From Sycon ciliatum (Eukaryota > Porifera > Calcarea > Leucosolenida > Sycettidae): DNA of 64,000 nucleotides. Each line of letters begins with the position of its first letter. Positions within the stretch are counted from its first letter, which is position 1. The stretch lies in assembly GCF_964019385.1 (NCBI RefSeq), contig NC_088645.1, positions 17,347,680 through 17,411,679 on the forward strand, given 5' to 3'. Positions 1-64,000 of this stretch are shown one piece after another. The position numbers and the translations under genes are program-made. Below the pieces are notes generated by a model that was not told the origin of the DNA, searched no databases, and saw only the letters and a program-made list of their open reading frames with translations.

Positions 1-3000
1 CAGTAGAAGAGGTGCTCACGCTGCATCCAAGAGTGAAATATTGTGCTCTTTGACCCTCCATAGTTCCTCTGAGAGAGTGTCTGGGCGATAGGTAGCTTTG
101 AGATGGCCGTAGAACGTGCTTTCCTGGACGCAACATTCAGCCATTTCTACTGTCTTCTTCAACTTGATTTATTTTGAAAAAAATGTTCTTTTCCACGGTT
201 TCTTCACTGGACGCGTTTGGGATCGAAATCTCACCTGCGCAGACTGGCTGCGCAGTTCACGCGCTGAGATCCCTAACTGCAGAGCACAGACTAATCGCAG
301 GCAATCTGCTTGCCCAGCTAATGCATGTAGTGCTGGTATTATTGACTCTAATGACAAGCAGCTTGTGTGGGCGGTCAAGTATATCTGTGTATGTATCAAG
401 GCTGCTGAGGTGGAAGACACTGGTAGGGTCCTGGGTGGGCTGGTAGCCAGTGTACAGCGTTTGGGTGTTGATAAGAGGCCAAAGCTTGCAGTCCGCAGGA
501 AAATCCCATACCTCTATCTTGCAGCTACTGTCGCAAAAAACAACTGTGGCATCCGTCAGCTGGTTGCTGCTAGTGAGTTTGACCTGTCCATAGAGTTCTT
601 GAATCATGTTGCGTATGCTGCTGGTGTTCTCACCCGACTGGTTTGTGGTATCCCGCCAGTTCCGGCAGCGCGCATGAGTTCACCACAGCCGGAAGTTCCG
701 TGTTGGCAAAGCCGGTTACAGCGAAAGGTTGACGCCCTTCGAAAGGATGTCTCTAGACTGACAAGCTACCTTGCATCTGACAACCCGCAAATGTACCAGC
801 GCTACCCTGTGGGAACTCAGCACGCTGCTGCTTCACTTCTAGGAACAACGAAATTGGAACTTCTGGCCCTTGCAGGTCGAATGCGCAAATACAAAGCTGA
901 TACGAAACGTAAGCAGGAGAATCAGTTATTTCGCTACAATGAATGTTAATTCTATCGTAACCTGTGTGCCAAGAAGGATAGTGACCCTGAGAACCGTCCA
1001 TGTATGGATCAATTTTAGCAGTTCTGGAGAGACATTTGGTCTCACCCTTACCCTGTGCGTCGTCAGGCCTGGATCCAGCATGAAGGCACGTACGCAGAGG
1101 ACATCCATGCCCAGGAATCTGCTGTCATTATTGCTGACCTTATGTTTGCTGCGACCTCCAAGATGCCACACTGGCGTGCTCCTGGTTGTGACCAGATCCT
1201 GCCATTCTGGATTTAAAAAATTACTGCTCTCCATCCAGCTCTACTTCGAAATTTCCAGCTGTTTCTGCATGGTGAGCGGGATGCCCCAGCGTGGTTTTCA
1301 CTGGGCCAGACGGTCATGATCCCAAAGAAAGGAGACCTAACCCAGCCGCAGAATTGGCGACCAATCACCTGTCTGCCAGCCATGTACAAGCTATTCACCT
1401 CCATGATTGGTGAGTTGATGTGAATCCATATCCAGACCAATGAAATTCTGGCCCATGAACAAACTGGCTGTACTCGTAACCGAGGAGGCTGCACTGACCA
1501 GCTGCTGATCAATTCTATGTCATCACCGCACCTTAGCAATGGCTTGGTTGGACTTTAGGAAAGCGTTCGACAGCCTATCACAGGAGTGGCTAGTCTAAGT
1601 CACGCGTCTGTACAAATTCCACCCCAAGATCACTTCGCTCTTGTCTGTGCTCTCATCGCATTGGCGTACCCGGCTGCGCTTGGGAGCTGACATGAGTGAG
1701 GCAATACCGATCCGGCGAGGCATTTTCCAAGGTGACTCGTTATCCCCTCTGCTCTTTTGTCTTGGATTGAATCCAACATCAGGTGAACTCAAGAGAAGTG
1801 GCTTTGGATATGCGTGCGGACTTCAGCGGACAACTACCGTATCTCACTTATGGTACATTGATGATGTGAAGCTGATGGCCGCAACCAGTAAGCAGCTTGA
1901 CTCGATGATGAACATAGTATCATGCGTTGGGAAATCAATTGGAATGGAGCTTTCTCCAGCAAAGTGTGCTAAGCTTGTGTGCCCACATGGTGCTGTTGAT
2001 CCGGATCACCCAGCAACTGTCACTGTGGATCAAGCCTCCAGCATTGCCTCCTTGGCGGACGGCTCTGTGTATGCCTACCTTGGCATAAGGGAGTGTTTTG
2101 GCATGGCAGAACTGTCTGTTAAGGTGGCCACCACCAAAGAGTTCAGGAGGCGATTGCGGCTGGTGACCCACACATCTCTCAATGCCTGGAACGTGTCTCG
2201 TGCTATTAACTCGTATGTTATCCCAGTGCTGTCGTATGGCTTGTGTATTGTGCCATGGACGAAGGATGCTATTGCAACCTTTGACAAGAATGTCCGAAGT
2301 GCGCTCCGCGCAGTGGGAGCGCACCACCCACGATCTTCCACCATCCGCTTTCACCTGCCGAGATCTGAGGGCGGCCGAGGGATTGTATCGGTTGAGCACC
2401 TGCTGGAGAGGAAATACATCCGCCTGTCTAGGTATCTCCAGGTGCACTCTGACCTGCCGCTGATTGCTGCGCTGCATGCTCATCATGAAAATCTTCCACC
2501 TACAAAGTCGATCATCTCCCGAGCGGCCACGGCAATGGAGCACTTCAACATCCTGGACAACGGAGGAGCAACGACTGACGTTGTTAAGTCTGCTATCAGA
2601 ACCACCACCCAAGCTTCTCTGCGGCAGAAGCCCCTGCATGGTCGCTATTGGCAGAGGAGTGGCGGTGTATTGGACATGCCTCTCTCATTCAACTTCTTTA
2701 AGTCTCTAACATGGCGTCCATCCACTGAGTCATCCGTTTTTGCTGCTCAGGATCAGGTGGTTAATACCAGGAACTACCAGCGATCGGTTATTGGCGACAC
2801 TTCCGTGGTGGACGTGTGCCGTTTGTGCGGAGGTCCGGGGGAGACTGTTGACCATATTTTGGCATGCTGCCCCGTGTTGGCACGGACGGCATACATTACT
2901 CGCTATAATCGTCTTGCCGCTATCGTCCACCGGGCACTCTGTCATCGCTACAAACTGGTATCTCCTGCTCCCCTGGCCACTTGCCACACTACGTCGAGGA

Positions 3001-3785
3001 TAGTGAAGGCTGTAAGTTAATGTGAGAAATGCCAATCCCTACAGATAGGATGGTTGGAGCAAATCGGCCGGATCTTGTGTGGGTCGATGGCAAGTCAGTC
3101 CAACTTATAGATGTCACTGTGCCACTGGATCATAGAGTAACACTAAAACATGCTGAAAAGAGAGCGAAGTACTTGCCCCTCGCAGTGGAAATTGGGCAGA
3201 TTTGGCAGCGAGAGGCATTGTCCGTAGTGCCCATCATAGTTGGTGCTCTCGGTGGCCTGACGAAGGAAGCGGCTACCTCAACTAAGCAGCTATGTGGAGA
3301 AGAGCGGTACCTTCACGAACTGCAGAAGGCTGCTATCCTTGGCTCGATGGCCATTTTAAGATCTGTTTTGGGTGCAGCATAGGGCTCTTCGCTGTCCCTG
3401 GTGGGCTTCTTATGCTCTGTATGTTATTGTATTCGTTTTAGTTTGTAAATGAAACACTGTGGTATTTCTGTGGTTATTCGTATTTGATCTTTCTGTGGGA
3501 ACGCATTGGAGGTTGTGCCCAGTGATGAGCTTTGCCGGCCTGAATTTTTCGCCAACATCTGATGCTCCCCTTTTTGCAATACCTGTTGTTATGATACCTC
3601 TGGGCTTTAATGCCTGTGATGGTACATGCGCCTTTCTCCCTTCCTCTCTCTCTACCCTACTTTTTTTCCATAATTCCGTGCTGCTTACCTTTGGCTATGA
3701 TAAGTCCGGTAAGTTAGTGGAATACCTCCAATTTTTATTTTTATTTTCAATTTTGAGTGGAATAAAGGATCATAGTAATAATAAT
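1..3785 (+). mobile_element. Decayed R4/Dong-like (RLE-type) non-LTR retrotransposon, copy 1
   Basis: This is a non-LTR retrotransposon whose single ORF can still be followed by similarity to the intact relative at 23089-27063. The order is a conserved N-terminal region, reverse transcriptase, a CCHC knuckle and a restriction-like endonuclease. The 3' untranslated region runs from 3383 and ends with AATAAAG followed by a short (TAA)n tail at about 3775-3785. The left end lies at or beyond the window edge. The copy differs from 23089-27063 throughout, so it is a separate family rather than a recent duplicate. In-frame stops and frameshifts make it inactive. Confidence 0.85.
116..3382 (+). pseudogene. 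Broken RT-endonuclease ORF of R4/Dong-like element
   Basis: Three open blocks align in order with the intact ORF downstream. 116-949 carries the region ending in RKDVSRLTSYL and KRKQENQLFR. 1641-3020 carries RRGIFQGDSLSPLLF, a YIDD catalytic box near 1856 and the CCHC motif CRLCG...HILACC near 2818. 3029-3382 carries the endonuclease stretch NRPDLVW...LIDVTVPLDHRV. Between 949 and 1640 the reading continues in the same frame but is cut by stops at 947, near 1007, near 1215 and near 1422. A small deletion lies near 1520 and a frameshift near 3020. The protein would have copied its own RNA at a nicked target site. Confidence 0.85.
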
Positions 3786-3786
3786 T

Positions 3787-4112
3787 AACAACCACACAAG
3801 CCGACCTGTTTGGGAGCTATTACGCGTTGTATTATCAGGGCATAGGCAACAATTGCCGCATGCAGTATGCAATACTATGGACCAATGCCGTAGTATCGCA
3901 GGCAACAATTGCCGCATGCAGTATGCAATACTATGGACCAATGCCGTAGTATCGCAAGCACCAATGTGCGTTAGACTGGCCAATGCCAGGGCTAATGGGG
4001 GCAACAATTGCCCGGCGTGTCAATACACGCATACGGTAGGGATGCACTTGTGAGCACATGTAGGCGCACTTGGCTCAATGCCGGCCTGACCCACGATCCT
4101 TACCGTTCTCCC
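3787..4112. repeat. Split direct repeat A, outer copy
   Basis: This 326-bp repeat matches 4417-4742 with few differences. It contains a near-duplicate internal unit around 3848-3958 (a short block with GCATGCAGTATGCAATAC repeated twice). Confidence 0.85.
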
Positions 4113-4168
4113 TTCCGGGATGGCTTAGAATAGAAGGATGGTTAGAGATGATGGGGTGGGTGGTGGTG

Positions 4169-4415
4169 CTCAAAAACTGGCCAAGGTTGTCAAGCGATCT
4201 GACTGTTGGCGCAGCAAGGATGAAGAAGAAACAGCATCGAGAGCCGGAGTAATGCGCATGCTCCGCGTGGTCCGGTCCGGGGCGCGGGAGTTCGGAGTGC
4301 GTGTTCTGCACGGGCACGTGATGCGCTATGGCAAGTACGTGCAAATTATGTTAGGAATGTAATTGTTGGTGGGTTGCTAACTTCACTTACCGTGCCATGC
4401 ACGGAAACTTATATT
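4169..4415. repeat. Split direct repeat B, inner copy
   Basis: This repeat of about 247 bp matches 7508-7755. It is directly followed by repeat A at 4417, giving the adjacent B-A junction typical of split direct repeats. Confidence 0.85.
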
Positions 4416-4416
4416 T

Positions 4417-4742
4417 AACAACTACACAAGCCGACCTGTTTGGGAGCTATTACGCGTTGTATTATCAGGGCATAGGCAACAATTGCCGCATGAAGTATGC
4501 AATACTATGGACCAATGCCGTAGTATCGCAGGCAACAGTTGCCGCATGCAGTATGCAATACTATGGACCAATGCCGTAGTATCGCAAGCACCAATGTGCG
4601 TTAGACTGGCCAATGCCAGGGCTCATGGGGGCAACAATTGCCCGGCGTGTCAATACACGCATACGGTAGGGATGCACTTGTGAGCACATGTAGGCGCACT
4701 TGGCTCAATGCCGGCCTGACCCACGATCCCTACCGTTCTCCC
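4417..4742. repeat. Split direct repeat A, inner copy
   Basis: Second copy of the 326-bp repeat seen at 3787-4112. It lies immediately 3' (minus-strand sense) of the recombinase gene. Confidence 0.85.
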
Positions 4743-4931
4743 AAAATACATGACCCAAACAGGAATTGGCTACAGTGGAGTCTCCAAACCTTGAGCAAAC
4801 AGGAATTATCGGCATTACTATAGTTATAGTAGCGTTACTATAGTTATAGTATAATAGGTATATCATATGTACACTACAGCTGTTGCTAGGGCCGTCCAAT
4901 GCGGCTACCCAATTAGCATAACGGGCAGAGA

Positions 4932-5555
4932 CTAGAACAATGCCGCTGGCAATGCTCTGTCTGCGACAGGGGTGCGGACATAGCGGAGGTAGGCAGAGCT
5001 TTGCCACCTGCCGGCGGTCTTCAGCACGTACTCAGGCACGCCAGCTTTGCCTGCCAGCGTTGCAGCGCCTCGTCTGAGGCTGTGGCTGCGCACGTCTTTG
5101 TTAGGCAAGGCTGTTTGTAGTAGCCTGTTGATGTTATGCGGCTTCAGGGGCGTGCCGTCATCATAGCGATAGAGCAGGCCAGGTGCCGAGCCACGGGCTG
5201 CTAGGTAGCTGGTGGCTGCCGTGTGCGGGCATGTCGGCGAGCCTGTCCTCCTGACGCTAATGTCCTGGCCGCTGCCGTATTGGCTCGTCTTTGTCACACG
5301 CAGGTGCAGCTCCACGCGGTCTGGGTACATGGTCGCATCGCTGTACTCAAGGCCGGCGCCCCGTGCCGTGAAGGTGTACTCGTTGACTCTGAGCAGCCCG
5401 TGGGAGGCCAGAGTCACGGCGCTCCAGAGCATGGCGCGGTTGTGCGGGCTAGGCACGGTGGACTGCAGGTAGTGCTGTACGCCAGCCAGATCGTCCAAAG
5501 TTGCGGCCCGCGTCGTCAACTGCTGAAGGGTGGACTGCGCTGGTTGTGTCGGCAC
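4932..5555 (-). CDS. Tyrosine recombinase (retrotransposon YR type)
   Basis: An uninterrupted 207-codon ORF that would integrate a circular cDNA by site-specific recombination. The catalytic set is visible. The first arginine is in SHGLLRVNEYTF (about residue 55), a lysine is in VTKTSQYG, the H-x-x-R box is in RSHSLRRGAATLAG (about 158-171), and GRW followed by the nucleophile tyrosine is in AYLRYVR. This pattern fits the DIRS/Ngaro/PAT recombinase group. The protein is short and lacks a separate core-binding domain upstream, so it may be a C-terminal piece whose N-terminus was lost in the deletion. Its 5' part recurs in the tandem repeats at 5590-6640. Confidence 0.8.
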   Translation of the reverse strand: MPTQPAQSTLQQLTTRAATLDDLAGVQHYLQSTVPSPHNRAMLWSAVTLASHGLLRVNEYTFTARGAGLEYSDATMYPDRVELHLRVTKTSQYGSGQDISVRRTGSPTCPHTAATSYLAARGSAPGLLYRYDDGTPLKPHNINRLLQTALPNKDVRSHSLRRGAATLAGKAGVPEYVLKTAGRWQSSAYLRYVRTPVADRALPAALF

Positions 5556-5589
5556 TGCGTCGGCAGTTGGGATGCGAGTCCAGAAGCGT

Positions 5590-6640
5590 CGACAACCTGA
5601 CCCAAACAGGATTTATCTACATTACTATTACACTACAATTGATGTGAGTGCCGTCCAATGCGGCTGCCCATTAGCATAGTGGGCAATGCGCTCAACGTAC
5701 CGGATATGGAACAATGCTGCTGGCACTGATCAGTCACTGGGTATGGCTTGCCCTAGTGCGGGGTGACAAGCGTTCGGAGCGCTGCAGCGAAGCGTATGTT
5801 GTGCTGGAGCTGCCCGCCAGGCCCTGGCGGATGAGGTCCATGGTTGCGTCATCAACTGCTGAAGGGTGGACTGCGCTGGTTGTGCCGGCACCGCTTCGGC
5901 AGTTGGGCTGCAAGTCCAGACGCGCTGACAACCGGACCCAGACAGGATTTATCTGCATTACTATTACACTGCAATTTATGTGAGTGCCGTCCAATGCGGC
6001 TGCCCATTAGCATAGTGGGCGATGTGCTCGAAGTACAGGATCTGGAACAATGCTGCCGGCACTGATCAGTCCCTGAGGTTGGCTTGCCCTGGCGCAGGGC
6101 GACAAGCGTTCGGAGTGCTGCGGCGAAGCGCATGCCATGCTGGAGCTGTCCGCCAGGCCCTAGCGGATGAGGTCCATGGTTGCGTCGTCAACTGCTGGAG
6201 GGTGGACTGCGCTGGTTGTGTCGGCACCACTTCGGCAGTTGGGATGCGAGTCCGGCAGCGCTGACAACCTGACCCAAACAGGATTTATCTGCATTACTAT
6301 TACACTGCATTTGATGTGAGTGCCGTCCAATGCGGCTAGCCATTAGCACAGTGGGCAATGCACTCAAAGTACAGGATCTGGAACAATGCTGCCGGCACTG
6401 ATCAGTCCCTGAGTGTGGCTTGCCCTGGCGCAGGGCGACAAGTGTTCGGAGCGCGGCAGCGAAGCGCATGTTATGCTGGAACTGGCTGCCAGGCCCTGGC
6501 GGATGAGGTCCATGGTTGCGTCGTCAACTGCTGGAGGGTGGACTGTGCAGGGTGTGTCAGCACTGCGTCGGTAGATGTGCTGAGAGTCCGGAAGCGCTGT
6601 ACTCGAAGACGAGTAAGAGACTTGGCAGGATCATTGCAGA
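5590..6640. repeat. Tandem partial duplications of recombinase 5' region
   Basis: A block beginning GACCCAAACAGGATTTATCT recurs at about 5594, 5935 and 6269, with spacings of about 341 and 334 bp. Each copy carries the same piece of the recombinase 5' coding region plus flanking sequence. The short minus-strand ORFs at 5852-6133 and 6188-6469 are diverged copies of it. A related block also sits at 4750-4800. No complete gene is present in the array. Confidence 0.8.
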
Positions 6641-6841
6641 GTCGCCGTTGGGCTGAGAGTCCACATCAGCCGGTCTGTTGAACGGAAGGGGGAGGATCTA
6701 AGGCCAAATGGTGGTGCCTTATCTACATGGTACGAACCTTCCCAAAAATGCCAAGCCGGGGCCAGACATGAGGGAAAACAGGCCAAAGCCGCCAGGCATA
6801 CTTCGTGTCAGCTTTAGAGAGGAGAGCTCAGCATCAGGGAC

Positions 6842-7165
6842 CTAAATTTCCGAGCCATCTACAAGATTATGGGCTGGTGCGAAAACAGCTCCGGGGGCCC
6901 TGGAGGGGTGTGCTGCTGCGTCAGTCGCACAATACGTGCTCCAAGCGTCGCGAACCTCCTCCCGACTAAAGTCTCCCAGGCCAGGGATGGGGCTGCAGTT
7001 GCCTCGGCTAGGTTCTGCTCCGCTGCCGGAGTGGCCAAGTCCTCGCGTACAGTAGTCTGGAGCCAACTTCAACTCGAGCAGGCGAGTCCGCGGAGTAGGT
7101 TTTGTTCCTGTCGGGTCTAAATAATTGCGGGATGCCAGTGCGTTTCGCAGCTCAGCAGAGCGCAT
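6842..7165 (-). pseudogene. SAP-like N-terminal fragment of the element's first ORF
   Basis: A 107-codon ORF starts with RSAELRNALASRN followed by LDPTGTKP and RTRLLELKL. This resembles a SAP helix-extension-helix motif, as found in gag-like first ORFs of some tyrosine-recombinase elements. The SAP call rests on pattern only. The ORF sits at the 5' side of the element (minus strand), just inside the repeats, where a gag gene is expected. It stops after about 100 residues and the rest of the gene is missing. Confidence 0.45.
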
Positions 7166-7500
7166 TTTGGCTGGACATCGCTCACTGACAGAGACATGGT
7201 TGATCGGATATTGATCAGAAACTGGCCGCGATTGTCAAACAATTTGACCGTCAAGGCAGCAAAGCAGAGCGTTATGGCTGGACGTCGCTCACTGACAGAG
7301 ACATGGTTGATCGGATATTGATCAGAAACTGGCCGCGATTGTCAAACAATTTGACCGTCACTGCGTCAGCGCAGCAAAGCAAACGGAGCGTTTTGGCTGG
7401 ACATCGCTCACTGACAGAGACCTGGTTGATCGGATATTGATCAGAAACTGGCCGCGATAGTCAAACAATTTGACCGTCAGCACAGCAAAGCGAAGAGCAA
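7166..7500. repeat. Three tandem copies of a 105-120 bp unit
   Basis: A unit containing GGCTGGACATCGCTCACTGA and CAAACAATTTGACCGTCA occurs at about 7169, 7276 and 7395. It lies between repeat B and the first-ORF remnant, in the element's leader. Confidence 0.85.
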
Positions 7501-7507
7501 GCTCAGA

Positions 7508-7755
7508 CTCAAAAACTGGCCAAGGTTGTCAAGCGATCTGACTGTTGGCGCAGCAAGGATGAAGAAGAAACAGCATCGAGAGCCGGAGTAATGCGCATGC
7601 TCCGCGTGGTCCCGTGCCGGGGCGCGGGAGTTCGGAGTGCGTGTTCTGCACGGGCACGTGATGCGCTATGGCAAGTACGTGCAAATTATGTTAGGAATGT
7701 AATTGTTGGTGGGTTGCTAACTTCACTTACCGTGCCATGCACGGAAACTTATATT
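7508..7755. repeat. Split direct repeat B, outer copy
   Basis: Matches 4169-4415. It forms the 5' terminus of the minus-strand element. Confidence 0.85.
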
Positions 7756-7765
7756 AATTATAATA

Positions 7766-8522
7766 ATTTGAAACTCGGGTATTGAGCCAATAATAAAAGT
7801 AGAAAGGAAAAGGACATATGGAAACGAGTTAAGACTAACTCTCCACCACTGTAACTATATACTATATACAGTCAGAAAGTGCAACAACTAGGCACAAAAC
7901 TGACAGAGTACTGAGACATTTGACGTCCTGACACCTAGCTTCAACACATCTCCGTAGCGCTAACCGACAGCCTTCCAACTTGGAAGGTTCAAGGTTATGG
8001 AAAGACCAAAGAGGGGAAGGCAAGCGCAACGAAAACGAGCACAAGCTACAGTCCCAACGGAACAAAGAATGTCGATTGTCACTGGACGATGACGAGACCA
8101 GTAGGCGATTTGACGAAGCGGTCTAACTACAATTGGTGTGCTGCTTTGCTGCTTCGAATTGTAGTTAGACCGCTTTGTCAAATCGCCTACTGGTCTCGTC
8201 ATCGTCCAGTGACAATCGACATTCTTTGTTCCGTTGGGACTGTAGCTTGTGCTCGTTTTCGTTGCGCTTGCCTTCCCCTCTTTGGTCTTTCCATAACCTT
8301 GAACCTTCCAAGTTGGAAGGCTGTCGGTTAGCGCTACGGAGATGTGTTGAAGCTAGGTGTCAGGACGTCGAATGTCTCAGTACACTGTCAGTTTTGTGCC
8401 TAGTTCTTGCACTTTCTGACTGTATATAGTATCTAGTTACAGTGGTGGAGAGTTACTCTTAACTCCTTTCCATATGTCCTTTTCCTTTCTACTTTTATTA
8501 TTGGCTCAATACCCGAGTTTCA

Positions 8523-8525
<3 letters not shown>
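7766..8525. mobile_element. Fold-back palindrome of retrozyme-like family C
   Basis: Two 369-bp inverted arms (7766-8134 and 8157-8525) flank a 22-bp spacer. The arm sequence matches the body of the hammerhead-bearing unit at 9044-9636. Both outer ends are the same family end (sequence ending GAGTTTCAAA) and abut (TAA)n. The short ORFs inside are frame accidents. No hammerhead motif is in these arms, because the arms do not reach the unit junction where it lies. Confidence 0.8.

Positions 8526-8559
<34 letters not shown>
8524..8559. repeat. (TAA)n microsatellite
   Basis: Uninterrupted TAA/AAT repeats between the fold-back element and the SINE units. Confidence 0.95.
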
Positions 8560-9014
8560 TTGACTGGTTTGAGGGAAAGAGACAAACGGGAAAAGTCTGA
8601 AGAAAAAATTGACTGTCACCACCAGGACTCGAACCAGGGACCCTCGCTTGTAGCCAGCGATGCTCTAACCACTGAGCTATGGTGTAGTCGTCATCCCAGC
8701 AGAGGCCGTTCAACATTTTCTTCAGACTTCGTAACTCACACTTCCTGTGAATCCACACAGGCGGGTGGGACGCAGCCCTCACTGTAACCCACACACTTCA
8801 CGTACAAACTAGCACGCGGGGAGCCCCAAGTCATAAAATATTGACTGGTTTGAGGGAAAGAGACAAACGGGAAAAGTCTGAAGAAAAAATTGACTGTCAC
8901 CACCAGGACTCGAACCAGGGACCCTCGCTTGTAGCCAGCGATGCTCTAACCACTGAGCTATGGTGTAGTCGTCATCCCAGCAGAGGCCGTTCAACATTTT
9001 CTTCAGACTTCAAT
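8560..9014 (-). mobile_element. Tandem tRNA-like SINE units (one full of about 280 bp, one partial)
   Basis: Unit starts recur at 8560 and 8840 with a 280-bp period. Each has RNA polymerase III-like boxes on the minus strand. Box B (GGTTCGAGTCC) lies at 8625-8635 and 8906-8916; box A (GCTCAGTGGTTAGAGC) lies at 8662-8679 and 8943-8960. The tRNA-like part is enclosed by inverted AAGTCTGAAGAAAA / TTTTCTTCAGACTT segments. It is not a functional tRNA, since the anticodon loop lacks the invariant T33. (TAA)n follows at the 3' side. Confidence 0.75.
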
Positions 9015-9585
9015 AAATAATCAAATAATAAAATAATAATAATAATTTGAAACTCGGATGTTGAGCCATAAATAAATGTGGAAGAGAAAAGGACATATGG
9101 ATACGAGTTGAGAGTAACTCTCCATCACTGTAACATGATACTATATACAGTCAGAAAGTGCAAGAACTAGGCACAAAACTGACAGAGTACTGAAACATTC
9201 GACGTCCTGACACCTAGCTTCAACACATCTCCGTAGCGCTAACCGACAGCCTTCCAACTTGGAAGGTTCAAGGTTATGGAAAAGACCAAAGAGGGGAAGG
9301 CAAGCGCAACGAAAACGAGCAAAAGCTACAGTCCCAACGGAACAAAGAATGTCGATTGTTACTGGACGATGACGAGACCAGTACGATATTTGACACAGCG
9401 GTCTAACTACAATTCGAAGCAGCAAAGCAGCACACCACCCAACTTGGGTGGGTCATAAATATCAAAGATAAGTAAAGAAAGGGAAGCTTTGCGAAAACGA
9501 ATTGTACAAGCCGAAAGCCAAACTCCTACAGTACTCCTCATGCATGACATTGTGATGGACTAGTTGACTACAAAACAAGTTGTTT

Positions 9586-9634
9586 CACACGACGTACGTT
9601 TCGCCGTATGGTTCGTGACGGCTCATCAGGTGTG
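9586..9634 (-). ncRNA. Hammerhead ribozyme, family C
   Basis: Read on the minus strand: stem I CACAC / GTGTG, core CTGATGA, stem II GCCGT / ACGGC closing a 10-nt loop, core GAA, self-complementary stem III ACGTACGT, then cleavage triplet GTC before the second stem I strand. Predicted cleavage is between 9591 and 9590. All invariant core positions are intact. It lies at the junction of two units, as expected for processing of tandem transcripts. Confidence 0.88.
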
Positions 9635-9852
9635 CAATTTGAAACTCGGATGTTGAGCCATAAATAAATGTGGAAGAGAAAAGGACATATGGATACGAGT
9701 TGAGAGTAACTCTCCATCACTGTAACATGATACTATATACAGTCAGAAAGTGCAATAACTAGGCACAAAACTGACAGAGTACTGAAACATTCGACGTCCT
9801 GACACCTAGCTTCAACACATCTCCGTAGCGCTAACCGACAGCCTTCCAACTT

Positions 9853-10921
9853 TAGGGTTCACGGCTTGCCACTAAAAGCACCCGTCACGTGCGCCTCCAT
9901 TTTGGATTATGGACGCGCGCTACAGCCGGAGTACAGGCCGCGACAGCGCCTATCGAAGTAAAAATATCGACTCGAAGTCTAGCCGGATATATATATAGCC
10001 GGAGAGCGTTGAATTTTTCCTTGGCTTCAGTTCAGTGGCTTCACAGTTCACTTCACTCGGGCCATGCATTTTTCTGACTGACCTGGACTTGATGATGGCG
10101 GCGGTGGCGGTCTTGGCGAAAGATCCAGTTCCATCTGAGACACTCTGTCGTCTTTTCTTATCTGCTGAGGTTCTGGCAAAGCGCAGCTGCATCGAACCTG
10201 ACTAGATGTAGCTGCACGCATCCTTTGTTTGCCCTGCAAATCTCGATCTGTTGCTCTTCTTGCTGTTTGGCCGCTGATGCCATTGAAGAAAATATTCTTC
10301 CTGTAAAGAGGCCGAAACTGAGCTAGGGCACGTCAAGATATGTAGGGTATACAAAGAAAAAGAAATGTCATGGTCGTTTCAGCAGCTCACGACAGCCAAC
10401 ACGCTCCATCGTCGGGATTGGAAGTATCCAGCACGGCTGTTCCGAGCGCTGCTGCTCTTGTTATTCTTCTTCTTCAGAAATTCTCCACACCTTGTCGGCC
10501 AAAGTACGCGCGCGCGTGCACGGAAAATAGATGCGCTGAGCCGTTTCTTGTTCGATTTTGACAAATAATGGCTTGTTGTTTTGCTCTCGACCTTGGCTAT
10601 CCTTCTACCGTTCAGTATTTTACGGAAACGCAACGGCTCCCCCTGTTTTTTTACCCGAACTTTGGCCAAAGTTACTGGAAAACCCGGAACTCGTTTGAAA
10701 AAATACGAACGGTGGAAGTCTTGGAACGTCTTTCGTGCGTGTGGATTCAAAAATTCAGGCAGTTTGAGCCAACCGTAATGAATCCCGTAGAGTTGAAAGT
10801 GAGTGATATTGATGGGAAAATGCGATTTGAGCACTGACCGATTGTGTGGGACAGTATATGCACGCTCCTGTCACGTGCATGATGTGGCTGGCGACGCTAG
10901 CATGCCAATCCGTGAACCCTA
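9853..10921. mobile_element. DNA transposon with TAGGGTTCACGG terminal repeats
   Basis: A 1069-bp element has perfect 12-bp terminal inverted repeats TAGGGTTCACGG / CCGTGAACCCTA. It is flanked by the 5-bp duplication AACTT (9848-9852 and 10922-10926). Removing it rejoins the interrupted family C unit. A 151-codon minus-strand ORF (10379-10834) has no recognisable domain. No transposase is visible, so it is probably non-autonomous. Superfamily not assigned. Confidence 0.75.
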
Positions 10922-11506
10922 AACTTGGAAGGTTCAAGGTTATGGAAAAGACCAAAGAGGGGAAGGCAAGCGCAACGAAAACGAGTAACTAGTCCATCAC
11001 AATGTCATGCATGAGGAGTACTGTAGGAGTTTGGCTTTCGGCTTGTACAATTCGTTTTCGCAAAGCTTCCCTTTCTTTACTTATCTTTGATATTTATGAC
11101 CCACCCAAGTTGGGTGGTGTGCTGCTTTGCTGCTTCGAATTGTAGTTAGACCGCTGTGTCAAATATCGTACTGGTCTCGTCATCTTCCAGTAACAATCGA
11201 CATTCTTTGTTCCGTTGGGACTGTAGCTTTTGCTCGTTTTCGTTGCGCTTGCCTTCCCCTCTTTGGTCTTTTCCATAACCTTGAACCTTCCAAGTTGGAA
11301 GGCTGTCGGTTAGCGCTACGGAGATGTGTTGAAGCTAGGTGTCAGGACGTCGAATGTTTCAGTACTCTGTCAGTTTTGTGCCTAGTTATTGCACTTTCTG
11401 ACTGTATATAGTATCATGTTACAGTGATGGAGAGTTACTCTCAACTCGTATCCATATGTCCTTTTCTCTTCCACAATAATAATAATAATAATAATTACGA
11501 AGTCTG

Positions 11507-11666
11507 AAGAAAATGTTGAACGGCCTCTGCTGGGATGACGACTACACCATGGCTCAGTGGTTAGAGCATCGCTGGCTACAAGCGAGGGTCCCTGGTTCGA
11601 GTCCTGGTGGTGACAGTCAATTTTTTCTTCAGACTTTTCCCGTTTGTCTCTTTCCCTCAAACCAGC

Positions 11667-11667
<1 letters not shown>
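11507..11667 (+). mobile_element. tRNA-like SINE, single copy
   Basis: Plus-strand copy of the SINE: box A at 11550-11567 and box B at 11593-11603, inverted AAGTCTGAAGAAAA segments on both sides, ending in CTCAAACCAG followed directly by (TAA)n at 11668-11702. The last 22 bp recur at 16112-16133, beyond the Penelope-like element. This suggests the latter inserted at the SINE tail. Confidence 0.75.
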
Positions 11668-11701
<34 letters not shown>

Positions 11702-11702
11702 T
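11668..11702. repeat. (TAA)n microsatellite
   Basis: SINE tail and left border of the Penelope-like element. Confidence 0.95.
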
Positions 11703-11747
11703 CCACGCAAACACACATCCAGTCATAATAAGGCACTTGTCATAAGT

Positions 11748-11781
11748 ATCCGAACGTTTTCGGTCCCTTCTCATCAAGGAT
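11748..11781 (-). ncRNA. Degenerate hammerhead-like motif, Penelope-like element 1 (inverted copy)
   Basis: ATCC / GGAT stem I, TTGATGA in place of CTGATGA, GAAA, and AACGTT as a self-complementary stem III. Stem II has essentially one base pair. The C3 to T change should impair cleavage. Confidence 0.35.
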
Positions 11782-12206
11782 TATACAGGGAATGGCTCAA
11801 GCTGGAAAGACTTAAACTTATATAGCATAAAGATAATTAGATAACAACACTCGTGACAAGGTGGAAAATTATCAAGTTTAGCACGACACAAAACTCGAAG
11901 GAAAATAATAATAGTGACAACAACATAGTGAGCAAATTAAGTTACATTGTTACCACCTCGACGAGGAGTAACACCAAACAATTGTAGCGACAACACATTT
12001 TCTTTCTGTACGCAAAGTTCAGGATCTAACTTACGGATATACAAAGCTTCTAACACAGCCAAATGTAACGCACATCTACCACGTGACAATATTGAGAAAA
12101 CATTATCACTGTACAACTCACGACAATTGGTACGGGCTGACAGATGTTGCTTGATTGACGAAGTGCGATTCTTAGCTCCATTGGGTGTTGAGCCATTCCC
12201 TGTATA

Positions 12207-12240
12207 ATCCTTGATGAGAAGGGACCGAAAACGTTCGGAT
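12207..12240 (+). ncRNA. Degenerate hammerhead-like motif, Penelope-like element 1 (5' copy)
   Basis: Same motif as at 15940-15973. The first core base is T rather than C, and stem II is weak. Confidence 0.35.
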
Positions 12241-12715
12241 ACTTATGACAAGTGCCTTATTATGACTGGATGTGTGTTTGCGTGGATATTTGCGACCCAT
12301 AACTTACCTTCGTTTTAAAGTATTATCCGCCTCTGACCTCTTTAAAAAAATCGTTACACCGTGGAGGCAAACTTGGACACTGGGCCTCCTTTGCTCAGTG
12401 TCTTGTAGCAGCGTGTTCACAAACCGAGAGTTAAATTCCAGTTCCATCTACTAGTGCTTTAGGCTCTTTTTTATTATTATATTTTTATATTTATTTTATA
12501 GTACATGCACCTTTACCTGTTCGTAGTACAATCTTTGCTAGTTGATACAGTCATGTATGTACGTTCCGTCCTGTTAGTTGTCTTGACGGATACATGACTC
12601 GCAACACTGCTCACTAGTATTAACAATAGTAAGTAGTAGGGCCTTGAGCTCTACAGCGTGCATGAAGCTCCCATGCTGCGCCCTTGTCCAGCTGCAATAC
12701 ACCTAGGCTACACTG

Positions 12716-15700
12716 GTGGACGTACAGACCCCTTGCCGGTCTTTGTCCACGCTGATGCGCGTAACAGCGACTGTTGCCCTCTTATACTTTTTATCGTCAC
12801 GACACTGTTTCAATTACTTCAAACAACGCCTCCCAATCACCCATATTGATGTATTGAATGACGTTCTTGCCCTCCGTGGTCGCCTCAATACAGCTATATT
12901 CAGTGTCAGGTTACTCCGTGACTGCCTACACTACTCTGTTGCACCTAAGTATTTGCAAAAACGAGTGCAGAAACTAAAGCTTTATGATTCTATCTCTATC
13001 GAGAAAGTACTTTTGCAGGATGATCTTAACAAGGCAAAGAGCCAACTTCACAATGCACGATCGAGGTTTGTGTCTTCGTATCAGAAAGTACGAAGACTTC
13101 TCAATACCTACGATTTTGTTAGATTTTCATGGCTAATATCGCAATGTGACTGTAAACAACGATCTAGGCAGCATGCAAAACACGTTTGGATTGTGTCTGC
13201 CTTGAGAAAGGACCGATTCGGCACATGTAGCGACAATTATGATACTATTATTAATCTTGCCGATATCCCTTTGACTCAACTACAAAAGGACGTGCTGTGT
13301 GGCGGTTTAGATTTTGGCATTCCTCCCAAACTCCACCGATTGGAGATGTTGGCGGAATTTGAGCTGCTCCAGCAGCAATTGTCCAAGGTACCAGCAAAAT
13401 CTGACGAAACAGCAGTGGCTTGCCGGGCGTCTCTGGCTGCCGAGGCACACAGGTTTGCGCAGTCCTCTCCTGACACCCGGTCTTTTTCACTCACACGAGA
13501 GCACCTCAAAGTCATGAGGGAGCTCCGAACAAATCCGGATATCATTATCTCCCGCCCGGACAAGGGTAGGGCAACGGTTATTATGTCAAGGGAGGACTAC
13601 CAAACCAAGATGATGGTCATACTAGAGGATAAGACAAAATTCTGCAGACTCGGACCGTGCGATGTATATGACCATACAGAAAACATCGACACTAAACTTA
13701 GCAAATACCTATTGTCTCTTTCAAAAACACATCAAATGTCTGATTATGAGTACGACCATCTGGCGCCGACGGGATCAACACGACCACGAATGTACGGGCT
13801 CCCAAAAATTCACAAGAAGAACATTCCCTTACGAGCAATACTCAGCATGTCTGGGTCACCGCAATTTAAAACATCCAAGTGGCTATGTTCCATGCTACAA
13901 CCGGTACTCAACCTCTACAATAGCCACTGCGTCAAAGATACTTTCGAGTTTGTAGAAAAGCTAAAGGACGCAAGCTTTGAATCGAGCGGATTCATGTGCT
14001 CGTATGACGTGGTGAGCTTATTTACTAACGTGCCACTACGGGAGACCATTGACATCTGCGCAACAACACTGTACCACAATAAGTCCATTACTCCGCCGTC
14101 TTTGAACGAAACGGAGTTTGTGAAACTCATGTTAATGGTTACGTCGGGCGTTGAGTTTTCATTTGGCAACGTTATGTATAAACAAATAGATGGCGTTGCC
14201 ATGGGCTCGCCGCTTGGTCCTGTATTGGCTAATATCTTTGTAGGGTTCTGTGAAGCGTCCATTAGTCCATCATTGTGGCCCTCTATGTACTGTCGTTTTG
14301 TAGACGATGTGTACTGTCATGATGAGGATGAGGATGTCTGTGGGACTTTTCTACTAACTCTGAATAGTCTCCACCCGGCGTTGAGATTCACGTCGGAAGC
14401 GGAACAAAACGGCAGCTTATCCTTCTTGGATGTACAAATATCACGGAATATTAACACTAAGAGTTTGGACACCACTATCTATAGGAAGCCAACGTTCACC
14501 GGCCTCTACATTCCGTGGGGGAGCTATACTCCTACGAAATCGAAGAGACATCTTGTGAAGGCGCTAGTTTATCGTGCACATAGAATATGTTCCCCTCATC
14601 TATTGCAGGACGAATTAGACAGACTGACATCAATATTTACGAACAACGGCTATCCAAAGGAATTTCTGGCCAAGCTAATCAACGAAAAACCGGTGACAGA
14701 CAAGCCTATCCAATTTGGACCTGACCGTTGCCCAGTGGTGCTCCGTTTACCCTGGGTTGGCACCGGTTCTGCGCGCGTGGAGAAGGATGTTCGTGGTATC
14801 GTATGTCCATCATATCCGTGCGTCAAGCTGTACGTCATATTTGGGACAGTGCGTGCGTTCAGTGTGAAGAAGGATGTTCTACCTACCCTTAGTAAAAGTA
14901 ACCTTATCTATTTCTTTCAATGCCGACAATGTGAAGATCGGTATGTAGGTAGAACCCTTCAGCACCTGGGCGCACGCATTCGTCAACATGTGCCGTTAAG
15001 TTGTGTTCCGCTTGATGCGCGCGATTGTCGTCCTCGCCGTGGTCGTCCTCCAAAATGTGCTGTCCAGTCCATCGGTGGATCTTCCTCTTCCCGTAAAGAT
15101 GTGACTGCATGCCCGTCCTCCTCTGCGTGTGTAGGACACGGGCCAGCTGAGAACAGCATAAAAGATGGTGAAAGACCCACACGTAAACCACCGAAACTGA
15201 CAAAGGATCTGTCGGCGTCGGAAAGGGTGACGAGAAGCCAAGTGAAAATACGGACTGATGAGGACGAACGTACAACGACAACGGAAGTGACAACAACAGT
15301 CAATATTCGAAAACGTGGTAGACCGCGAAAACTAACCTCAATATCGGACACCGGACAAGTTGGAGTAAGAAGCTCAATAGAAATCCGCAATGGAGGAGAC
15401 GTAACGGAAAGGACACCGGGTATCGCGCACCCAACGGTTAGTGTCAAGAAACGTGGAAGGCCGCGGAAACGCGAAGAGACAGATAGTGGTGATGCCACGA
15501 AGAGGCGAGATGACGGGACATTGGAGGAGACAACACCCAATGGAGCTAAGAATCGCACTTCGTCAATCAAGCAACATCTGTCAGCCCGTACCAATTGTCG
15601 TGAGTTGTACAGTGATAATGTTTTCTCAATATTGTCACGTGGTAGATGTGCATTACATTTGGCTGTGTTAGAAGCTTTGTATATCCGTAAGTTAGATCCT

Positions 15701-15784
15701 GAACTTTGCGTACAGAAAGAAAATGTGTTGTCGCTACAATTGTTTGGTGTTACTCCTCGTCGAGGTGGTAACAATGTAACTTAA
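12716..15784 (+). CDS. Penelope-like RT with GIY-YIG endonuclease and AT-hooks
   Basis: An uninterrupted 1022-codon ORF for target-primed reverse transcription. RT landmarks in order are SRPDKGRATVIM (about residue 280), YGLPKIHKKNIPLRAIL (about 360), SYDVVSLFTNVPL (about 425), GVAMGSPLGPVLANIF (about 495) and the catalytic FVDDVY (about 528). A GIY-YIG nuclease module follows near 730-760, with IYFFQC...RYVGRTLQHLGARIRQH. Between it and the conserved C-terminal tail lie three AT-hook-like cores: RRGRPPK (about 774), KRGRPRK (about 866) and KRGRPRK (about 911). The C-terminal tail (about 960-1020) is homologous to the tail encoded by the 20805-22266 element. No disabling change is seen. The exact start codon is uncertain and could be further in. 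Confidence 0.9.
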   Translation: MDVQTPCRSLSTLMRVTATVALLYFLSSRHCFNYFKQRLPITHIDVLNDVLALRGRLNTAIFSVRLLRDCLHYSVAPKYLQKRVQKLKLYDSISIEKVLLQDDLNKAKSQLHNARSRFVSSYQKVRRLLNTYDFVRFSWLISQCDCKQRSRQHAKHVWIVSALRKDRFGTCSDNYDTIINLADIPLTQLQKDVLCGGLDFGIPPKLHRLEMLAEFELLQQQLSKVPAKSDETAVACRASLAAEAHRFAQSSPDTRSFSLTREHLKVMRELRTNPDIIISRPDKGRATVIMSREDYQTKMMVILEDKTKFCRLGPCDVYDHTENIDTKLSKYLLSLSKTHQMSDYEYDHLAPTGSTRPRMYGLPKIHKKNIPLRAILSMSGSPQFKTSKWLCSMLQPVLNLYNSHCVKDTFEFVEKLKDASFESSGFMCSYDVVSLFTNVPLRETIDICATTLYHNKSITPPSLNETEFVKLMLMVTSGVEFSFGNVMYKQIDGVAMGSPLGPVLANIFVGFCEASISPSLWPSMYCRFVDDVYCHDEDEDVCGTFLLTLNSLHPALRFTSEAEQNGSLSFLDVQISRNINTKSLDTTIYRKPTFTGLYIPWGSYTPTKSKRHLVKALVYRAHRICSPHLLQDELDRLTSIFTNNGYPKEFLAKLINEKPVTDKPIQFGPDRCPVVLRLPWVGTGSARVEKDVRGIVCPSYPCVKLYVIFGTVRAFSVKKDVLPTLSKSNLIYFFQCRQCEDRYVGRTLQHLGARIRQHVPLSCVPLDARDCRPRRGRPPKCAVQSIGGSSSSRKDVTACPSSSACVGHGPAENSIKDGERPTRKPPKLTKDLSASERVTRSQVKIRTDEDERTTTTEVTTTVNIRKRGRPRKLTSISDTGQVGVRSSIEIRNGGDVTERTPGIAHPTVSVKKRGRPRKREETDSGDATKRRDDGTLEETTPNGAKNRTSSIKQHLSARTNCRELYSDNVFSILSRGRCALHLAVLEALYIRKLDPELCVQKENVLSLQLFGVTPRRGGNNVT

Positions 15785-15939
15785 TTTGCTCACTATGTTG
15801 TTGTCACTATTATTATTTTCCTTCGAGTTTTGTGTCGTGCTAAACTTGATAATTTTCCACCTTGTCACGAGTGTTGTTATCTAATTATCTTTACGCTATA
15901 TAAGTTTTAGTCTTTCCAGCTTGAGCCATTCCCTGTATA

Positions 15940-15973
15940 ATCCTTGATGAGAAGGGACCGAAAACGTTCGGAT
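15940..15973 (+). ncRNA. Degenerate hammerhead-like motif, Penelope-like element 1 (3' copy)
   Basis: ATCC / GGAT stem I around TTGATGA and GAAA with stem III AACGTT. Lies 156 bp downstream of the stop codon in the terminal repeat. Confidence 0.35.
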
Positions 15974-16090
15974 ACTTATGACAAGTGCCTTATTATGACT
16001 GGATGTGTGTTTGCGTGGATATTTGCGACCCATAACTTACCTTCGTTTTAAAGTATTATCCGCCTCCGACCTCTTTTTAAAAAAAAAAAA

Positions 16091-16143
16091 ATAATAATAA
16101 TAATTTGTCTCTTTCCCTCAAACCAGTTAATAATAATAATAAT
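16091..16143. repeat. (TAA)n with SINE 3' remnant
   Basis: Two (TAA)n tracts surround the last 22 bp of the SINE (TTTCCCTCAAACCAG). Confidence 0.9.
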
Positions 16144-16652
16144 TAGCATCCCCCCACCTCACAACAGAGCAACCGAGTTTTGCATTAAGCTGGGAGTGCC
16201 GATTCGAGCAACTGGTATAATGGCTCGCAGCTGAGCCAGCAAATGACTCCGCTTGGAGCAGGCGAATGACTCCGCATGGAGCCGGCAAATGACTCCGCAT
16301 GGAGCCGGCAAATGACTCCGCATGGAGCCGGCAAATGACTCCGCATGGAGCAGGCGAATGACTCCGCATGGAGCCGGCAAATGACTCCGCATGGAGCCGG
16401 CGAATGACTCCGCATGGAGCCGGCGAATGACTCCGCATGGAGCCGGCAATTGACTCCGCATGGAGCCAGCGAATGACTCCGCATGGAGCCGCCGAATTAC
16501 TCCGCATGGAGCTGCCAATTACTCCGCATGGAGCCGTCGAATGACTCCGCATGGAGCCGCCAATGCCTCCGCATGGAGCCGCCAATGACTCTGAATAGAG
16601 CCGCCAAATGCTAGATATATAGAGATGCATAACCAGTTGAGAGCATATATTC
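16144..16652. repeat. Split direct repeat A (outer) containing 23-bp minisatellite
   Basis: Contains about 16 tandem copies of a 23-bp unit (GACTCCGCATGGAGCCGGC plus AAAT or GAAT) between about 16236 and 16600. The minisatellite opens several long frames (up to 167 codons) that are repeat artefacts. Confidence 0.9.
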
Positions 16653-16722
16653 TCATGGACTATACAGATACCGTCATGTGTGCGCCAGAAACATGAGTTG
16701 AGCTAGTGGGTGGGAGGGTGGG

Positions 16723-16907
16723 AAGGAAATTGTTTCGGGAACACCTGTTCCGCAAGTTGCACGCTCGAAAGTTCAAACAGCAATGACATGAAAGAGACAT
16801 TGTACAGGATATTGAAGGGCGCGTGCCCACGTGACTCGCGCATGCGTGCAGGTTGGGCCAGCTCGCTGGGCTGGCTGCTAACTCGCGTTAGCATGCTAAC
16901 GCTCATT
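16723..16907. repeat. Split direct repeat B (inner)
   Basis: 185 bp matching 20599-20783. It directly abuts repeat A at 16908. Confidence 0.9.
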
Positions 16908-17416
16908 TAGCATCCCCCCACCTCACAACAGAGCAACCGAGTTTTGCATTAAGCTGGGAGTGCCGATTCGAGCAACTGGTATAATGGCTCGCAGCTGAGC
17001 CAGCAAATGACTCCGCTTGGAGCAGGCGAATGACTCCGCATGGAGCCGGCAAATGACTCCGCATGGAGCCGGCAAATGACTCCGCATGGAGCCGGCAAAT
17101 GACTCCGCATGGAGCAGGCGAATGACTCCGCATGGAGCCGGCAAATGACTCCGCATGGAGCCGGCGAATGACTCCGCATGGAGCCGGCGAATGACTCCGC
17201 ATGGAGCCGGCAATTGACTCCGCATGGAGCCAGCGAATGACTCCGCATGGAGCCGCCGAATTACTCCGCATGGAGCTGCCAATTACTCCGCATGGAGCCG
17301 TCGAATGACTCCGCATGGAGCCGCCAATGCCTCCGCATGGAGCCGCCAATGACTCTGAATAGAGCCGCCAAATGCTAGATATATAGAGATGCATAACCAG
17401 TTGAGAGCATATATTC
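16908..17416. repeat. Split direct repeat A (inner) containing 23-bp minisatellite
   Basis: 509 bp, same minisatellite register and same length as 16144-16652. The equal repeat number suggests recent common origin by reverse transcription. Confidence 0.9.
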
Positions 17417-17454
17417 CATAAATCGGCACTCCCAGAGCGGATCACAAAGTGCAG

Positions 17455-18900
17455 CTACCTGTGATATTTGTAAGCAGTGCAAGCTCGGTAACGATTGACT
17501 AACAGGAACTCGATATCATGGGCTGAGGCCATTGCCACAGCCACCCATGCTTTGGCTGCTGGTGGCCTCCGAATGTTACTCGGGCCGACATGGCTTTCCA
17601 CCTTCCCGCCTCTCTGAATATCGAGTCCGGCAGCTGATTCGAAACGAGTGGCCGGTGTATGACGCCAGGCCATAGTCACAACTGATGAGCAAGATTTTCG
17701 CAGTTGCTGCAAAGCCGATCGATTGGCATCTGCTGCTGGTGCCGCTAGCTTTTCCAGGTGCTGCCACAATTGCAAACCACTCTTTGCGATTGGCTGGTCT
17801 GCTTGATTGACTGTCCATTGCCCTATCCCCGGTTGCAATTGTTTGCGCACCAGCCAAGTGCACCACTTGCATCAGTGAATAGCAGCAAGTTGGGGGACGG
17901 CGTCCACTTAGGGTGTAGGAAGAAGGACCGGCCGTTCTACTATTCCAGGAGCTAAGGCCATCAGCGAAGGTATTTGAGGCACTCTTCGGAGAGCTTGATC
18001 AGGTAATACGGCTGCCGGTACCAGTTGGCAAGTGACCACAATCTGCAATGTGCGTCCTGGGACTATCACTCTTGTAGCAAACGAGAGCTTTCCCAAAAGA
18101 TACTCGAGTTGACATTGGGTAGTTGAAGCTGTGTTGAGAGTGGCCCGTAGGAGGTCGTGAAGCTTGGCAAGTTCGTCCATCGGCAGACTGATGTGAGCGC
18201 GCGGGTGTCCAGGATGACGCCGATAAACGTCAGGACGTGGGCTGGACCCTCCACTTTTGCTGACGCCAGAGAAACACCGAGGTATGTAAACGCACGGCGC
18301 CGAGTAGCGAGTTGCTGGCGAGCTAACACAGGTCCAGAGCATACATCGAGGAGGCACTTTTGCTGACGCCAGAGAAACACCGAGGTATGTAAACGCACGG
18401 CGCCGAGTAGCGAGTTGCTGGCGAGCTAACACAAGTCCAGAGCATGCCTGGAGACAGAAACGTTAGTCGAGGTATTTCCCGTAATGGGAAGATGCCAATA
18501 ACGTCAGGAATTGAGCTGGACCCTCCACTTTTGCTGGGGCCAGAGAAACACCGAGGTATGTAAACGCTCGGAGCAGAATAGCGAGTTGCTGGCGAGGTAA
18601 CACAAGTCCAGAGCATGCATTGAGGAAGTAACATTAATTGAGGTATTCCCCGTTATGCAACAGGCGTGGGAGTGCGAACTGCCCGCACACAATCCATTCA
18701 CTGGCGGATGCGACAGAGTTCCATATAGCTGGCCTGGAGCGTAGTACAGTCTGAAGGGCAGGACGCTCTCATAACAGTATTGATCCTGCCAGCGGTTCAA
18801 CAAGGGCCACTCCTCCGGGCAGACGGGAATTCGGCAGAATGCACTTTTAACATTGAGCTTAGCAAGATACAGCGGGGCGAGCAATTGTCTAATCATGTTT
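17455..18900 (-). pseudogene. DIRS-type RT and RNase H remnant
   Basis: Fragments of a DIRS-group polymerase lie in order on the minus strand but in shifting frames. 18900-18690 reads LAKLNVKSAFCRIPV then WPLL and ESVLPFRL (RT palm; the usual Asp of LDVKSAF is Asn). 18250-18100 reads LTFIGVILDTRAL, LPMDELAKLHDLLRA and QLEYLLGKLSFATRVIVPGR (thumb region). 17910-17840 reads LLLFTDASGALGWCA (start of RNase H), followed by KEWFAIVAA. A segment of about 107 bp is triplicated at about 18248-18620. The gene is multiply frameshifted and inactive. Confidence 0.75.
18248..18620. repeat. Tandem triplication inside the RT remnant
   Basis: A block with CCAGAGAAACACCGAGGTAT and GCGAGTTGCTGGCGAGCTAA occurs three times (about 18250, 18352 and 18525). 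Confidence 0.85.
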
Positions 18901-19590
18901 GCAGCATTGTCATCTTGACATTGTGGAGAGCCACGGTCTGCTGGAATGTAATCGTTGACACTTCGACCCTCCAGGCTTTACAAAGGGTGTGTCGTGTGTA
19001 ACTTCCCGTTCGTCTAGGAACCGCATCTACGCCGGAACAGCACAGAGGCGAGAAAGGGGGTGAAGAACACGGGCCAGCTGTTTCAAGCCTGCTGCAAGAA
19101 ACGGATCGGCCAGCTGTTTCAAGCCTGCTGCAAGAAACGGATCGTTGCGCAGAAATATAATCTGGGTTAGCATGTGACCGTGTTAAATTCAATGGATCCC
19201 AGTTAGTTGAGTGGTTGCCGATGAAACCTACCACAACCCCACAATTACGACCATGTGCAACATACCTCCGGAGCATAGGATCAGGATGTGAGTCCAGTAA
19301 TTTTGAGAAGTGAGAAACTGAGTGCTTACACAGTTACTGATGAGGCCTTACACTTTGCCCTGGGATGCTCCTGTCGGCACTGGAGGTAGCACTGCCTGAG
19401 CTGACGCGTGCAAGCGCCGTACTCGTAGTAGCGGCATACGGTTGCGGTACGTGATGCGGATCTGTACTGGTGAGTAGGACGAAATGCGCACGGAAATGCT
19501 GGCGAGTGCACTGAGCTGCACTGCTGGCAGGCGGGTCGTGCTGTTCCAGTACACCGCGAGGCGCAGTTGCCACAAGTTGATATTGATAAC

Positions 19591-19699
19591 CTGGCTTTGG
19601 AGATTTATTTTATTTTCCATTGCTATCAGGTTCGGCTTAATTCCCTCTGTGCTGCGCTGATGAGTCCACAAAGGACGAAACAGTTGTCCGCAGATTGAG
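19591..19699 (+). mobile_element. 109-bp insertion carrying a hammerhead, 10-bp target duplication
   Basis: The direct repeat TATTGATAAC (19581-19590 and 19700-19709) brackets this insertion. It holds a hammerhead near its 3' end and looks like a 5'-truncated end of a Penelope-like or retrozyme element. A decayed relative lies at 36185-36275. Confidence 0.7.
19652..19693 (+). ncRNA. Hammerhead ribozyme in 109-bp insertion
   Basis: Stem I CTGCG / CGCAG, core CTGATGA, stem II GTCC / GGAC with loop ACAAA, core GAA, short stem III ACAGTTGT, cleavage triplet GTC. Predicted cut is between 19688 and 19689. All core bases are intact. Confidence 0.85.
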
Positions 19700-20598
19700 T
19701 ATTGATAACGTCCAGTTTCTAGGTGGCAAAAGCTGGCGATTGGCCGCGACGATCGTGGCCAAATACGTCCACAGGCACTCGTGAAACGGGTGAGGAACAG
19801 TGGAACACAGACCATTCATGAACACTGTCCAGGTCTCAACTCAAGTGCTACCGTCATGCAGCCTACGAAGCGCAGTTCTGGGTTCGGATTCAAATAAATG
19901 CTAGTGCGCCAGAAGAGCAACATATGAGGGGCTACGGAGTTGGAACGTCGCCGGAGCTGGACTGACTGCAACTGTATCGGGCAGCAGGAAATCGAAGTCC
20001 ACGAACTCGCCTCTCTGGACGCGATCGAGAAGGGCCCGTATAGGACAGTCAGGTTCACCTGCTGTTGGTGCTGCATGCGCATATGGCGGTCGTCACTGCA
20101 CCGGGCTCCCAGTAGGGTCCGGCCTGCTGGCGGCGAGCGGCGATACGGATCCAAGTAGAGCGAGGAGAAGCTGGGTGGCGTTGGTGACGGCAGTGGACAA
20201 CTCCCGTTGTTACTTCCAACAGAAAATCAAAGTCCACGAACTCGCCTCTCTGGATACGAATTACGATCGTCAGGCTCGCGCCTGCTGTTGCAGTGGTGGT
20301 GCTGCGTGGCGGCCGTCGCTGCGTTCGCAGTAGGCGGGCGGCGGAGCCAGGTAGAGCGAGGCGATCCGGAGAGGCTGGACGCCGGTTGGTGACGACGACA
20401 TTGTTTCAAGGCACAAACAAGGGTCGCTGAGATCGCGTGGAGGTACTTCATTTCAGGAAACCTGATGATGGCGCAAGCTAAAAAACCACAGTCGACGTTC
20501 CACTGTAGACGACGACATTGTTTCAGGCACCAACAGGCGTCAATGAAGTCTGAATTGAAACGCAGAGATACGAGAATGCAAGCTTGAAAGTCTAACGA

Positions 20599-20783
20599 AA
20601 GGAAATTGTTTCGGGAACACCTGTTCCGCAAGTTGCACGCTCGAAAGTCCAAACAGCAATGACATGAAAGAGACATTGTACAGGATATTGAAGGGCGCGT
20701 GCCCACGTGACTCGCGCATGCGTGCAGGTTGGGCCAGCTCGCTGGGCTGGCTGCTAACTCGCGTTAGCATGCTAACGCTCATT
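20599..20783. repeat. Split direct repeat B (outer)
   Basis: Matches 16723-16907. It is the 5' terminus of the minus-strand element, followed by (TAA)n at 20782-20804. Confidence 0.9.
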
Positions 20784-20886
20784 AATAATAATAATAATAA
20801 TAATCAACGCAATAAATAGAGTAAGCTGCGCACTCAGTACAAACACCATTAGCAAAACTTGTTTTCATGTAAATAATTAAGCTTGT

Positions 20887-20920
20887 TCCTAAACGTTTTC
20901 GTCGCCATCTCATCAGAGGA
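20887..20920 (-). ncRNA. Minimal hammerhead motif, Penelope-like element 2 (left arm)
   Basis: TCCT / AGGA stem I, intact CTGATGA and GAAA, self-complementary AACGTT stem III. Stem II (GATGGCGAC) pairs only at its closing G-C. Such minimal type I motifs are known in Penelope-like elements and may act as dimers. Confidence 0.5.
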
Positions 20921-22121
20921 TTACTGGCAAATCAAAACTAGCTCTAAATTCAATATATATACGCACAATGCAAGTAGTAATTTAGACCCTAACTAGCGCG
21001 AGAAAATGAGAGCTGAAAAAACATTACATCAATCAACGATATCAGGTGACAACAGATGCGATAAATTCACTACTAGAAAGTAACCATGCACCACAAACGA
21101 GAACTACTGATCTAAATTCACAAACAATTTCAACGTAAACAAATTCTTTTTCTGCCTACACAAAATCGGCTTGGTAGTAAAAATGTAGATAGACTCCAAT
21201 ACACGCAGATACCTTTGACTACGTGAACGAGACCAAACAGAAAAGCAATCATCAGTATAACTAGAACGACAATCACTATTCTGAACAAGATGGTTTGCAA
21301 CAGAAGATTCATACACCCTAACACCACTACTAGAACCAGTACATACTTTGGAATTACGTGACAATGAAACCGACTTGACATTCCTTGCCGCTACTGCCAC
21401 TCCAGACGAAGCCGATGTAGATGTCCGTACCAAAGACACGTCCGTTACTGGCACTGCCTGCTGCGATGATGCTCCCTTTGACGTTTCAATGGCCGTTGGT
21501 GTTGATGAAGAAGCCTCATCTCCCTCCTCTTCTTCATCAACACCAACGGCCATTGAAACGTCAAAGGGAGCATCATCGCAGCACGCAGTGCCAGTAACGG
21601 ACGTGTCTTTGGTACGGACATCTACATCGGCTTCGTCTGGAGTGGCAGTAGCGGCAAGGAATGTCAAGTCGGTTTCATTGTCACGTAATTCCAAAGTATG
21701 TACTGGTTCTAGTAGTGGTGTTAGGGTGTATGAATCTTCTGTTGCAAACCATCTTGTTCAGAATAGTGATTGTCGTTCTAGTTATACTGATGATTGCTTT
21801 TCTGTTTGGTCTCGTTCACGTAGTCAAAGGTATCTGCGTGTATTGGAGTCTATCTACATTTTTACTACCAAGCCGATTTTGTGTAGGCAGAAAAAGAATT
21901 TGTTTACGTTGAAATTGTTTGTGAATTTAGATCAGTAGTTCTCGTTTGTGGTGCATGGTTACTTTCTAGTAGTGAATTTATCGCATCTGTTGTCACCTGA
22001 TATCGTTGATTGATGTAATGTTTTTTCAGCTCTCATTTTCTCGCGCTAGTTAGGGTCTAAATTACTACTTGCATTGTGCGTATATATATTGAGTTTAGAG
22101 CTAGTTTTGATTTGCCAGTAA

Positions 22122-22155
22122 TCCTCTGATGAGATGGCGACGAAAACGTTTAGGA
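22122..22155 (+). ncRNA. Minimal hammerhead motif, Penelope-like element 2 (right arm)
   Basis: Identical to the left-arm copy. Predicted cut is between 22151 and 22152. Confidence 0.5.
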
Positions 22156-22266
22156 ACAAGCTTAATTATTTACATGAAAACAAGTTTTGCTAATGGTGTT
22201 TGTACTGAGTGCGCAGCTTACTCTATTTATTGCGTTGATTACATTTTTATCTCCACGTAAGCTTTT

Positions 22267-22290
22267 TAATAATAATAATAATAATAATAA
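22267..22290. repeat. (TAA)n microsatellite
   Basis: Separates the Penelope-like palindrome from the truncated R4-like copy. Confidence 0.95.
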
Positions 22291-22918
22291 CTATTGTTCC
22301 AGTTATCATTGGTGCTCTGGGTGGTGTGTCAGGAACGAGCCGCAGCCACATCTTAAGCCTTGGGCTCCACGCGTCCGTGATCCAGCGGCTGCAGCAATGT
22401 GCTATTCTGGGCACCCTGAGAATTGTGCGGTCGGTGACTGGTCATGGATGGGAGAGTGGCATGGTCGGAACGGTCGGTTGACCTTATGTTAGCCTGCCCG
22501 TAATGTCTCGATGTGTCTCAGTCTGTGTGTTTTATGATTGTGGTGCATCATGTGCTGTGTGACGAGCCAAGAGGCGTGAATTTCTGCCATATGCCCCCAG
22601 TCATGTATTTTCTTTCTCTGCATATGCCGTTTTATCTCGTCTGAGTTTGTCTTGCTTGGAGTGTCCCATGTGCAGCATGCTTGGTGTTTACTACTTGAGT
22701 AGCTCTGTTATACATGACTGTGATTTTATGTGAGTATCGAAGTTGGTATAGTTGAATTTTTCTCTCATGAAGTTTATCAAAATTTTGTTCAGGATTTTCT
22801 TTTATCTTCATTGATTGGTGCTTCACCCTTGGGTCATATGGATCCCGGTGCTGTGCTTCATGCCTCCTTTCAAGCTTTCTTTTTCTGCTTTGGGAGTGAA
22901 TAAAGTCGTCATAATAAT
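22288..22918 (+). mobile_element. 5'-truncated R4/Dong-like element, copy 2a
   Basis: Nearly identical to 26868-27510, the last about 60 codons and 3' untranslated region of the intact element. It ends in AATAAAGTCGTC and TAATAATT and runs straight into the 5' end of the full copy. Confidence 0.92.
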
Positions 22919-25900
22919 TAACCCCCCTCGGGGACGGTTCAGCTTTTTGGAGCTCTGGTAGCCATCCGCCTCTGAGCGCGCTACCCGCTCCAATTCCTTT
23001 GAGTTTACCCTCATCCCTTTACTAGTAGCCGTTTCATCATTTTTGTGAAGTAGGTCTCAGCAAAGAGAAGGTCTAGTCTTGTTTTTTAGTGAACTGGTGT
23101 ATGCCACCTCGCAGGAAATGGTCTGGTTCCGACAACCGTATTGCCTTGGAGTGCCATTTTCTGGCTGTATGGCCACAGAAGGCGGGTCACCGGAAGCGTC
23201 AACTTGACCTATGGATACAGCGTCGACCGGATGATATTATCTCGGAGCAGAACTTGGCTGGTCAAATTTCGCTAATTATCAAAAAATACCTTACATCGGT
23301 GGAGCAGGAGGAGATAGCCCGTCAGTTGGTGCAGCGTGGCGAGTTGCCTGTTGAGTTCATGACGCGCTTTGGCTGTGTGGTCCAGTTGCCTGCTACGACT
23401 AGTCAGGGTCCTGAATCTGTCAGTGCGTCTTCCACCGGCGCTGTTTCCCTGGATTCGGCTGCTGGGTTACCTGATGATCCTGGCGCCTGTTTCACTGACA
23501 CTGACAGCGAACCGCCAGCCTCTCTTGCACGTGATCATGTAGAATATTCCGCCTGCACCGGTTCCGTTGACTCTGGTCCCAGTGTGCTAGTAAACGATGG
23601 CCATGACACGTGCGCCGGCGTTCCACCGAGCTTGCTCCGTGTGTTTGCTGCTGGGCCTCTGCCTTCATGTACTGAGTACTCCAGCACTGCGGGTGATGAT
23701 GCATCATGTATTGAATCTGTCTATGCACACTCTGTGGGTAGTCCAGTGGCCTGCGTGCGTCCACAGGCTGTTTATGGCCTGGCAGGACCTCAGCCACCTG
23801 TGGAGGGCGACTTTGCTCCCAGTGGATCAACGCCTACTGTGGATGGACCGGCTGTTGGAGTGCCTGAAACAGAGCAAAGTCACTGCACAAGGGAGACGCC
23901 TTGTTCGCCTTGTAGTAATTCCAACCCTGATAAGCTTGGAGGCATTCTAACCAATCTCAGTGAATCTGGTATTCTGGGCCCTGGTGGTTTGAGTATGGAT
24001 CTGGAGTGGTCAATCAGGCACCTCTGCATCAATCGCAAAATAACCACACCTGGTGACGTTGCCAGACCTCTGAGCGGTGTTTTAGTTGGAGTACAGAGCT
24101 TGCAGTTGACAGGTCGGCCAAGACTCACTGTCCCCAGAAAGGTCCCTAGCCGTGCACTTTCCAGCAATGTTGCCTTGGTCAACGGTGGCATGAGACTGTT
24201 CCTGTCGGGTTTACCCCTACCTCTGTCTTTGGAATTCGCCAATCAGCTCACCTATGCAGCGGCGGTGCTGGTCTTGGTGGTGTCTGGTGTTGCACCTTGC
24301 CGTTTGAGTGGTGGTGATCATGGGAGGGAGACTGCGCCAGGCTGGTTGTTGCGGATACAACGCAAAATTGAGAATGTGAGGAAAGACGTGTCGCGCCTCA
24401 CAAGTTTCATCCAAGCTGGAAACCCAAGATTGTTCACCAGATATCCTGTCAAGAGCAGTGATGAGGCCGTGGCTCTACTCGAAAGCAAGAAAATGGAGCT
24501 GCTGGCGCTTTCCGCCAGAATCAGACGGTATAAGGATAACATCAAGAGAAAACAACAGAATCAGGTATTCAGAGAGAACGAGCGCCAGTTCTACCGCTCT
24601 CTGGGGACACAGGAGGCTGACTGCAGTGACCAGACGCGGCCTGGTATGGGGGCGTTGCATGATTTTTGGTCAGGCATCTGGTCCGAGCCATTTGCGGTGA
24701 GCAGACATGGATGGATTGAACGGGAGGCTCTTGCCTATCAAGATGTCCAGCCACAAGAGGATGCAGTCATAACGCCGGAGTTGTTCCAACTGGCAGTTGG
24801 AAGGATGCCTCACTGGCGTGCTGCTGGGCCTGACAACATCAGACCATTCTGGTTGAAGAAGTTTAGTGCTCTGCATCCTGCCTTGCTTCGCATATTCCAG
24901 CAGCTGTTGGATTCGGAAGTCGTGCCACCGCCCTGGTTCTCCCTTGGTGCAACCGTACTCCTACCGAAGAAAGGTGATCTGTCGAAACCCCAGAACTGGA
25001 GACCTATAACCTGCCTGCCTTCTATGTATAAACTTTTCACATCTGTAGTATCGGAGCTTATGTGGTCTCACATCACCGCTAACAGTCTGCTGGCCCCGGA
25101 ACAGGTCGGATGTGCACGTGGCCGAGGAGGATGCACAGATCAGTTGTTGATCAACAACATGATTATTGAAGATGCCAAATGCCACCAGCGCTCCCTCAGT
25201 ATGGCATGGCTAGACTTCCGAAAGGCCTTCGATAGCCTTTCCCAAGAGTGGATCTGGGAAATTGCTACCATCTACAAGTTCGATCCTAGGATCATCCGCA
25301 CACTCCAAACGCTGTCGGAGCAATGGAGCACACAACTGTGCCTTAGCAGCGGGGTCAGCGAGCCAATATCCATCCGACGGGGTATCTTCCAGGGTGATTC
25401 TCTGTCTCCCCTGCTGTTCTGCATCGGTCTCAACCCAATCTCAAACGAATTAGCAAGAAGCGGCATAGGATATCGTTGTGGACCCACGCGTGATTCCCTG
25501 TTGTCGCATCTATGGTACATGGATGACGTCAAGCTATTTGCCGCTAGCAGTACTGGACTGGACTCCTTGATCAACATTGTGGAGTGCGTTGGTGGGGCGG
25601 TTGGCATGCAACTATCTCCCACTAAGTGCTCGAAGATTGTCTGCCCGGCCGCTAAGCCAACCCAGGATGCAGAGCCTTCGTCAACCTTGCTAACAGAGTC
25701 GATCATTCATCCTCTGCAAGATGGCGCGGCGTACCTCTACCTTGGCCTGCGGGAATTCCTGGGAATCGAGGCTGGTGAAGTTAAACAATCTGCCATCGCT
25801 GAGTTCCGTCGCCGTCTTCGCTTGATCACGGATGCTTCACTATGTGCACCAAACCTCATCAGAGCAATCAACACCTACGTTCTGCCAGTGGTGTCCTATG

Positions 25901-27512
25901 GCCTTGGCACAGTCGTTCCTTGGACTGCGGATGAGCTCCGCTCGCTGGACAGGACAGTGAGGAAGGCTCTGACTGCTAGCAGGGCCCACCACCCACGTGC
26001 CTCAATCCGTCGCCTATATCTACCGCGGAGTGAGGGAGGTCGTGGCCTAGTATGCATCGTAGATCTCCATGACCGTACTTGCATCCGGCTCGCTCAGTAC
26101 CTGAAGGATCGGGAAGATGTCCCTGCCCTGGCCGCTGTTCTCCAGTACCATGAATCACGTCCCTCTAGAAAATCAATACCAAAGCTGGCAAATACTGTCC
26201 TGCAGCGCCTTCGCCTAACGAGCCTGGACACCGCTAACAAAGAGACTGTTAAACAGGCCCTCAATGACAACCGCCGCCGTGAACTTCGAGCGATGCCTCT
26301 TCATGGTCGCTATTGGGCGCGTGTTGATGGCATCCTGGACATGCAGCTCTCGTTTTCCTGTTTCAGATCCCAGACAATGCATCCTGAAACGGAAGGCTTT
26401 CTCATTGCTTGCCAGGATCAGGTGATTGCCACGAGAAACAATATGCGCCATATCCACAAGAGGCATGATGTCGTGGACCTCTGTCGTGTATGTGGTGCAC
26501 CCGGAGAAAATATGGACCACATCATCGCCTGCTGTCCAGCCCTGGCACGGACTGCATACATTGCCCGGCATAACTTTGTGGTCCAGGCCCTGCATCGTGC
26601 GCTGTGTAAGCAGCATGGATTACCCAGCAGTAAGCAGCTGGTGCAGGTCACAAGTTCTGCCAGTTGCAAGCTGATATGGGAGATTTCCATTCCCACAGAT
26701 CGAGTAATAAAAGCGAACAGACCAGACCTGGTGCTGGTTCTGGATGATCGGGCACTGCTCTTGGACGTCAGTGTCCCATTGGACCACAGGGTGAATGAGA
26801 AGGTGCAGGAGAAGATCAGCAAATACCTGCCCTTGGCAGCAGAGCTGAGGAGGATCTGGAACAAAAAGATAACTATTGTTCCAGTTATCATTGGTGCTCT
26901 GGGTGGTGTGTCAGGAACGAGCCGCAGCCACATCTTAAGCCTTGGGCTCCATGCGTCCGTGATCCAGCGGCTGCAGCAATGTGCTATTCTGGGCACCCTG
27001 AGAATTGTGCGGTCGGTGACTGGTCATGGATGGGAGAGTGGCATGGTCGGAACGGTCGGTTGACCTTATGTTAGCCTGCCCGTAATGTCTCGATGTGTCT
27101 CAGTCTGTGTGTTTTATGATTGTGGTGCATCATGTGCTGTGTGACGAGCCGAGAGGCGTGAATTTCTGCCATATGTCCCCAGTCATGTATTGTCTTTCTC
27201 TGCATATGCCGTTTTATCTCGTCTGAGTTTGTCTTGCTTGGAGTGTCCCATGTGCAGCATGCTTGGTGTTTACTACTTGAGTAGTTCTGTTATACATGAC
27301 TGTGATTTTATGTGAGTATCGAAGTTGGTATACTTGAATTTTTCTCTCATGAAGTTTATCAAAATTTGGTTCAGGATTTTCTTTTATCTTCATTGATTGG
27401 TGCTTCACCCTTGGGTCATATGGATCCCGGTGCTGTGCTTCATGCCTCCTTTCAAGCTTTCTTTTTCTGCTTTGGGAGTGAATAAAGTCGTCATAATAAT
27501 AATAATAATAAA
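22919..27512 (+). mobile_element. Intact R4/Dong-like RLE non-LTR retrotransposon
   Basis: A leader of about 170 bp, one 1324-codon ORF, and a 3' untranslated region ending GAATAAAGTCGTCA plus (TAA)n at about 27493-27512. The insert begins in a TAATAATT tract at the tail of its truncated sister copy. The target preference matches Dong, a family known to insert in TAA repeats. Confidence 0.92.
23089..27063 (+). CDS. Non-LTR retrotransposon polyprotein: Myb-like domain, RT, CCHC, restriction-like endonuclease
   Basis: An intact ORF for target-primed reverse transcription in the nucleus. Residues about 8-85 (RRKWSGSDNRIALECHF to SVEQEEIARQL) resemble the Myb/HTH-like DNA-binding N-terminus of RLE elements; that call is pattern-based. 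The RT spans about 600-900, with NWRPITCLPSMYKLF, AWLDFRKAFDSLSQEW, RRGIFQGDSLSPLLF and the catalytic YMDD near 808. A CCHC motif (CRVCG...HIIACC) lies near 1132. The endonuclease core (RPDLVLVLD...LLLDVSVPLDHRV) lies near 1210-1235. The start may be the second Met (MPPRRKW) at 23101. No stop or frameshift is seen, so this is a candidate active copy. It may supply the machinery for the (TAA)-tailed SINEs. Confidence 0.93.
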   Translation: MNWCMPPRRKWSGSDNRIALECHFLAVWPQKAGHRKRQLDLWIQRRPDDIISEQNLAGQISLIIKKYLTSVEQEEIARQLVQRGELPVEFMTRFGCVVQLPATTSQGPESVSASSTGAVSLDSAAGLPDDPGACFTDTDSEPPASLARDHVEYSACTGSVDSGPSVLVNDGHDTCAGVPPSLLRVFAAGPLPSCTEYSSTAGDDASCIESVYAHSVGSPVACVRPQAVYGLAGPQPPVEGDFAPSGSTPTVDGPAVGVPETEQSHCTRETPCSPCSNSNPDKLGGILTNLSESGILGPGGLSMDLEWSIRHLCINRKITTPGDVARPLSGVLVGVQSLQLTGRPRLTVPRKVPSRALSSNVALVNGGMRLFLSGLPLPLSLEFANQLTYAAAVLVLVVSGVAPCRLSGGDHGRETAPGWLLRIQRKIENVRKDVSRLTSFIQAGNPRLFTRYPVKSSDEAVALLESKKMELLALSARIRRYKDNIKRKQQNQVFRENERQFYRSLGTQEADCSDQTRPGMGALHDFWSGIWSEPFAVSRHGWIEREALAYQDVQPQEDAVITPELFQLAVGRMPHWRAAGPDNIRPFWLKKFSALHPALLRIFQQLLDSEVVPPPWFSLGATVLLPKKGDLSKPQNWRPITCLPSMYKLFTSVVSELMWSHITANSLLAPEQVGCARGRGGCTDQLLINNMIIEDAKCHQRSLSMAWLDFRKAFDSLSQEWIWEIATIYKFDPRIIRTLQTLSEQWSTQLCLSSGVSEPISIRRGIFQGDSLSPLLFCIGLNPISNELARSGIGYRCGPTRDSLLSHLWYMDDVKLFAASSTGLDSLINIVECVGGAVGMQLSPTKCSKIVCPAAKPTQDAEPSSTLLTESIIHPLQDGAAYLYLGLREFLGIEAGEVKQSAIAEFRRRLRLITDASLCAPNLIRAINTYVLPVVSYGLGTVVPWTADELRSLDRTVRKALTASRAHHPRASIRRLYLPRSEGGRGLVCIVDLHDRTCIRLAQYLKDREDVPALAAVLQYHESRPSRKSIPKLANTVLQRLRLTSLDTANKETVKQALNDNRRRELRAMPLHGRYWARVDGILDMQLSFSCFRSQTMHPETEGFLIACQDQVIATRNNMRHIHKRHDVVDLCRVCGAPGENMDHIIACCPALARTAYIARHNFVVQALHRALCKQHGLPSSKQLVQVTSSASCKLIWEISIPTDRVIKANRPDLVLVLDDRALLLDVSVPLDHRVNEKVQEKISKYLPLAAELRRIWNKKITIVPVIIGALGGVSGTSRSHILSLGLHASVIQRLQQCAILGTLRIVRSVTGHGWESGMVGTVG

Positions 27513-27653
27513 AGGGTTTGCTCCCCACACCGGAGCTCGCGCTATTCCGCCGACTTTACTTGACACTTGACTGACTCACGACTGCCATCCAGAGCACACG
27601 AGAAGTCCATCGAACCTTCGACTCGGCAAACCTGCAAGAAAGCACCACTCCCT

Positions 27654-27699
27654 GCTCAATACACAGTGTTTCGGGGAATTCACCCCTCATCAGTTGAGC
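27654..27699 (-). ncRNA. Hammerhead ribozyme, family B (inverted copy)
   Basis: Same motif as at 27975-28020, read on the minus strand. All stems are intact. Confidence 0.9.
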
Positions 27700-27974
27700 T
27701 TGAGTAGGCTGAGGAAGATTGTGCCCGAGGAGCACCACTTATATAGTGCTCTCCAGGCACGACCATCACCAGGGATACAAACTTACAGAGACGCTCCGTT
27801 TTCAGCGCGACAAACACCTCGTGAGCACCAGATAGCAGCGTGAGTCAGTGTCGCTGCTGTTTGTCGCGCTGAAAACGGAGCGTCTCTGTGAGTTTGTATC
27901 CCTGGTGATGGTCGTGCCTGGAGAGCACTATATAAGTGGTGCTCCTCGGGCACAATCTTCCTCAGCCTACTCAA

Positions 27975-28020
27975 GCTCAACTGATGAGGGGTGAATTCCC
28001 CGAAACACTGTGTATTGAGC
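27975..28020 (+). ncRNA. Hammerhead ribozyme, family B, unit 1
   Basis: Stem I GCTCAA / TTGAGC (6 bp), core CTGATGA, stem II GGGG / CCCC with loop TGAATT, core GAA, short stem III ACA / TGT with loop CTG, cleavage triplet GTA. Predicted cut is between 28014 and 28015. Type I topology. Confidence 0.9.
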
Positions 28021-28453
28021 AGGGAGTGGTGCTTTCTTGCAGGTTTGCCGAGTCGAAGGTTCGATGGACTTCTCGTGTGCTCTGGATGGCAGTCGTGAGT
28101 CAGTCAAGTGTCAAGTAAAGTCGGCGGAATAGCGCGAGCTCCGGTGTGGGGAGCAAACCCTTTTCTTACAAATCATCGCCGAGGTCGCAACCACTACTTC
28201 GTACTGTTGTGCCCAGCGCGGGCTTGCGACTAGTTGGTTTGGAGGTGACAGCGTTGCGAATGACCGAGGGTCCTCGACGTCTGTCTCACCGTCCAGCAGC
28301 GACACTGACTCACGCTGCTATCTGGTGCTCACGAGGTGTTTGTCGCGCTGAAAACGGAGCGTCTCTGTAAGTTTGTATCCCTGGTGATGGTCGTGCCTGG
28401 AGAGCACTATATAAGTGGTGCTCCTCGGGCACAATCTTCCTCAGCCTACTCAA

Positions 28454-28499
28454 GCTCAACTGATGAGGGGTGAATTCCCCGAAACACTGTGTATTGAGC
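28454..28499 (+). ncRNA. Hammerhead ribozyme, family B, unit 2
   Basis: Exact repeat of the motif 479 bp downstream. Cleavage at both sites would release a 479-nt monomer. Confidence 0.9.
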
Positions 28500-28932
28500 A
28501 GGGAGTGGTGCTTTCTTGCAGGTTTGCCGAGTCGAAGGTTCGATGGACTTCTCGTGTGCTCTGGATGGCAGTCGTGAGTCAGTCAAGTGTCAAGTAAAGT
28601 CGGCGGAATAGCGCGAGCTCCGGTGTGGGGAGCAAACCCTTTTCTTACAAATCATCGCCGAGGTCGCAACCACTACTTCGTACTGTTGTGCCCAGCGCGG
28701 GCTTGCGACTAGTTGGTTTGGAGGTGACAGCGTTGTGAATGACCGAGGGTCCTCGACGTCTGTCTCACCGTCCAGCAGCGACACTGACTCACGCTGCTAT
28801 CTGGTACTCACGAGGTGTTTGTCGCGCTGAAAACGGAGTGTCTCTGTAAGTTTGTATCCCTGGTGATGGTCGTGCCTGGAGAGCACTATATAAGTGGTGC
28901 TCCTCGGGCACAATCTTCCTCAGCCTACTCAA

Positions 28933-28978
28933 GCTCAACTGATGAGGGGTGAATTCCCCGAAACACTGTGTATTGAGC
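28933..28978 (+). ncRNA. Hammerhead ribozyme, family B, unit 3
   Basis: Third exact plus-strand copy, again at a 479-bp interval. Confidence 0.9.
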
Positions 28979-29160
28979 AGGGAGTGGTGCTTTCTTGCAG
29001 GTTTGCCGAGTCGAAGGTTCGATGGACTTCTCGTGTGCTCTGGATGGCAGTCGTGAGTCAGTCAAGTGTCAAGTAAAGTCGGCGGAATAGCGCGAGCTCC
29101 GGTGTGGGGAGCAAACCCTTTTCTTACAAATCATCGCCGAGGTCGCAACCACTACTTCGT

Positions 29161-29181
29161 AATAATAATAATAATAATAAC
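29161..29181. repeat. (TAA)n microsatellite
   Basis: Right border of the family B array and left border of the next retroelement. Confidence 0.95.
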
Positions 29182-30170
29182 AAGCCCACCTACAAGTACC
29201 TACAAGCCCACCCAAACGTGCCACTGTTGGCTGCTGTTAAGCGCCATCACGACAATGATGTGGCACCGTCAAAATCAGTTACACGTCAAGCCTCCAGACT
29301 TCTGGGTGAACTTGACCTACCCGACTTGGAGACTGCCACTGGAGACTGCCACAAAAGTCATTGTCAAGAAGGCCGTTGCTCTCCGGTGCCTGGCCGTTAT
29401 CCAAGGTAAGCCTCTCCATGGCCAGTTCTGGAGACGAGCTTCTGATGCTGGCTTGGACCTGGGCTTGAGTTTTCGCTGGCTGAAATCGCCAACGATCAGG
29501 CCTGCGACAGAGGGACTCTTGCTGGCTGTACAGGATCAGGCCATTGCGACCAGGCACTATCAGGTCACGGTCATTGGACGGGGAGACGTTGTGGACATTT
29601 GTCGAGTTTGCGGCACTCGCGGAGAAACAGTTGATCACATTGTGGCCTGTTGCCCAGCTCTAGCCAAAACACTGTATATCGAACGGCATGACACGCTCGT
29701 CAAGTTGGTGCATTGGGCACTATGCAAGCGGCATGGTCTGGGTCGGCCGGGAAGCAACCCGCTGAAGCATCATCTTGTGCCTGTCACGGAAAATCTTGAC
29801 ATGAAGCTCCTGTGGGAGTTCAATATCCCAACGGATACGCAAGTGCGCCACAACCGTCCAGACCTGGTGTTGCGGTCCAGCACACAGGTGCTGCTGATGG
29901 ATGTCAGTGTTCCATTGGACCAGAATGTTCCCACAAAAATCGCCGAAAAAATAACAAAGTACCCTTTGCCAAGAGCTGCGGCGCATCTGGCATGTGGATG
30001 ATGTCCGCGTTGTGCCCCTGGTTGTTGGGGCGCTTGGTGGACTGACTGGTGTGTCCCTGTCACACATTGTGTTGGCATTGGCAGGCACTCTGCGCATTGA
30101 AAGGGCTCAGCAATGTGCTATCCTGGGCACGCTGAACATCGTCAAGTCCGTTCTTGGCATTCGGCATTAG
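29181..30170 (+). pseudogene. C-terminal RT/endonuclease fragment with one frameshift
   Basis: Shows GKPLHGQFWRRA, the knuckle CRVCGTRGE...HIVACC near 29600-29660 and the endonuclease core NRPDLVLRS...LLMDVSVPLD near 29850-29920. A frameshift near 29965 moves the last conserved block (RRIW, VPLVVGALGG, CAILGTL) to another frame, which ends at 30170. The upstream extension of the open frame into 29066-29160 belongs to the hammerhead array, not to this gene. Confidence 0.85.
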
Positions 30171-30650
30171 GCTCCTCATGTTACGGGTAGAGCTAGTCCG
30201 TATAAACCTCCAATACCGCATTTGCTTTGACATCCATGAATGTGCAGTATGACGGTCCTCACAACCTGATTTTTCTCTTGCCATTTGAGTATGTCCGGCA
30301 TTCATCTCTTCCTTTATTTCTATTCCTGTACTGGTAGTCCATTTTTGTGATTACTCTTTTTGTATTCGAATATGTCCTGTCCTCCTCCATCTTTTTGTAT
30401 CCGAATATGTCCTGGCCTCCTCCATCGTTCTGCTTATTTCTGTCCGTCTCTCAGTTTCTGCGTCGGCTTTCAATATTTTTGCTTTGGTTTTTACAATCCT
30501 TTTTGCTTCGGTCTTCATTGCGTTGGCCATTTATCTATTTTTTTTTCTCTCATTACCCGTGGTCTCTTTTGGCCCGGTGATGGGGTTCTTACCTCATGTC
30601 ATGACAACGTGAGTGAAATAAAGCCAACTCCATAATAATAATAATAATGT
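29181..30650 (+). mobile_element. 5'-truncated R4/Dong-like element, copy 3 (third family)
   Basis: Begins inside the region just before the RT C-terminal part and ends in GAAATAAAGCCAACTCCA plus (TAA)n. The protein is related to, but clearly diverged from, the other two R4-like copies. 30171-30640 is T-rich 3' untranslated sequence with no gene. Confidence 0.85.
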
Positions 30651-31399
30651 TCACTAGTTTGAGGGAAAGAGACAAACGGGAAAAGTCTGAAGAAAAAATT
30701 GACTGTCACCACCAGGACTCGAACTAGGGACCTTCGCTTGTAGCTAGCAATGCTCTAACCACTGAGCTATGGTGTAGTCGTCATCCCAGCAGAGACTGTT
30801 CAACATTTTCTTCAGACTTCGTAGCTCACACTTCCTGTGAATCCACACAGGCGGGTGGGACGCAGCCCTCACTGTACCCACACACTTCACGTGCACTCTA
30901 GCACGCGGGGAGCCCCAAGTCATAAAATCTTCACTAGTTTGATGGAAAGAGACAAACGGTAAAAGTCTGAAGAAAATTGACTGTCACCACCAGGACTCGA
31001 ACCAGGGACCTTCGCTTGTAGCTAGCGATGCTCTAACCACTGAGCTATGGTGTAGTCGTCATCCCAGCAGAGCCCGTTCAACATTTTCTTCAGACTTCGT
31101 AGCTCACACTTCCTGTGAATCCACACAGGCGGGTGGGACGCAGCCCTCACTGTACCCACACACTTCACGTGCACTCTAGCACGCGGGGAGCCCCAAGTCA
31201 TAAAATCTTCACTAGTTTGAGGGAAAGAGACAATCGCGAAAAGTCTGAAGAAAAAGTTGACTGTCACCACCAGGACTCGAACCAGGGACCTTCGCTTGTA
31301 GCTAGCGATGCTCTTACCACTGAGCTATGGTGTAGTCGTCATCCTAGCAGAGACTGTTCAACATTTTCTTCAGACTTTGTAGCTCACACTTCCTGTGAT
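30649..31399 (-). mobile_element. Tandem trimer of the tRNA-like SINE
   Basis: Unit starts recur at 30651, 30931 and 31209 (periods 280 and 278 bp). Each has minus-strand box B (GGTTCGAGTCC or a one-base variant) and box A (AGCTCAGTGGTTAGAGC). The last unit stops at 31399 in (TAA)n. The bounding inverted AAGTCTGAAGAAAA segments are present. This is a second locus with the same 280-bp tandem period as 8560-9014. Confidence 0.75.
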
Positions 31400-31431
31400 A
31401 TAATAATAATAATAATAATAATAATATATAC

Positions 31432-31737
31432 TTAACTCGGATGGTGAGGCAACTAAATTATTGTGAAAAGAAGAAGGACAAAATGTAACGAGTTATGACT
31501 AACTGTCCACCGACGTAACCATATCTTATACAGTCAGCGAGTGCGACAAAAATGTTGTTGTTGGTTTGCGCCTTGAAGAAGTGTTGGAGCTAGGTGTCAG
31601 GTCGCCGAATGTCTCAGTACTCCTTGTCAGTTTTGTGCCATTTTGTCGCACTCGCTGACTGTATAAGATCTGGTTACGTTGGCGGACAGTTAGTTATAAC
31701 CCGTAACATTTTGTCCTTCTTCTTTTCACAATAATAA
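31432..31737. mobile_element. Short fold-back element related to family C
   Basis: Inverted arms of about 110-125 bp (about 31455-31568 and 31638-31732) flank a spacer that keeps the family C block GCTAGGTGTCAGG and GAATGTCTCAGTAC. Outer ends abut (TAA)n / TATA repeats. No hammerhead core is found. Confidence 0.65.
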
Positions 31738-33379
31738 TATATACGCACTGAAATAAGGTACAAGAACGAGGGGGCAATGCTGCTCACAAAAACACAGTGC
31801 AGCCAAACCAATGATGTTCGCACACCGATCCAAGTTACCTAGTAATGTTTAGCCATCCAACTTTGGACTAGCGACTTGCTGAGTCCCTGGAACGAATCGA
31901 TCAATTCAACTTGTACAGTGGTGGCCAATACGAAGGCCATCTCGAAGGGCCAGTAGCAGCGAGATTACGTCCTGAAATTTTGGGCAGACGACCACCATCT
32001 TCTGCTACAAACTTTGATGTCCCCAAGCGCCAACAAGTTGGCTTGAATAAAGTTATCCACTGAAAATCACTTGAGTAAATGTTCAAATTTCAAACTCTCC
32101 AATGGCCATTCACTAGTCGAATCCAATTGCGTTGCTGGAAAGCACACACGGAGCGCCTCCATATACAATCACTGAGACATCATTGGAGTAATCCCTGCCC
32201 TCGCAGAAACTCGAATGAAGCAAAGTGCGACAAAGTGCCACAAAGTGCCACAAAGTGACACGAAGCATCACTTGCTGAACAACAGCCCAAGATGACGAGA
32301 AAGAAGAACTGCTCCAGAACAACAAATCAGCAAGGACTGCAACAGAGGCGAATATGGCCCAAAAAGTTCTCATGTACTGACCAGCTAGTGCACGTGAGTA
32401 ACACATATGCATTGATGTCTCGTCGTACAAGTAGAAAATCACGTTGTAGCAGTTGTGCACCTGAGGATTTCAGTTACGCAATCAAGTTGGGAGTTAAAGA
32501 ATCGAAAAGAGGAAGTTTTCTTCGGAGCAAAGTCGCGGCCATCCGGTACCTGAAAAATGCATGATGTAACTGCGCATGCACCGGAAGTAGGTGGGCTGAT
32601 AGCAACCTAAGAGAAATTTTTGAATTTCTGATGGGAGTGTTGCACGCCTGTGATACTCGTATGCACTAGCTGCCCAGTATGCGAGCACTTTCTGGGAAAT
32701 CTGGCGTTAAAAAACAAATTTGCAGATATAATTTCGCATGGATACAGATGTCGATCATTAATTTTGATACAGCGACATATCAATACGTATTTGGACAATG
32801 GAGAGGGAGGATGATAGCCACTGTGGCAGGAAGAGTGAAACTGCTCGAAATATTAACGAGGACCGCAGTTGAACTCATACTACATGAATACGCAGACTAA
32901 GCCAGACTTACCACCCAAATTAAACTATGCACCAAGACTGACCACCCAAACTATGCACCCAATTTAAACTATGCACCCAGACTGACCACCCAATTTAAAC
33001 TATGCACCCAGACTGACCACCCAAACTATGCATCCAAACTGACCACCCAAACTAAGCACCCAAACTGACCACCCATCATGACTGAGCACCCAAACTGACC
33101 ACCCATACTGAGCACCCATACTGTGAGCACCCAGACTAAGCCACATTAACCACCCAGACTGCGCACCCAGACTTGACGACCACGTGATATGAGTTTTTGC
33201 CTTTGCATGACTCCATAGAAAGGGTATCAAGAGTTGCACACTTTTGGTAGCTTGGTTACCCTTGATCATACTGTACACTACCATGTGAACAATGGAAGAC
33301 TGGTATCTGTACTGAACTTCCAGTCAACATTGTGTACTTAAACAGAAGTGGAACCACACTAATCAATCATAGATCTTAC
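31738..33379. other. Intronic/intergenic stretch, no gene recognised
   Basis: No coding similarity is seen. Short ORFs here are unconvincing. It contains the minisatellite listed at 32905-33180 and a small tandem (GTGCCACAAA) around 32220-32265. Confidence 0.5.
32905..33180. repeat. Minisatellite of CCACCCAAACTATGCACC-type units
   Basis: Irregular tandem units built from GACCACCCA, AACTATGCACCC and ACTGAGCACCC. Confidence 0.85.
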
Positions 33380-33520
33380 CATCAGTCTCCTGTTGTTCCT
33401 GTCAACCACCGCAAGATCACCAACGTCATCCACAGCTACATCAGTGGGGGTGTTGAATTCACCATTACCACTGCCGTATCTGCCTATATCACGTATGAAT
33501 GTACCATCCAGTGTGGTGAA
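33380..33520 (-). CDS. NHL-repeat exon of TRIM-NHL-like gene
   Basis: A 141-bp, phase 0-0 exon reads FTTLDGTFIRDIGRYGSGNG then EFNTPTDVAVDDVGDLAVVD and RNNRRLM. This is a textbook NHL repeat (FG..G.G.G.F..P..VAVD..G...V.D..N.R). It starts after an acceptor ending CTGTAG and ends at ATG|GTAAGA. It follows directly, in phase, from the exon at 35731-35886, whose last residues GNHRVK complete the previous repeat. NHL repeats form a beta-propeller used in RNA or protein binding, usually at the C-terminus of TRIM proteins. Later exons would lie at lower coordinates; none was recognised. Confidence 0.8.
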
Positions 33521-35730
33521 CTACAGGTACATACATGTATATCACAACACAATACAGCAACAGAAAAGAAGAGCATGGACAAAACTTCATTTTAACATTT
33601 CAAACGTTTCCCAGTACAGAATGATACAGTATGTCTGCATCATACATAAGCTCAGTTACTCATGCAAGAATTGCACGAATTAGAAAAGATGTGGGCTTTG
33701 TACAGGAAAGCTTAGTTAGCCCATGCACACGGGCATTATAGACACAGTGCTGGTGATATGAGTATGTGTCATATTGCTGTCCCGGCACAGTTTACAAGTT
33801 GGCCAATTTTTACTTTTCAAAATTTGAAATCGTGCTACAAAGTGTGTAATGCAGAAACCGTGAAACTACTACACATGCAAAGTAAAAGAAAAAGGCCCAA
33901 CCCTGCCTTGCCAGCTATTTGGGCTTACAGGGGGGGGGGGGGGCGCCATGGCAAATAATAATATTGAAGAACTAAAGACTACAAAATTAATGACGGGAAG
34001 TGCCAGCTTCGGCAGCAACTAGAGAGGCAGAAGAAGAGACAGGTGCATGCGCAGCGAAAACAGAGCAGCTACCACGCAGGCACATGACACTTGCTCTGAG
34101 CAAAGCAAAGCTAAGGCGGCAGCGGATGAATGCCATGTCCACCGAATACGGTCCGCTGCTTTTCTTAGCAATGAGGGATGCTCTACGCTTGTAAAGCGAG
34201 CCAGATTTCTTGCCCATGCCACCGGTTGTCGAGAAGACCGAAGTTGGCCAATTTTTACAGGCATTTTTATGATTTCAAATCGACAGATATGTCTTGACGT
34301 TCTCAAAAACTGTCTGTATATGAAGGAGCTGTCCTAAATTCTAGTTTCTTTCTTGATTTGCTGAAATTACGTTTTACTTTTCCCCACTACCCCACCGTCT
34401 CTACTTTGTTTGTCTCTGCTCTTTCTTTCATTTGCCACCTTGTTTTCTTCCCGAATGGAGGTGGGGGATGCAAGCGAGCATCAGGATTGCTGTTTGTGTG
34501 TGGTGTGACTCCTCATGCCAGGTAGTTATGTGAGCCCTTGGTGGGAGAATTCTTGGCCCCGTAGGTCGTTCGTTTGCACACGCTGGGCGGTACGAGATTG
34601 GCGCCGGGGCAGTATGCTTTAGCCCTTGGTGGGAAGGTTGTGGGCGTCAGCAGCTATTCCTTGGCTTTCAATAGTCAGTACACGCAGTACACATCAGCCC
34701 TTGAAATAGCCTTTCGGGATTTGCGTCGGAGTTCTGAGCGAAGACATGACCCGGGAAGCTTAGCAGTTTCGTACAAAACATAAAGGGTAAACCCGTTTTC
34801 CTCCTCATCTCCAGCATCCACTGGCCAGTCAGTGTTGGTACCCATACACTCGGACACCAGACTATGTTTGCTACCAGACTGAGAGTCCAAGTCAACAGTA
34901 GCCACACCAGGTAGCGTCGTACAAGCGACAGGTGGCTTAATTGCTCCAGACCTGCTGGATCTTCAGGACCACACAGGTTTGAGAGCAGAGGTTGCAGCCT
35001 AGGTGGCTCTCTCGAGGTGGACCGAGCAGCAAGTGGCTTCAGTGTGGGATTATTTATCAGGTTTCCGGGGTACATGTACCATCCACGATTCGCGAGACAT
35101 GCTCTTGCCTAGATTTGGACTCCAAATTTCACACCCGCATCGACTATTGTGGCATTCCAGGGATGCCATACACCTCTCCAGTGGGCGCAAGGCATGACCC
35201 AGAGCCTGCTGGACTAGAGAAAAACATCCTGAGGTGCGCATTCCAATCCGAAAACTCAGACAACAGAAAACTTAAACTAAGCACTTCCTCGAGCAAAGAA
35301 AAAAAGATGAAGAAGAAGCTAGAGTTTCCGCGTTTGAGCTGATGGATCACGTGTGGGGCAGCGTTCTTTTACGAAAAATTGTTTTTTCCCAATTTTTAGT
35401 ATACATGTAATGGTGTTTTGAAATGCTATCTTGAGCAAAGGAAAACCCGATTTTAGGTAGGTTTACACTGTTATATCGAAGCCCGAAGCTCCGATATGCA
35501 AATAGAATATGGGGATCCAAGAGAAAGTGTCACACTTTCCAAATGTTTCATCGCTTTTAGGACAGGAGAAACGATCATAAGGAAATGTGGGTTGATTACA
35601 TTATCTACCAGATCAATGACTTACTGCATAGCAATGTTGCAGCTGCAGTTTACATGTGTTGCTATACATCAAGAAAATGAGGAAAATTGTGTAATGAGAT
35701 AGATCTGGGTGCTGGTTTCTATAAACTAAC
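33521..35730. other. Intron between two NHL exons
   Basis: Contains a G14 run at 33930-33943 and a minus-strand open stretch near 34670-34980 (VATVDLDSQSGSKHSLVSEC in one frame) that I cannot assign. No mobile element is recognised. Confidence 0.55.
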
Positions 35731-35886
35731 CTTCACCCGATGATTGCCAGGATCAGCAATAACGACCTTTCCATCGTTGCTGATTGTGATGCCACGTGGG
35801 CTATAGAACTGCGCACAGCCATTACCACGGCTACCAAATGATGTAAATGTATTACGAATGGACCTATAGTGATCTGGTATAGCAAC
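35731..35886 (-). CDS. NHL-repeat exon of TRIM-NHL-like gene
   Basis: A 156-bp, phase 0-0 exon of 52 codons. It begins VAIPDHYRSIRNTFTSFGSR, continues GNGCAQFYSPRGITI, and ends KVVIADPGNHRVK at the donor AAG|GTTAGT. The acceptor is CTATAG. The FGSRGNG..QF..PRGI..S.DG..VIAD.GNHRV pattern is an NHL repeat. The phase joins properly to the coiled-coil exon at 60354-60451, which ends in phase 0. The intervening intron would be about 24.5 kb and full of mobile elements. Additional exons within it cannot be excluded. Confidence 0.82.
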
Positions 35887-36184
35887 CTATAGATACACAG
35901 TAGAGATCATATTCATAACTTGACAATCCTGACCGGGTGGAAATCATACTAGCCTGTTGGCCAATAAGTATTCATCGTACAGTCTGTTCACATATTGGGA
36001 GAAAAAAATGAACGGTGTCGAAGAAGTTAACCATGTGGTCTTCATAACATGCCGTGCTATGTCCACGGTGTTTTATTACGTATTGTCTTAACAAGGAACA
36101 CATATCAAGAAACGGTGCAGGAAAAACAAAAACACTTTAAAGGCTGTGCGCTGTAAACCAGGCTGGGTAGTATTGGTCAATTCT

Positions 36185-36275
36185 TCAGCTTTGAACTTTT
36201 CAATGCTATCAGGATGAGCCCCATTCCTCCAGTGCTGTATTGATGAGGCCACAAAGGACAGAACCGTTGTGTGTG
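36185..36275 (+). mobile_element. Decayed hammerhead-bearing fragment
   Basis: Similar to the 109-bp insertion at 19591-19699 (shared blocks GCTATCAGG, CAGTGCTG-like, GATGAGGCCACAAAGGAC). The hammerhead core is mutated (TTGATGA, AGAACC). A (GT)n tract follows. Confidence 0.5.
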
Positions 36276-36385
36276 TGTGTATGTGTGTGTGTGTGTGTGT
36301 GCGTGTGTGCGCGCACGCGCGCGTGCATGCGTGCGTGCGTGCATGCGTGCGTGCGTGCATGCGTGCGTGCTTGTGTGTGTGTGGT
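36266..36385. repeat. (TG)n / (GCGT)n microsatellite
   Basis: Alternating GTGTGT and GTGCGTGC runs. Overlapping ORFs rich in His/Thr or Cys/Val are artefacts. Confidence 0.95.
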
Positions 36386-36818
36386 GCCAGCTAGTTCGGT
36401 TGGTGGGTACACTTATGCCTGATGGTCTTCGGTCTGTTGCCAACGGAATCGGCTGCTTAAAGGTGTAATGTTGTACCTGCCACCTTTGTTGGTTCCCGGG
36501 TTCATAATATGGGCCTCAACCAGCGAAAACAGCCCTTAGGGTCAACATTTTCAAAATTCCTTTTTGGTTAGAAATTTGTTGAACCACATCTACTGAAGGA
36601 CCTCAGCCAAGAAAAAGTTCAATGTTCCGATTCTAAACGGATGTATACACCAATATACAAGTTGTACTCCAAATTGGTGGAATGTATGTATACGATGTAT
36701 GTGTACAATGAATATTCAGCATTCGAAGGTGGGTGGGCTGTTTGAATAGTTTTGAAATAGTGAAGTAAGCAGCTATAATGACAAAGAATAGCTGACGAGT
36801 GCGGAGAACTGATCGACA

Positions 36819-37262
36819 TATTCGCAGCTGCATCCTACGTGGAGTCGTTCCGCAATCTTGTCTGCTAAATATGCTAAGGTTGGCGCTCTTCGTCGGTCCT
36901 TTCAGCAATTGAGCAGGAAGGCCAGGATGCAATTTATTGTATCAGTCATTCTACCTGATCTTTTGTACTGTTGTTCGTGTTTTGTAACGAAGCTGTCCGC
37001 TAAGGACCGCCAAAGGCTCTCTACTGTGTTCCGCCGTGCTGTGCGAGCTGCCTGTGGTGCTAAGTCACAGGACAACATCACGCCATTATTGACCACATTG
37101 GCGATTTATCCATTTGAACACTATATGATTCTCAACTTTGCCCAGTTTATTCATAGAAATCATGTCATCATCTCACTGCCTACCCTAACGGAATTATTTC
37201 CATCGATCACAACAGGCCTTAGAACTAGAAGCCACTCTAATGCTTCCATTGCCATATCTAAG
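36819..37262 (+). pseudogene. APE-type non-LTR retrotransposon ORF2, C-terminal region, upstream half
   Basis: The open frame from about 36813 carries PTWSRSAILSAKYAKVGALR then RARMQFIV-like and LPDLLYCCSCF, followed by FRRAVRAACG. This is typical of the region after the RT palm in CR1/L2/Jockey-group ORF2 proteins (subgroup not assigned). A stop at 36810 and loss of everything upstream show 5' truncation. The frame is cut at 37262 by the Ty3/gypsy LTR and resumes at 45236. Confidence 0.7.
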
Positions 37263-37567
37263 TGTCGTATCCATACGATTGGCACGTGCCTTTTAGGCCT
37301 CTACGGGACAAGTATGCCTTATTTAGTTGTTTTATTATTTATCTATCTCCCGTAAACGGGTTCATAATCGTCTTTATTTTATATCTTCACACAAGGCCCG
37401 AGGCCTCCCTTATTTGGTCTACGCTGTTATTTCCCCACATGGCTCCCGCTCTTTATGCAACAGTTCGTACACATATTTATTACGGTGATACGCTATTGCA
37501 TGCGGGACCAGCAATCTCGTGGCCATGGACTTCCATGGCCGCAACTAGATACTATTGCGATGACTTT

Positions 37568-37635
<68 letters not shown>

Positions 37636-37751
37636 ACTTCGTCTTTACGGCAAGTCACGACTTTCTTCCCTCTCGTTTTGATAAGTATCGTTTGATATTA
37701 TGTCTGACCGCAAGATGTGAGTCTCGATGTGAAAGTATAGGCGTGTGTGTA

Positions 37752-37787
<36 letters not shown>

Positions 37788-38030
37788 AGTATGTGAATGC
37801 GGGTGCTGTACATGTGAGGGCATGGCGCGGCGAGTGAGTGTGTGTCTAGGTGTGGTGTGACCCGAACATGTCTAAATATGTCTGATGTGCGAGTGTATGT
37901 GGTGTCGGTATGTTTAATAATGTAATTGTAGTTACGGCCACCACTGCACGGCCTGTAATGGGATAGTTGTAGATTAGTCATGTTGGTGCCGCGGCTCCGG
38001 GGCCTAACTCCGGGCCGCCGGACTACGACA
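37263..38030 (+). repeat. 5' LTR of Ty3/gypsy element
   Basis: 768 bp starting TGTCGTA and ending TACGACA, a 7-bp terminal inverted repeat. It differs from the 3' LTR mainly in (CT)n length (37569-37631) and (GT)n length. Flanked on its left by TAAG (37259-37262). Confidence 0.95.
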
Positions 38031-38052
38031 TTTGGCGCAGTGAACAGGATCC
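38031..38052 (+). promoter_or_regulatory. Probable primer-binding site
   Basis: TTTGGCGCAGTGAACAGGAT immediately follows the 5' LTR, where a tRNA 3' end should prime minus-strand synthesis. The matching tRNA was not assigned. Confidence 0.55.
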
Positions 38053-38061
38053 GATACTATT

Positions 38062-38535
38062 GTGTGCTTTGTGTCTGTTGTCCTCAGTACTGTAGGGACC
38101 CGTCACACCCTGACGGTGCAACTACGGGCGGCACGGAACGCCGCCGCCCCGCATCGCAACTGTGATGGCCGACGGGCACTTAGAAAATTTCAAAATTTAA
38201 AGAGACGGCAGAACGCCGACAAGTCGCCACGGTCCCGGGCGGTTCGGGACACCGCCGCCCGAACCAAGCAGAAGAAACATGCCTCGCCATCTCGCCAACG
38301 GCGTAACTGGGAGCGTGTGCTCAAACTCCGGGCGAAAAAGAAACAACAAAAACGACAGCAACACAACAACGACAGTGGCGAAATGGTGGTCACCCCGGCC
38401 CCTCGGTCCGTCGACACCTCGGCCGTCGACTCTGGCTTGGAGGATCTTCAAGACTGGTCAACGACGGACATGTCCTTGGACGAGTACTTCCGTCGGACCG
38501 AGGGAAACTGGCTGAGGTTCGAAGATCAGGACTGA
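38062..38535 (+). CDS. Leader ORF between 5' LTR and gag
   Basis: A 157-codon ORF in a leader that is usually non-coding in this superfamily. The middle is strongly basic (KRRQNADKSPRSRAVRD, then RVLKLRAKKKQQKRQQ) and the C-terminus acidic (DSGLEDLQDW, MSLDEYFRR). It has no recognisable domain. The composition is protein-like and the frame is uninterrupted to TGA, but part may be chance. It is in a different frame from gag and ends about 400 bp before it. Confidence 0.4.
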   Translation: MCFVSVVLSTVGTRHTLTVQLRAARNAAAPHRNCDGRRALRKFQNLKRRQNADKSPRSRAVRDTAARTKQKKHASPSRQRRNWERVLKLRAKKKQQKRQQHNNDSGEMVVTPAPRSVDTSAVDSGLEDLQDWSTTDMSLDEYFRRTEGNWLRFEDQD

Positions 38536-38932
38536 CCGTCACGAACCTCAGCCAGGTCGGTGAGTACCCATGCCTGCGTGAATGGTTGTCGTTTTCATAT
38601 TTGGTGACTTGTTTCCCTTTTTGGCTATTTCTTTATTTATTTTTGTTGGGTATGGCATTCCTATGATGAGCGATTATGACGGAACGTACGACTCGTGGAA
38701 TGGTGCAGCATTCCCGGTATGGGAGTACGCGCCGTCGCATGCGGCGCAACGACCCTGAGGGTGCCACCGGGTACAATCGATTGCATCGTACCTGGTATTG
38801 GATAAGGGATTGTTGTGCTGTATGTTCGTACGGTAACGCAATGCATCGGGTTCTGGTAAAAATGGTGGAACGAGCTGGAAATCGTCCTCAGTTGCCAGTT
38901 TCGTTCCACCGAGTGGTAGTGTTTTCTGTTCT

Positions 38933-40198
38933 TTGGTGTTGGCTCTCCGTCCGTTTCTTCTTCTTTTGCTATTCTTCTTGTTCTCTTTTGCTTCTAGAAT
39001 GGCACAGAGAGGAACCCGTGCCCAAATGGCTGCCGCGGCGGCTGCCCCGCAACCTGCTGTTGCCGGTGGTCCCGTCGCCGGAAGAGCTCCGGCTCCTGCT
39101 GGTGCTGCTGCTGCTGCTCCTCCTGGTGCTGCTGCTGCTCCTGCTGCTGCTCCTGCTGCTGCTGCTGCTGCTCCTGCTGCCGCTCCTGCTGCTGCTGCTG
39201 CTGCTGCTTCTGCTGCAGCTGCTCCTGCTGCTGCTGCTGCTCCTGCTGCTGCTGCCGCTCCTGCTGCTGCTGCCGCTCCTCTTGCTGCCGCGCTCGCTCC
39301 TCCAGGTCCTCTTCCAGGTGTCGCGGCTCAACCGGCTCCGATGCCAGTGCTCCCAGGGCACCCTGCCGCCTACTTCGGCGGGTATGGAGGGGATGTCCAA
39401 CCCAATCGGCCGCTCATCATGCCAGAGGCTTTTAACGGTGAGGGTGATTGGGAAGAGTATAACCTGTGTTTCGAGGAATGTGCAAACATAAATGGGTGGA
39501 CTGAGGCAGTACGGGCACAGTTTCCAGGGGTCAGACTAAGGGGGGCGGCTCAACGATTTTATACCACCCTTCCCTTAGGACATAGGAGGGACTGGCCGCG
39601 GCTACTTGAAGAAATGGGTCGCCGATTTGCCCCCATTGGTAATGGACGTCAGCTCAAAGCTCAATTTAAGAGCAGACGCCGCCAGACTGGGGAACCACTA
39701 GCCCGTTATTGTGATGATTTAAGACGGTTGGTGGTGCGAGCTTATCCCACGATGACTGCAGACAATCAGGGGGAATTGTTGAGGGACCAATTCATTGATG
39801 GGCTTTCTCCCTCCAATTTGCGATTACGGGTATTAGAGAACCCAACCTTTAATGTGGATGAGGCCCTGGAGTATGCTTTGCATCTAGAGAGGGTATGGGA
39901 CGGTACGGATTTGACCGCTGTCCATCAAGAATCACATGAAGCTCTAAACATGCAGTTAGTAGCCGCAGCCAGTGCTCCTGTGTCCCCCTGTCCGCCATCC
40001 GTGCAGCGTAGACTGACCGATATGGAATCGGAAATGAAACTGATGACAGAGAAACTTGATAAATTGTTAGCTGTCAGACCGAATGTGCCTTCTGTTCCCC
40101 CATTTGGGAGAAATGACCGTGAGGGGCCGGGGGGAAGTAACCGGGTTTGGAGAAATGTACCCTCGAACAGGGGAAACCGCCAGGGAAACTTCCAGTGA
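38933..40198 (+). CDS. Gag of Ty3/gypsy element
   Basis: A 421-codon ORF forming the capsid of intracellular particles. The more likely start is the internal Met of MAQRGTRAQ near 38999, since the first 22 residues are a hydrophobic leader unusual for gag. An Ala/Pro low-complexity stretch encoded by GCT/CCT repeats (about residues 33-125) precedes the retrotransposon gag core. The core runs from FNGEGDWEEYNLCFEECANI through ARYCDDLRRLVVRAYP to FIDGLSPSNLRLRV. No CCHC knuckle is present in this frame. Pol overlaps from 40147 in the -1 frame, which suggests expression by frameshifting. Confidence 0.88.
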   Translation: MVLALRPFLLLLLFFLFSFASRMAQRGTRAQMAAAAAAPQPAVAGGPVAGRAPAPAGAAAAAPPGAAAAPAAAPAAAAAAPAAAPAAAAAAASAAAAPAAAAAPAAAAAPAAAAAPLAAALAPPGPLPGVAAQPAPMPVLPGHPAAYFGGYGGDVQPNRPLIMPEAFNGEGDWEEYNLCFEECANINGWTEAVRAQFPGVRLRGAAQRFYTTLPLGHRRDWPRLLEEMGRRFAPIGNGRQLKAQFKSRRRQTGEPLARYCDDLRRLVVRAYPTMTADNQGELLRDQFIDGLSPSNLRLRVLENPTFNVDEALEYALHLERVWDGTDLTAVHQESHEALNMQLVAAASAPVSPCPPSVQRRLTDMESEMKLMTEKLDKLLAVRPNVPSVPPFGRNDREGPGGSNRVWRNVPSNRGNRQGNFQ

Positions 40199-41388
40199 CC
40201 GGCACACGGGGTAGTGATGTCGGTCAAGTAAAGAAACCCCCAGGCCCTCAGCACGGGATCCGCCCCCGGGGATTGACAGCAGAGCAGACCAGGGCGTTAG
40301 GCGCAATAACCCATCGTATTACTTGTAGATCAAAGGGGTCCACTAAGGGATCTAGTACCTCCGAGAATTGGAGGGCTCCAATGGGTTCTGCCGTTTCGGA
40401 AAATTGGAGGGCTCAAACGTGTTCTGCTGTTGTTGAGGGGGTCCGGACACCAGAGGTCCTGGTAGAAGAACCTGTTTGTAACGATTATCAGTTGCCTAAT
40501 CCTTGTGTTCTGTCTTGTTTGGATGAATGTGGGAGCGAGCGTACGGACATGTTGGTTCCTGGAGCGGTGAATGGATGTCCAGTGGACGCTCTGATTGATA
40601 CAGGATCCGCCGCTACGTTGTTGTCAGAGGATTTTGCTGACCGCCGACCTAAGGAGCTGGAAAAGGAAACCTCTGACCAAGGCCCGAAGTTGATTGGCGC
40701 CAACGGACAGCCACTGGAAGCCGTGGCATCAGCAATTGTTCAGTTGGAACTCGGAGATGCAACCTGTTGGCACCGGGTAAGAATTGTTAAGGGGTTGCCA
40801 CGTGATTGTATTGTTGGCCGGGACGTATTATCCCATATTCCTTGCACAATTTCTTCGGGACAAGGGCGAATGTTCTTCTCTACCTCCCCCGCCTCAATCA
40901 GTACTGTGGGTTCGGATTATGGAGTGTTGAAACTGAAATCTAAAGTGACGATCCCGAGCAAGCATGAGATGATCGTTCCGGCCAAACTTAAACGATACGG
41001 TCACGCAGTAAAACCAGTACACGTAGCATTAGTGGAGGGTCTCCCTGGTCTGTCAGACTCGCATGACATCAATATAGCGTGTTCACTAGTTTCCTTGCCT
41101 GCCGGGGAGTTTGGAGTGAGAGTCCTTAACAATTCAGACCGTGAAGTGAAATTGTCACGAAAACTTGAGATAGCCAAAGTGTGTGAGATTGAACAGGTAT
41201 GTGACGAATCTTCTGTTTGGGAAGATCAATTGCCATGCTCGTCGGGTTGGGAAGAGCATCCGCCAGACAAACCACTTTGGGACACATTGAATGTTGAAGA
41301 CACCGATCTCAGTGACACGGAAATTCTGAAAGCTAAGGACCTCATCTCCAAATACCGCTCTGTGTTTGCTATGAGTAGTAAAGAGTAA
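40147..41388 (+). CDS. Pol, protease region (ends at in-frame stop)
   Basis: Overlaps the last 52 bp of gag in the -1 frame. The aspartic protease active site is ALIDTGSAATLLS near residue 145, with the flap and later IVGRDVL motif near 220. The block before the stop reads SKYRSVFAMSSKE, the conserved lead-in to RT. The frame closes with TAA at 41386-41388, and RT continues in the same frame right after. Since RT lead-in sequence continues without a gap, this looks like a single nonsense mutation; programmed readthrough is the alternative. Confidence 0.85.
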   Translation: MEKCTLEQGKPPGKLPVTGTRGSDVGQVKKPPGPQHGIRPRGLTAEQTRALGAITHRITCRSKGSTKGSSTSENWRAPMGSAVSENWRAQTCSAVVEGVRTPEVLVEEPVCNDYQLPNPCVLSCLDECGSERTDMLVPGAVNGCPVDALIDTGSAATLLSEDFADRRPKELEKETSDQGPKLIGANGQPLEAVASAIVQLELGDATCWHRVRIVKGLPRDCIVGRDVLSHIPCTISSGQGRMFFSTSPASISTVGSDYGVLKLKSKVTIPSKHEMIVPAKLKRYGHAVKPVHVALVEGLPGLSDSHDINIACSLVSLPAGEFGVRVLNNSDREVKLSRKLEIAKVCEIEQVCDESSVWEDQLPCSSGWEEHPPDKPLWDTLNVEDTDLSDTEILKAKDLISKYRSVFAMSSKE

Positions 41389-44313
41389 GGCAGGACCACG
41401 GTACTGGAACACCGAATTGACACCAAGCAAGCGGCTCCAATTCGCCAGCCGGTGCGCCGCCTACCGCACGCTAAAAGAGAGGAGGCAAGGGAACTGGTGG
41501 ACAAAATGATAGATCAGGGGGTAGTTGAACCCTCCACCAGCCCCTGGGCTTCACCCGTGGTATTAGTCACTAAGAAGGATGGGAGTATTCGCTTTTGTGT
41601 GGATTACCGCCGCTTAAATAGTGTGACTGTGAAGGATCCGTATCCTCTCCCAAGAATCGATGACACCTTGGATTCCTTGGGAGGGGCTGCGTATTTTTCA
41701 ACTCTGGATTTGTGCTCGGGTTATCATCAGATGCCTATGGCCCCAAGGGATAGGGAGAAGACCGCCTTTGCGACCCCAGATGGACACTTTGAGTTCAATG
41801 TACTACCATTCGGGGTGTGTAATGGGCCTAGTTCCTTTCAGCGCATGATGTCCGTAGTGTTAAGTGGCCTTCAATGGAAGATTTTTTTAATTTACATTGA
41901 CGACATCATTGTATTTGGAAGCACGTTCGAGGAGCATTTGCTCCGATTGCAGTTGGTCTTTGACCGCCTCTTGAAGGCAGATTTACGGTTGAAGCCCAGT
42001 AAGTGTTTCTTGTTCCGCACCAGTGTTGAGGTCCTGGGCCACATTGTTACCCGGGAGGGGGTTAGGACCGATCCGGGTAAGATCGAGAAAGTCAGAAACT
42101 GGCCTACCCCTGAAGCAGTTGGTGAAGTGCGTGGTTTCTTGGGATTCTGTGGGTATTATAGGCGGTTTGCCCAAGATTTTGCCACCATTGCCCGCCCCTT
42201 GTACAGCCTGACGAAAACTGGCCAAGTGTTTTTGTGGACTCCTGACTGTGAATCCGCTTTCCTGAATCTGAAGACAGTGTTGACAACCGCCCCAGTACTA
42301 GCTTACCCCAGGTTTGGACAAGATGCATCACCATTTCTGGTAGACGTAGATGCTAGTGGACTAGGATTAGGAGCAGTACTGTCTCAGGTTCAGGAAGGTC
42401 TGGAACGGCCGATAGCGTATGCTAGTCGACTTCTGGCCGATACAGAAACACGGTACGCATCCACGAAAAAGGAATTGTTGGGTTTGGTATGGGCTGTGCG
42501 ACATTTTCGTTGCTACCTGCTTGGTAAACAATTTGTGATTCGTACTGATCATCGTTCTCTAGAACACTTGGCTAACTTCAAAAATCCACCGGCGATTGTG
42601 GCTTGCTGGCTGGAATTTTTGTCTGAATTTGAGTTCACCATATTGTACAGGGCAGGTCGATCGCACGCTAACGCTGATGCATTGTCACGCCGCCCTGACG
42701 CTTCGACGACGCTGTTCGTAGGGGCCGTGAACAACGACGTTGGCAACATCCCCACACCCCTCATCCGCCGTTTCAACTGGCCGTGGTCAAGATGGGAAAC
42801 GGAACAGGAGAAGGACCGAGATCTCGCCCAAGTAGTGTCCTGGCTAGGTATGGACTCTCCGCCTTGCCCACAGGACATGATGGGTAGCAGTCCTGAGGTA
42901 CGTATTTTGTGGAAAAATCATGAAATGCTGGTTCATCATGAGGGGGTGTTGTGCCGTCGTTGGGAGGACCCTTGCCCCGGTAAGCCGTCTATCTTGCAAG
43001 TTGTTGTTCCCCGGCATTTACGTTCATTGGTTTTGCAAGAGTATCATGACCAGGGGGGACATACGGGTTCTACACGCCTGCAGAAGAAACTGACGCAACA
43101 ATTTCACTGGGTAGGCATGAAGAAAGATGTCTTGGATTGGGTTGCAAGTTGTTCTTCCTGTAGCCAGTTGAAGCGTCCCGTTGGCAGAGGGTCTGGCGCT
43201 CCAATGCAGTCTTCCTGGACGGGGTATCCTTTTGAGCGAGTAGCAATGGATTTGATCCCCAATTTGCCGGAGACAGCGGAAGGGAACCGCCATATTTTGG
43301 TTGTAGTTGACTATTTCACTAAATGGGTGGAAGCTTCTCCGCTTTCGAGAATGGATGCTTCCACTATTGCTTTGGTGTTTGTTTATGAGTTTGTGTCACG
43401 TTTTGGTGCTCCTGATCGGTTGCATACCGATCAGGGCAAAAACTTTGATGGCTCTCTGTTTCGCAGTGTTTGCTTTCTGCTTGGCATAGATAAGACCAGG
43501 ACAACTGCGTACCATCCACAGAGTGACGGTCTGGTTGAGAGATTCAACCAGACGCTTGAGCGTGGCCTGGCGCACTATGTCTGCCGGAATCATCGAGATT
43601 GGGACATCAAGTTGCCAGCCTTCTTGATGGGATACCGCTCGACGCCGCAGACTAGTACCGGCTACAGTCCAAGCTATCTGCTCTTTGGTCGGGAGCTATG
43701 CCTACCTCAAGACTTGGCATTTGGATTACCGCCAGGAGCAGCATCCGCAGTAGCGTCCCAGCCGGAATTCGTGAGTGCTCTCCGCCGACGCCTGGAGGAC
43801 GCTCATGCGCAGGTTCGGGAGCACTTGGTCAACGTGCACCGCTATCAAGCGCATATCCGTGATCGTAACGCTAAGGCCGTGACGTTTGCAGCTGGTGATG
43901 CAGTGTGGCTTCTAGTGCCGGCCATTCCGACGGGTACAACCGCCAAGTTTTCTAGACTGTGGCACGGACCGTACCTAGTCGAGGAGAAGCTCTCCGCCGT
44001 CACCTACCGCATCAAGCTGTCTGAGCCCACGGCACGTCGGCTGATAGTGCACGTCAACCGGCTGAAAAGTTGTCATCATCGACCGAGTCGGCTGCAGGAG
44101 GTTCACGAACAAGATGAGTCGGACCCACCGCAGCCCATGGCATCCACCCTGACTCCGTCCTACCAGCCTGATGCCACTGATGCCGCCGCCCGAGACGAGG
44201 AGGACACCGCTCGGGTATCCGACAGTGCTCCGCCAGTTGGCGTGATGGAAAGGCGAACCCCGCGTTCCCGCCATCCACCTCAGCTGTTTGGGAGTCCCGT
44301 CTGGCACGAGTAA
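41389..44313 (+). CDS. Pol, reverse transcriptase, RNase H and integrase
   Basis: Same frame as the protease ORF. RT shows SIRFCVDYRRLN, STLDLCSGYHQMPM, PFGVCNGPSSFQRMM and the catalytic YIDDIIVFG near 41893. RNase H begins VDVDASGLGLGAVLSQ near 42340, with TDHRSLEHL near 42545. Integrase has the HHCC zinc site (HDQGGHTG...CSSCSQLKRP near 43045-43180) and the DDE core: MDLIPNLP (43249), HTDQGKNFD (43424) and YHPQSDGLVERFNQ (43510). A GPYLVEEKL module closes the fold near 43966. No chromodomain follows. No further stop is present to 44313. Confidence 0.93.
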   Translation, partial: GRTTVLEHRIDTKQAAPIRQPVRRLPHAKREEARELVDKMIDQGVVEPSTSPWASPVVLVTKKDGSIRFCVDYRRLNSVTVKDPYPLPRIDDTLDSLGGAAYFSTLDLCSGYHQMPMAPRDREKTAFATPDGHFEFNVLPFGVCNGPSSFQRMMSVVLSGLQWKIFLIYIDDIIVFGSTFEEHLLRLQLVFDRLLKADLRLKPSKCFLFRTSVEVLGHIVTREGVRTDPGKIEKVRNWPTPEAVGEVRGFLGFCGYYRRFAQDFATIARPLYSLTKTGQVFLWTPDCESAFLNLKTVLTTAPVLAYPRFGQDASPFLVDVDASGLGLGAVLSQVQEGLERPIAYASRLLADTETRYASTKKELLGLVWAVRHFRCYLLGKQFVIRTDHRSLEHLANFKNPPAIVACWLEFLSEFEFTILYRAGRSHANADALSRRPDASTTLFVGAVNNDVGNIPTPLIRRFNWPWSRWETEQEKDRDLAQVVSWLGMDSPPCPQDMMGSSPEVRILWKNHEMLVHHEGVLCRRWEDPCPGKPSILQVVVPRHLRSLVLQEYHDQGGHTGSTRLQKKLTQQFHWVGMKKDVLDWVASCSSCSQLKRPVGRGSGAPMQSSWTGYPFERVAMDLIPNLPETAEGNRHILVVVDYFTKWVEASPLSRMDASTIALVFVYEFVSRFGAPDRLHTDQGKNFDGSLFRSVCFLLGIDKTRTTAYHPQSDGLVERFNQTLERGLAHYVCRNHRDWDIKLPAFLMGYRSTPQTSTGYSPSYLLFGRELCLPQDLAFGLPPGAASAVASQPEFVSALRRRLEDAHAQVREHLVNVHRYQAHIRDRNAKAVTFAAGDAVWLLVPAIPTGTTAKFSRLWHGPYLVEEKLSAVTYRIKLSEPTARRLIVHVNRLKSCHHRPSRLQEVHEQDESDPPQPMASTLTPSYQPDATDAAARDEEDTARVSDSAPPVGVMERRTPRSRHPPQLFGSPVWHE

Positions 44314-44499
44314 GGATTTCAGTGGTATTGACTGGATTGGTTGTGGCCAATATTACAGCTAGTCTTTGAACAGTTTTTGATCGGAACTCAAATTGTGACC
44401 TGCACTCGTTTAGTTAAATTGTTAGCCATAATCTTAGTTTAATTTATTACGTTACTTATAATACGAGGACGTGTTCTTTTCCGTGTAAGCGGGGAGATA

Positions 44500-44943
44500 T
44501 GTCGTATCCATACGATTGGCACGTGCCTTTTAGGCCTCTACGGGACAAGTATGCCTTATTTAGTTGTTTTATTATTTATCTATCTCCCGTAAACGGGTTC
44601 ATAATCGTCTTTATTTTATATCTTCACACAAGGCCTGAGGCCTCCCTTATTTGGTCTACGCTGTTATTTCCCCACATGGCTCCCGCTCTTTATGCAACAG
44701 TTCGTACACATATTTATTACGGTGATACGCTATTGCATGCGGGACCAGCAATCTCGTGGCCATGGACTTCCATGGCCGCAACTAGATACTATTGCGATGA
44801 CTTTCCTTCTCTCTCTCTCTCTCTCTCTCGCAACTTCGTCTTTACGGCAAGTCACGACTTTCTTCCCTCTCGTTTTGATAAGTATCGTTTGATATTATGT
44901 CTGACCGCAAGATGTGAGTCTCGATGTGAAAGTATAGGCGTGT

Positions 44944-44988
<45 letters not shown>

Positions 44989-45231
44989 AGTATGTGAATG
45001 CGGGTGCTGTACATGTGAGGGCATGGCGCGGCGAGTGAGTGTGTGTCTAGGTGTGGTGTGACCCGAACATGTCTAAATATGTCTGATGTGCGAGTGTATG
45101 TGGTGTCGGTATGTTTAATAATGTAATTGTAGTTACGGCCACCACTGCACGGCCTGTAATGGGATAGTTGTAGATTAGTCATGTTGGTGCCGCGGCTCCG
45201 GGGCCTAACTCCGGGCCGCCGGACTACGACA
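44500..45231 (+). repeat. 3' LTR of Ty3/gypsy element
   Basis: 732 bp matching the 5' LTR almost base for base. The (CT)n tract is shorter (44809-44829). Followed by the TAAG duplication. The intervening 44314-44499 is untranslated sequence with the polypurine tract. Confidence 0.95.
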
Positions 45232-45235
45232 TAAG

Positions 45236-45620
45236 CACTGGACAACTGATGGAGTAAATTCTTTTTCCAATCGTGCCGCAATTTTCTTTAATACACTACC
45301 TGCCGAGTGGCGCAGACACCACCATTCCTCTACATTTGCAAACCAACTCAGGGATCTTTTTAAAGACCCAGTGGCGTTTAAGAAGTATTTTGACCTTCTT
45401 TTTGGAATCTGTTGAGTTTCTCGATGATCTTGATAGTTCTTGTACTAAGATTGAAGTTGACTTGGTGTTTGATTACTGTACTGCTTGATGTCTGAATTCC
45501 ATTTTTTTCTATTTTTTCTTTTCTTTTCCTTTCCTTTCCACTTATCCCGTTATCGGCCCTCTTAAGAGTTGTGTGTATCACTGTTGAGGCATCCGATGGT
45601 AAATAAAATAAATACTACTA
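45236..45620 (+). pseudogene. APE-type non-LTR ORF2, downstream end and 3' untranslated region
   Basis: Resumes the frame cut at 37262. In that frame it encodes FFNTLPAEWRRHHHS and FANQLRDLFKDP before a stop near 45414. This is typical of the far C-terminus of CR1/L2/Jockey-group ORF2. The 3' region ends with AATAAAATAAATACTACTAC. Confidence 0.65.
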
Positions 45621-46140
45621 CTTGTCTTCCATTTCTTCCTCCGCAGCTGAAGACACAACGTCGCTGCCGTCACTAGCCCCAGACTCAGAATTTATCTCAG
45701 TGACGACTCCTCATCTTCCGACTCTGACGAGTCATCGGCCACTTTGAGCCGCATCGCAGCAGGAGATGACAGCTACGAGTCCGCCTCGCTGTTGACATCG
45801 ATGTCGGAACCAAAGAACGTTTCATCCTCATTCTGAACTTCAGCGGCTACTTCAGCATCCACTCCCCACCAGGCTCGAGTTAGCTGTAGACAATGACTGC
45901 CGTGTGTGCTCTGCGAACAGCTCTGGCGTCCGCAGCCATCGCAACAAGATCAAGGAACACTGGAGTCGCCACTCGACACCACTTCAACTTAAAAATAAAT
46001 TACCTCAAGCAAGGAGTTCAAAAAGTCGTCGCACTGTTCGCAGCGCGATCAAAAAATCGTTGAACGTCACAAATTGACCTTTTTCTTGAAAAAATTACGA
46101 AATCTCTAAGGGTCGTTTTCGCTGATTGTGGCTCATATAC
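45621..46140 (+). other. Unassigned stretch with acidic Ser-rich and Cys/His open frames
   Basis: One frame near 45690-45836 reads DDSSSSDSDESSATLSRI and ends after SEPKNVSSSF. Another near 45872-46074 reads NDCRVCSANSSGVRSHRNKI and ends SLNVTN. Both look protein-like but are in different frames and without recognisable domain. Possibly remains of a gene or DNA transposon. Confidence 0.3.
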
Positions 46141-46385
46141 TTTCTATTTGAAGTATACATACCTGTTAACCCAAAGTTCTGTATACTTTTGGGGATTTCA
46201 GGGGGATTTCCCAGAGTTTTGGGGATTTCAGGGGTGTCGGCCGTTGGGCGGTACAATAGCCGATTGAGTCATCTTTTTCTTTTTTCTTTTTTTCTACAAA
46301 ATCCACATATCTCCAGACACTGGATCTTTCCAAGATTCCTTTTGAGTCTCTCTCCCCTCTCCCGGGGAGACCCACGTGACCAGTT

Positions 46386-48059
46386 TTGGCAGTGAGCAAC
46401 AAGTCCAAGTGTGTGTGGGCATACGAGCATCGTACAAAAATATTTTGTATCTTCGTGGACTTGAGAAAGGCATATGATTCTGTGCCTAGGGCTGCACTGT
46501 ATCGTGCTCTTTCTGTCCTTGGTATTCCTCCGACTCTCCTCAAGGTCATTGAGTCATTTCATGATGGCATGGTGGCGGAGGTGCGTGTGCCTGGAGGTGT
46601 CACGGATGAAATTCGTGTGGAGAACGGCCTGAGGCAGGGGTGTGTAATGGCCCCAATCCTCTTTAACCTCTATCTGGCTCTGGTGGTGGAACGTTGGCGG
46701 TCTGTTCTCGCTGATCGTGACCCAGACATTGGCATCCAATTTCACTATCGCTTGGATGGCCAGTTATTCAACCCAGCACGACGAACCCGTACCTATCAGC
46801 AGACCGCTGTTGTTGATGTTGAGTATGCGGACGATGCAAACTTTGTAGTTGGTTCGCGGGAGCATGCTGTGTTGGCCTTGACGGCGTTCCAGGATGTTTC
46901 TGCTGAATTTGGCCTCACTGTGAGTATACCCAAGACCAAGTTTATGGTGGCTGGTGTTGGTGTTACTTCAGTTGACACTGCTGGCATTCCGCTTCATGGA
47001 CAGGTGGTGGAAAATGTTTCCTCCTTCGTTTATCTGGGTTCTGTCATCACTCCGGATGCGCGTTCTGCGGGAGACGTTTCGAGGCGTTTGTCACTCGCCT
47101 CGCGTGCCTTTGGATCGCTTCAGGATGTGTTTGCTAATCGTGATCTTTCACTCCATGTGAAGCGCCGATTGTATAACGCCTGTGTGATGACAGTGCTACT
47201 GTATGCTTCGGAGTGCTGGTGCCCTTTGCAGGGTGACCTCCGGCGCCTCGATAGTTTCCACCACCAATGCATCCGTAGCATCTTGTGTGTTTCGCGAACA
47301 CAACAGTGGGAGGAACGCATCACCAATGAGCAGCTCCGAGAGATGTGGGGTGATACATCGCTATTGTCCTCCCGGCTTCGGAAGCGGAGGCTTGAATGGC
47401 TTGGCCATGTGGCCCGCATGTCGGATGTTCGTGTGCCCAAGCAGCTGTTGTTTGGCTTCCTACCGTCGCCTCGGCCTGCGTGTGGTCCCCGTCGTCGCTG
47501 GAGGGATTTGATTTCGGCTGATCTTCGGCACATCGGCATTGAACATCTAGCTTGGTATGGGATTGCTCAGGATCGATCTGCCTGGCGGGTGTCTGCCGTT
47601 GGGCCGAGCCTCGGCGGTCCTTCCCATGACCAATCTCAACGGGTGGACTGTCTTATCTGCCACCGTTCGTTTCGTCGGCCAGGTGACAAAGCAAGACACA
47701 AGTGTAGCGCAGAACGAAGTCTCCCCATCCAGGGACAGCGTGGTGCTGTGCAGTGTGGTACATGCAGGAGGTGGTTTCACTCTCGTGGTGGCTTGCGTGT
47801 ACATCATTGTTTGCCCCTGGAACCATCGGAAGCGTCCGCGCCGGCATCACCTATTCCGCTCAACGTCCCAGCTTCTCTCTTGTGTGTGACATGCAATCGG
47901 CAGTTCAAGTCAGTGCCTGGTTTCAGACGTCACAAGTGCGACCGTGGCCATCGAGCAACCAAGTCTGATAGAGCGTCGTATGGTGTTCGCTGTTCTCGCT
48001 GCAGCCGTCAGTTCCGTCGACAGAGTGACCTGAGTCGTCATCTCCGTTTCTGCTCCTGA
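46386..48059 (+). CDS. 5'-truncated non-LTR RT ORF with four C-terminal zinc fingers
   Basis: A 557-codon open frame begins inside RT. It shows IFVDLRKAYDSVPRAALYRA, ENGLRQGCVMAPILFNLYLA, the catalytic YADDANFVV (near 46826) and YLGSVITPDARS. Later come the post-RT blocks CLMTVLLYASECW-like, RRLEWLGHVARM and ACGPRRRWRD, typical of APE-type elements of the RTE/L1 side. After residue 415 come four C-x2-C-x12-H-x(1-4)-C fingers: CLICHRSF...KC, CGTCRRWF...HC, CVTCNRQF...HKC and CSRCSRQFRR...RFC. The N-terminal endonuclease and RT fingers are missing. The 3' end is a (AGT)n tail at 48110-48128. The remaining ORF has no stop. Confidence 0.85.
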   Translation: MAVSNKSKCVWAYEHRTKIFCIFVDLRKAYDSVPRAALYRALSVLGIPPTLLKVIESFHDGMVAEVRVPGGVTDEIRVENGLRQGCVMAPILFNLYLALVVERWRSVLADRDPDIGIQFHYRLDGQLFNPARRTRTYQQTAVVDVEYADDANFVVGSREHAVLALTAFQDVSAEFGLTVSIPKTKFMVAGVGVTSVDTAGIPLHGQVVENVSSFVYLGSVITPDARSAGDVSRRLSLASRAFGSLQDVFANRDLSLHVKRRLYNACVMTVLLYASECWCPLQGDLRRLDSFHHQCIRSILCVSRTQQWEERITNEQLREMWGDTSLLSSRLRKRRLEWLGHVARMSDVRVPKQLLFGFLPSPRPACGPRRRWRDLISADLRHIGIEHLAWYGIAQDRSAWRVSAVGPSLGGPSHDQSQRVDCLICHRSFRRPGDKARHKCSAERSLPIQGQRGAVQCGTCRRWFHSRGGLRVHHCLPLEPSEASAPASPIPLNVPASLLCVTCNRQFKSVPGFRRHKCDRGHRATKSDRASYGVRCSRCSRQFRRQSDLSRHLRFCS

Positions 48060-48120
48060 CAATGACTCTGGCTCCTTTCGGAGTGGTGTGGCCCTTGTGG
48101 CAACCAAGCTACAGTAGTAG

Positions 48121-48182
48121 TAGTAGTGTGTGTGTGTGTGTGTATGTGTGTATGTGTGTGCGTGTAGGGGGGGGGGGGGGGC
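48121..48182. repeat. (TG)n tract and G14 run
   Basis: Microsatellite directly after the (AGT)n tail of the RT element, with poly-G near 48168-48181. Confidence 0.95.
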
Positions 48183-51002
48183 TGGTGGTGAAATTACGTC
48201 CTCCGGGAGCATAGAATTCGTGACTTTTTCACGTGACTATTCTGTGGATAACTCTGCTCGACGAAAGTGTATTATTGGACGGGAAACACTTCAACACACT
48301 CAATGGACATGTATTCAAAAATATGCAAGATCGATTGATGGGAATTGAGTCTCAGTCTAAGTTGGCATTGGTCGATTCATCACTGCTGGCACCAACCAAA
48401 GTGGCAGGTCGATCCATGTATTCTCGTATGTCACGGTGCAGCTTCTCCTCGTCCCAGATCGTCTTCACTCTTACTAGTACTTCAAAGTACATGATATACA
48501 CCAGTGCTAGCCAGTGCAGGCTGTCGTAATAAAACGACTCGTCTGTGTTCCATTCCCGTGCATGGTATATGCATGGTGCGACGGCACAATGACAGATGTC
48601 GCAAATCACGCTGAGTATTACACGTGTTTGTTGGTGATTCCTGGTTAGTCGCTAGCTTTTCCCTACTCGAAGATGTTGCCGCCGCGAAGTCTGGGGTTTT
48701 GTGTTCGTCCTGGCGAAAACAGGGTTTTGATCCGTTGAGGGAGACGAGAAATACAGTGCGAAGACGTATGATCTGTCCGAGAATCGGCGAAGAAGAAAGC
48801 TTCGCAGACGACCCGCCGTGGAAGGGAACAGAATGGAACATATACCAGCCGATGCCTGTCATGGTAGGGATGACTGCTACGAAGTTTTAGCCCCATGCTC
48901 CCCAGCGCTTTTTACCGCCCGACGATAATTACCAAATTTCATCGATTTTCCATATGGATCAAAGCATAGTCTCCTGAATCTTCTCCAGTGGAGCTGAGTC
49001 GGGACGCTACAAAGTTGAGACGCGAAAAAGAGAACATGCAGGAACACACAGGAGCATCACATGCAGCTGCATTCTGCCTCGACCAAGAGAACAACACAAG
49101 CACCACGCGTTCGGAAGACATTTCGAAGAACGCGAGGAACTACATATCTGCGTTCAAAAGCGCCTCTGTAGCTGTACTATACTGTGCAGTATGCATGCAT
49201 GCATGCGCGAAGCACGGGGTCCGCGGATCAACTTCATTCAAAAATCATTGTGCCACACGGGTTGTATCATTTGTGTGCGATCATGGCCTTTCTTTTTGAA
49301 AAACAAAACTGAAGTTTTTCGATCTTCAAATCGCCATACCGTCCTTGTCATGAATCCAAATCAGCTGAAACTTTGCGGGAGGAATGAAAATGCCATGCTG
49401 AATCGATTAGTACCGTTTTCGAAGGGTTTCCTTGAAAAATATAATTAAGCCTGCACTGGCTACCAGTGCCTTCCCTAGCATCTCTCTTCGTAAGTTCCGC
49501 ACTTTCTTTTTTCTTTTTTCCTTTCTATAATTTGCATTTTTGCTCTCGGTCCGTGATTAATTTCACCCTTACTTCATTGTATTGGCCATTTTCATTATGT
49601 GCCATGAAGTGCAGACTGTAAATAAAAATAATAAAATTCTAGGTGGAGACCGCGGTGACGCTGGTACTCATCGCCTCCACTCTCGAGAAAGCCCTGGAAC
49701 GACGACGTGTACAGGAAAAGCCAAACATTTTGCATGTTATCTGCATTCCAGTCGTACCATCACTTCACAACTGCTTAGGGGGGATACACCTGTACTCCTA
49801 TGGGATCAACGAGACATCGGAGTGGAGGCTGCTGAACATGGCGAGATCTTCCAAGTTAAGGACCAGGTATGGGCTCCATGGTAGCAGAAGAATGACTTCG
49901 CTTTTGAACTTGTTAGCTTTGCTATGCCGCGTGAAATGACGAGTGTCACATCTTTGCGTTATGGAGTTTTGACATCTCGCCGACCTGTTCGCACTTTGAC
50001 TCATGTTATGGGGCATGAAGCAGATTTCAAAAAGCTAGCCGCTATCCCTTTCAAACTCTTCTTGCTTCTCAGTGCCATTGTCCTGCTCTTTCTCATTCTG
50101 AACCAAAAACTGTCAACGATGAGCAGTGAGCGCAGTGCTTTTGTTGGCAATGTGCCTGGTGGCCAAAATGGAAAACATCGTCACTTCGCTTGGTTTACAG
50201 CAGGACACATTTGCCTTGCGATTACGGCTGTCTTTCCAGAAAGTGAATTGGCCCAGTATCAGCGAGAATCGACCTTCGGGTGAAAATCATTTTTTGCAGA
50301 AAAGTCATTTTCTGCCATGGCAAAAATACTCTTGCTTTGCTGTGCACATCCAAACAAAAATTAGTTCATTGCAACAATGAAAGCTTTTGATCGTCCTACA
50401 AGTGTAGTAGAAGCGTTCGCTCACGATGACCAACTACCGTCCATCTCTGCCAGATGTCATTGGACTTCCCAGGTAGGAATCGTCGCGTCTGGTAGAGAAC
50501 GAGGACAGTTCTCACAAGATGTTTTTATCGACGCCCAATTCCTATTTAGCGACGAAAAACTCAACTTGATTTAGGTGCTCCGCCAAAGGAGATCTCTGCT
50601 GGTGAAAGTACTTTCTGACATCTGGAAATCCTCGCTGGGGGGATATACTCAAAGAGGAGAAACTAGTGACGTGACGGGAACAGAGGCAGTTGAACTGAAA
50701 TGTACTGGATTAACTCGAGTGTGGTGTGAGAATGTTATGCCTGTGTCATATTCCCTGTGGAATGCACAGACTGAGACTTCAGGTGTAGTTGTAGCCACCC
50801 TCCTGTTCCGGACTTCTGCGGTTTATCAGCAGACTTGGGATAGTGTTCAAGCAGTTTCCATTGCTGTCTGCAGTGATGAGGATCAAGACCATCCATGTTC
50901 TTGCTCTTGCTCATGCTCCATGCTCTTTGCCAGAAGTTGTGCGAGAGTTGTTTTCCAACAAAAACTGGATGGCTGGTTTATTACACTGCCTTTTGTAACA
51001 CA
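48183..51002. other. Probably intronic, no gene recognised
   Basis: A minus-strand frame near 48352-48609 (YYDSLHWLALVYIMYFEVLV) and plus-strand frames near 49643-50283 and 50575-51024 are open, but no domain or splice pattern could be recognised. Not annotated as genes. Confidence 0.4.
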
Positions 51003-51272
51003 TACCGTAGAATCCCACGGATAAGCCCACCCGCGTATAAGCCCATGCCCGCACATAAGCCCAGGGTTTGTTCGAACATCACACAACTTCATCGTACAAG
51101 CCCATGGGCCTAGGTCATACCGAGAGTCCATAAATTATGGACTCTTGGCCACACCATGTACGTAGTACATGCACATTATAGTTTTTTCGTACATTTCAGC
51201 ACAACCATCGGTTGTTTTTGTTTGCACAGTGGTTTTCAGCAATGTACTTCTCACGTCCTTGATGCTTTTTAA

Positions 51273-53779
51273 CCCTAGAAGTACCGGAGGCATCATTATG
51301 ATGCATTTGCGAATTTCAAAATGGGATTGCTGTTATTTGGGGGCTTATAATCTCCCCAAATTTTGTGACATTTATTTATTTTGTATTTTGTTAATGGCAG
51401 TGGGTTGTGTTTTTAAAAATTTAGTACAGTTCCGAAATGCCAGGGGGTGCTACCTAGAACTACCGCGCGACATCATATGACTCCACATACCATAGGCATC
51501 AATAAAATGGCGAATTTGGCTTAGAACCACACGTGAATAACGTGAAGAGGAATACATTCGGGAGCAAGGAGATTGGGGACCATGAAGGTGGTGATTTGTA
51601 CTATGGACATGCTAATATGCACATTTCACATGCGTTATGGTCAATATCGTAATCCTGAATCCTGCCGAAACAGACAAATTTGTTTGTCCTAAGTTAAAAG
51701 TGAAAGTGATTCACTTTGTCATCTGCAGCATAGAACGATATGAAGTGCCAGGGCAGTTATAATATTCTAGGAACATCCTTTGAGTTTACGTTGGTCTGGC
51801 GGAAGCCATGTTCAGTAGGCGCAGTGTCGCTGCCGATAAAGCATTTCCATGGCCAGCAATCAAGGACATCCGAGAGTTGTAATTTTTGTACTCCTCCGAG
51901 GTGTGATTTTTGGCGTGCTGGGCCAAGCACAAGGTAGCCATCTGCAAAAAAACTGCAGAAAATGGTTGTTGTTTGATCCTTTGGTGTAATCTTTGTTTCT
52001 AGTCGAAGCTAGTTGCTGTTTGGAACAGAAACGCTGAAATTGACTATTTTCTGCATGTACTCATACATGTACTCATGTACTCAGTCATGCAGTCTCACTC
52101 GTATTTTAGCTCTTTTTCTGGAATGGATGCTGCTCTGCGCCCCTTGGTGAACATTTCCTGCGCTCGTGGAGCAGCTGAAAAGGACCACTGGTATGTCTGG
52201 TTCCTGGTTTGAAAGTGGAGAGTCGACTTTTGTGCCTTGAAAAAGGAGTAGAGAGCGATACAGGTACGCCTGTGGCTGATTTTTGAGTGCTCCTCGTACA
52301 TTTTTGATCGTGATAGAAATTCTCAGACCAAAGTCAGCGCGATGATGGTCGTACAGTTTTCTTGTGAATTTATTAGTTGTTTCATCTCGTATCTATGTCA
52401 GTATCGTGATGGTGAAGTGGAGAGGGTGATTTTCTTCCTCTAGGCTTCGTTCGGCCGACTTTGCTTCGTCCTCGTTGAAAAGTGATCCTGCTAAGAAGGT
52501 CGATTTGCAAAATTATGTTGATTTTCAATGTACGAGATGACATGCGATTGCTGGCTATGCATTTGATTTTGAAAATTATTGGGCAGGAGGTTGGGGATGA
52601 ATGCGAGGAGAGTGCCTGGAGCATTGCGCGCGAGCAATTAGAAGTGAACGAACACAGAGATACAGTTATATGCTCCAGATGAAGATGAGTGAATACTAAT
52701 TGCTCCGGCTTCTCGATCAGTCTGATACGGGACCGGAGTCGAGGGAGCAAGCGGATATTAGTGGTGATAAAGCTATGGAGCCATACACATAACAGAACAT
52801 CAATCTCCAAAACTCGGACAGGATTTCCTTCATGAAGCTGGGTTCTCTGGCAAAGTTGGTAGATAGTGGAAAATGTGTTGCACGAAGCAAGCGCGAAACC
52901 GCGCAACCGGTTGTTGCTTCCGAAGTATGCAGGCTTTTCCGAGATATTCACAATTTTGAAGATGGGGCAGATGCATTATTTGCATTCATTGACCAGAATA
53001 TGATCCATGTCATGATCAATGGCACAAGGTAGAAGGGAAAACGCATGTGGGGCGAGCAGACGCAGCTGAACATTTGCCACAATGGGTTCTCATAATTCAG
53101 GTTTTGGAAGCAGTGGGGTGTAAGGTAAGAGAGGACTCTACTTTTAGTGAAGGCAATATCATGGCATTGGTTTCGCAAATTTACGCAAGAGGCGTGCTCT
53201 GTACCCGCAATAGTCTGCCGACGGCCCTTCGGCTGGACAGGAATGGACGCCATGTAATCAAGTTAAATCCCTAAAAATAGTTTCCAGGAACTATTCTGCT
53301 ACTTGAGGTTTAATCACGAAGATTGTCTTCGGACACGACGTCGAACGGAAATTATTCGTTTGCTATGAGTCGCAACACCACTTTCTCCTTTCGCTCGTAA
53401 ATTTATTTATCACAGCAGTCAAAGAATGACCAACCTGGCTGAGAAAATCCAGCAAGTTGGCCCAGCAGCAGCCATTTTCGGGTAATGGACTGAAATGTAG
53501 AGTTTGCAGGATGAGCATGGCAAGCAAATTCTCTTTTATTTTTCCGTAAACTGACGAGAGGTCGCCCTTTCGCTGCACGCAATACCAGCTGCTGGTCTCC
53601 AAGATAGTGCACCTGTCATTGGTTCTTCCTTTTAAAAGGTACCTTTTACCCCAAGGACTTCTGTTTCTACACATATTGCCAATAATAATTCCAAGCAGGT
53701 ATGTTTAAGTCCAGTGGAGTCATATGATGCCTCCGGTACTTCTAGGGTAGTTGAAATTTTGGTACATGTAGTTCTAGGG
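51273..53779. mobile_element. piggyBac-like element with TTAA duplication
   Basis: Ends CCCTAGAAGTACC and (inverse) CCCTAGAACTACA, flanked by TTAA (51269-51272, 53780-53783). This is the target duplication and terminal motif of piggyBac. An internal inverted match CCCTAGAAGTACCGGAGGC near 53731-53749 resembles the subterminal repeat of that superfamily. No DDD transposase is visible inside. Its ORFs are described separately. Confidence 0.8.
52482..53274 (+). other. Unassigned open frames inside piggyBac-like element
   Basis: Three successive frames look protein-like. About 52530-52682 reads DDMRLLAMHLILKIIGQEVG. 52832-53032 reads KLGSLAKLVDSGKCVARSKR and FRDIHNFEDGADALFAFID. 53047-53274 reads AAEHLPQWVLIIQVLEAVGC and ends near 53271. 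I do not recognise the family. They may be exons of a captured host gene or a decayed accessory gene; they are not a piggyBac transposase. Confidence 0.35.
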
Positions 53780-54119
53780 TTAATAGCACAACTTGGTAGG
53801 CATTGACAGATTATGCTAGCAGATTTTTTTGCATAATTCCTACCTAGGAGAATGAAATTGAAGACACCACTGCAGCTGTACTTATGGTTGATAAATATGG
53901 TGGTAAAGACACACCTGGCAATATGGCGGTAAACACACGCCTGCCCACACACGCTCTCTAGGCTGCAAAGTTCTGGCACAGAGCTCTCCTTCTCACCACC
54001 ACCACCATCAGTTCGCGCCTGGCGCCTGGTCGATGCATGGCTGGCGGTATCCGGCATAGCAGGCTGGTACATCAAGTAGCGCATGGCACATAGATGATGA
54101 CACAGCAACGACATAGCTC

Positions 54120-54163
54120 GATTGCGACGTACGTTTCGTCCCCGCTGGACTCATCAGGCAATC
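54120..54163 (-). ncRNA. Hammerhead ribozyme, family A, inverted arm copy 1
   Basis: Minus-strand motif identical in core to 55680-55723. Farthest from the inversion point. Confidence 0.92.
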
Positions 54164-54471
54164 TTCTTCTTGGATGTCTTCATACGGACCTTGACTCGGG
54201 AGAATGAAATTGAAGACACCACTGCAGCTGTACTTATGGTTGATAAATATGGTGGTAAAGACACACCTGGCAATATGGCGGTAAACACACGCCTGCCCAC
54301 ACACGCTCTCTAGGCTGCAAAGTTCTGGCACAGAGCTCTCCTTCTCACCACCACCACCATCAGTTCGCGCCTAGCACCTGGTCGATGCATGGCTGGCGGT
54401 ATCCGGCATAGCAGGCTGGTACATCAAGTAGCGCATGGCACATAGATGATGACACAGCAACGACATAGCTC

Positions 54472-54515
54472 GATTGCGACGTACGTTTCGTCCCCGCTGG
54501 ACTCATCAGGCAATC
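54472..54515 (-). ncRNA. Hammerhead ribozyme, family A, inverted arm copy 2
   Basis: Same motif, 352 bp from the previous copy. All stems intact. Confidence 0.92.
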
Positions 54516-54823
54516 TTCTTCTTGGATGTCTTCATACGGAGCTTGACTCGGGAGAATGAAATTGAAGACACTACTGCAGCTGTACTTATGGTTGATAAAT
54601 ATGGTGGTAAAGACACACCTGGCAATATGGCGGTAAACACACGCCTGCCCACACACGCTCTCTAGGCTGCAAAGTTCTGGCACAGAGCTCTCCTTCTCAC
54701 CACCACCACCATCAGTTCGCGCCTGGCGCCTGGTCGATGCATGGCTGGCGGTATCCGGCATAGCAGGCTGGTACATCAAGTAGCGCATGGCACATAGATG
54801 ATGACACAGCAACGACATAGCTC

Positions 54824-54867
54824 GATTGCGACGTACGTTTCGTCCCCGCTGGACTCATCAGGCAATC
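54824..54867 (-). ncRNA. Hammerhead ribozyme, family A, inverted arm copy 3
   Basis: Same motif, 352 bp from the previous copy. All stems intact. Confidence 0.92.
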
Positions 54868-55175
54868 TTCTTCTTGGATGTCTTCATACGGACCTTGACT
54901 CGGGAGAATGAAATTGAAGACACCACTGCAGCTGTACTTATGGTTGATAAATATGGTGGTAAAGACACACCTGGCAATATGGCGGTAAACACACGCCTGC
55001 CCACACACGCTCTCTAGGCTGCAAAGTTCTGGCACAGAGCTCTCCTTCTCACCACCACCACCATCAGTTCGCGCCTGGCGCCTGGTCGATGCATGGCTGG
55101 CGGTATCCGGCATAGCAGGCTGGTACATCAAGTAGCGCATGGCACATGGATGATGACACAGCAACGACATAGCTC

Positions 55176-55219
55176 GATTGCGACGTACGTTTCGTCCCCG
55201 CTGGACTCATCAGGCAATC
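55176..55219 (-). ncRNA. Hammerhead ribozyme, family A, inverted arm copy 4
   Basis: Same motif, the copy nearest the inversion on the minus-strand side. All stems intact. Confidence 0.92.
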
Positions 55220-55679
55220 TTCTTCTTGGATGTCTTCATACGGAGCTTGACTCGGGAGAATGAAATTGAAGACACCACTGCAGCTGTACTTATGGTTGAT
55301 AAATATGGTGGTAAAGACACACCTGGCAATATGGCGGTAAACACACGCCTGCCCACACACGCTCTCTAGGCTGCAAAGTTCTGGCACAGAGCTCTCCTTC
55401 TCACCACCACCACCATCAGTTCACGCCTGGCGCCTGGTCGATACCGCCAGCCATGCATCGACCAGGCGCCAGGCGCGAACTGATGGTGGTGGTGGTGAGA
55501 TGGAGAGCTCTGTGCCAGAACTTTGCAGCCTAGAGAGCGTGTGTGGGCAGGCGTGTGTTTACCGCCATATTGCCAGGTGTGTCTTTACCACCATATTTAT
55601 CAACCATAAGTACAGCTGCAGTGGTGTCTTCAATTTCATTCTCCCGAGTCAAGCTCCGTATGAAGACATCCAAGAAGAA

Positions 55680-55723
55680 GATTGCCTGATGAGTCCAGCG
55701 GGGACGAAACGTACGTCGCAATC
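55680..55723 (+). ncRNA. Hammerhead ribozyme, family A, direct arm copy 1
   Basis: Stem I GATTGC / GCAATC (6 bp), core CTGATGA, stem II GTCC / GGAC with loop AGCGG, core GAA, self-complementary stem III ACGTACGT, cleavage triplet GTC. Predicted cut is between 55717 and 55718. All invariant core positions are intact. Type I topology. Confidence 0.92.
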
Positions 55724-56031
55724 AAGCTATGTCGTTGCTGTGTCATCATCTATGTGCCATGCGCTACTTGATGTACCAGCCTGCTATGCCGGATACCGCC
55801 AGCCATGCATCGACCAGGCGCCAGGCGCGAACTGATGGTGGTGGTGGTGAGAAGGAGAGCTCTGTGCCAGAACTTTGCAGCCTAGAGAGCGTGTGTGGGC
55901 AGGCGTGTGTTTACCGCCATATTGCCAGGTGTGTCTTTACCACCATATTTATCAACCATAAGTACAGCTGCAGTGGTGTCTTCAATTTCATTCTCCCGAG
56001 TCAAGCTCCGTATGAAGACATCCAAGAAGAA

Positions 56032-56075
56032 GATTGCCTGATGAGTCCAGCGGGGACGAAACGTACGTCGCAATC
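56032..56075 (+). ncRNA. Hammerhead ribozyme, family A, direct arm copy 2
   Basis: Exact motif, 352 bp after copy 1. Cleavage at both sites would free a 352-nt monomer. Confidence 0.92.
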
Positions 56076-56382
56076 GAGCTATGTCGTTGCTGTGTCATCA
56101 TCTATGTGCAATGCGCTACTTGATGTACCAGCCTGCTATGCCGGATACCGCCACCATGCATCGACCAGGCGCCAGGTGCGAACTGATGGTGGTGGTGGTG
56201 AGAAGGAGAGCTCTGTGCCAGAACTTTGCAGCCTAGAGAGCGTGTGTGGGCAGGCGTGTGTTTACCGCCATATTGCCAGGTGTGTCTTTACCACCATATT
56301 TATCAACCATAAGTACAGCTGCAGTGGTGTCTTCAATTTCATTCTCCCGAGTCAAGCTCCGTATGAAGACATCCAAGAAGAA

Positions 56383-56426
56383 GATAGCCTGATGAGTCCA
56401 GCGGGGACGAAACGTACGTCGCAATC
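56383..56426 (+). ncRNA. Hammerhead ribozyme, family A, direct arm copy 3 (stem I variant)
   Basis: 351 bp after copy 2. The 5' strand of stem I is GATAGC instead of GATTGC, leaving one mismatch in a 6-bp stem. Core intact. Confidence 0.88.
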
Positions 56427-56734
56427 GAGCTATGTCGTTGCTGTGTCATCATCTATGTGCCATGCGCTACTTGATGTACCAGCCTGCTATGCCGGATACC
56501 GCCAGCCATGCATCGACCAGGCGCCAGGCGCGAACTGATGGTGGGGGTGGTGAGAAGGAGAGCTCTGTGACAGAACTTTGCAGCCTAGAGAGCGTGTGTG
56601 GGCAGGCGTGTGTTTACCGCCATATTGCCAGGTGTGTCTTTACCACCATATTTATCAACCATAAGTACAGCTGCAGTGGTGTCTTCAATTTCATTCTCCC
56701 GAGTCAAGCTCCGTATGAAGACATCCAAGAAGAA

Positions 56735-56778
56735 GATTGCCTGATGAGTCCAGCGGGGACGAAACGTACGTCGCAATC
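56735..56778 (+). ncRNA. Hammerhead ribozyme, family A, direct arm copy 4
   Basis: Exact motif. All stems intact. Confidence 0.92.
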
Positions 56779-57086
56779 GAGCTATGTCGTTGCTGTGTCA
56801 TCATCTATGTGCCATGCGCTACTTGATGTACCAGCCTGCTATGCCGGATACCGCCAGCCATGCATCGACCAGGCGCCAGGCGCGAACTGATGGTGGTGGT
56901 GGTGAGAAGGAGAGCTCTGTGCCAGAACTTTGCAGCCTAGAGAGCATGTGTGGGCAGGCGTGTGTTTACCGCCATATTGCCAGGTGTGTCTTTACCACCA
57001 TATTTATCAACCATAAGTACAGCTGCAGTGGTGTCTTCAATTTCATTCTCCCGAGTCAAGCTCCGTATGAAGACATCCAAGAAGAA

Positions 57087-57130
57087 GATTGCCTGATGAG
57101 TCCAGCGGGGACGAAACGTACGTCGCAATC
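57087..57130 (+). ncRNA. Hammerhead ribozyme, family A, direct arm copy 5
   Basis: Exact motif. All stems intact. Confidence 0.92.
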
Positions 57131-57438
57131 GAGCTATGTCGTTGCTGTGTCATCATCTATGTGCCATGCGCTACTTGATGTACCAGCCTGCTATGCCGGA
57201 TACCGCCAGCCATGCATCGACCAGGCGCCAGGCGCGAACTGATGGTGGTGGTGGTGAGAAGGAGAGCTCTGTGCCAGAACTTTGCAGCCTAGAGAGCGTG
57301 TGTGGGCAGGCGTGTGTTTACCGCCATATTGCCAGGTGTGTCTTTACCACCATATTTATCAACCATAAGTACAGCTGCAGTGGTGTCTTCAATTTCATTC
57401 TCCCGAGTCAAGCTCCGTATGAAGACATCCAAGAAGAA

Positions 57439-57482
57439 GATTGCCTGATGAGTGCAGCGGGGACGAAACGTACGTCGCAATC
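57439..57482 (+). ncRNA. Hammerhead ribozyme, family A, direct arm copy 6 (stem II variant)
   Basis: Stem II reads GTGC instead of GTCC on its 5' strand, which breaks one of four base pairs. Core intact; cleavage may be weakened. Confidence 0.85.
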
Positions 57483-57790
57483 GAGCTATGTCGTTGCTGT
57501 GTCATCATCTATGTGCCATGCGCTACTTGATGTACCAGCCTGCTATGCCGGATACCGCCAGCCATGCATCGACCAGGCGCCAGGCGCGAACTGATGGTGG
57601 GGGTGGTGAGAAGGAGAGCTCTGTGACAGAACTTTGCAGCCTAGAGAGCGTGTGTGGGCAGGCGTGTGTTTACCGGCATATTGCCAGGTGTGTCTTTACC
57701 ACCATATTTATCAACCATAAGTACAGCTGCAGTGGTGTCTTCAATTTCATTCTCCCGAGTCAAGCTCCGTATGAAGACATCCAAGAAGAA

Positions 57791-57834
57791 GATTGCCTGA
57801 TGAGTCCAGCGGGGACGAAACGTACGTCGCAATC
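57791..57834 (+). ncRNA. Hammerhead ribozyme, family A, direct arm copy 7
   Basis: Exact motif. The last complete unit before the array ends at 58071. Confidence 0.92.
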
Positions 57835-58409
57835 GAGCTATGTCGTTGCTGTGTCATCATCTATGTGCCATGTGCTCCTTGATGTACCAGCCTGCTATGC
57901 CGGATACCGCCAGCCATGCATCGACCAGGCGCCAGGCGCGAACTGATGGTGGTGGTGGTGGTGAGAAGGAGAGCTCTGTGCCAGAACTTTGCAGCCTAGA
58001 GAGCGTGTGTGGGCAGGCGTGTGTTTACCGCCATATTGCCAGGTGTGTCTTCACCACCATATTTATCAACCAATTCCTACCTAAATCGAATAATCGCATA
58101 ATTCAAGGCAAATTTCATATGAATCTCAATTGGAATAATCCGTCTGTTCCCATCAAATTCCATGCAGTTGTACATGTTCTACAAATACAAGTACAAGTAG
58201 ATGCACTTTGAAGTCGTAGGTTTACGACTCTCTTGAGAACATGTCCAGTCCACTACAATCAGTGACGGTCGTAGCTAGGTCGGACGGTGTGTTGACACCG
58301 TTGAACTTTTGTTACTACAGTACAACGCCCTCTACAAAAAATTCCCCTGTTATTTTGCACAGAACCATTATACCCTAGCAGCATATGTGAGCATAATGCG
58401 GCATAAGGC

Positions 58410-59055
58410 CACCTAGAATTAATTCGTTGTTTCGGGTCACTTCACTCATCCGTACCAGGGTCGGTCGGTCGGGTTTATTTTTTATTTTATTTTACTTGCG
58501 GGCATGTGCATACATGTACAATTGTGCATATCGAATAGCTTTTCTCCATCAAGCCAGTCGATCAAATCTGACTGTAGTCGATACAGCGTAGCCATTGTCC
58601 CATCAGATCCAGGTCTCCTCCAGGACCAGATCTTGGCCTCGCTGGCAAACGAGTCTGACGAGCAGCTCTCACCGAAGTCCTTGAAAACTTCTGTCAATGA
58701 GCGACGCAGTGGCGGAGCTGATGCTGTTTCAGGACCGATTGCGAATCGGAGATCGAAGACAACGTCGTCACCAAGTGCTGCATCGCTGCTTCTGAGATCG
58801 ATGTCTGGACTGCTATATTTTGGGTCGCGTGTGTACATAGACTACCTTTTTCGATTTTGACAGCATGCTACAAGGCGAGGCGGCATAGTTCTCCTGACTA
58901 CAACCATAACCTGATTGGCAAAGTCCCGGTCTTGCTGTATGTCCATAGACTACCTTGTAGTCATGCACATTTGCATGCACTAAAAAAAAAAATTGCGGTC
59001 GGGTGAAAAAAGACGGTCGGTCGGGTGACCCGAAACAACGAATTAATTCTGGGTG
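58410..59055. mobile_element. DNA element with CACCYAGAATTAATTCG inverted ends
   Basis: Terminal inverted repeats of about 30 bp with one or two mismatches, and subterminal CGGTCGGTCGGG motifs at both ends. No clear target duplication. A 118-codon minus-strand ORF (58482-58838) lies inside: DIDLRSSDAALGDDVVFDLR at the start and TLYRLQSDLIDWLDGEKLF near the end. It has no recognised domain and is not an obvious transposase. Confidence 0.65.
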
Positions 59056-59269
59056 TCCTAATATGATAACTTTTAGCATAAAAATAGCATAATTCTGCAA
59101 TTTTTCAGCAATGCGAAAAGCATAATTCCCCGAAAATATTAGCATAGTCTGTCAAGGCCTACAACTTGGTGTCGGCGTATAAGCCCAAGCCCATGTTCTC
59201 GTATAAGCCCATCGAAATGTCCTTGTGAAACAGATAAGCCCATGGGCTTATCCGCGGGATTCTACGGTA

Positions 59270-59894
59270 GTACTAGTATTCCGATGTGGAAAACGCTGTG
59301 ATAAATTGTTGTATTTCCTGATATATACCTATACTTGCTTGAGAAGCTTCTGGGTCATCAATATTGCTTTGTTTGGTCTAATACTTTGCCATGTGATCAC
59401 TAGATACCTATAGACGACAAAACCAGAATTTTTTTGTGAAAAATCACCCTAAGGTCCATTTTTGCAGATACTGGGCCAATTATGCCTTCTTATGGTTCCG
59501 AAATGTCATCTGTTGCTGTTTCATGCCGACAGATCCACACAGCGAGTGACAGAACATCAGCGAACATTAGGGAAAAATGTCACGAAGTTTTTGTTCCCAA
59601 AGAAAGTGCCAAAATGGTTGTGATTGAAATTCTGAAATTGGTCAACCAAGCGCAACCTTAGTCTCGTCTTGACGTTTCCTTCATTCTCCTGAGGTTTTAA
59701 CAATAACATGTGCATGCCGAAGTAGGTGGTGATGATGCGCGATTTTTTTGCGCATATATGCACTCATAGCCAAGCACGTCATAGTTTCAGAGCGCATATT
59801 ATATGCGCTCCTGGCACGAAAAGGGTTTTAAAGTAGGGTGCGTGACAAATGCAAGCATGCCAGTATGCATTCTAACACACACTAACTACCCTAA
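59270..59894. other. Intronic stretch, nothing recognised
   Basis: AT-rich sequence between two MITEs with no coding or repeat signal I can identify. Confidence 0.5.
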
Positions 59895-60320
59895 TTGCCA
59901 GAGTATAATGTGCACCTGAGCATAATACGCAGACCAAATTTTGTCCAACTTTTAGGCAACTCAAGATATATCCGGAGCATAATGCACAGCCCTGATTTGA
60001 GAACATTTTGGATTACAAAGACAGTACTATAGTGTGATCAGAGCCAACATTTTCATAAAAATTTCATCTGTAAATGCAAGTGTAACATATGGGGTCTCAT
60101 ACACATCTTACATTTGCAGTGTAGCTGGCAAAAGACACCAGACATGTATGAATATGATTTGTGTAGTCATGGACTCAGATGTGGTATATTTGGCTACAGT
60201 GAGATCCATAGTCATTAGACTACTATGAAAGTGCATGTATTCTTATATTCGGAGCACAGTGTACACCAGCAACTTGCGGCCTGAAATAGCGCATCTAAAG
60301 TACGCACTACACTCTGGCAA
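59895..60320. mobile_element. MITE with TTGCCAGAGT ends
   Basis: A 426-bp element with terminal inverted repeats TTGCCAGAGTATAATGTG / (inverse) TTGCCAGAGTGTAGTGCG. Its interior repeats GCATAATGC-type motifs. No ORF. Lies 33 bp from the coiled-coil exon's donor site. Confidence 0.65.
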
Positions 60321-60353
60321 ACACGGTACAATACTAATGTGACAAAAACTCAC

Positions 60354-60451
60354 CTTCCTGAGAGGGCCTTCCATGGTAGCTGATACAGCAGTAACTGCTG
60401 ACTGCACATCGCCGATTTTTCCCTCCAAGTCACTGCGCATGTCAGATTGAT
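60354..60451 (-). CDS. Coiled-coil exon of TRIM-NHL-like gene
   Basis: A 98-bp exon with acceptor TTTGCAG and donor AAG|GTGAGT. Joined in phase to the exon at 63655-63843 (which supplies the first base of an Asp codon), it encodes DQSDMRSDLEGKIGDVQSAV followed by TAVSATMEGPLRK. This is a helical heptad-like sequence. It ends in phase 0, matching the start of the NHL exon at 35886. The coiled coil would mediate oligomerisation in a TRIM-type protein. Assignment rests on splice sites, phase and composition. Confidence 0.7.
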
Positions 60452-62049
60452 CTGCAAAGTTGTAAAAAAACACAAAGAAAAAAACCAAGCAAGTACTTTC
60501 TTATATCCATATTATCCCTACACACACAATATAGCTATTCTTATATCCATACTATCCCTACACACACAATATAGCTATTGAGTAACAGCAAGGTACAGTG
60601 GTCAATGAAATCTAACCTAAGTGCACCACCATCTCCCTGCACCAGTTCTGGTATTTGTGCATGTGCAAGGCGAGGTACATTCGTACCCTGCTTAGGATGA
60701 CAAACGTCTGCAAGTTGAGGGCGCCAACCATCAACTTTGGTCGGATTTCACCGATTCCTACAGAACATCCGTTAACCCTTTTCCAGCCGCAGGATTTATA
60801 TAATGTAAAATAGCGGTGTCCACTAGATTGAGAATAGAGACTAAACGGTGAATAATTTGTATTGACACATTTATAGTTCTGGAAAGCGGGTAGAATTACC
60901 TTTACATATGAGACTAGAAACAAGCTGATAACATGTAGCGTCGTTGCCAGTCATGGCGAACAATAATTCAAGCAATGCGGCCGAATTGGCAAATTCGAGG
61001 AACATGACGGTGTCTATTAGATTGAGAATAGAGACTAATAATTGGTAAATAATTTGTATTGACACCTATATAATTCTGGGAAGCTGGTAGAATTACCTTT
61101 CATATGAGACTAAAACTAAGCTGATAACATGAAACATCGTTGCCATTCATGGCGAATAATAATTCAAGCAATGCTGCCGAATTACCAAATTCGAGGAACA
61201 TGAGAATATGAAGGGCTTCATTGCAAAACGAGATAAATCCATTTTGACCAATTTTCAGGACGAGCGATTTTCTGTGATCAACAACTGGGTGGGTTTGGGT
61301 CAAATCTAACTTAGCAGATGAGAAGAGTAGGGTGATGTATGCAAATACAGGCTTTCTCAAAAATCAGGAGCCATCCATTTTCTCAAGCAAGGTGATTCTT
61401 CATTATTTTCGGGCAAAACCAGACCAGTTCGCCGGACTAATCAGTATTATGAGATTAGAAAATAAGAGTTCAACGACTTCACTGAGTTCAGAACTCTGAA
61501 GGAGCTCAGCAGCAACAGCACTGCCAGCAGCAGCGTCGTCCCTCCCTGACGCCTCTAGCATACTGCCCTTTTCAGTTTCGAAAGCGAAAAACAACAGCTA
61601 CGAAGAAGATAATACAAAAAGAACGAAATGACAACGTAGATGTAGCTGCTACAAAGCAACAACACGAAAACACTGTACTTTGAACTCTGATATCGACATT
61701 TTGCACAGACTCAGTTTGTAGTCGCGATGTTTGCCACGTGCTGCGCCAGCACTCGCTGGCTTGTCACAGGTCACGCTGGCCCGCGCGACAGGATATGTCG
61801 CACTTTGCTTGAAAACATCGGTGGTGTTTATCGCGTTTTGCAGTAGAACGTCAACTTCAACGTTGATTTTCAGTGGGATATGTCTCGTTTTCGGAGAATT
61901 CTTTTTGGCCACCAGATGCAGTGATCCCTACTGATTCGATTGACACCGAAAACGCCATATGCATAAGATTGGCGTTTAGCGCGTTTTGCAATGAAGCCAT
62001 TCATATGTACTCTGTTCAGCTTCAGCTCATGCACCAGTTCATCTGTGAG
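60452..62049. other. Intron with tandem duplications
   Basis: A 38-bp duplication lies at about 60499-60578. A 195-bp tandem duplication (about 60812-61006 and 61007-61204, sharing AATAATTCAAGCAATG) has diverged by roughly 10 percent by eye. No exon or known mobile element is recognised in the rest. Confidence 0.55.
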
Positions 62050-63600
62050 CATCATACTCCGGTGAATGAAGCACCCTGAAGCATGTTTGCCTTTTCCAAT
62101 GGATAGGCGCACCGGATGATCTTCTCTGTTGGTGCATTTAGAGCAGAAGAAAGCAGTCTAGTTTCTCTTGCGATCCTGCTTCCAGCAGACAACACAGTTG
62201 GCTCTTCCAGACTCACCAGCACAGTCTGGAATGTGTGCAGAGTGCACTTGTCTGTAGTCAGCTGCTGGTGTTGGTATAGCATGCTCCAGAGCTGGTGGTG
62301 CTAAATGCATTGGCAGATTGACGAGTTGATGAACCAGCTGCTGTCGAAATTCGCATTGCGAATAGCGCACGGGCCTCTTGATTGCACCTGGATTGTCTTC
62401 TCTTGATTGCACCTGAATTGGCTTCTCTCCAAGCAGCAAACAGTTTATAGGCATTGATGGCGGCTATCTCGAGGAGATCATAGAAGATCACTTTGTTGAA
62501 CTTCTTTGATCTGTCGAGAATACGGTAGCTACTAGCCAGTTGATCAAATATATCAACTCCTCCCATGGTTGCATTGTAATGTTCGATGTCAACCGGCTTG
62601 CGACATGTCCCGTCCTGTAACTCTCCGTTGACTTTTCTTTTTCTTGTTTCTCTGTGTACTCAGTGGCGGAGTGCATGGTGGACAGCACAGTTACAACTCT
62701 TTTGTCCAACCACTGCACATGAATGATGTCGCCCTCACGCTCATAGCGCATGTCTCCCGACGATTCTTTTTTTCTCGAAATGCTTCGTGCTTTTCAGGCG
62801 ATCAGAAAATCCACGTCGGTTAAGGCGCACTGTTCCGACTAGCTCAGAGTCGTTGGCCTTCAGTGCTTGAGCAAGGCTGTGGGACGTATAGTACGGTAAA
62901 GTTGCGGATAAAAGCCAGGCTTATAAGCATATAAGCCGCTTTCTGCATCAGGCTTTAATGCAAAACCAGGCTTGTATGCAAACCATGCTTATATGCACCA
63001 CTGATATTTTTGCCAGGCTTGTATGCACATAGAAGCCAGGCTTCTACGCGCGACACGCGTAGATCTACCACTGACTACCGGTATGGCGGCAGTTTTACTA
63101 TGCATCGTACATAGCGCATTCACTCGTGACCTACCCGATCCGCGCTTGCATAGAAGCCAGGCTTCTACGCGCGACAGGCTTATATGCATTTGACCCGTTT
63201 GATTTTCAAGCTTCTATCCGCGATGTGCTTGTATGCAAGACCGGCTTTTATCCGCGACTTTACGGTAGTTGTCGGTCAACAGCTGTTAACCTTGCTTCAG
63301 GTACGGAGTCATGAGTCGCATGACGAGGTTGTACGTAAGGCCATGTTGACTGACATCCATGGCACCACCGGTGTACATGTCGAAATTGCAGTTGTAGGCT
63401 GTGTTGGAGTCGCAGAGTGTGTAAGATTTGAATCCCCATTTGACAGGTCTATTTTTCACATACACCTTCATGCACTGGCGACCCTTGACGCGTGTCATTC
63501 TCTCATCGAGCGACACCTGTTGGCCGGGCTGCCAATGAGCACGACTGCCACGTTTCTGCGTTTTGCTGAGGCATGGACGGGTGCTCATGGTCGCAGTGTG
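62050..63600 (-). pseudogene. piggyBac transposase, truncated and interrupted
   Basis: The minus strand carries the DDE_Tnp_1_7 signature in order. QVSLDERMTRVKGRQCMKVY and KWGFKSYTLCDS lie at about 63510-63400. GLTYNLVMRLMTPYLKQG ends at 63289. The block around the DNxYTS motif is split by a MITE. Then come EYTEKQEKEKS, MGGVDIFDQLASSYRIL and NAYKLFAAWRE at 62566-62430, then a Cys-rich tail (DCAGESGRANCVVCWKQDRK near 62200). Frameshifts occur near 62755 and 62570. The N-terminal third is missing. It would have excised and inserted DNA at TTAA; this copy is dead. Confidence 0.85.
62894..63265. mobile_element. MITE inserted in the piggyBac transposase
   Basis: 372 bp with inverted ends CGGTAAAGTTGCGGATAAAA / (inverse) CCGTAAAGTCGCGGATAAAA, flanked by TA (62892-62893, 63266-63267). 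Interior rich in AAGCCAGGCTTATATGC motifs. Excision in silico restores the reading across the DNxYTS catalytic motif. The ends resemble those of the 51005-59267 MITE. Confidence 0.8.
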
Positions 63601-63654
63601 AGCATGCCCTTAGTTATAGTTTTTACAGTAGACCTTGAAAAAAAATGTATTCAC

Positions 63655-63843
63655 CTTGTTGAATGGTGGCAATAGCTGCTGAGACACGTGAAAACTCATC
63701 ACTAGTGTCTTGTTGCTGCTCCAGTAGTTGTCCAATGCTTGTGGTGCTTGTAGCACTTTGCTCCTGTAGTTGACGGACAGTTGTGTTGGTCTGCTTTTGC
63801 ATTTCCACTATCCGTTCACATGCTGCTGTTGTATCTTGTTCAC
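63655..63843 (-). CDS. Coiled-coil exon of TRIM-NHL-like gene
   Basis: A 189-bp, phase 1-1 exon. The acceptor is TATATAG and the donor AAG|GTGAAT. It encodes EQDTTAACERIVEMQKQTNT, then TVRQLQEQSATSTTSIGQLL and EQQQDTSDEFSRVSAAIAT. This is a Gln/Thr/Ser-rich helical segment with heptad spacing, like the coiled coil after B-boxes in TRIM proteins. Upstream RING/B-box exons would lie beyond the window. The next exon in phase is 60354-60451. The NHL exons at 35.9-33.4 kb make a TRIM-NHL product likely, though co-transcription across 30 kb is inferred from phase only. Confidence 0.7.
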
Positions 63844-63931
63844 CTATATACATGATACAACAGGTACACATAAACACTCTCTCTCATGCACGTATGCATG
63901 CACCCATGTCCGAGTGCACGTGTACATGCAC

Positions 63932-63936
63932 ACACA

Positions 63937-64000
<64 letters not shown>
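63932..64000. repeat. (ACGC)n microsatellite
   Basis: Tandem CACG repeats running off the window end. Confidence 0.97.

Follow-up and report, generated by a model that had tools for sequence, protein, structure and literature searches.

A head-to-head array of hammerhead units

The window, a 64,000-nucleotide stretch of the Sycon ciliatum genome, carries at 53847–58071 an array of 352-bp units (family A) with eleven type I hammerheads in two opposed arms. The repeat and its extent were as originally predicted, but the single tandem run that had been proposed resolved into four minus-strand units (left arm, 53847–55442, about 4.5 units in length) and seven plus-strand units (right arm, 55440–58071, about 7.5 units). 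These meet head to head at 55440–55442, a 3-bp overlap, GAT, common to both arms, so that a read-through transcript would have one arm as sense and the other as antisense. The outer end of the left arm lies at unit position 279 and that of the right arm at 240, within the end classes P2 and P1 described below. Copies of AATTCCTACCTA at 53835–53846 and 58072–58083 form a target-site duplication of 11–12 bp (the first A of the left copy is ambiguous with the element end), which extends the locus to 53835–58083. An 11-bp matching flank arose in 1 of 200,000 random draws, with near pairs skipped. Stop-to-stop open frames in the array cover 1.4 units (164 aa).

Hammerheads 1–4 lie on the minus strand at 54120–54163, 54472–54515, 54824–54867 and 55176–55219 (each 35.4 bits with Rfam), and hammerheads 5–11 on the plus strand at 55680–55723, 56032–56075, 56383–56426, 56735–56778, 57087–57130, 57439–57482 and 57791–57834. 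All eleven were detected by Rfam RF00163, as the claim of eleven complete hammerheads would have it, but only nine were at or above the gathering score (35.4 bits, against a cut-off of 34 bits); the copy at 56383 has a stem I mutation (26.8 bits) and that at 57439 a stem II mutation (31.9 bits). A motif scan recovered 9/11, whereas 40 equally long sequences randomised by a first-order Markov model contained 0 hits. The cleavage position forecast for hammerhead 5, 55717/55718, agrees with the place that the motif assigns to it.

In the family A hammerhead, stem I is made up of 6 uninterrupted pairs and the loop of stem II is AGCG. Stem III had been described as palindromic, and the palindrome ACGTACGT is indeed present; within one molecule, however, it offers only 2 bp and a tetraloop, and the 8-bp stem is predicted to form between two copies. 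The minimum fold predicted for a single motif is not a hammerhead, and the predicted folding energy is −30.0 kcal/mol for the dimer versus 2 × −10.5 for two single molecules.

Three variants recur within an arm of the window array and yet are unfixed: 292G in two left units, and 128G with 153A in two right units. One monomeric circular template would not predict these. A dimeric or trimeric circle was considered as their origin and set aside: the left arm is consistent with a dimer, but the trimer that the right arm would call for fails at the innermost unit of that arm.

Further hammerhead families and Penelope-like elements in the window

The original prediction had overlooked the inversion and the duplication, and also a second and a third hammerhead family and a Penelope-like element; together these changed the mechanistic reading of the array.

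The second family (family B) has a 479-bp unit. Its left arm (27510–27859, minus strand) holds one hammerhead (27654–27699, minus strand) and ends outwardly near unit position 150, and its right arm (27858–29159, plus strand) holds three with a GUA cut site (27975–28020, 28454–28499 and 28933–28978) and ends near 187. The hammerheads of this family were found by the motif scan and were not reported by the Rfam search of the window. The third family, with a 592-bp unit, has a left arm at 9044–10986 (minus strand; 869 nt of element; hammerhead at 9585–9635) that is interrupted at 9852–10925 by an inserted sequence of about 1,074 bp whose ends are inverted. Its right arm (10987–11475, plus strand, 489 nt) stops 33 nt short of the outer end of the left arm. 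Genome-wide matches to this family also form head-to-head pairs, the longer arm ending at query positions 212–216.

The Penelope-like element consists of an inverted left arm with the 3′ end of the open reading frame (ORF) and a pLTR (11698–12190, minus strand) and a longer right arm (12188–16083, plus strand), the right end of which is ambiguous by about 15 nt at an A run. Its open frame (12707–15784, plus strand, 1025 aa) combines a reverse transcriptase (RT), a weak GIY-YIG match and AT hooks. The RVT_1 match, at 19.7 bits, is below the Pfam cut-off of 29.6, but the predicted fold of the product (mean pLDDT 81) has telomerase as its top six PDB matches (E of 7e-10 to 3e-8; TM by query 0.27–0.29), and on this model the ORF has a telomerase-like RT. 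The GIY-YIG match lies at the expected C-terminal place and scores 14.4 bits, below the cut-off of 22.6; a region C..C...RYVGRT, which may be a GIY-YIG endonuclease motif, is conserved in an alignment of 40 sequences. Among the best 120 of 481 matches to the protein, the only named relative was from an octocoral. Two further loci of this element family, L195 and L196, likewise are head to head with one longer arm; this sample of three loci includes those two because opposed arms had already been seen in them. A second Penelope-like element is represented by a head-to-head palindrome of its 3′ end (20801–22241); between the right end of the palindrome and (TAA)n lie about 25 nt that may belong to a longer arm, as judged from the single copy viewed.

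Insertions of both families end at two fixed sites

The family A unit is dispersed in the genome, with at least 216 matches, and we analysed 40 loci (39 fetched and the window). Adjacent arms formed 30 head-to-head pairs and 1 tail-to-tail pair; the latter is a small extra piece in locus L148. We classed outer ends as P1 (unit positions 230–255) or P2 (262–292). One end of each class, near 239 and near 277, was present in 25 of the 30 pairs, the other 5 having one end in neither class, and in none of the 30 were both ends of the same class. For the 21 pairs flanked by duplications of at least 10 bp, the exact outer ends were at 235–242 and 267–283. Duplications of at least 12 bp flanked 21/30 pairs, versus 2/870 mismatched flank pairs used as controls, and were missing from the other 9. 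Eleven of the 40 loci had a single arm, with any second arm not above 45 bp. Among the single-arm loci are L150, where a clean 12-bp duplication is present and the second arm absent, L169, with a 13-bp match and a 9-nt spacer, and L137, whose short second arm ends at neither P1 nor P2.

For family B, 21 loci (20 of about 39 others, and the window) gave 19 head-to-head pairs and 1 tail-to-tail pair, inside the compound locus L187; four loci had a single arm by the same 45-bp limit. P1 and P2 ends were found in 18 of the 19 head-to-head pairs. Nine of 17 duplications sit in (TAA)n, where a duplication proves little. Outside this sample, the match rows of at least one long B array (C13, about 13.56–13.57 Mb) were on the minus strand only.

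Retrozyme units probably inserted in the manner of Penelope-like elements

Animal non-LTR retrozymes, as described in the accessible part of PMC7229834, resemble family A in having a type I hammerhead per unit, tandem units of a few hundred bp, dispersed copies, duplications longer than 4 bp, a unit that lacks an RT gene and Penelope-like elements in the same genome. The assignment to animal retrozymes made in the original prediction holds for unit size, hammerhead type, dispersal and duplications, but two traits given in that part of the paper depart from it. Those retrozymes have less than 50% G+C, a descriptive rather than mechanistic trait, whereas nine full-length window units of family A have 52–53% (window overall, 48.8%). 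Their RNA is also highly self-paired; the predicted pairing of the 352-nt circle is not unusual (64% paired, z +1.5 from 60 shuffles), whereas that of the family B circle is high (72%, z −4.2, also from 60 shuffles). The unit range of 170–400 nt given there includes 352 bp and is exceeded by the 479- and 592-bp families. Salamander and newt hammerhead satellites, compared by their description in the same accessible text, are alike in their units of about 330–350 bp and in a weak stem III with a tetraloop, palindromic in one family, and are active mainly as dimers (PMC7229834).

That text describes neither head-to-head arms within one duplication nor the P1/P2 end rule for retrozymes, and no head-to-head integration for the salamander and newt satellites. 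Literature searches, confined largely to freely available main texts, likewise showed no account of head-to-head retrozyme insertions.

Family A has traits in common with GIY-YIG Penelope-like elements, for which the accessible parts of PMC3846280 and PMC11167929 report head-to-head inverted terminal copies, short duplications, a 30–40 bp ‘tail’ on one inverted end, AT-rich or (AAT)n targets and hammerhead motifs. Family A shows the same end trait: it is head to head, with one end 30–40 nt longer and a short duplication. Penelope-like elements, as described there, encode RT and endonuclease, whereas the retrozyme unit is without both, is far shorter and is often tandem on both arms; duplications are 12–14 bp here and 8–10 bp in the rotifer examples. 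The 352-bp array thus inserts like a Penelope-like element but is not one, its unit being too short for RT and GIY-YIG. We consider it likely that family A is a non-autonomous animal-type retrozyme moved by Penelope-type machinery.

A model for insertion, and alternatives to it

In the mechanism that we propose, ribozyme activity, RNA circles and the inserting enzyme are putative, being deduced from sequence. Units would be transcribed as multimers, and hammerheads, probably paired in twos by their palindromic stem III, would cut these into 352-nt RNAs that would be ligated into circles, as others showed for other animal retrozymes. A candidate enzyme would make a staggered cut at the target, often AT-rich or (TAA)n, of the 12–14 nt width seen in the duplications. 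Both cut strands would then prime reverse transcription on the retrozyme RNA from their 3′ ends, with one strand starting at P1 and the other at P2, the observed ends about 38 nt apart. Each strand would copy the presumably circular RNA, in many cases going round it more than once, to give the multi-unit arms that we see, and the two antisense cDNAs would meet and be joined, often at short microhomology, giving the observed head-to-head array within one duplication. A purified Penelope-like protein cuts and extends both target strands, and its reverse transcription starts at two adjacent internal sites (PMC11167929, accessible text).

Somewhat short of an even chance, in our judgement, is the stricter form of this model, that integration is obligately two-handed, with a dimeric Penelope-type RT whose two active sites both copy one circular RNA by rolling circle. 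With the same reserve, its active sites would be placed at the starts about 38 nt apart, each extending a different target strand, and the cDNAs would then be joined.

The same both-strand mechanism might instead copy a linear multimer, that is, a read-through array transcript, which we regard as unlikely, though with some weight of its own. A homogeneous array transcript could yield identical copies, family A arms reach 4.9 kb (L157), the window array has the repeated non-fixed variants noted above, and in the accessible account of in vitro work the template used most was Penelope RNA in its unprocessed form (PMC11167929). The variants relative to the reference unit bear on this choice. Counting as fixed those in every covering copy, family A had 35 fixed in both arms and 7 in one arm only, and family B had 45 and 1, a contrast that is somewhat biased as the one-arm class needed two copies and the both-arm class one per arm. 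Seven of the family A variants, in 5/29 loci, and 8 of those in family B, in 3/17 loci, were private to their locus, being absent from the other head-to-head loci analysed. Private variants fixed throughout both arms are most simply explained if one short circle was copied. A perfect hammerhead match in 119 of 141 family A and 64 of 76 family B copies with the downstream anchor also argues against the linear template.

Snap-back self-priming, in which a single cDNA folds back and copies itself into a palindrome, was put forward for Penelope elements of bdelloid rotifers (PMC3846280, accessible part), and three palindromes in the window do look hairpin-like (E, with a 15-nt spacer; C′, 22 nt; and array A, 14 nt). 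It requires close inner ends, but the inner unit positions of the two arms were unrelated across loci (Rayleigh p of 0.10 for A and 0.62 for B) and lay within 30 nt of each other in only 3/30 family A pairs (5.1 expected) and 2/19 family B pairs (2.4 expected). The unrelated inner-end phases disfavour self-priming for families A and B, and the two different outer sites in most pairs of both families also stand against it; we judge it improbable here.

Three other RT frames in the window are presumably LINE-like. In a further candidate route, head-to-tail tandems of the retrozyme would have entered by LINE-type target priming and been inverted afterwards. LINEs or Penelope-like elements have been named as possible retrozyme engines (PMC7229834, accessible text). 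Inverted arrays nevertheless keep an intact direct duplication at their ends, head-to-head pairs make up 30/31 adjacent pairs in A and 19/20 in B, and arrays end at two fixed internal sites, which makes this route very improbable. Although tandem arrays and palindromes often cause misassembly, it is scarcely credible that the arrays are ordinary satellite DNA or a wrongly assembled inverted repeat, given that dispersed loci share one architecture while their flanks differ and so, mostly, do their duplications.

Both target strands also prime in LINE-1 twin priming, which gives a product with an inverted 5′ part as an occasional by-product at variable positions; here the head-to-head form predominates, and its two start sites are fixed.

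If the two-handed model were true, retrozyme arrays would be natural recorders of the integration mechanism of Penelope-like elements. With a short cyclic unit, each insertion records where each strand started, at two fixed sites with one per strand, as well as the independent stops of the two strands and, at loci where this is discernible, that the same RNA was copied. On sequence evidence alone, the arrays partly answer two questions, by which machinery animal retrozymes are mobilised and how an insertion of a Penelope-like element is completed, and they tie retrozymes to Penelope-type machinery by mechanism instead of co-occurrence. The exact start sites P1 and P2 are now available for biochemistry.

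Conservation and distribution of the hammerheads

Viral contigs gave 0 matches to the exact family A hammerhead pattern. A looser pattern (at least 120 loci) and the family B pattern (3 stretches) gave at least 123 loci, 26 of which held two or more scan hits; we did not take these further as relatives, as all 26 multi-hit loci were one-stranded and the listed stems III had at least 4 pairs, compared with 2–3 here. Purifying selection on the ribozyme was also considered. It was not seen in family A, where the hammerhead was no more conserved than the remainder of the unit (rank 179/352 by copy and 244 by locus), and weak in family B, where the hammerhead ranked 28/479.

Retrozyme units occur mostly as head-to-head arms

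The 352-bp array at 53847–58071 contains eleven hammerheads, as originally predicted, but BLAST and Rfam show that they do not share one direction: four point leftward and seven rightward. Tandem Repeats Finder broke the array into two at 55440 because 53847–55442 carries, in reverse complement, the unit that fills 55440–58071 (BLAST). On covariance-model checking, nine of the eleven hammerheads passed the Rfam cut-off, while two mutated copies scored below it. A 12-bp target-site duplication (53835–53846 and 58072–58083) encloses the whole array; an 11-bp match of this kind arose in 1 of 200,000 random draws. Some transversions within this array are repeated within an arm yet not fixed (at position 292 of the unit in a pair of left units, and at 128 and 153 together in a pair of right units three apart), and a single monomeric circle does not explain these.

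The 538-Mb assembly holds at least 216 matches to this unit (family A). We compared the window with 39 further loci (all that were grouped from the matches listed), measuring arms, or one-direction runs of units, above 45 bp here and in the 479-bp family below. Adjacent arms were present at 29 of the 40 loci. Of the pairs that they form, 30 are head-to-head, and the single tail-to-tail pair comes from a small additional piece in locus L148; the other 11 loci had one arm only. With units numbered from the cleavage site, outer arm ends fell into two classes, P1 (230–255) and P2 (262–292), and 25 of the 30 pairs had one of each (exact ends 235–242 and 267–283 in the 21 pairs with a duplication of at least 10 bp). 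Same-site outer ends occurred in none of the 30; 25 unlike ends out of 25, at a chance of one half, would be expected about 3 times in 100 million. Five loci (L159, L162, L163, L164 and L166) had one outer end outside both classes, and L162–L164, with a right arm common to all three, look like copies of one locus. L152 and L153, identical in arm lengths and phases, may be one event. Duplications of at least 12 bp flanked 21 of 30 pairs, compared with 2 of 870 mismatched flank pairs; nine pairs lacked a clear duplication. At 6 of the 11 single-arm loci (L132, L142, L150, L156, L169 and L170), the inner end lay at unit positions 149–190, possibly a transcript 5′ end.

A hammerhead motif scan, which gave no matches in 40 Markov windows, identified a second array at 27510–29159, within (TAA)n, of 479-bp units (family B) with three hammerheads on the plus strand and one on the minus, head to head. 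Its ribozyme has a GUA cleavage site and a TATA-like sequence upstream; Rfam reported none of these hammerheads at E up to 1. The genome contains 222 matches to this family, from which we took the window and 20 of about 39 other loci among the matches listed, mostly the best-scoring; at least one long array among the loci left out has minus-strand matches only, among the matches listed. There were 19 head-to-head pairs, and 4 of the 21 loci were single-arm. Outer ends fell one at each of this family's own P1 and P2 sites (about 150 and 187 in the window copy) in 18 of 19 pairs; the exception and the only tail-to-tail pair were both in compound locus L187. Duplications of at least 10 bp accompanied 17 of 19 pairs, nine of these within (TAA)n, and L179 and L182 had a common target site.

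Both arms may be copied from the same RNA

Reference-unit variants fixed in all covering copies were found in both arms more often than in one arm (35 versus 7 for family A, 45 versus 1 for family B), a contrast somewhat biased in that the one-arm count needed two copies and the both-arm count one per arm. Fixed variants private to one locus numbered 7 at 5 of 29 loci (A) and 8 at 3 of 17 (B). Together, the fixed variants and end positions suggest that, where this can be told, a single RNA sequence was copied into both arms at each insertion, from different fixed start sites and with independent stops. Two primers, one per cut strand, on a cyclic or multimeric template would generate the observed arm pattern; we consider a linear multimer the less likely form of that template. 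A self-copying hairpin is an unlikely origin of head-to-head arms, as the inner-end positions of the two arms are unrelated (Rayleigh p 0.10 for A, 0.62 for B). Junction overlaps of at least 2 bp, which alignment slop may inflate, occurred in 11 of 30 pairs for family A and 13 of 19 for family B, versus about 15–16% by chance.

For the Penelope elements of bdelloids, a head-to-head arrangement is described, with 8–10-bp duplications, AT-rich targets and one inverted end with an optional 31-bp tail; their authors favoured self-priming on antisense RNA, leaving the mechanism open (PMC3846280). A purified anole Penelope-like element is reported to cleave and extend both strands, with reverse transcription starting at two adjacent internal sites matching the tail (PMC11167929). 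In that account the two strands showed no difference of start site in vitro, whereas paired retrozyme insertions here have one of each. Cervera and de la Pena, citing co-occurrence, tandem copies and ribozymes in common, regarded Penelope-like elements as strong candidates for the engine of retrozymes (PMC7229834); the P1/P2 head-to-head signature adds structural evidence for that candidate.

Penelope-like elements in the window

A Penelope-like element at 11698–16083 has a 1025-aa open frame (12707–15784), and its left end repeats 493 bp of its right end in inverted orientation. Matches of the frame to reverse transcriptase and GIY-YIG domains were both sub-threshold; the top six PDB matches to its predicted structure were telomerase, with low TM-scores, and the protein has 481 homologues. 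An AT-hook match lies within the endonuclease region and might bear on target choice, since such elements adjoin (TAA)n here. Two further loci of this family, chosen for opposed arms (43 matches; best 40 candidates scored), are head-to-head and adjoin (TAA)n, with arms ending at reference positions 528–529 and 554, compared with 493 and about 553 in the window copy; they show that the pattern exists and do not indicate its frequency. A fragment of a second Penelope-like element forms a 713-bp palindrome (42% identity over 69 C-terminus residues).

The hammerhead of the 352-bp family

The original prediction of a 6-bp stem I, CTGATGA and GAAA cores and a 4-bp stem II was borne out on reading the unit: stem I is GATTGC/GCAATC, and stem II, GTCC/GGAC, closes an AGCG loop and is followed by ACGTACGTC. 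The palindromic stem III is more qualified: within a single RNA it amounts to 2 bp and a GTAC tetraloop, reaching 8 bp once common to two copies. In folding predictions, the single-motif minimum is −10.5 kcal/mol and the hammerhead fold, at −7.7, is hence not the minimum; two motif copies would co-fold as a double hammerhead whose common stem III has 8 bp (−30.0 kcal/mol). Axolotl hammerheads with a likewise weak stem III are described as cutting better as dimers (PMC7229834), and we infer that this ribozyme is active. The hammerhead is unbroken in 119 of 141 copies counted; its conservation does not exceed that of the rest of the unit.

Further repeats in the window

A third family (9044–11475; 236 genome matches) has a 592-bp unit with one hammerhead. 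Its arms, head-to-head, measure 869 and 489 nt, and their outer ends are offset by 33 nt. At 9852–10925 the left arm is split by an insert of about 1,074 bp, bounded by inverted ends (TTTAGGGTTCACGG). A head-to-head palindrome of this family at 7757–8534 has no hammerhead and adjoins (TAA)n. A lone type I hammerhead (19651–19694; 30.6 bits, below cut-off) resembles the main array in its 2-bp stem III; no repeat partner of at least 60 bp was found for it within the window. Units of 278–281 bp with tRNA-like sequence, as arrays or single copies at 30632–31398, 8542–9011 and 11495–11702, adjoin (TAA)n and run head-to-tail only within each window array; they are possibly SINEs using the same machinery. 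Two 23-bp minisatellites (16233–16610 and 16997–17374), equal in length, consensus and score, start 764 bp apart.
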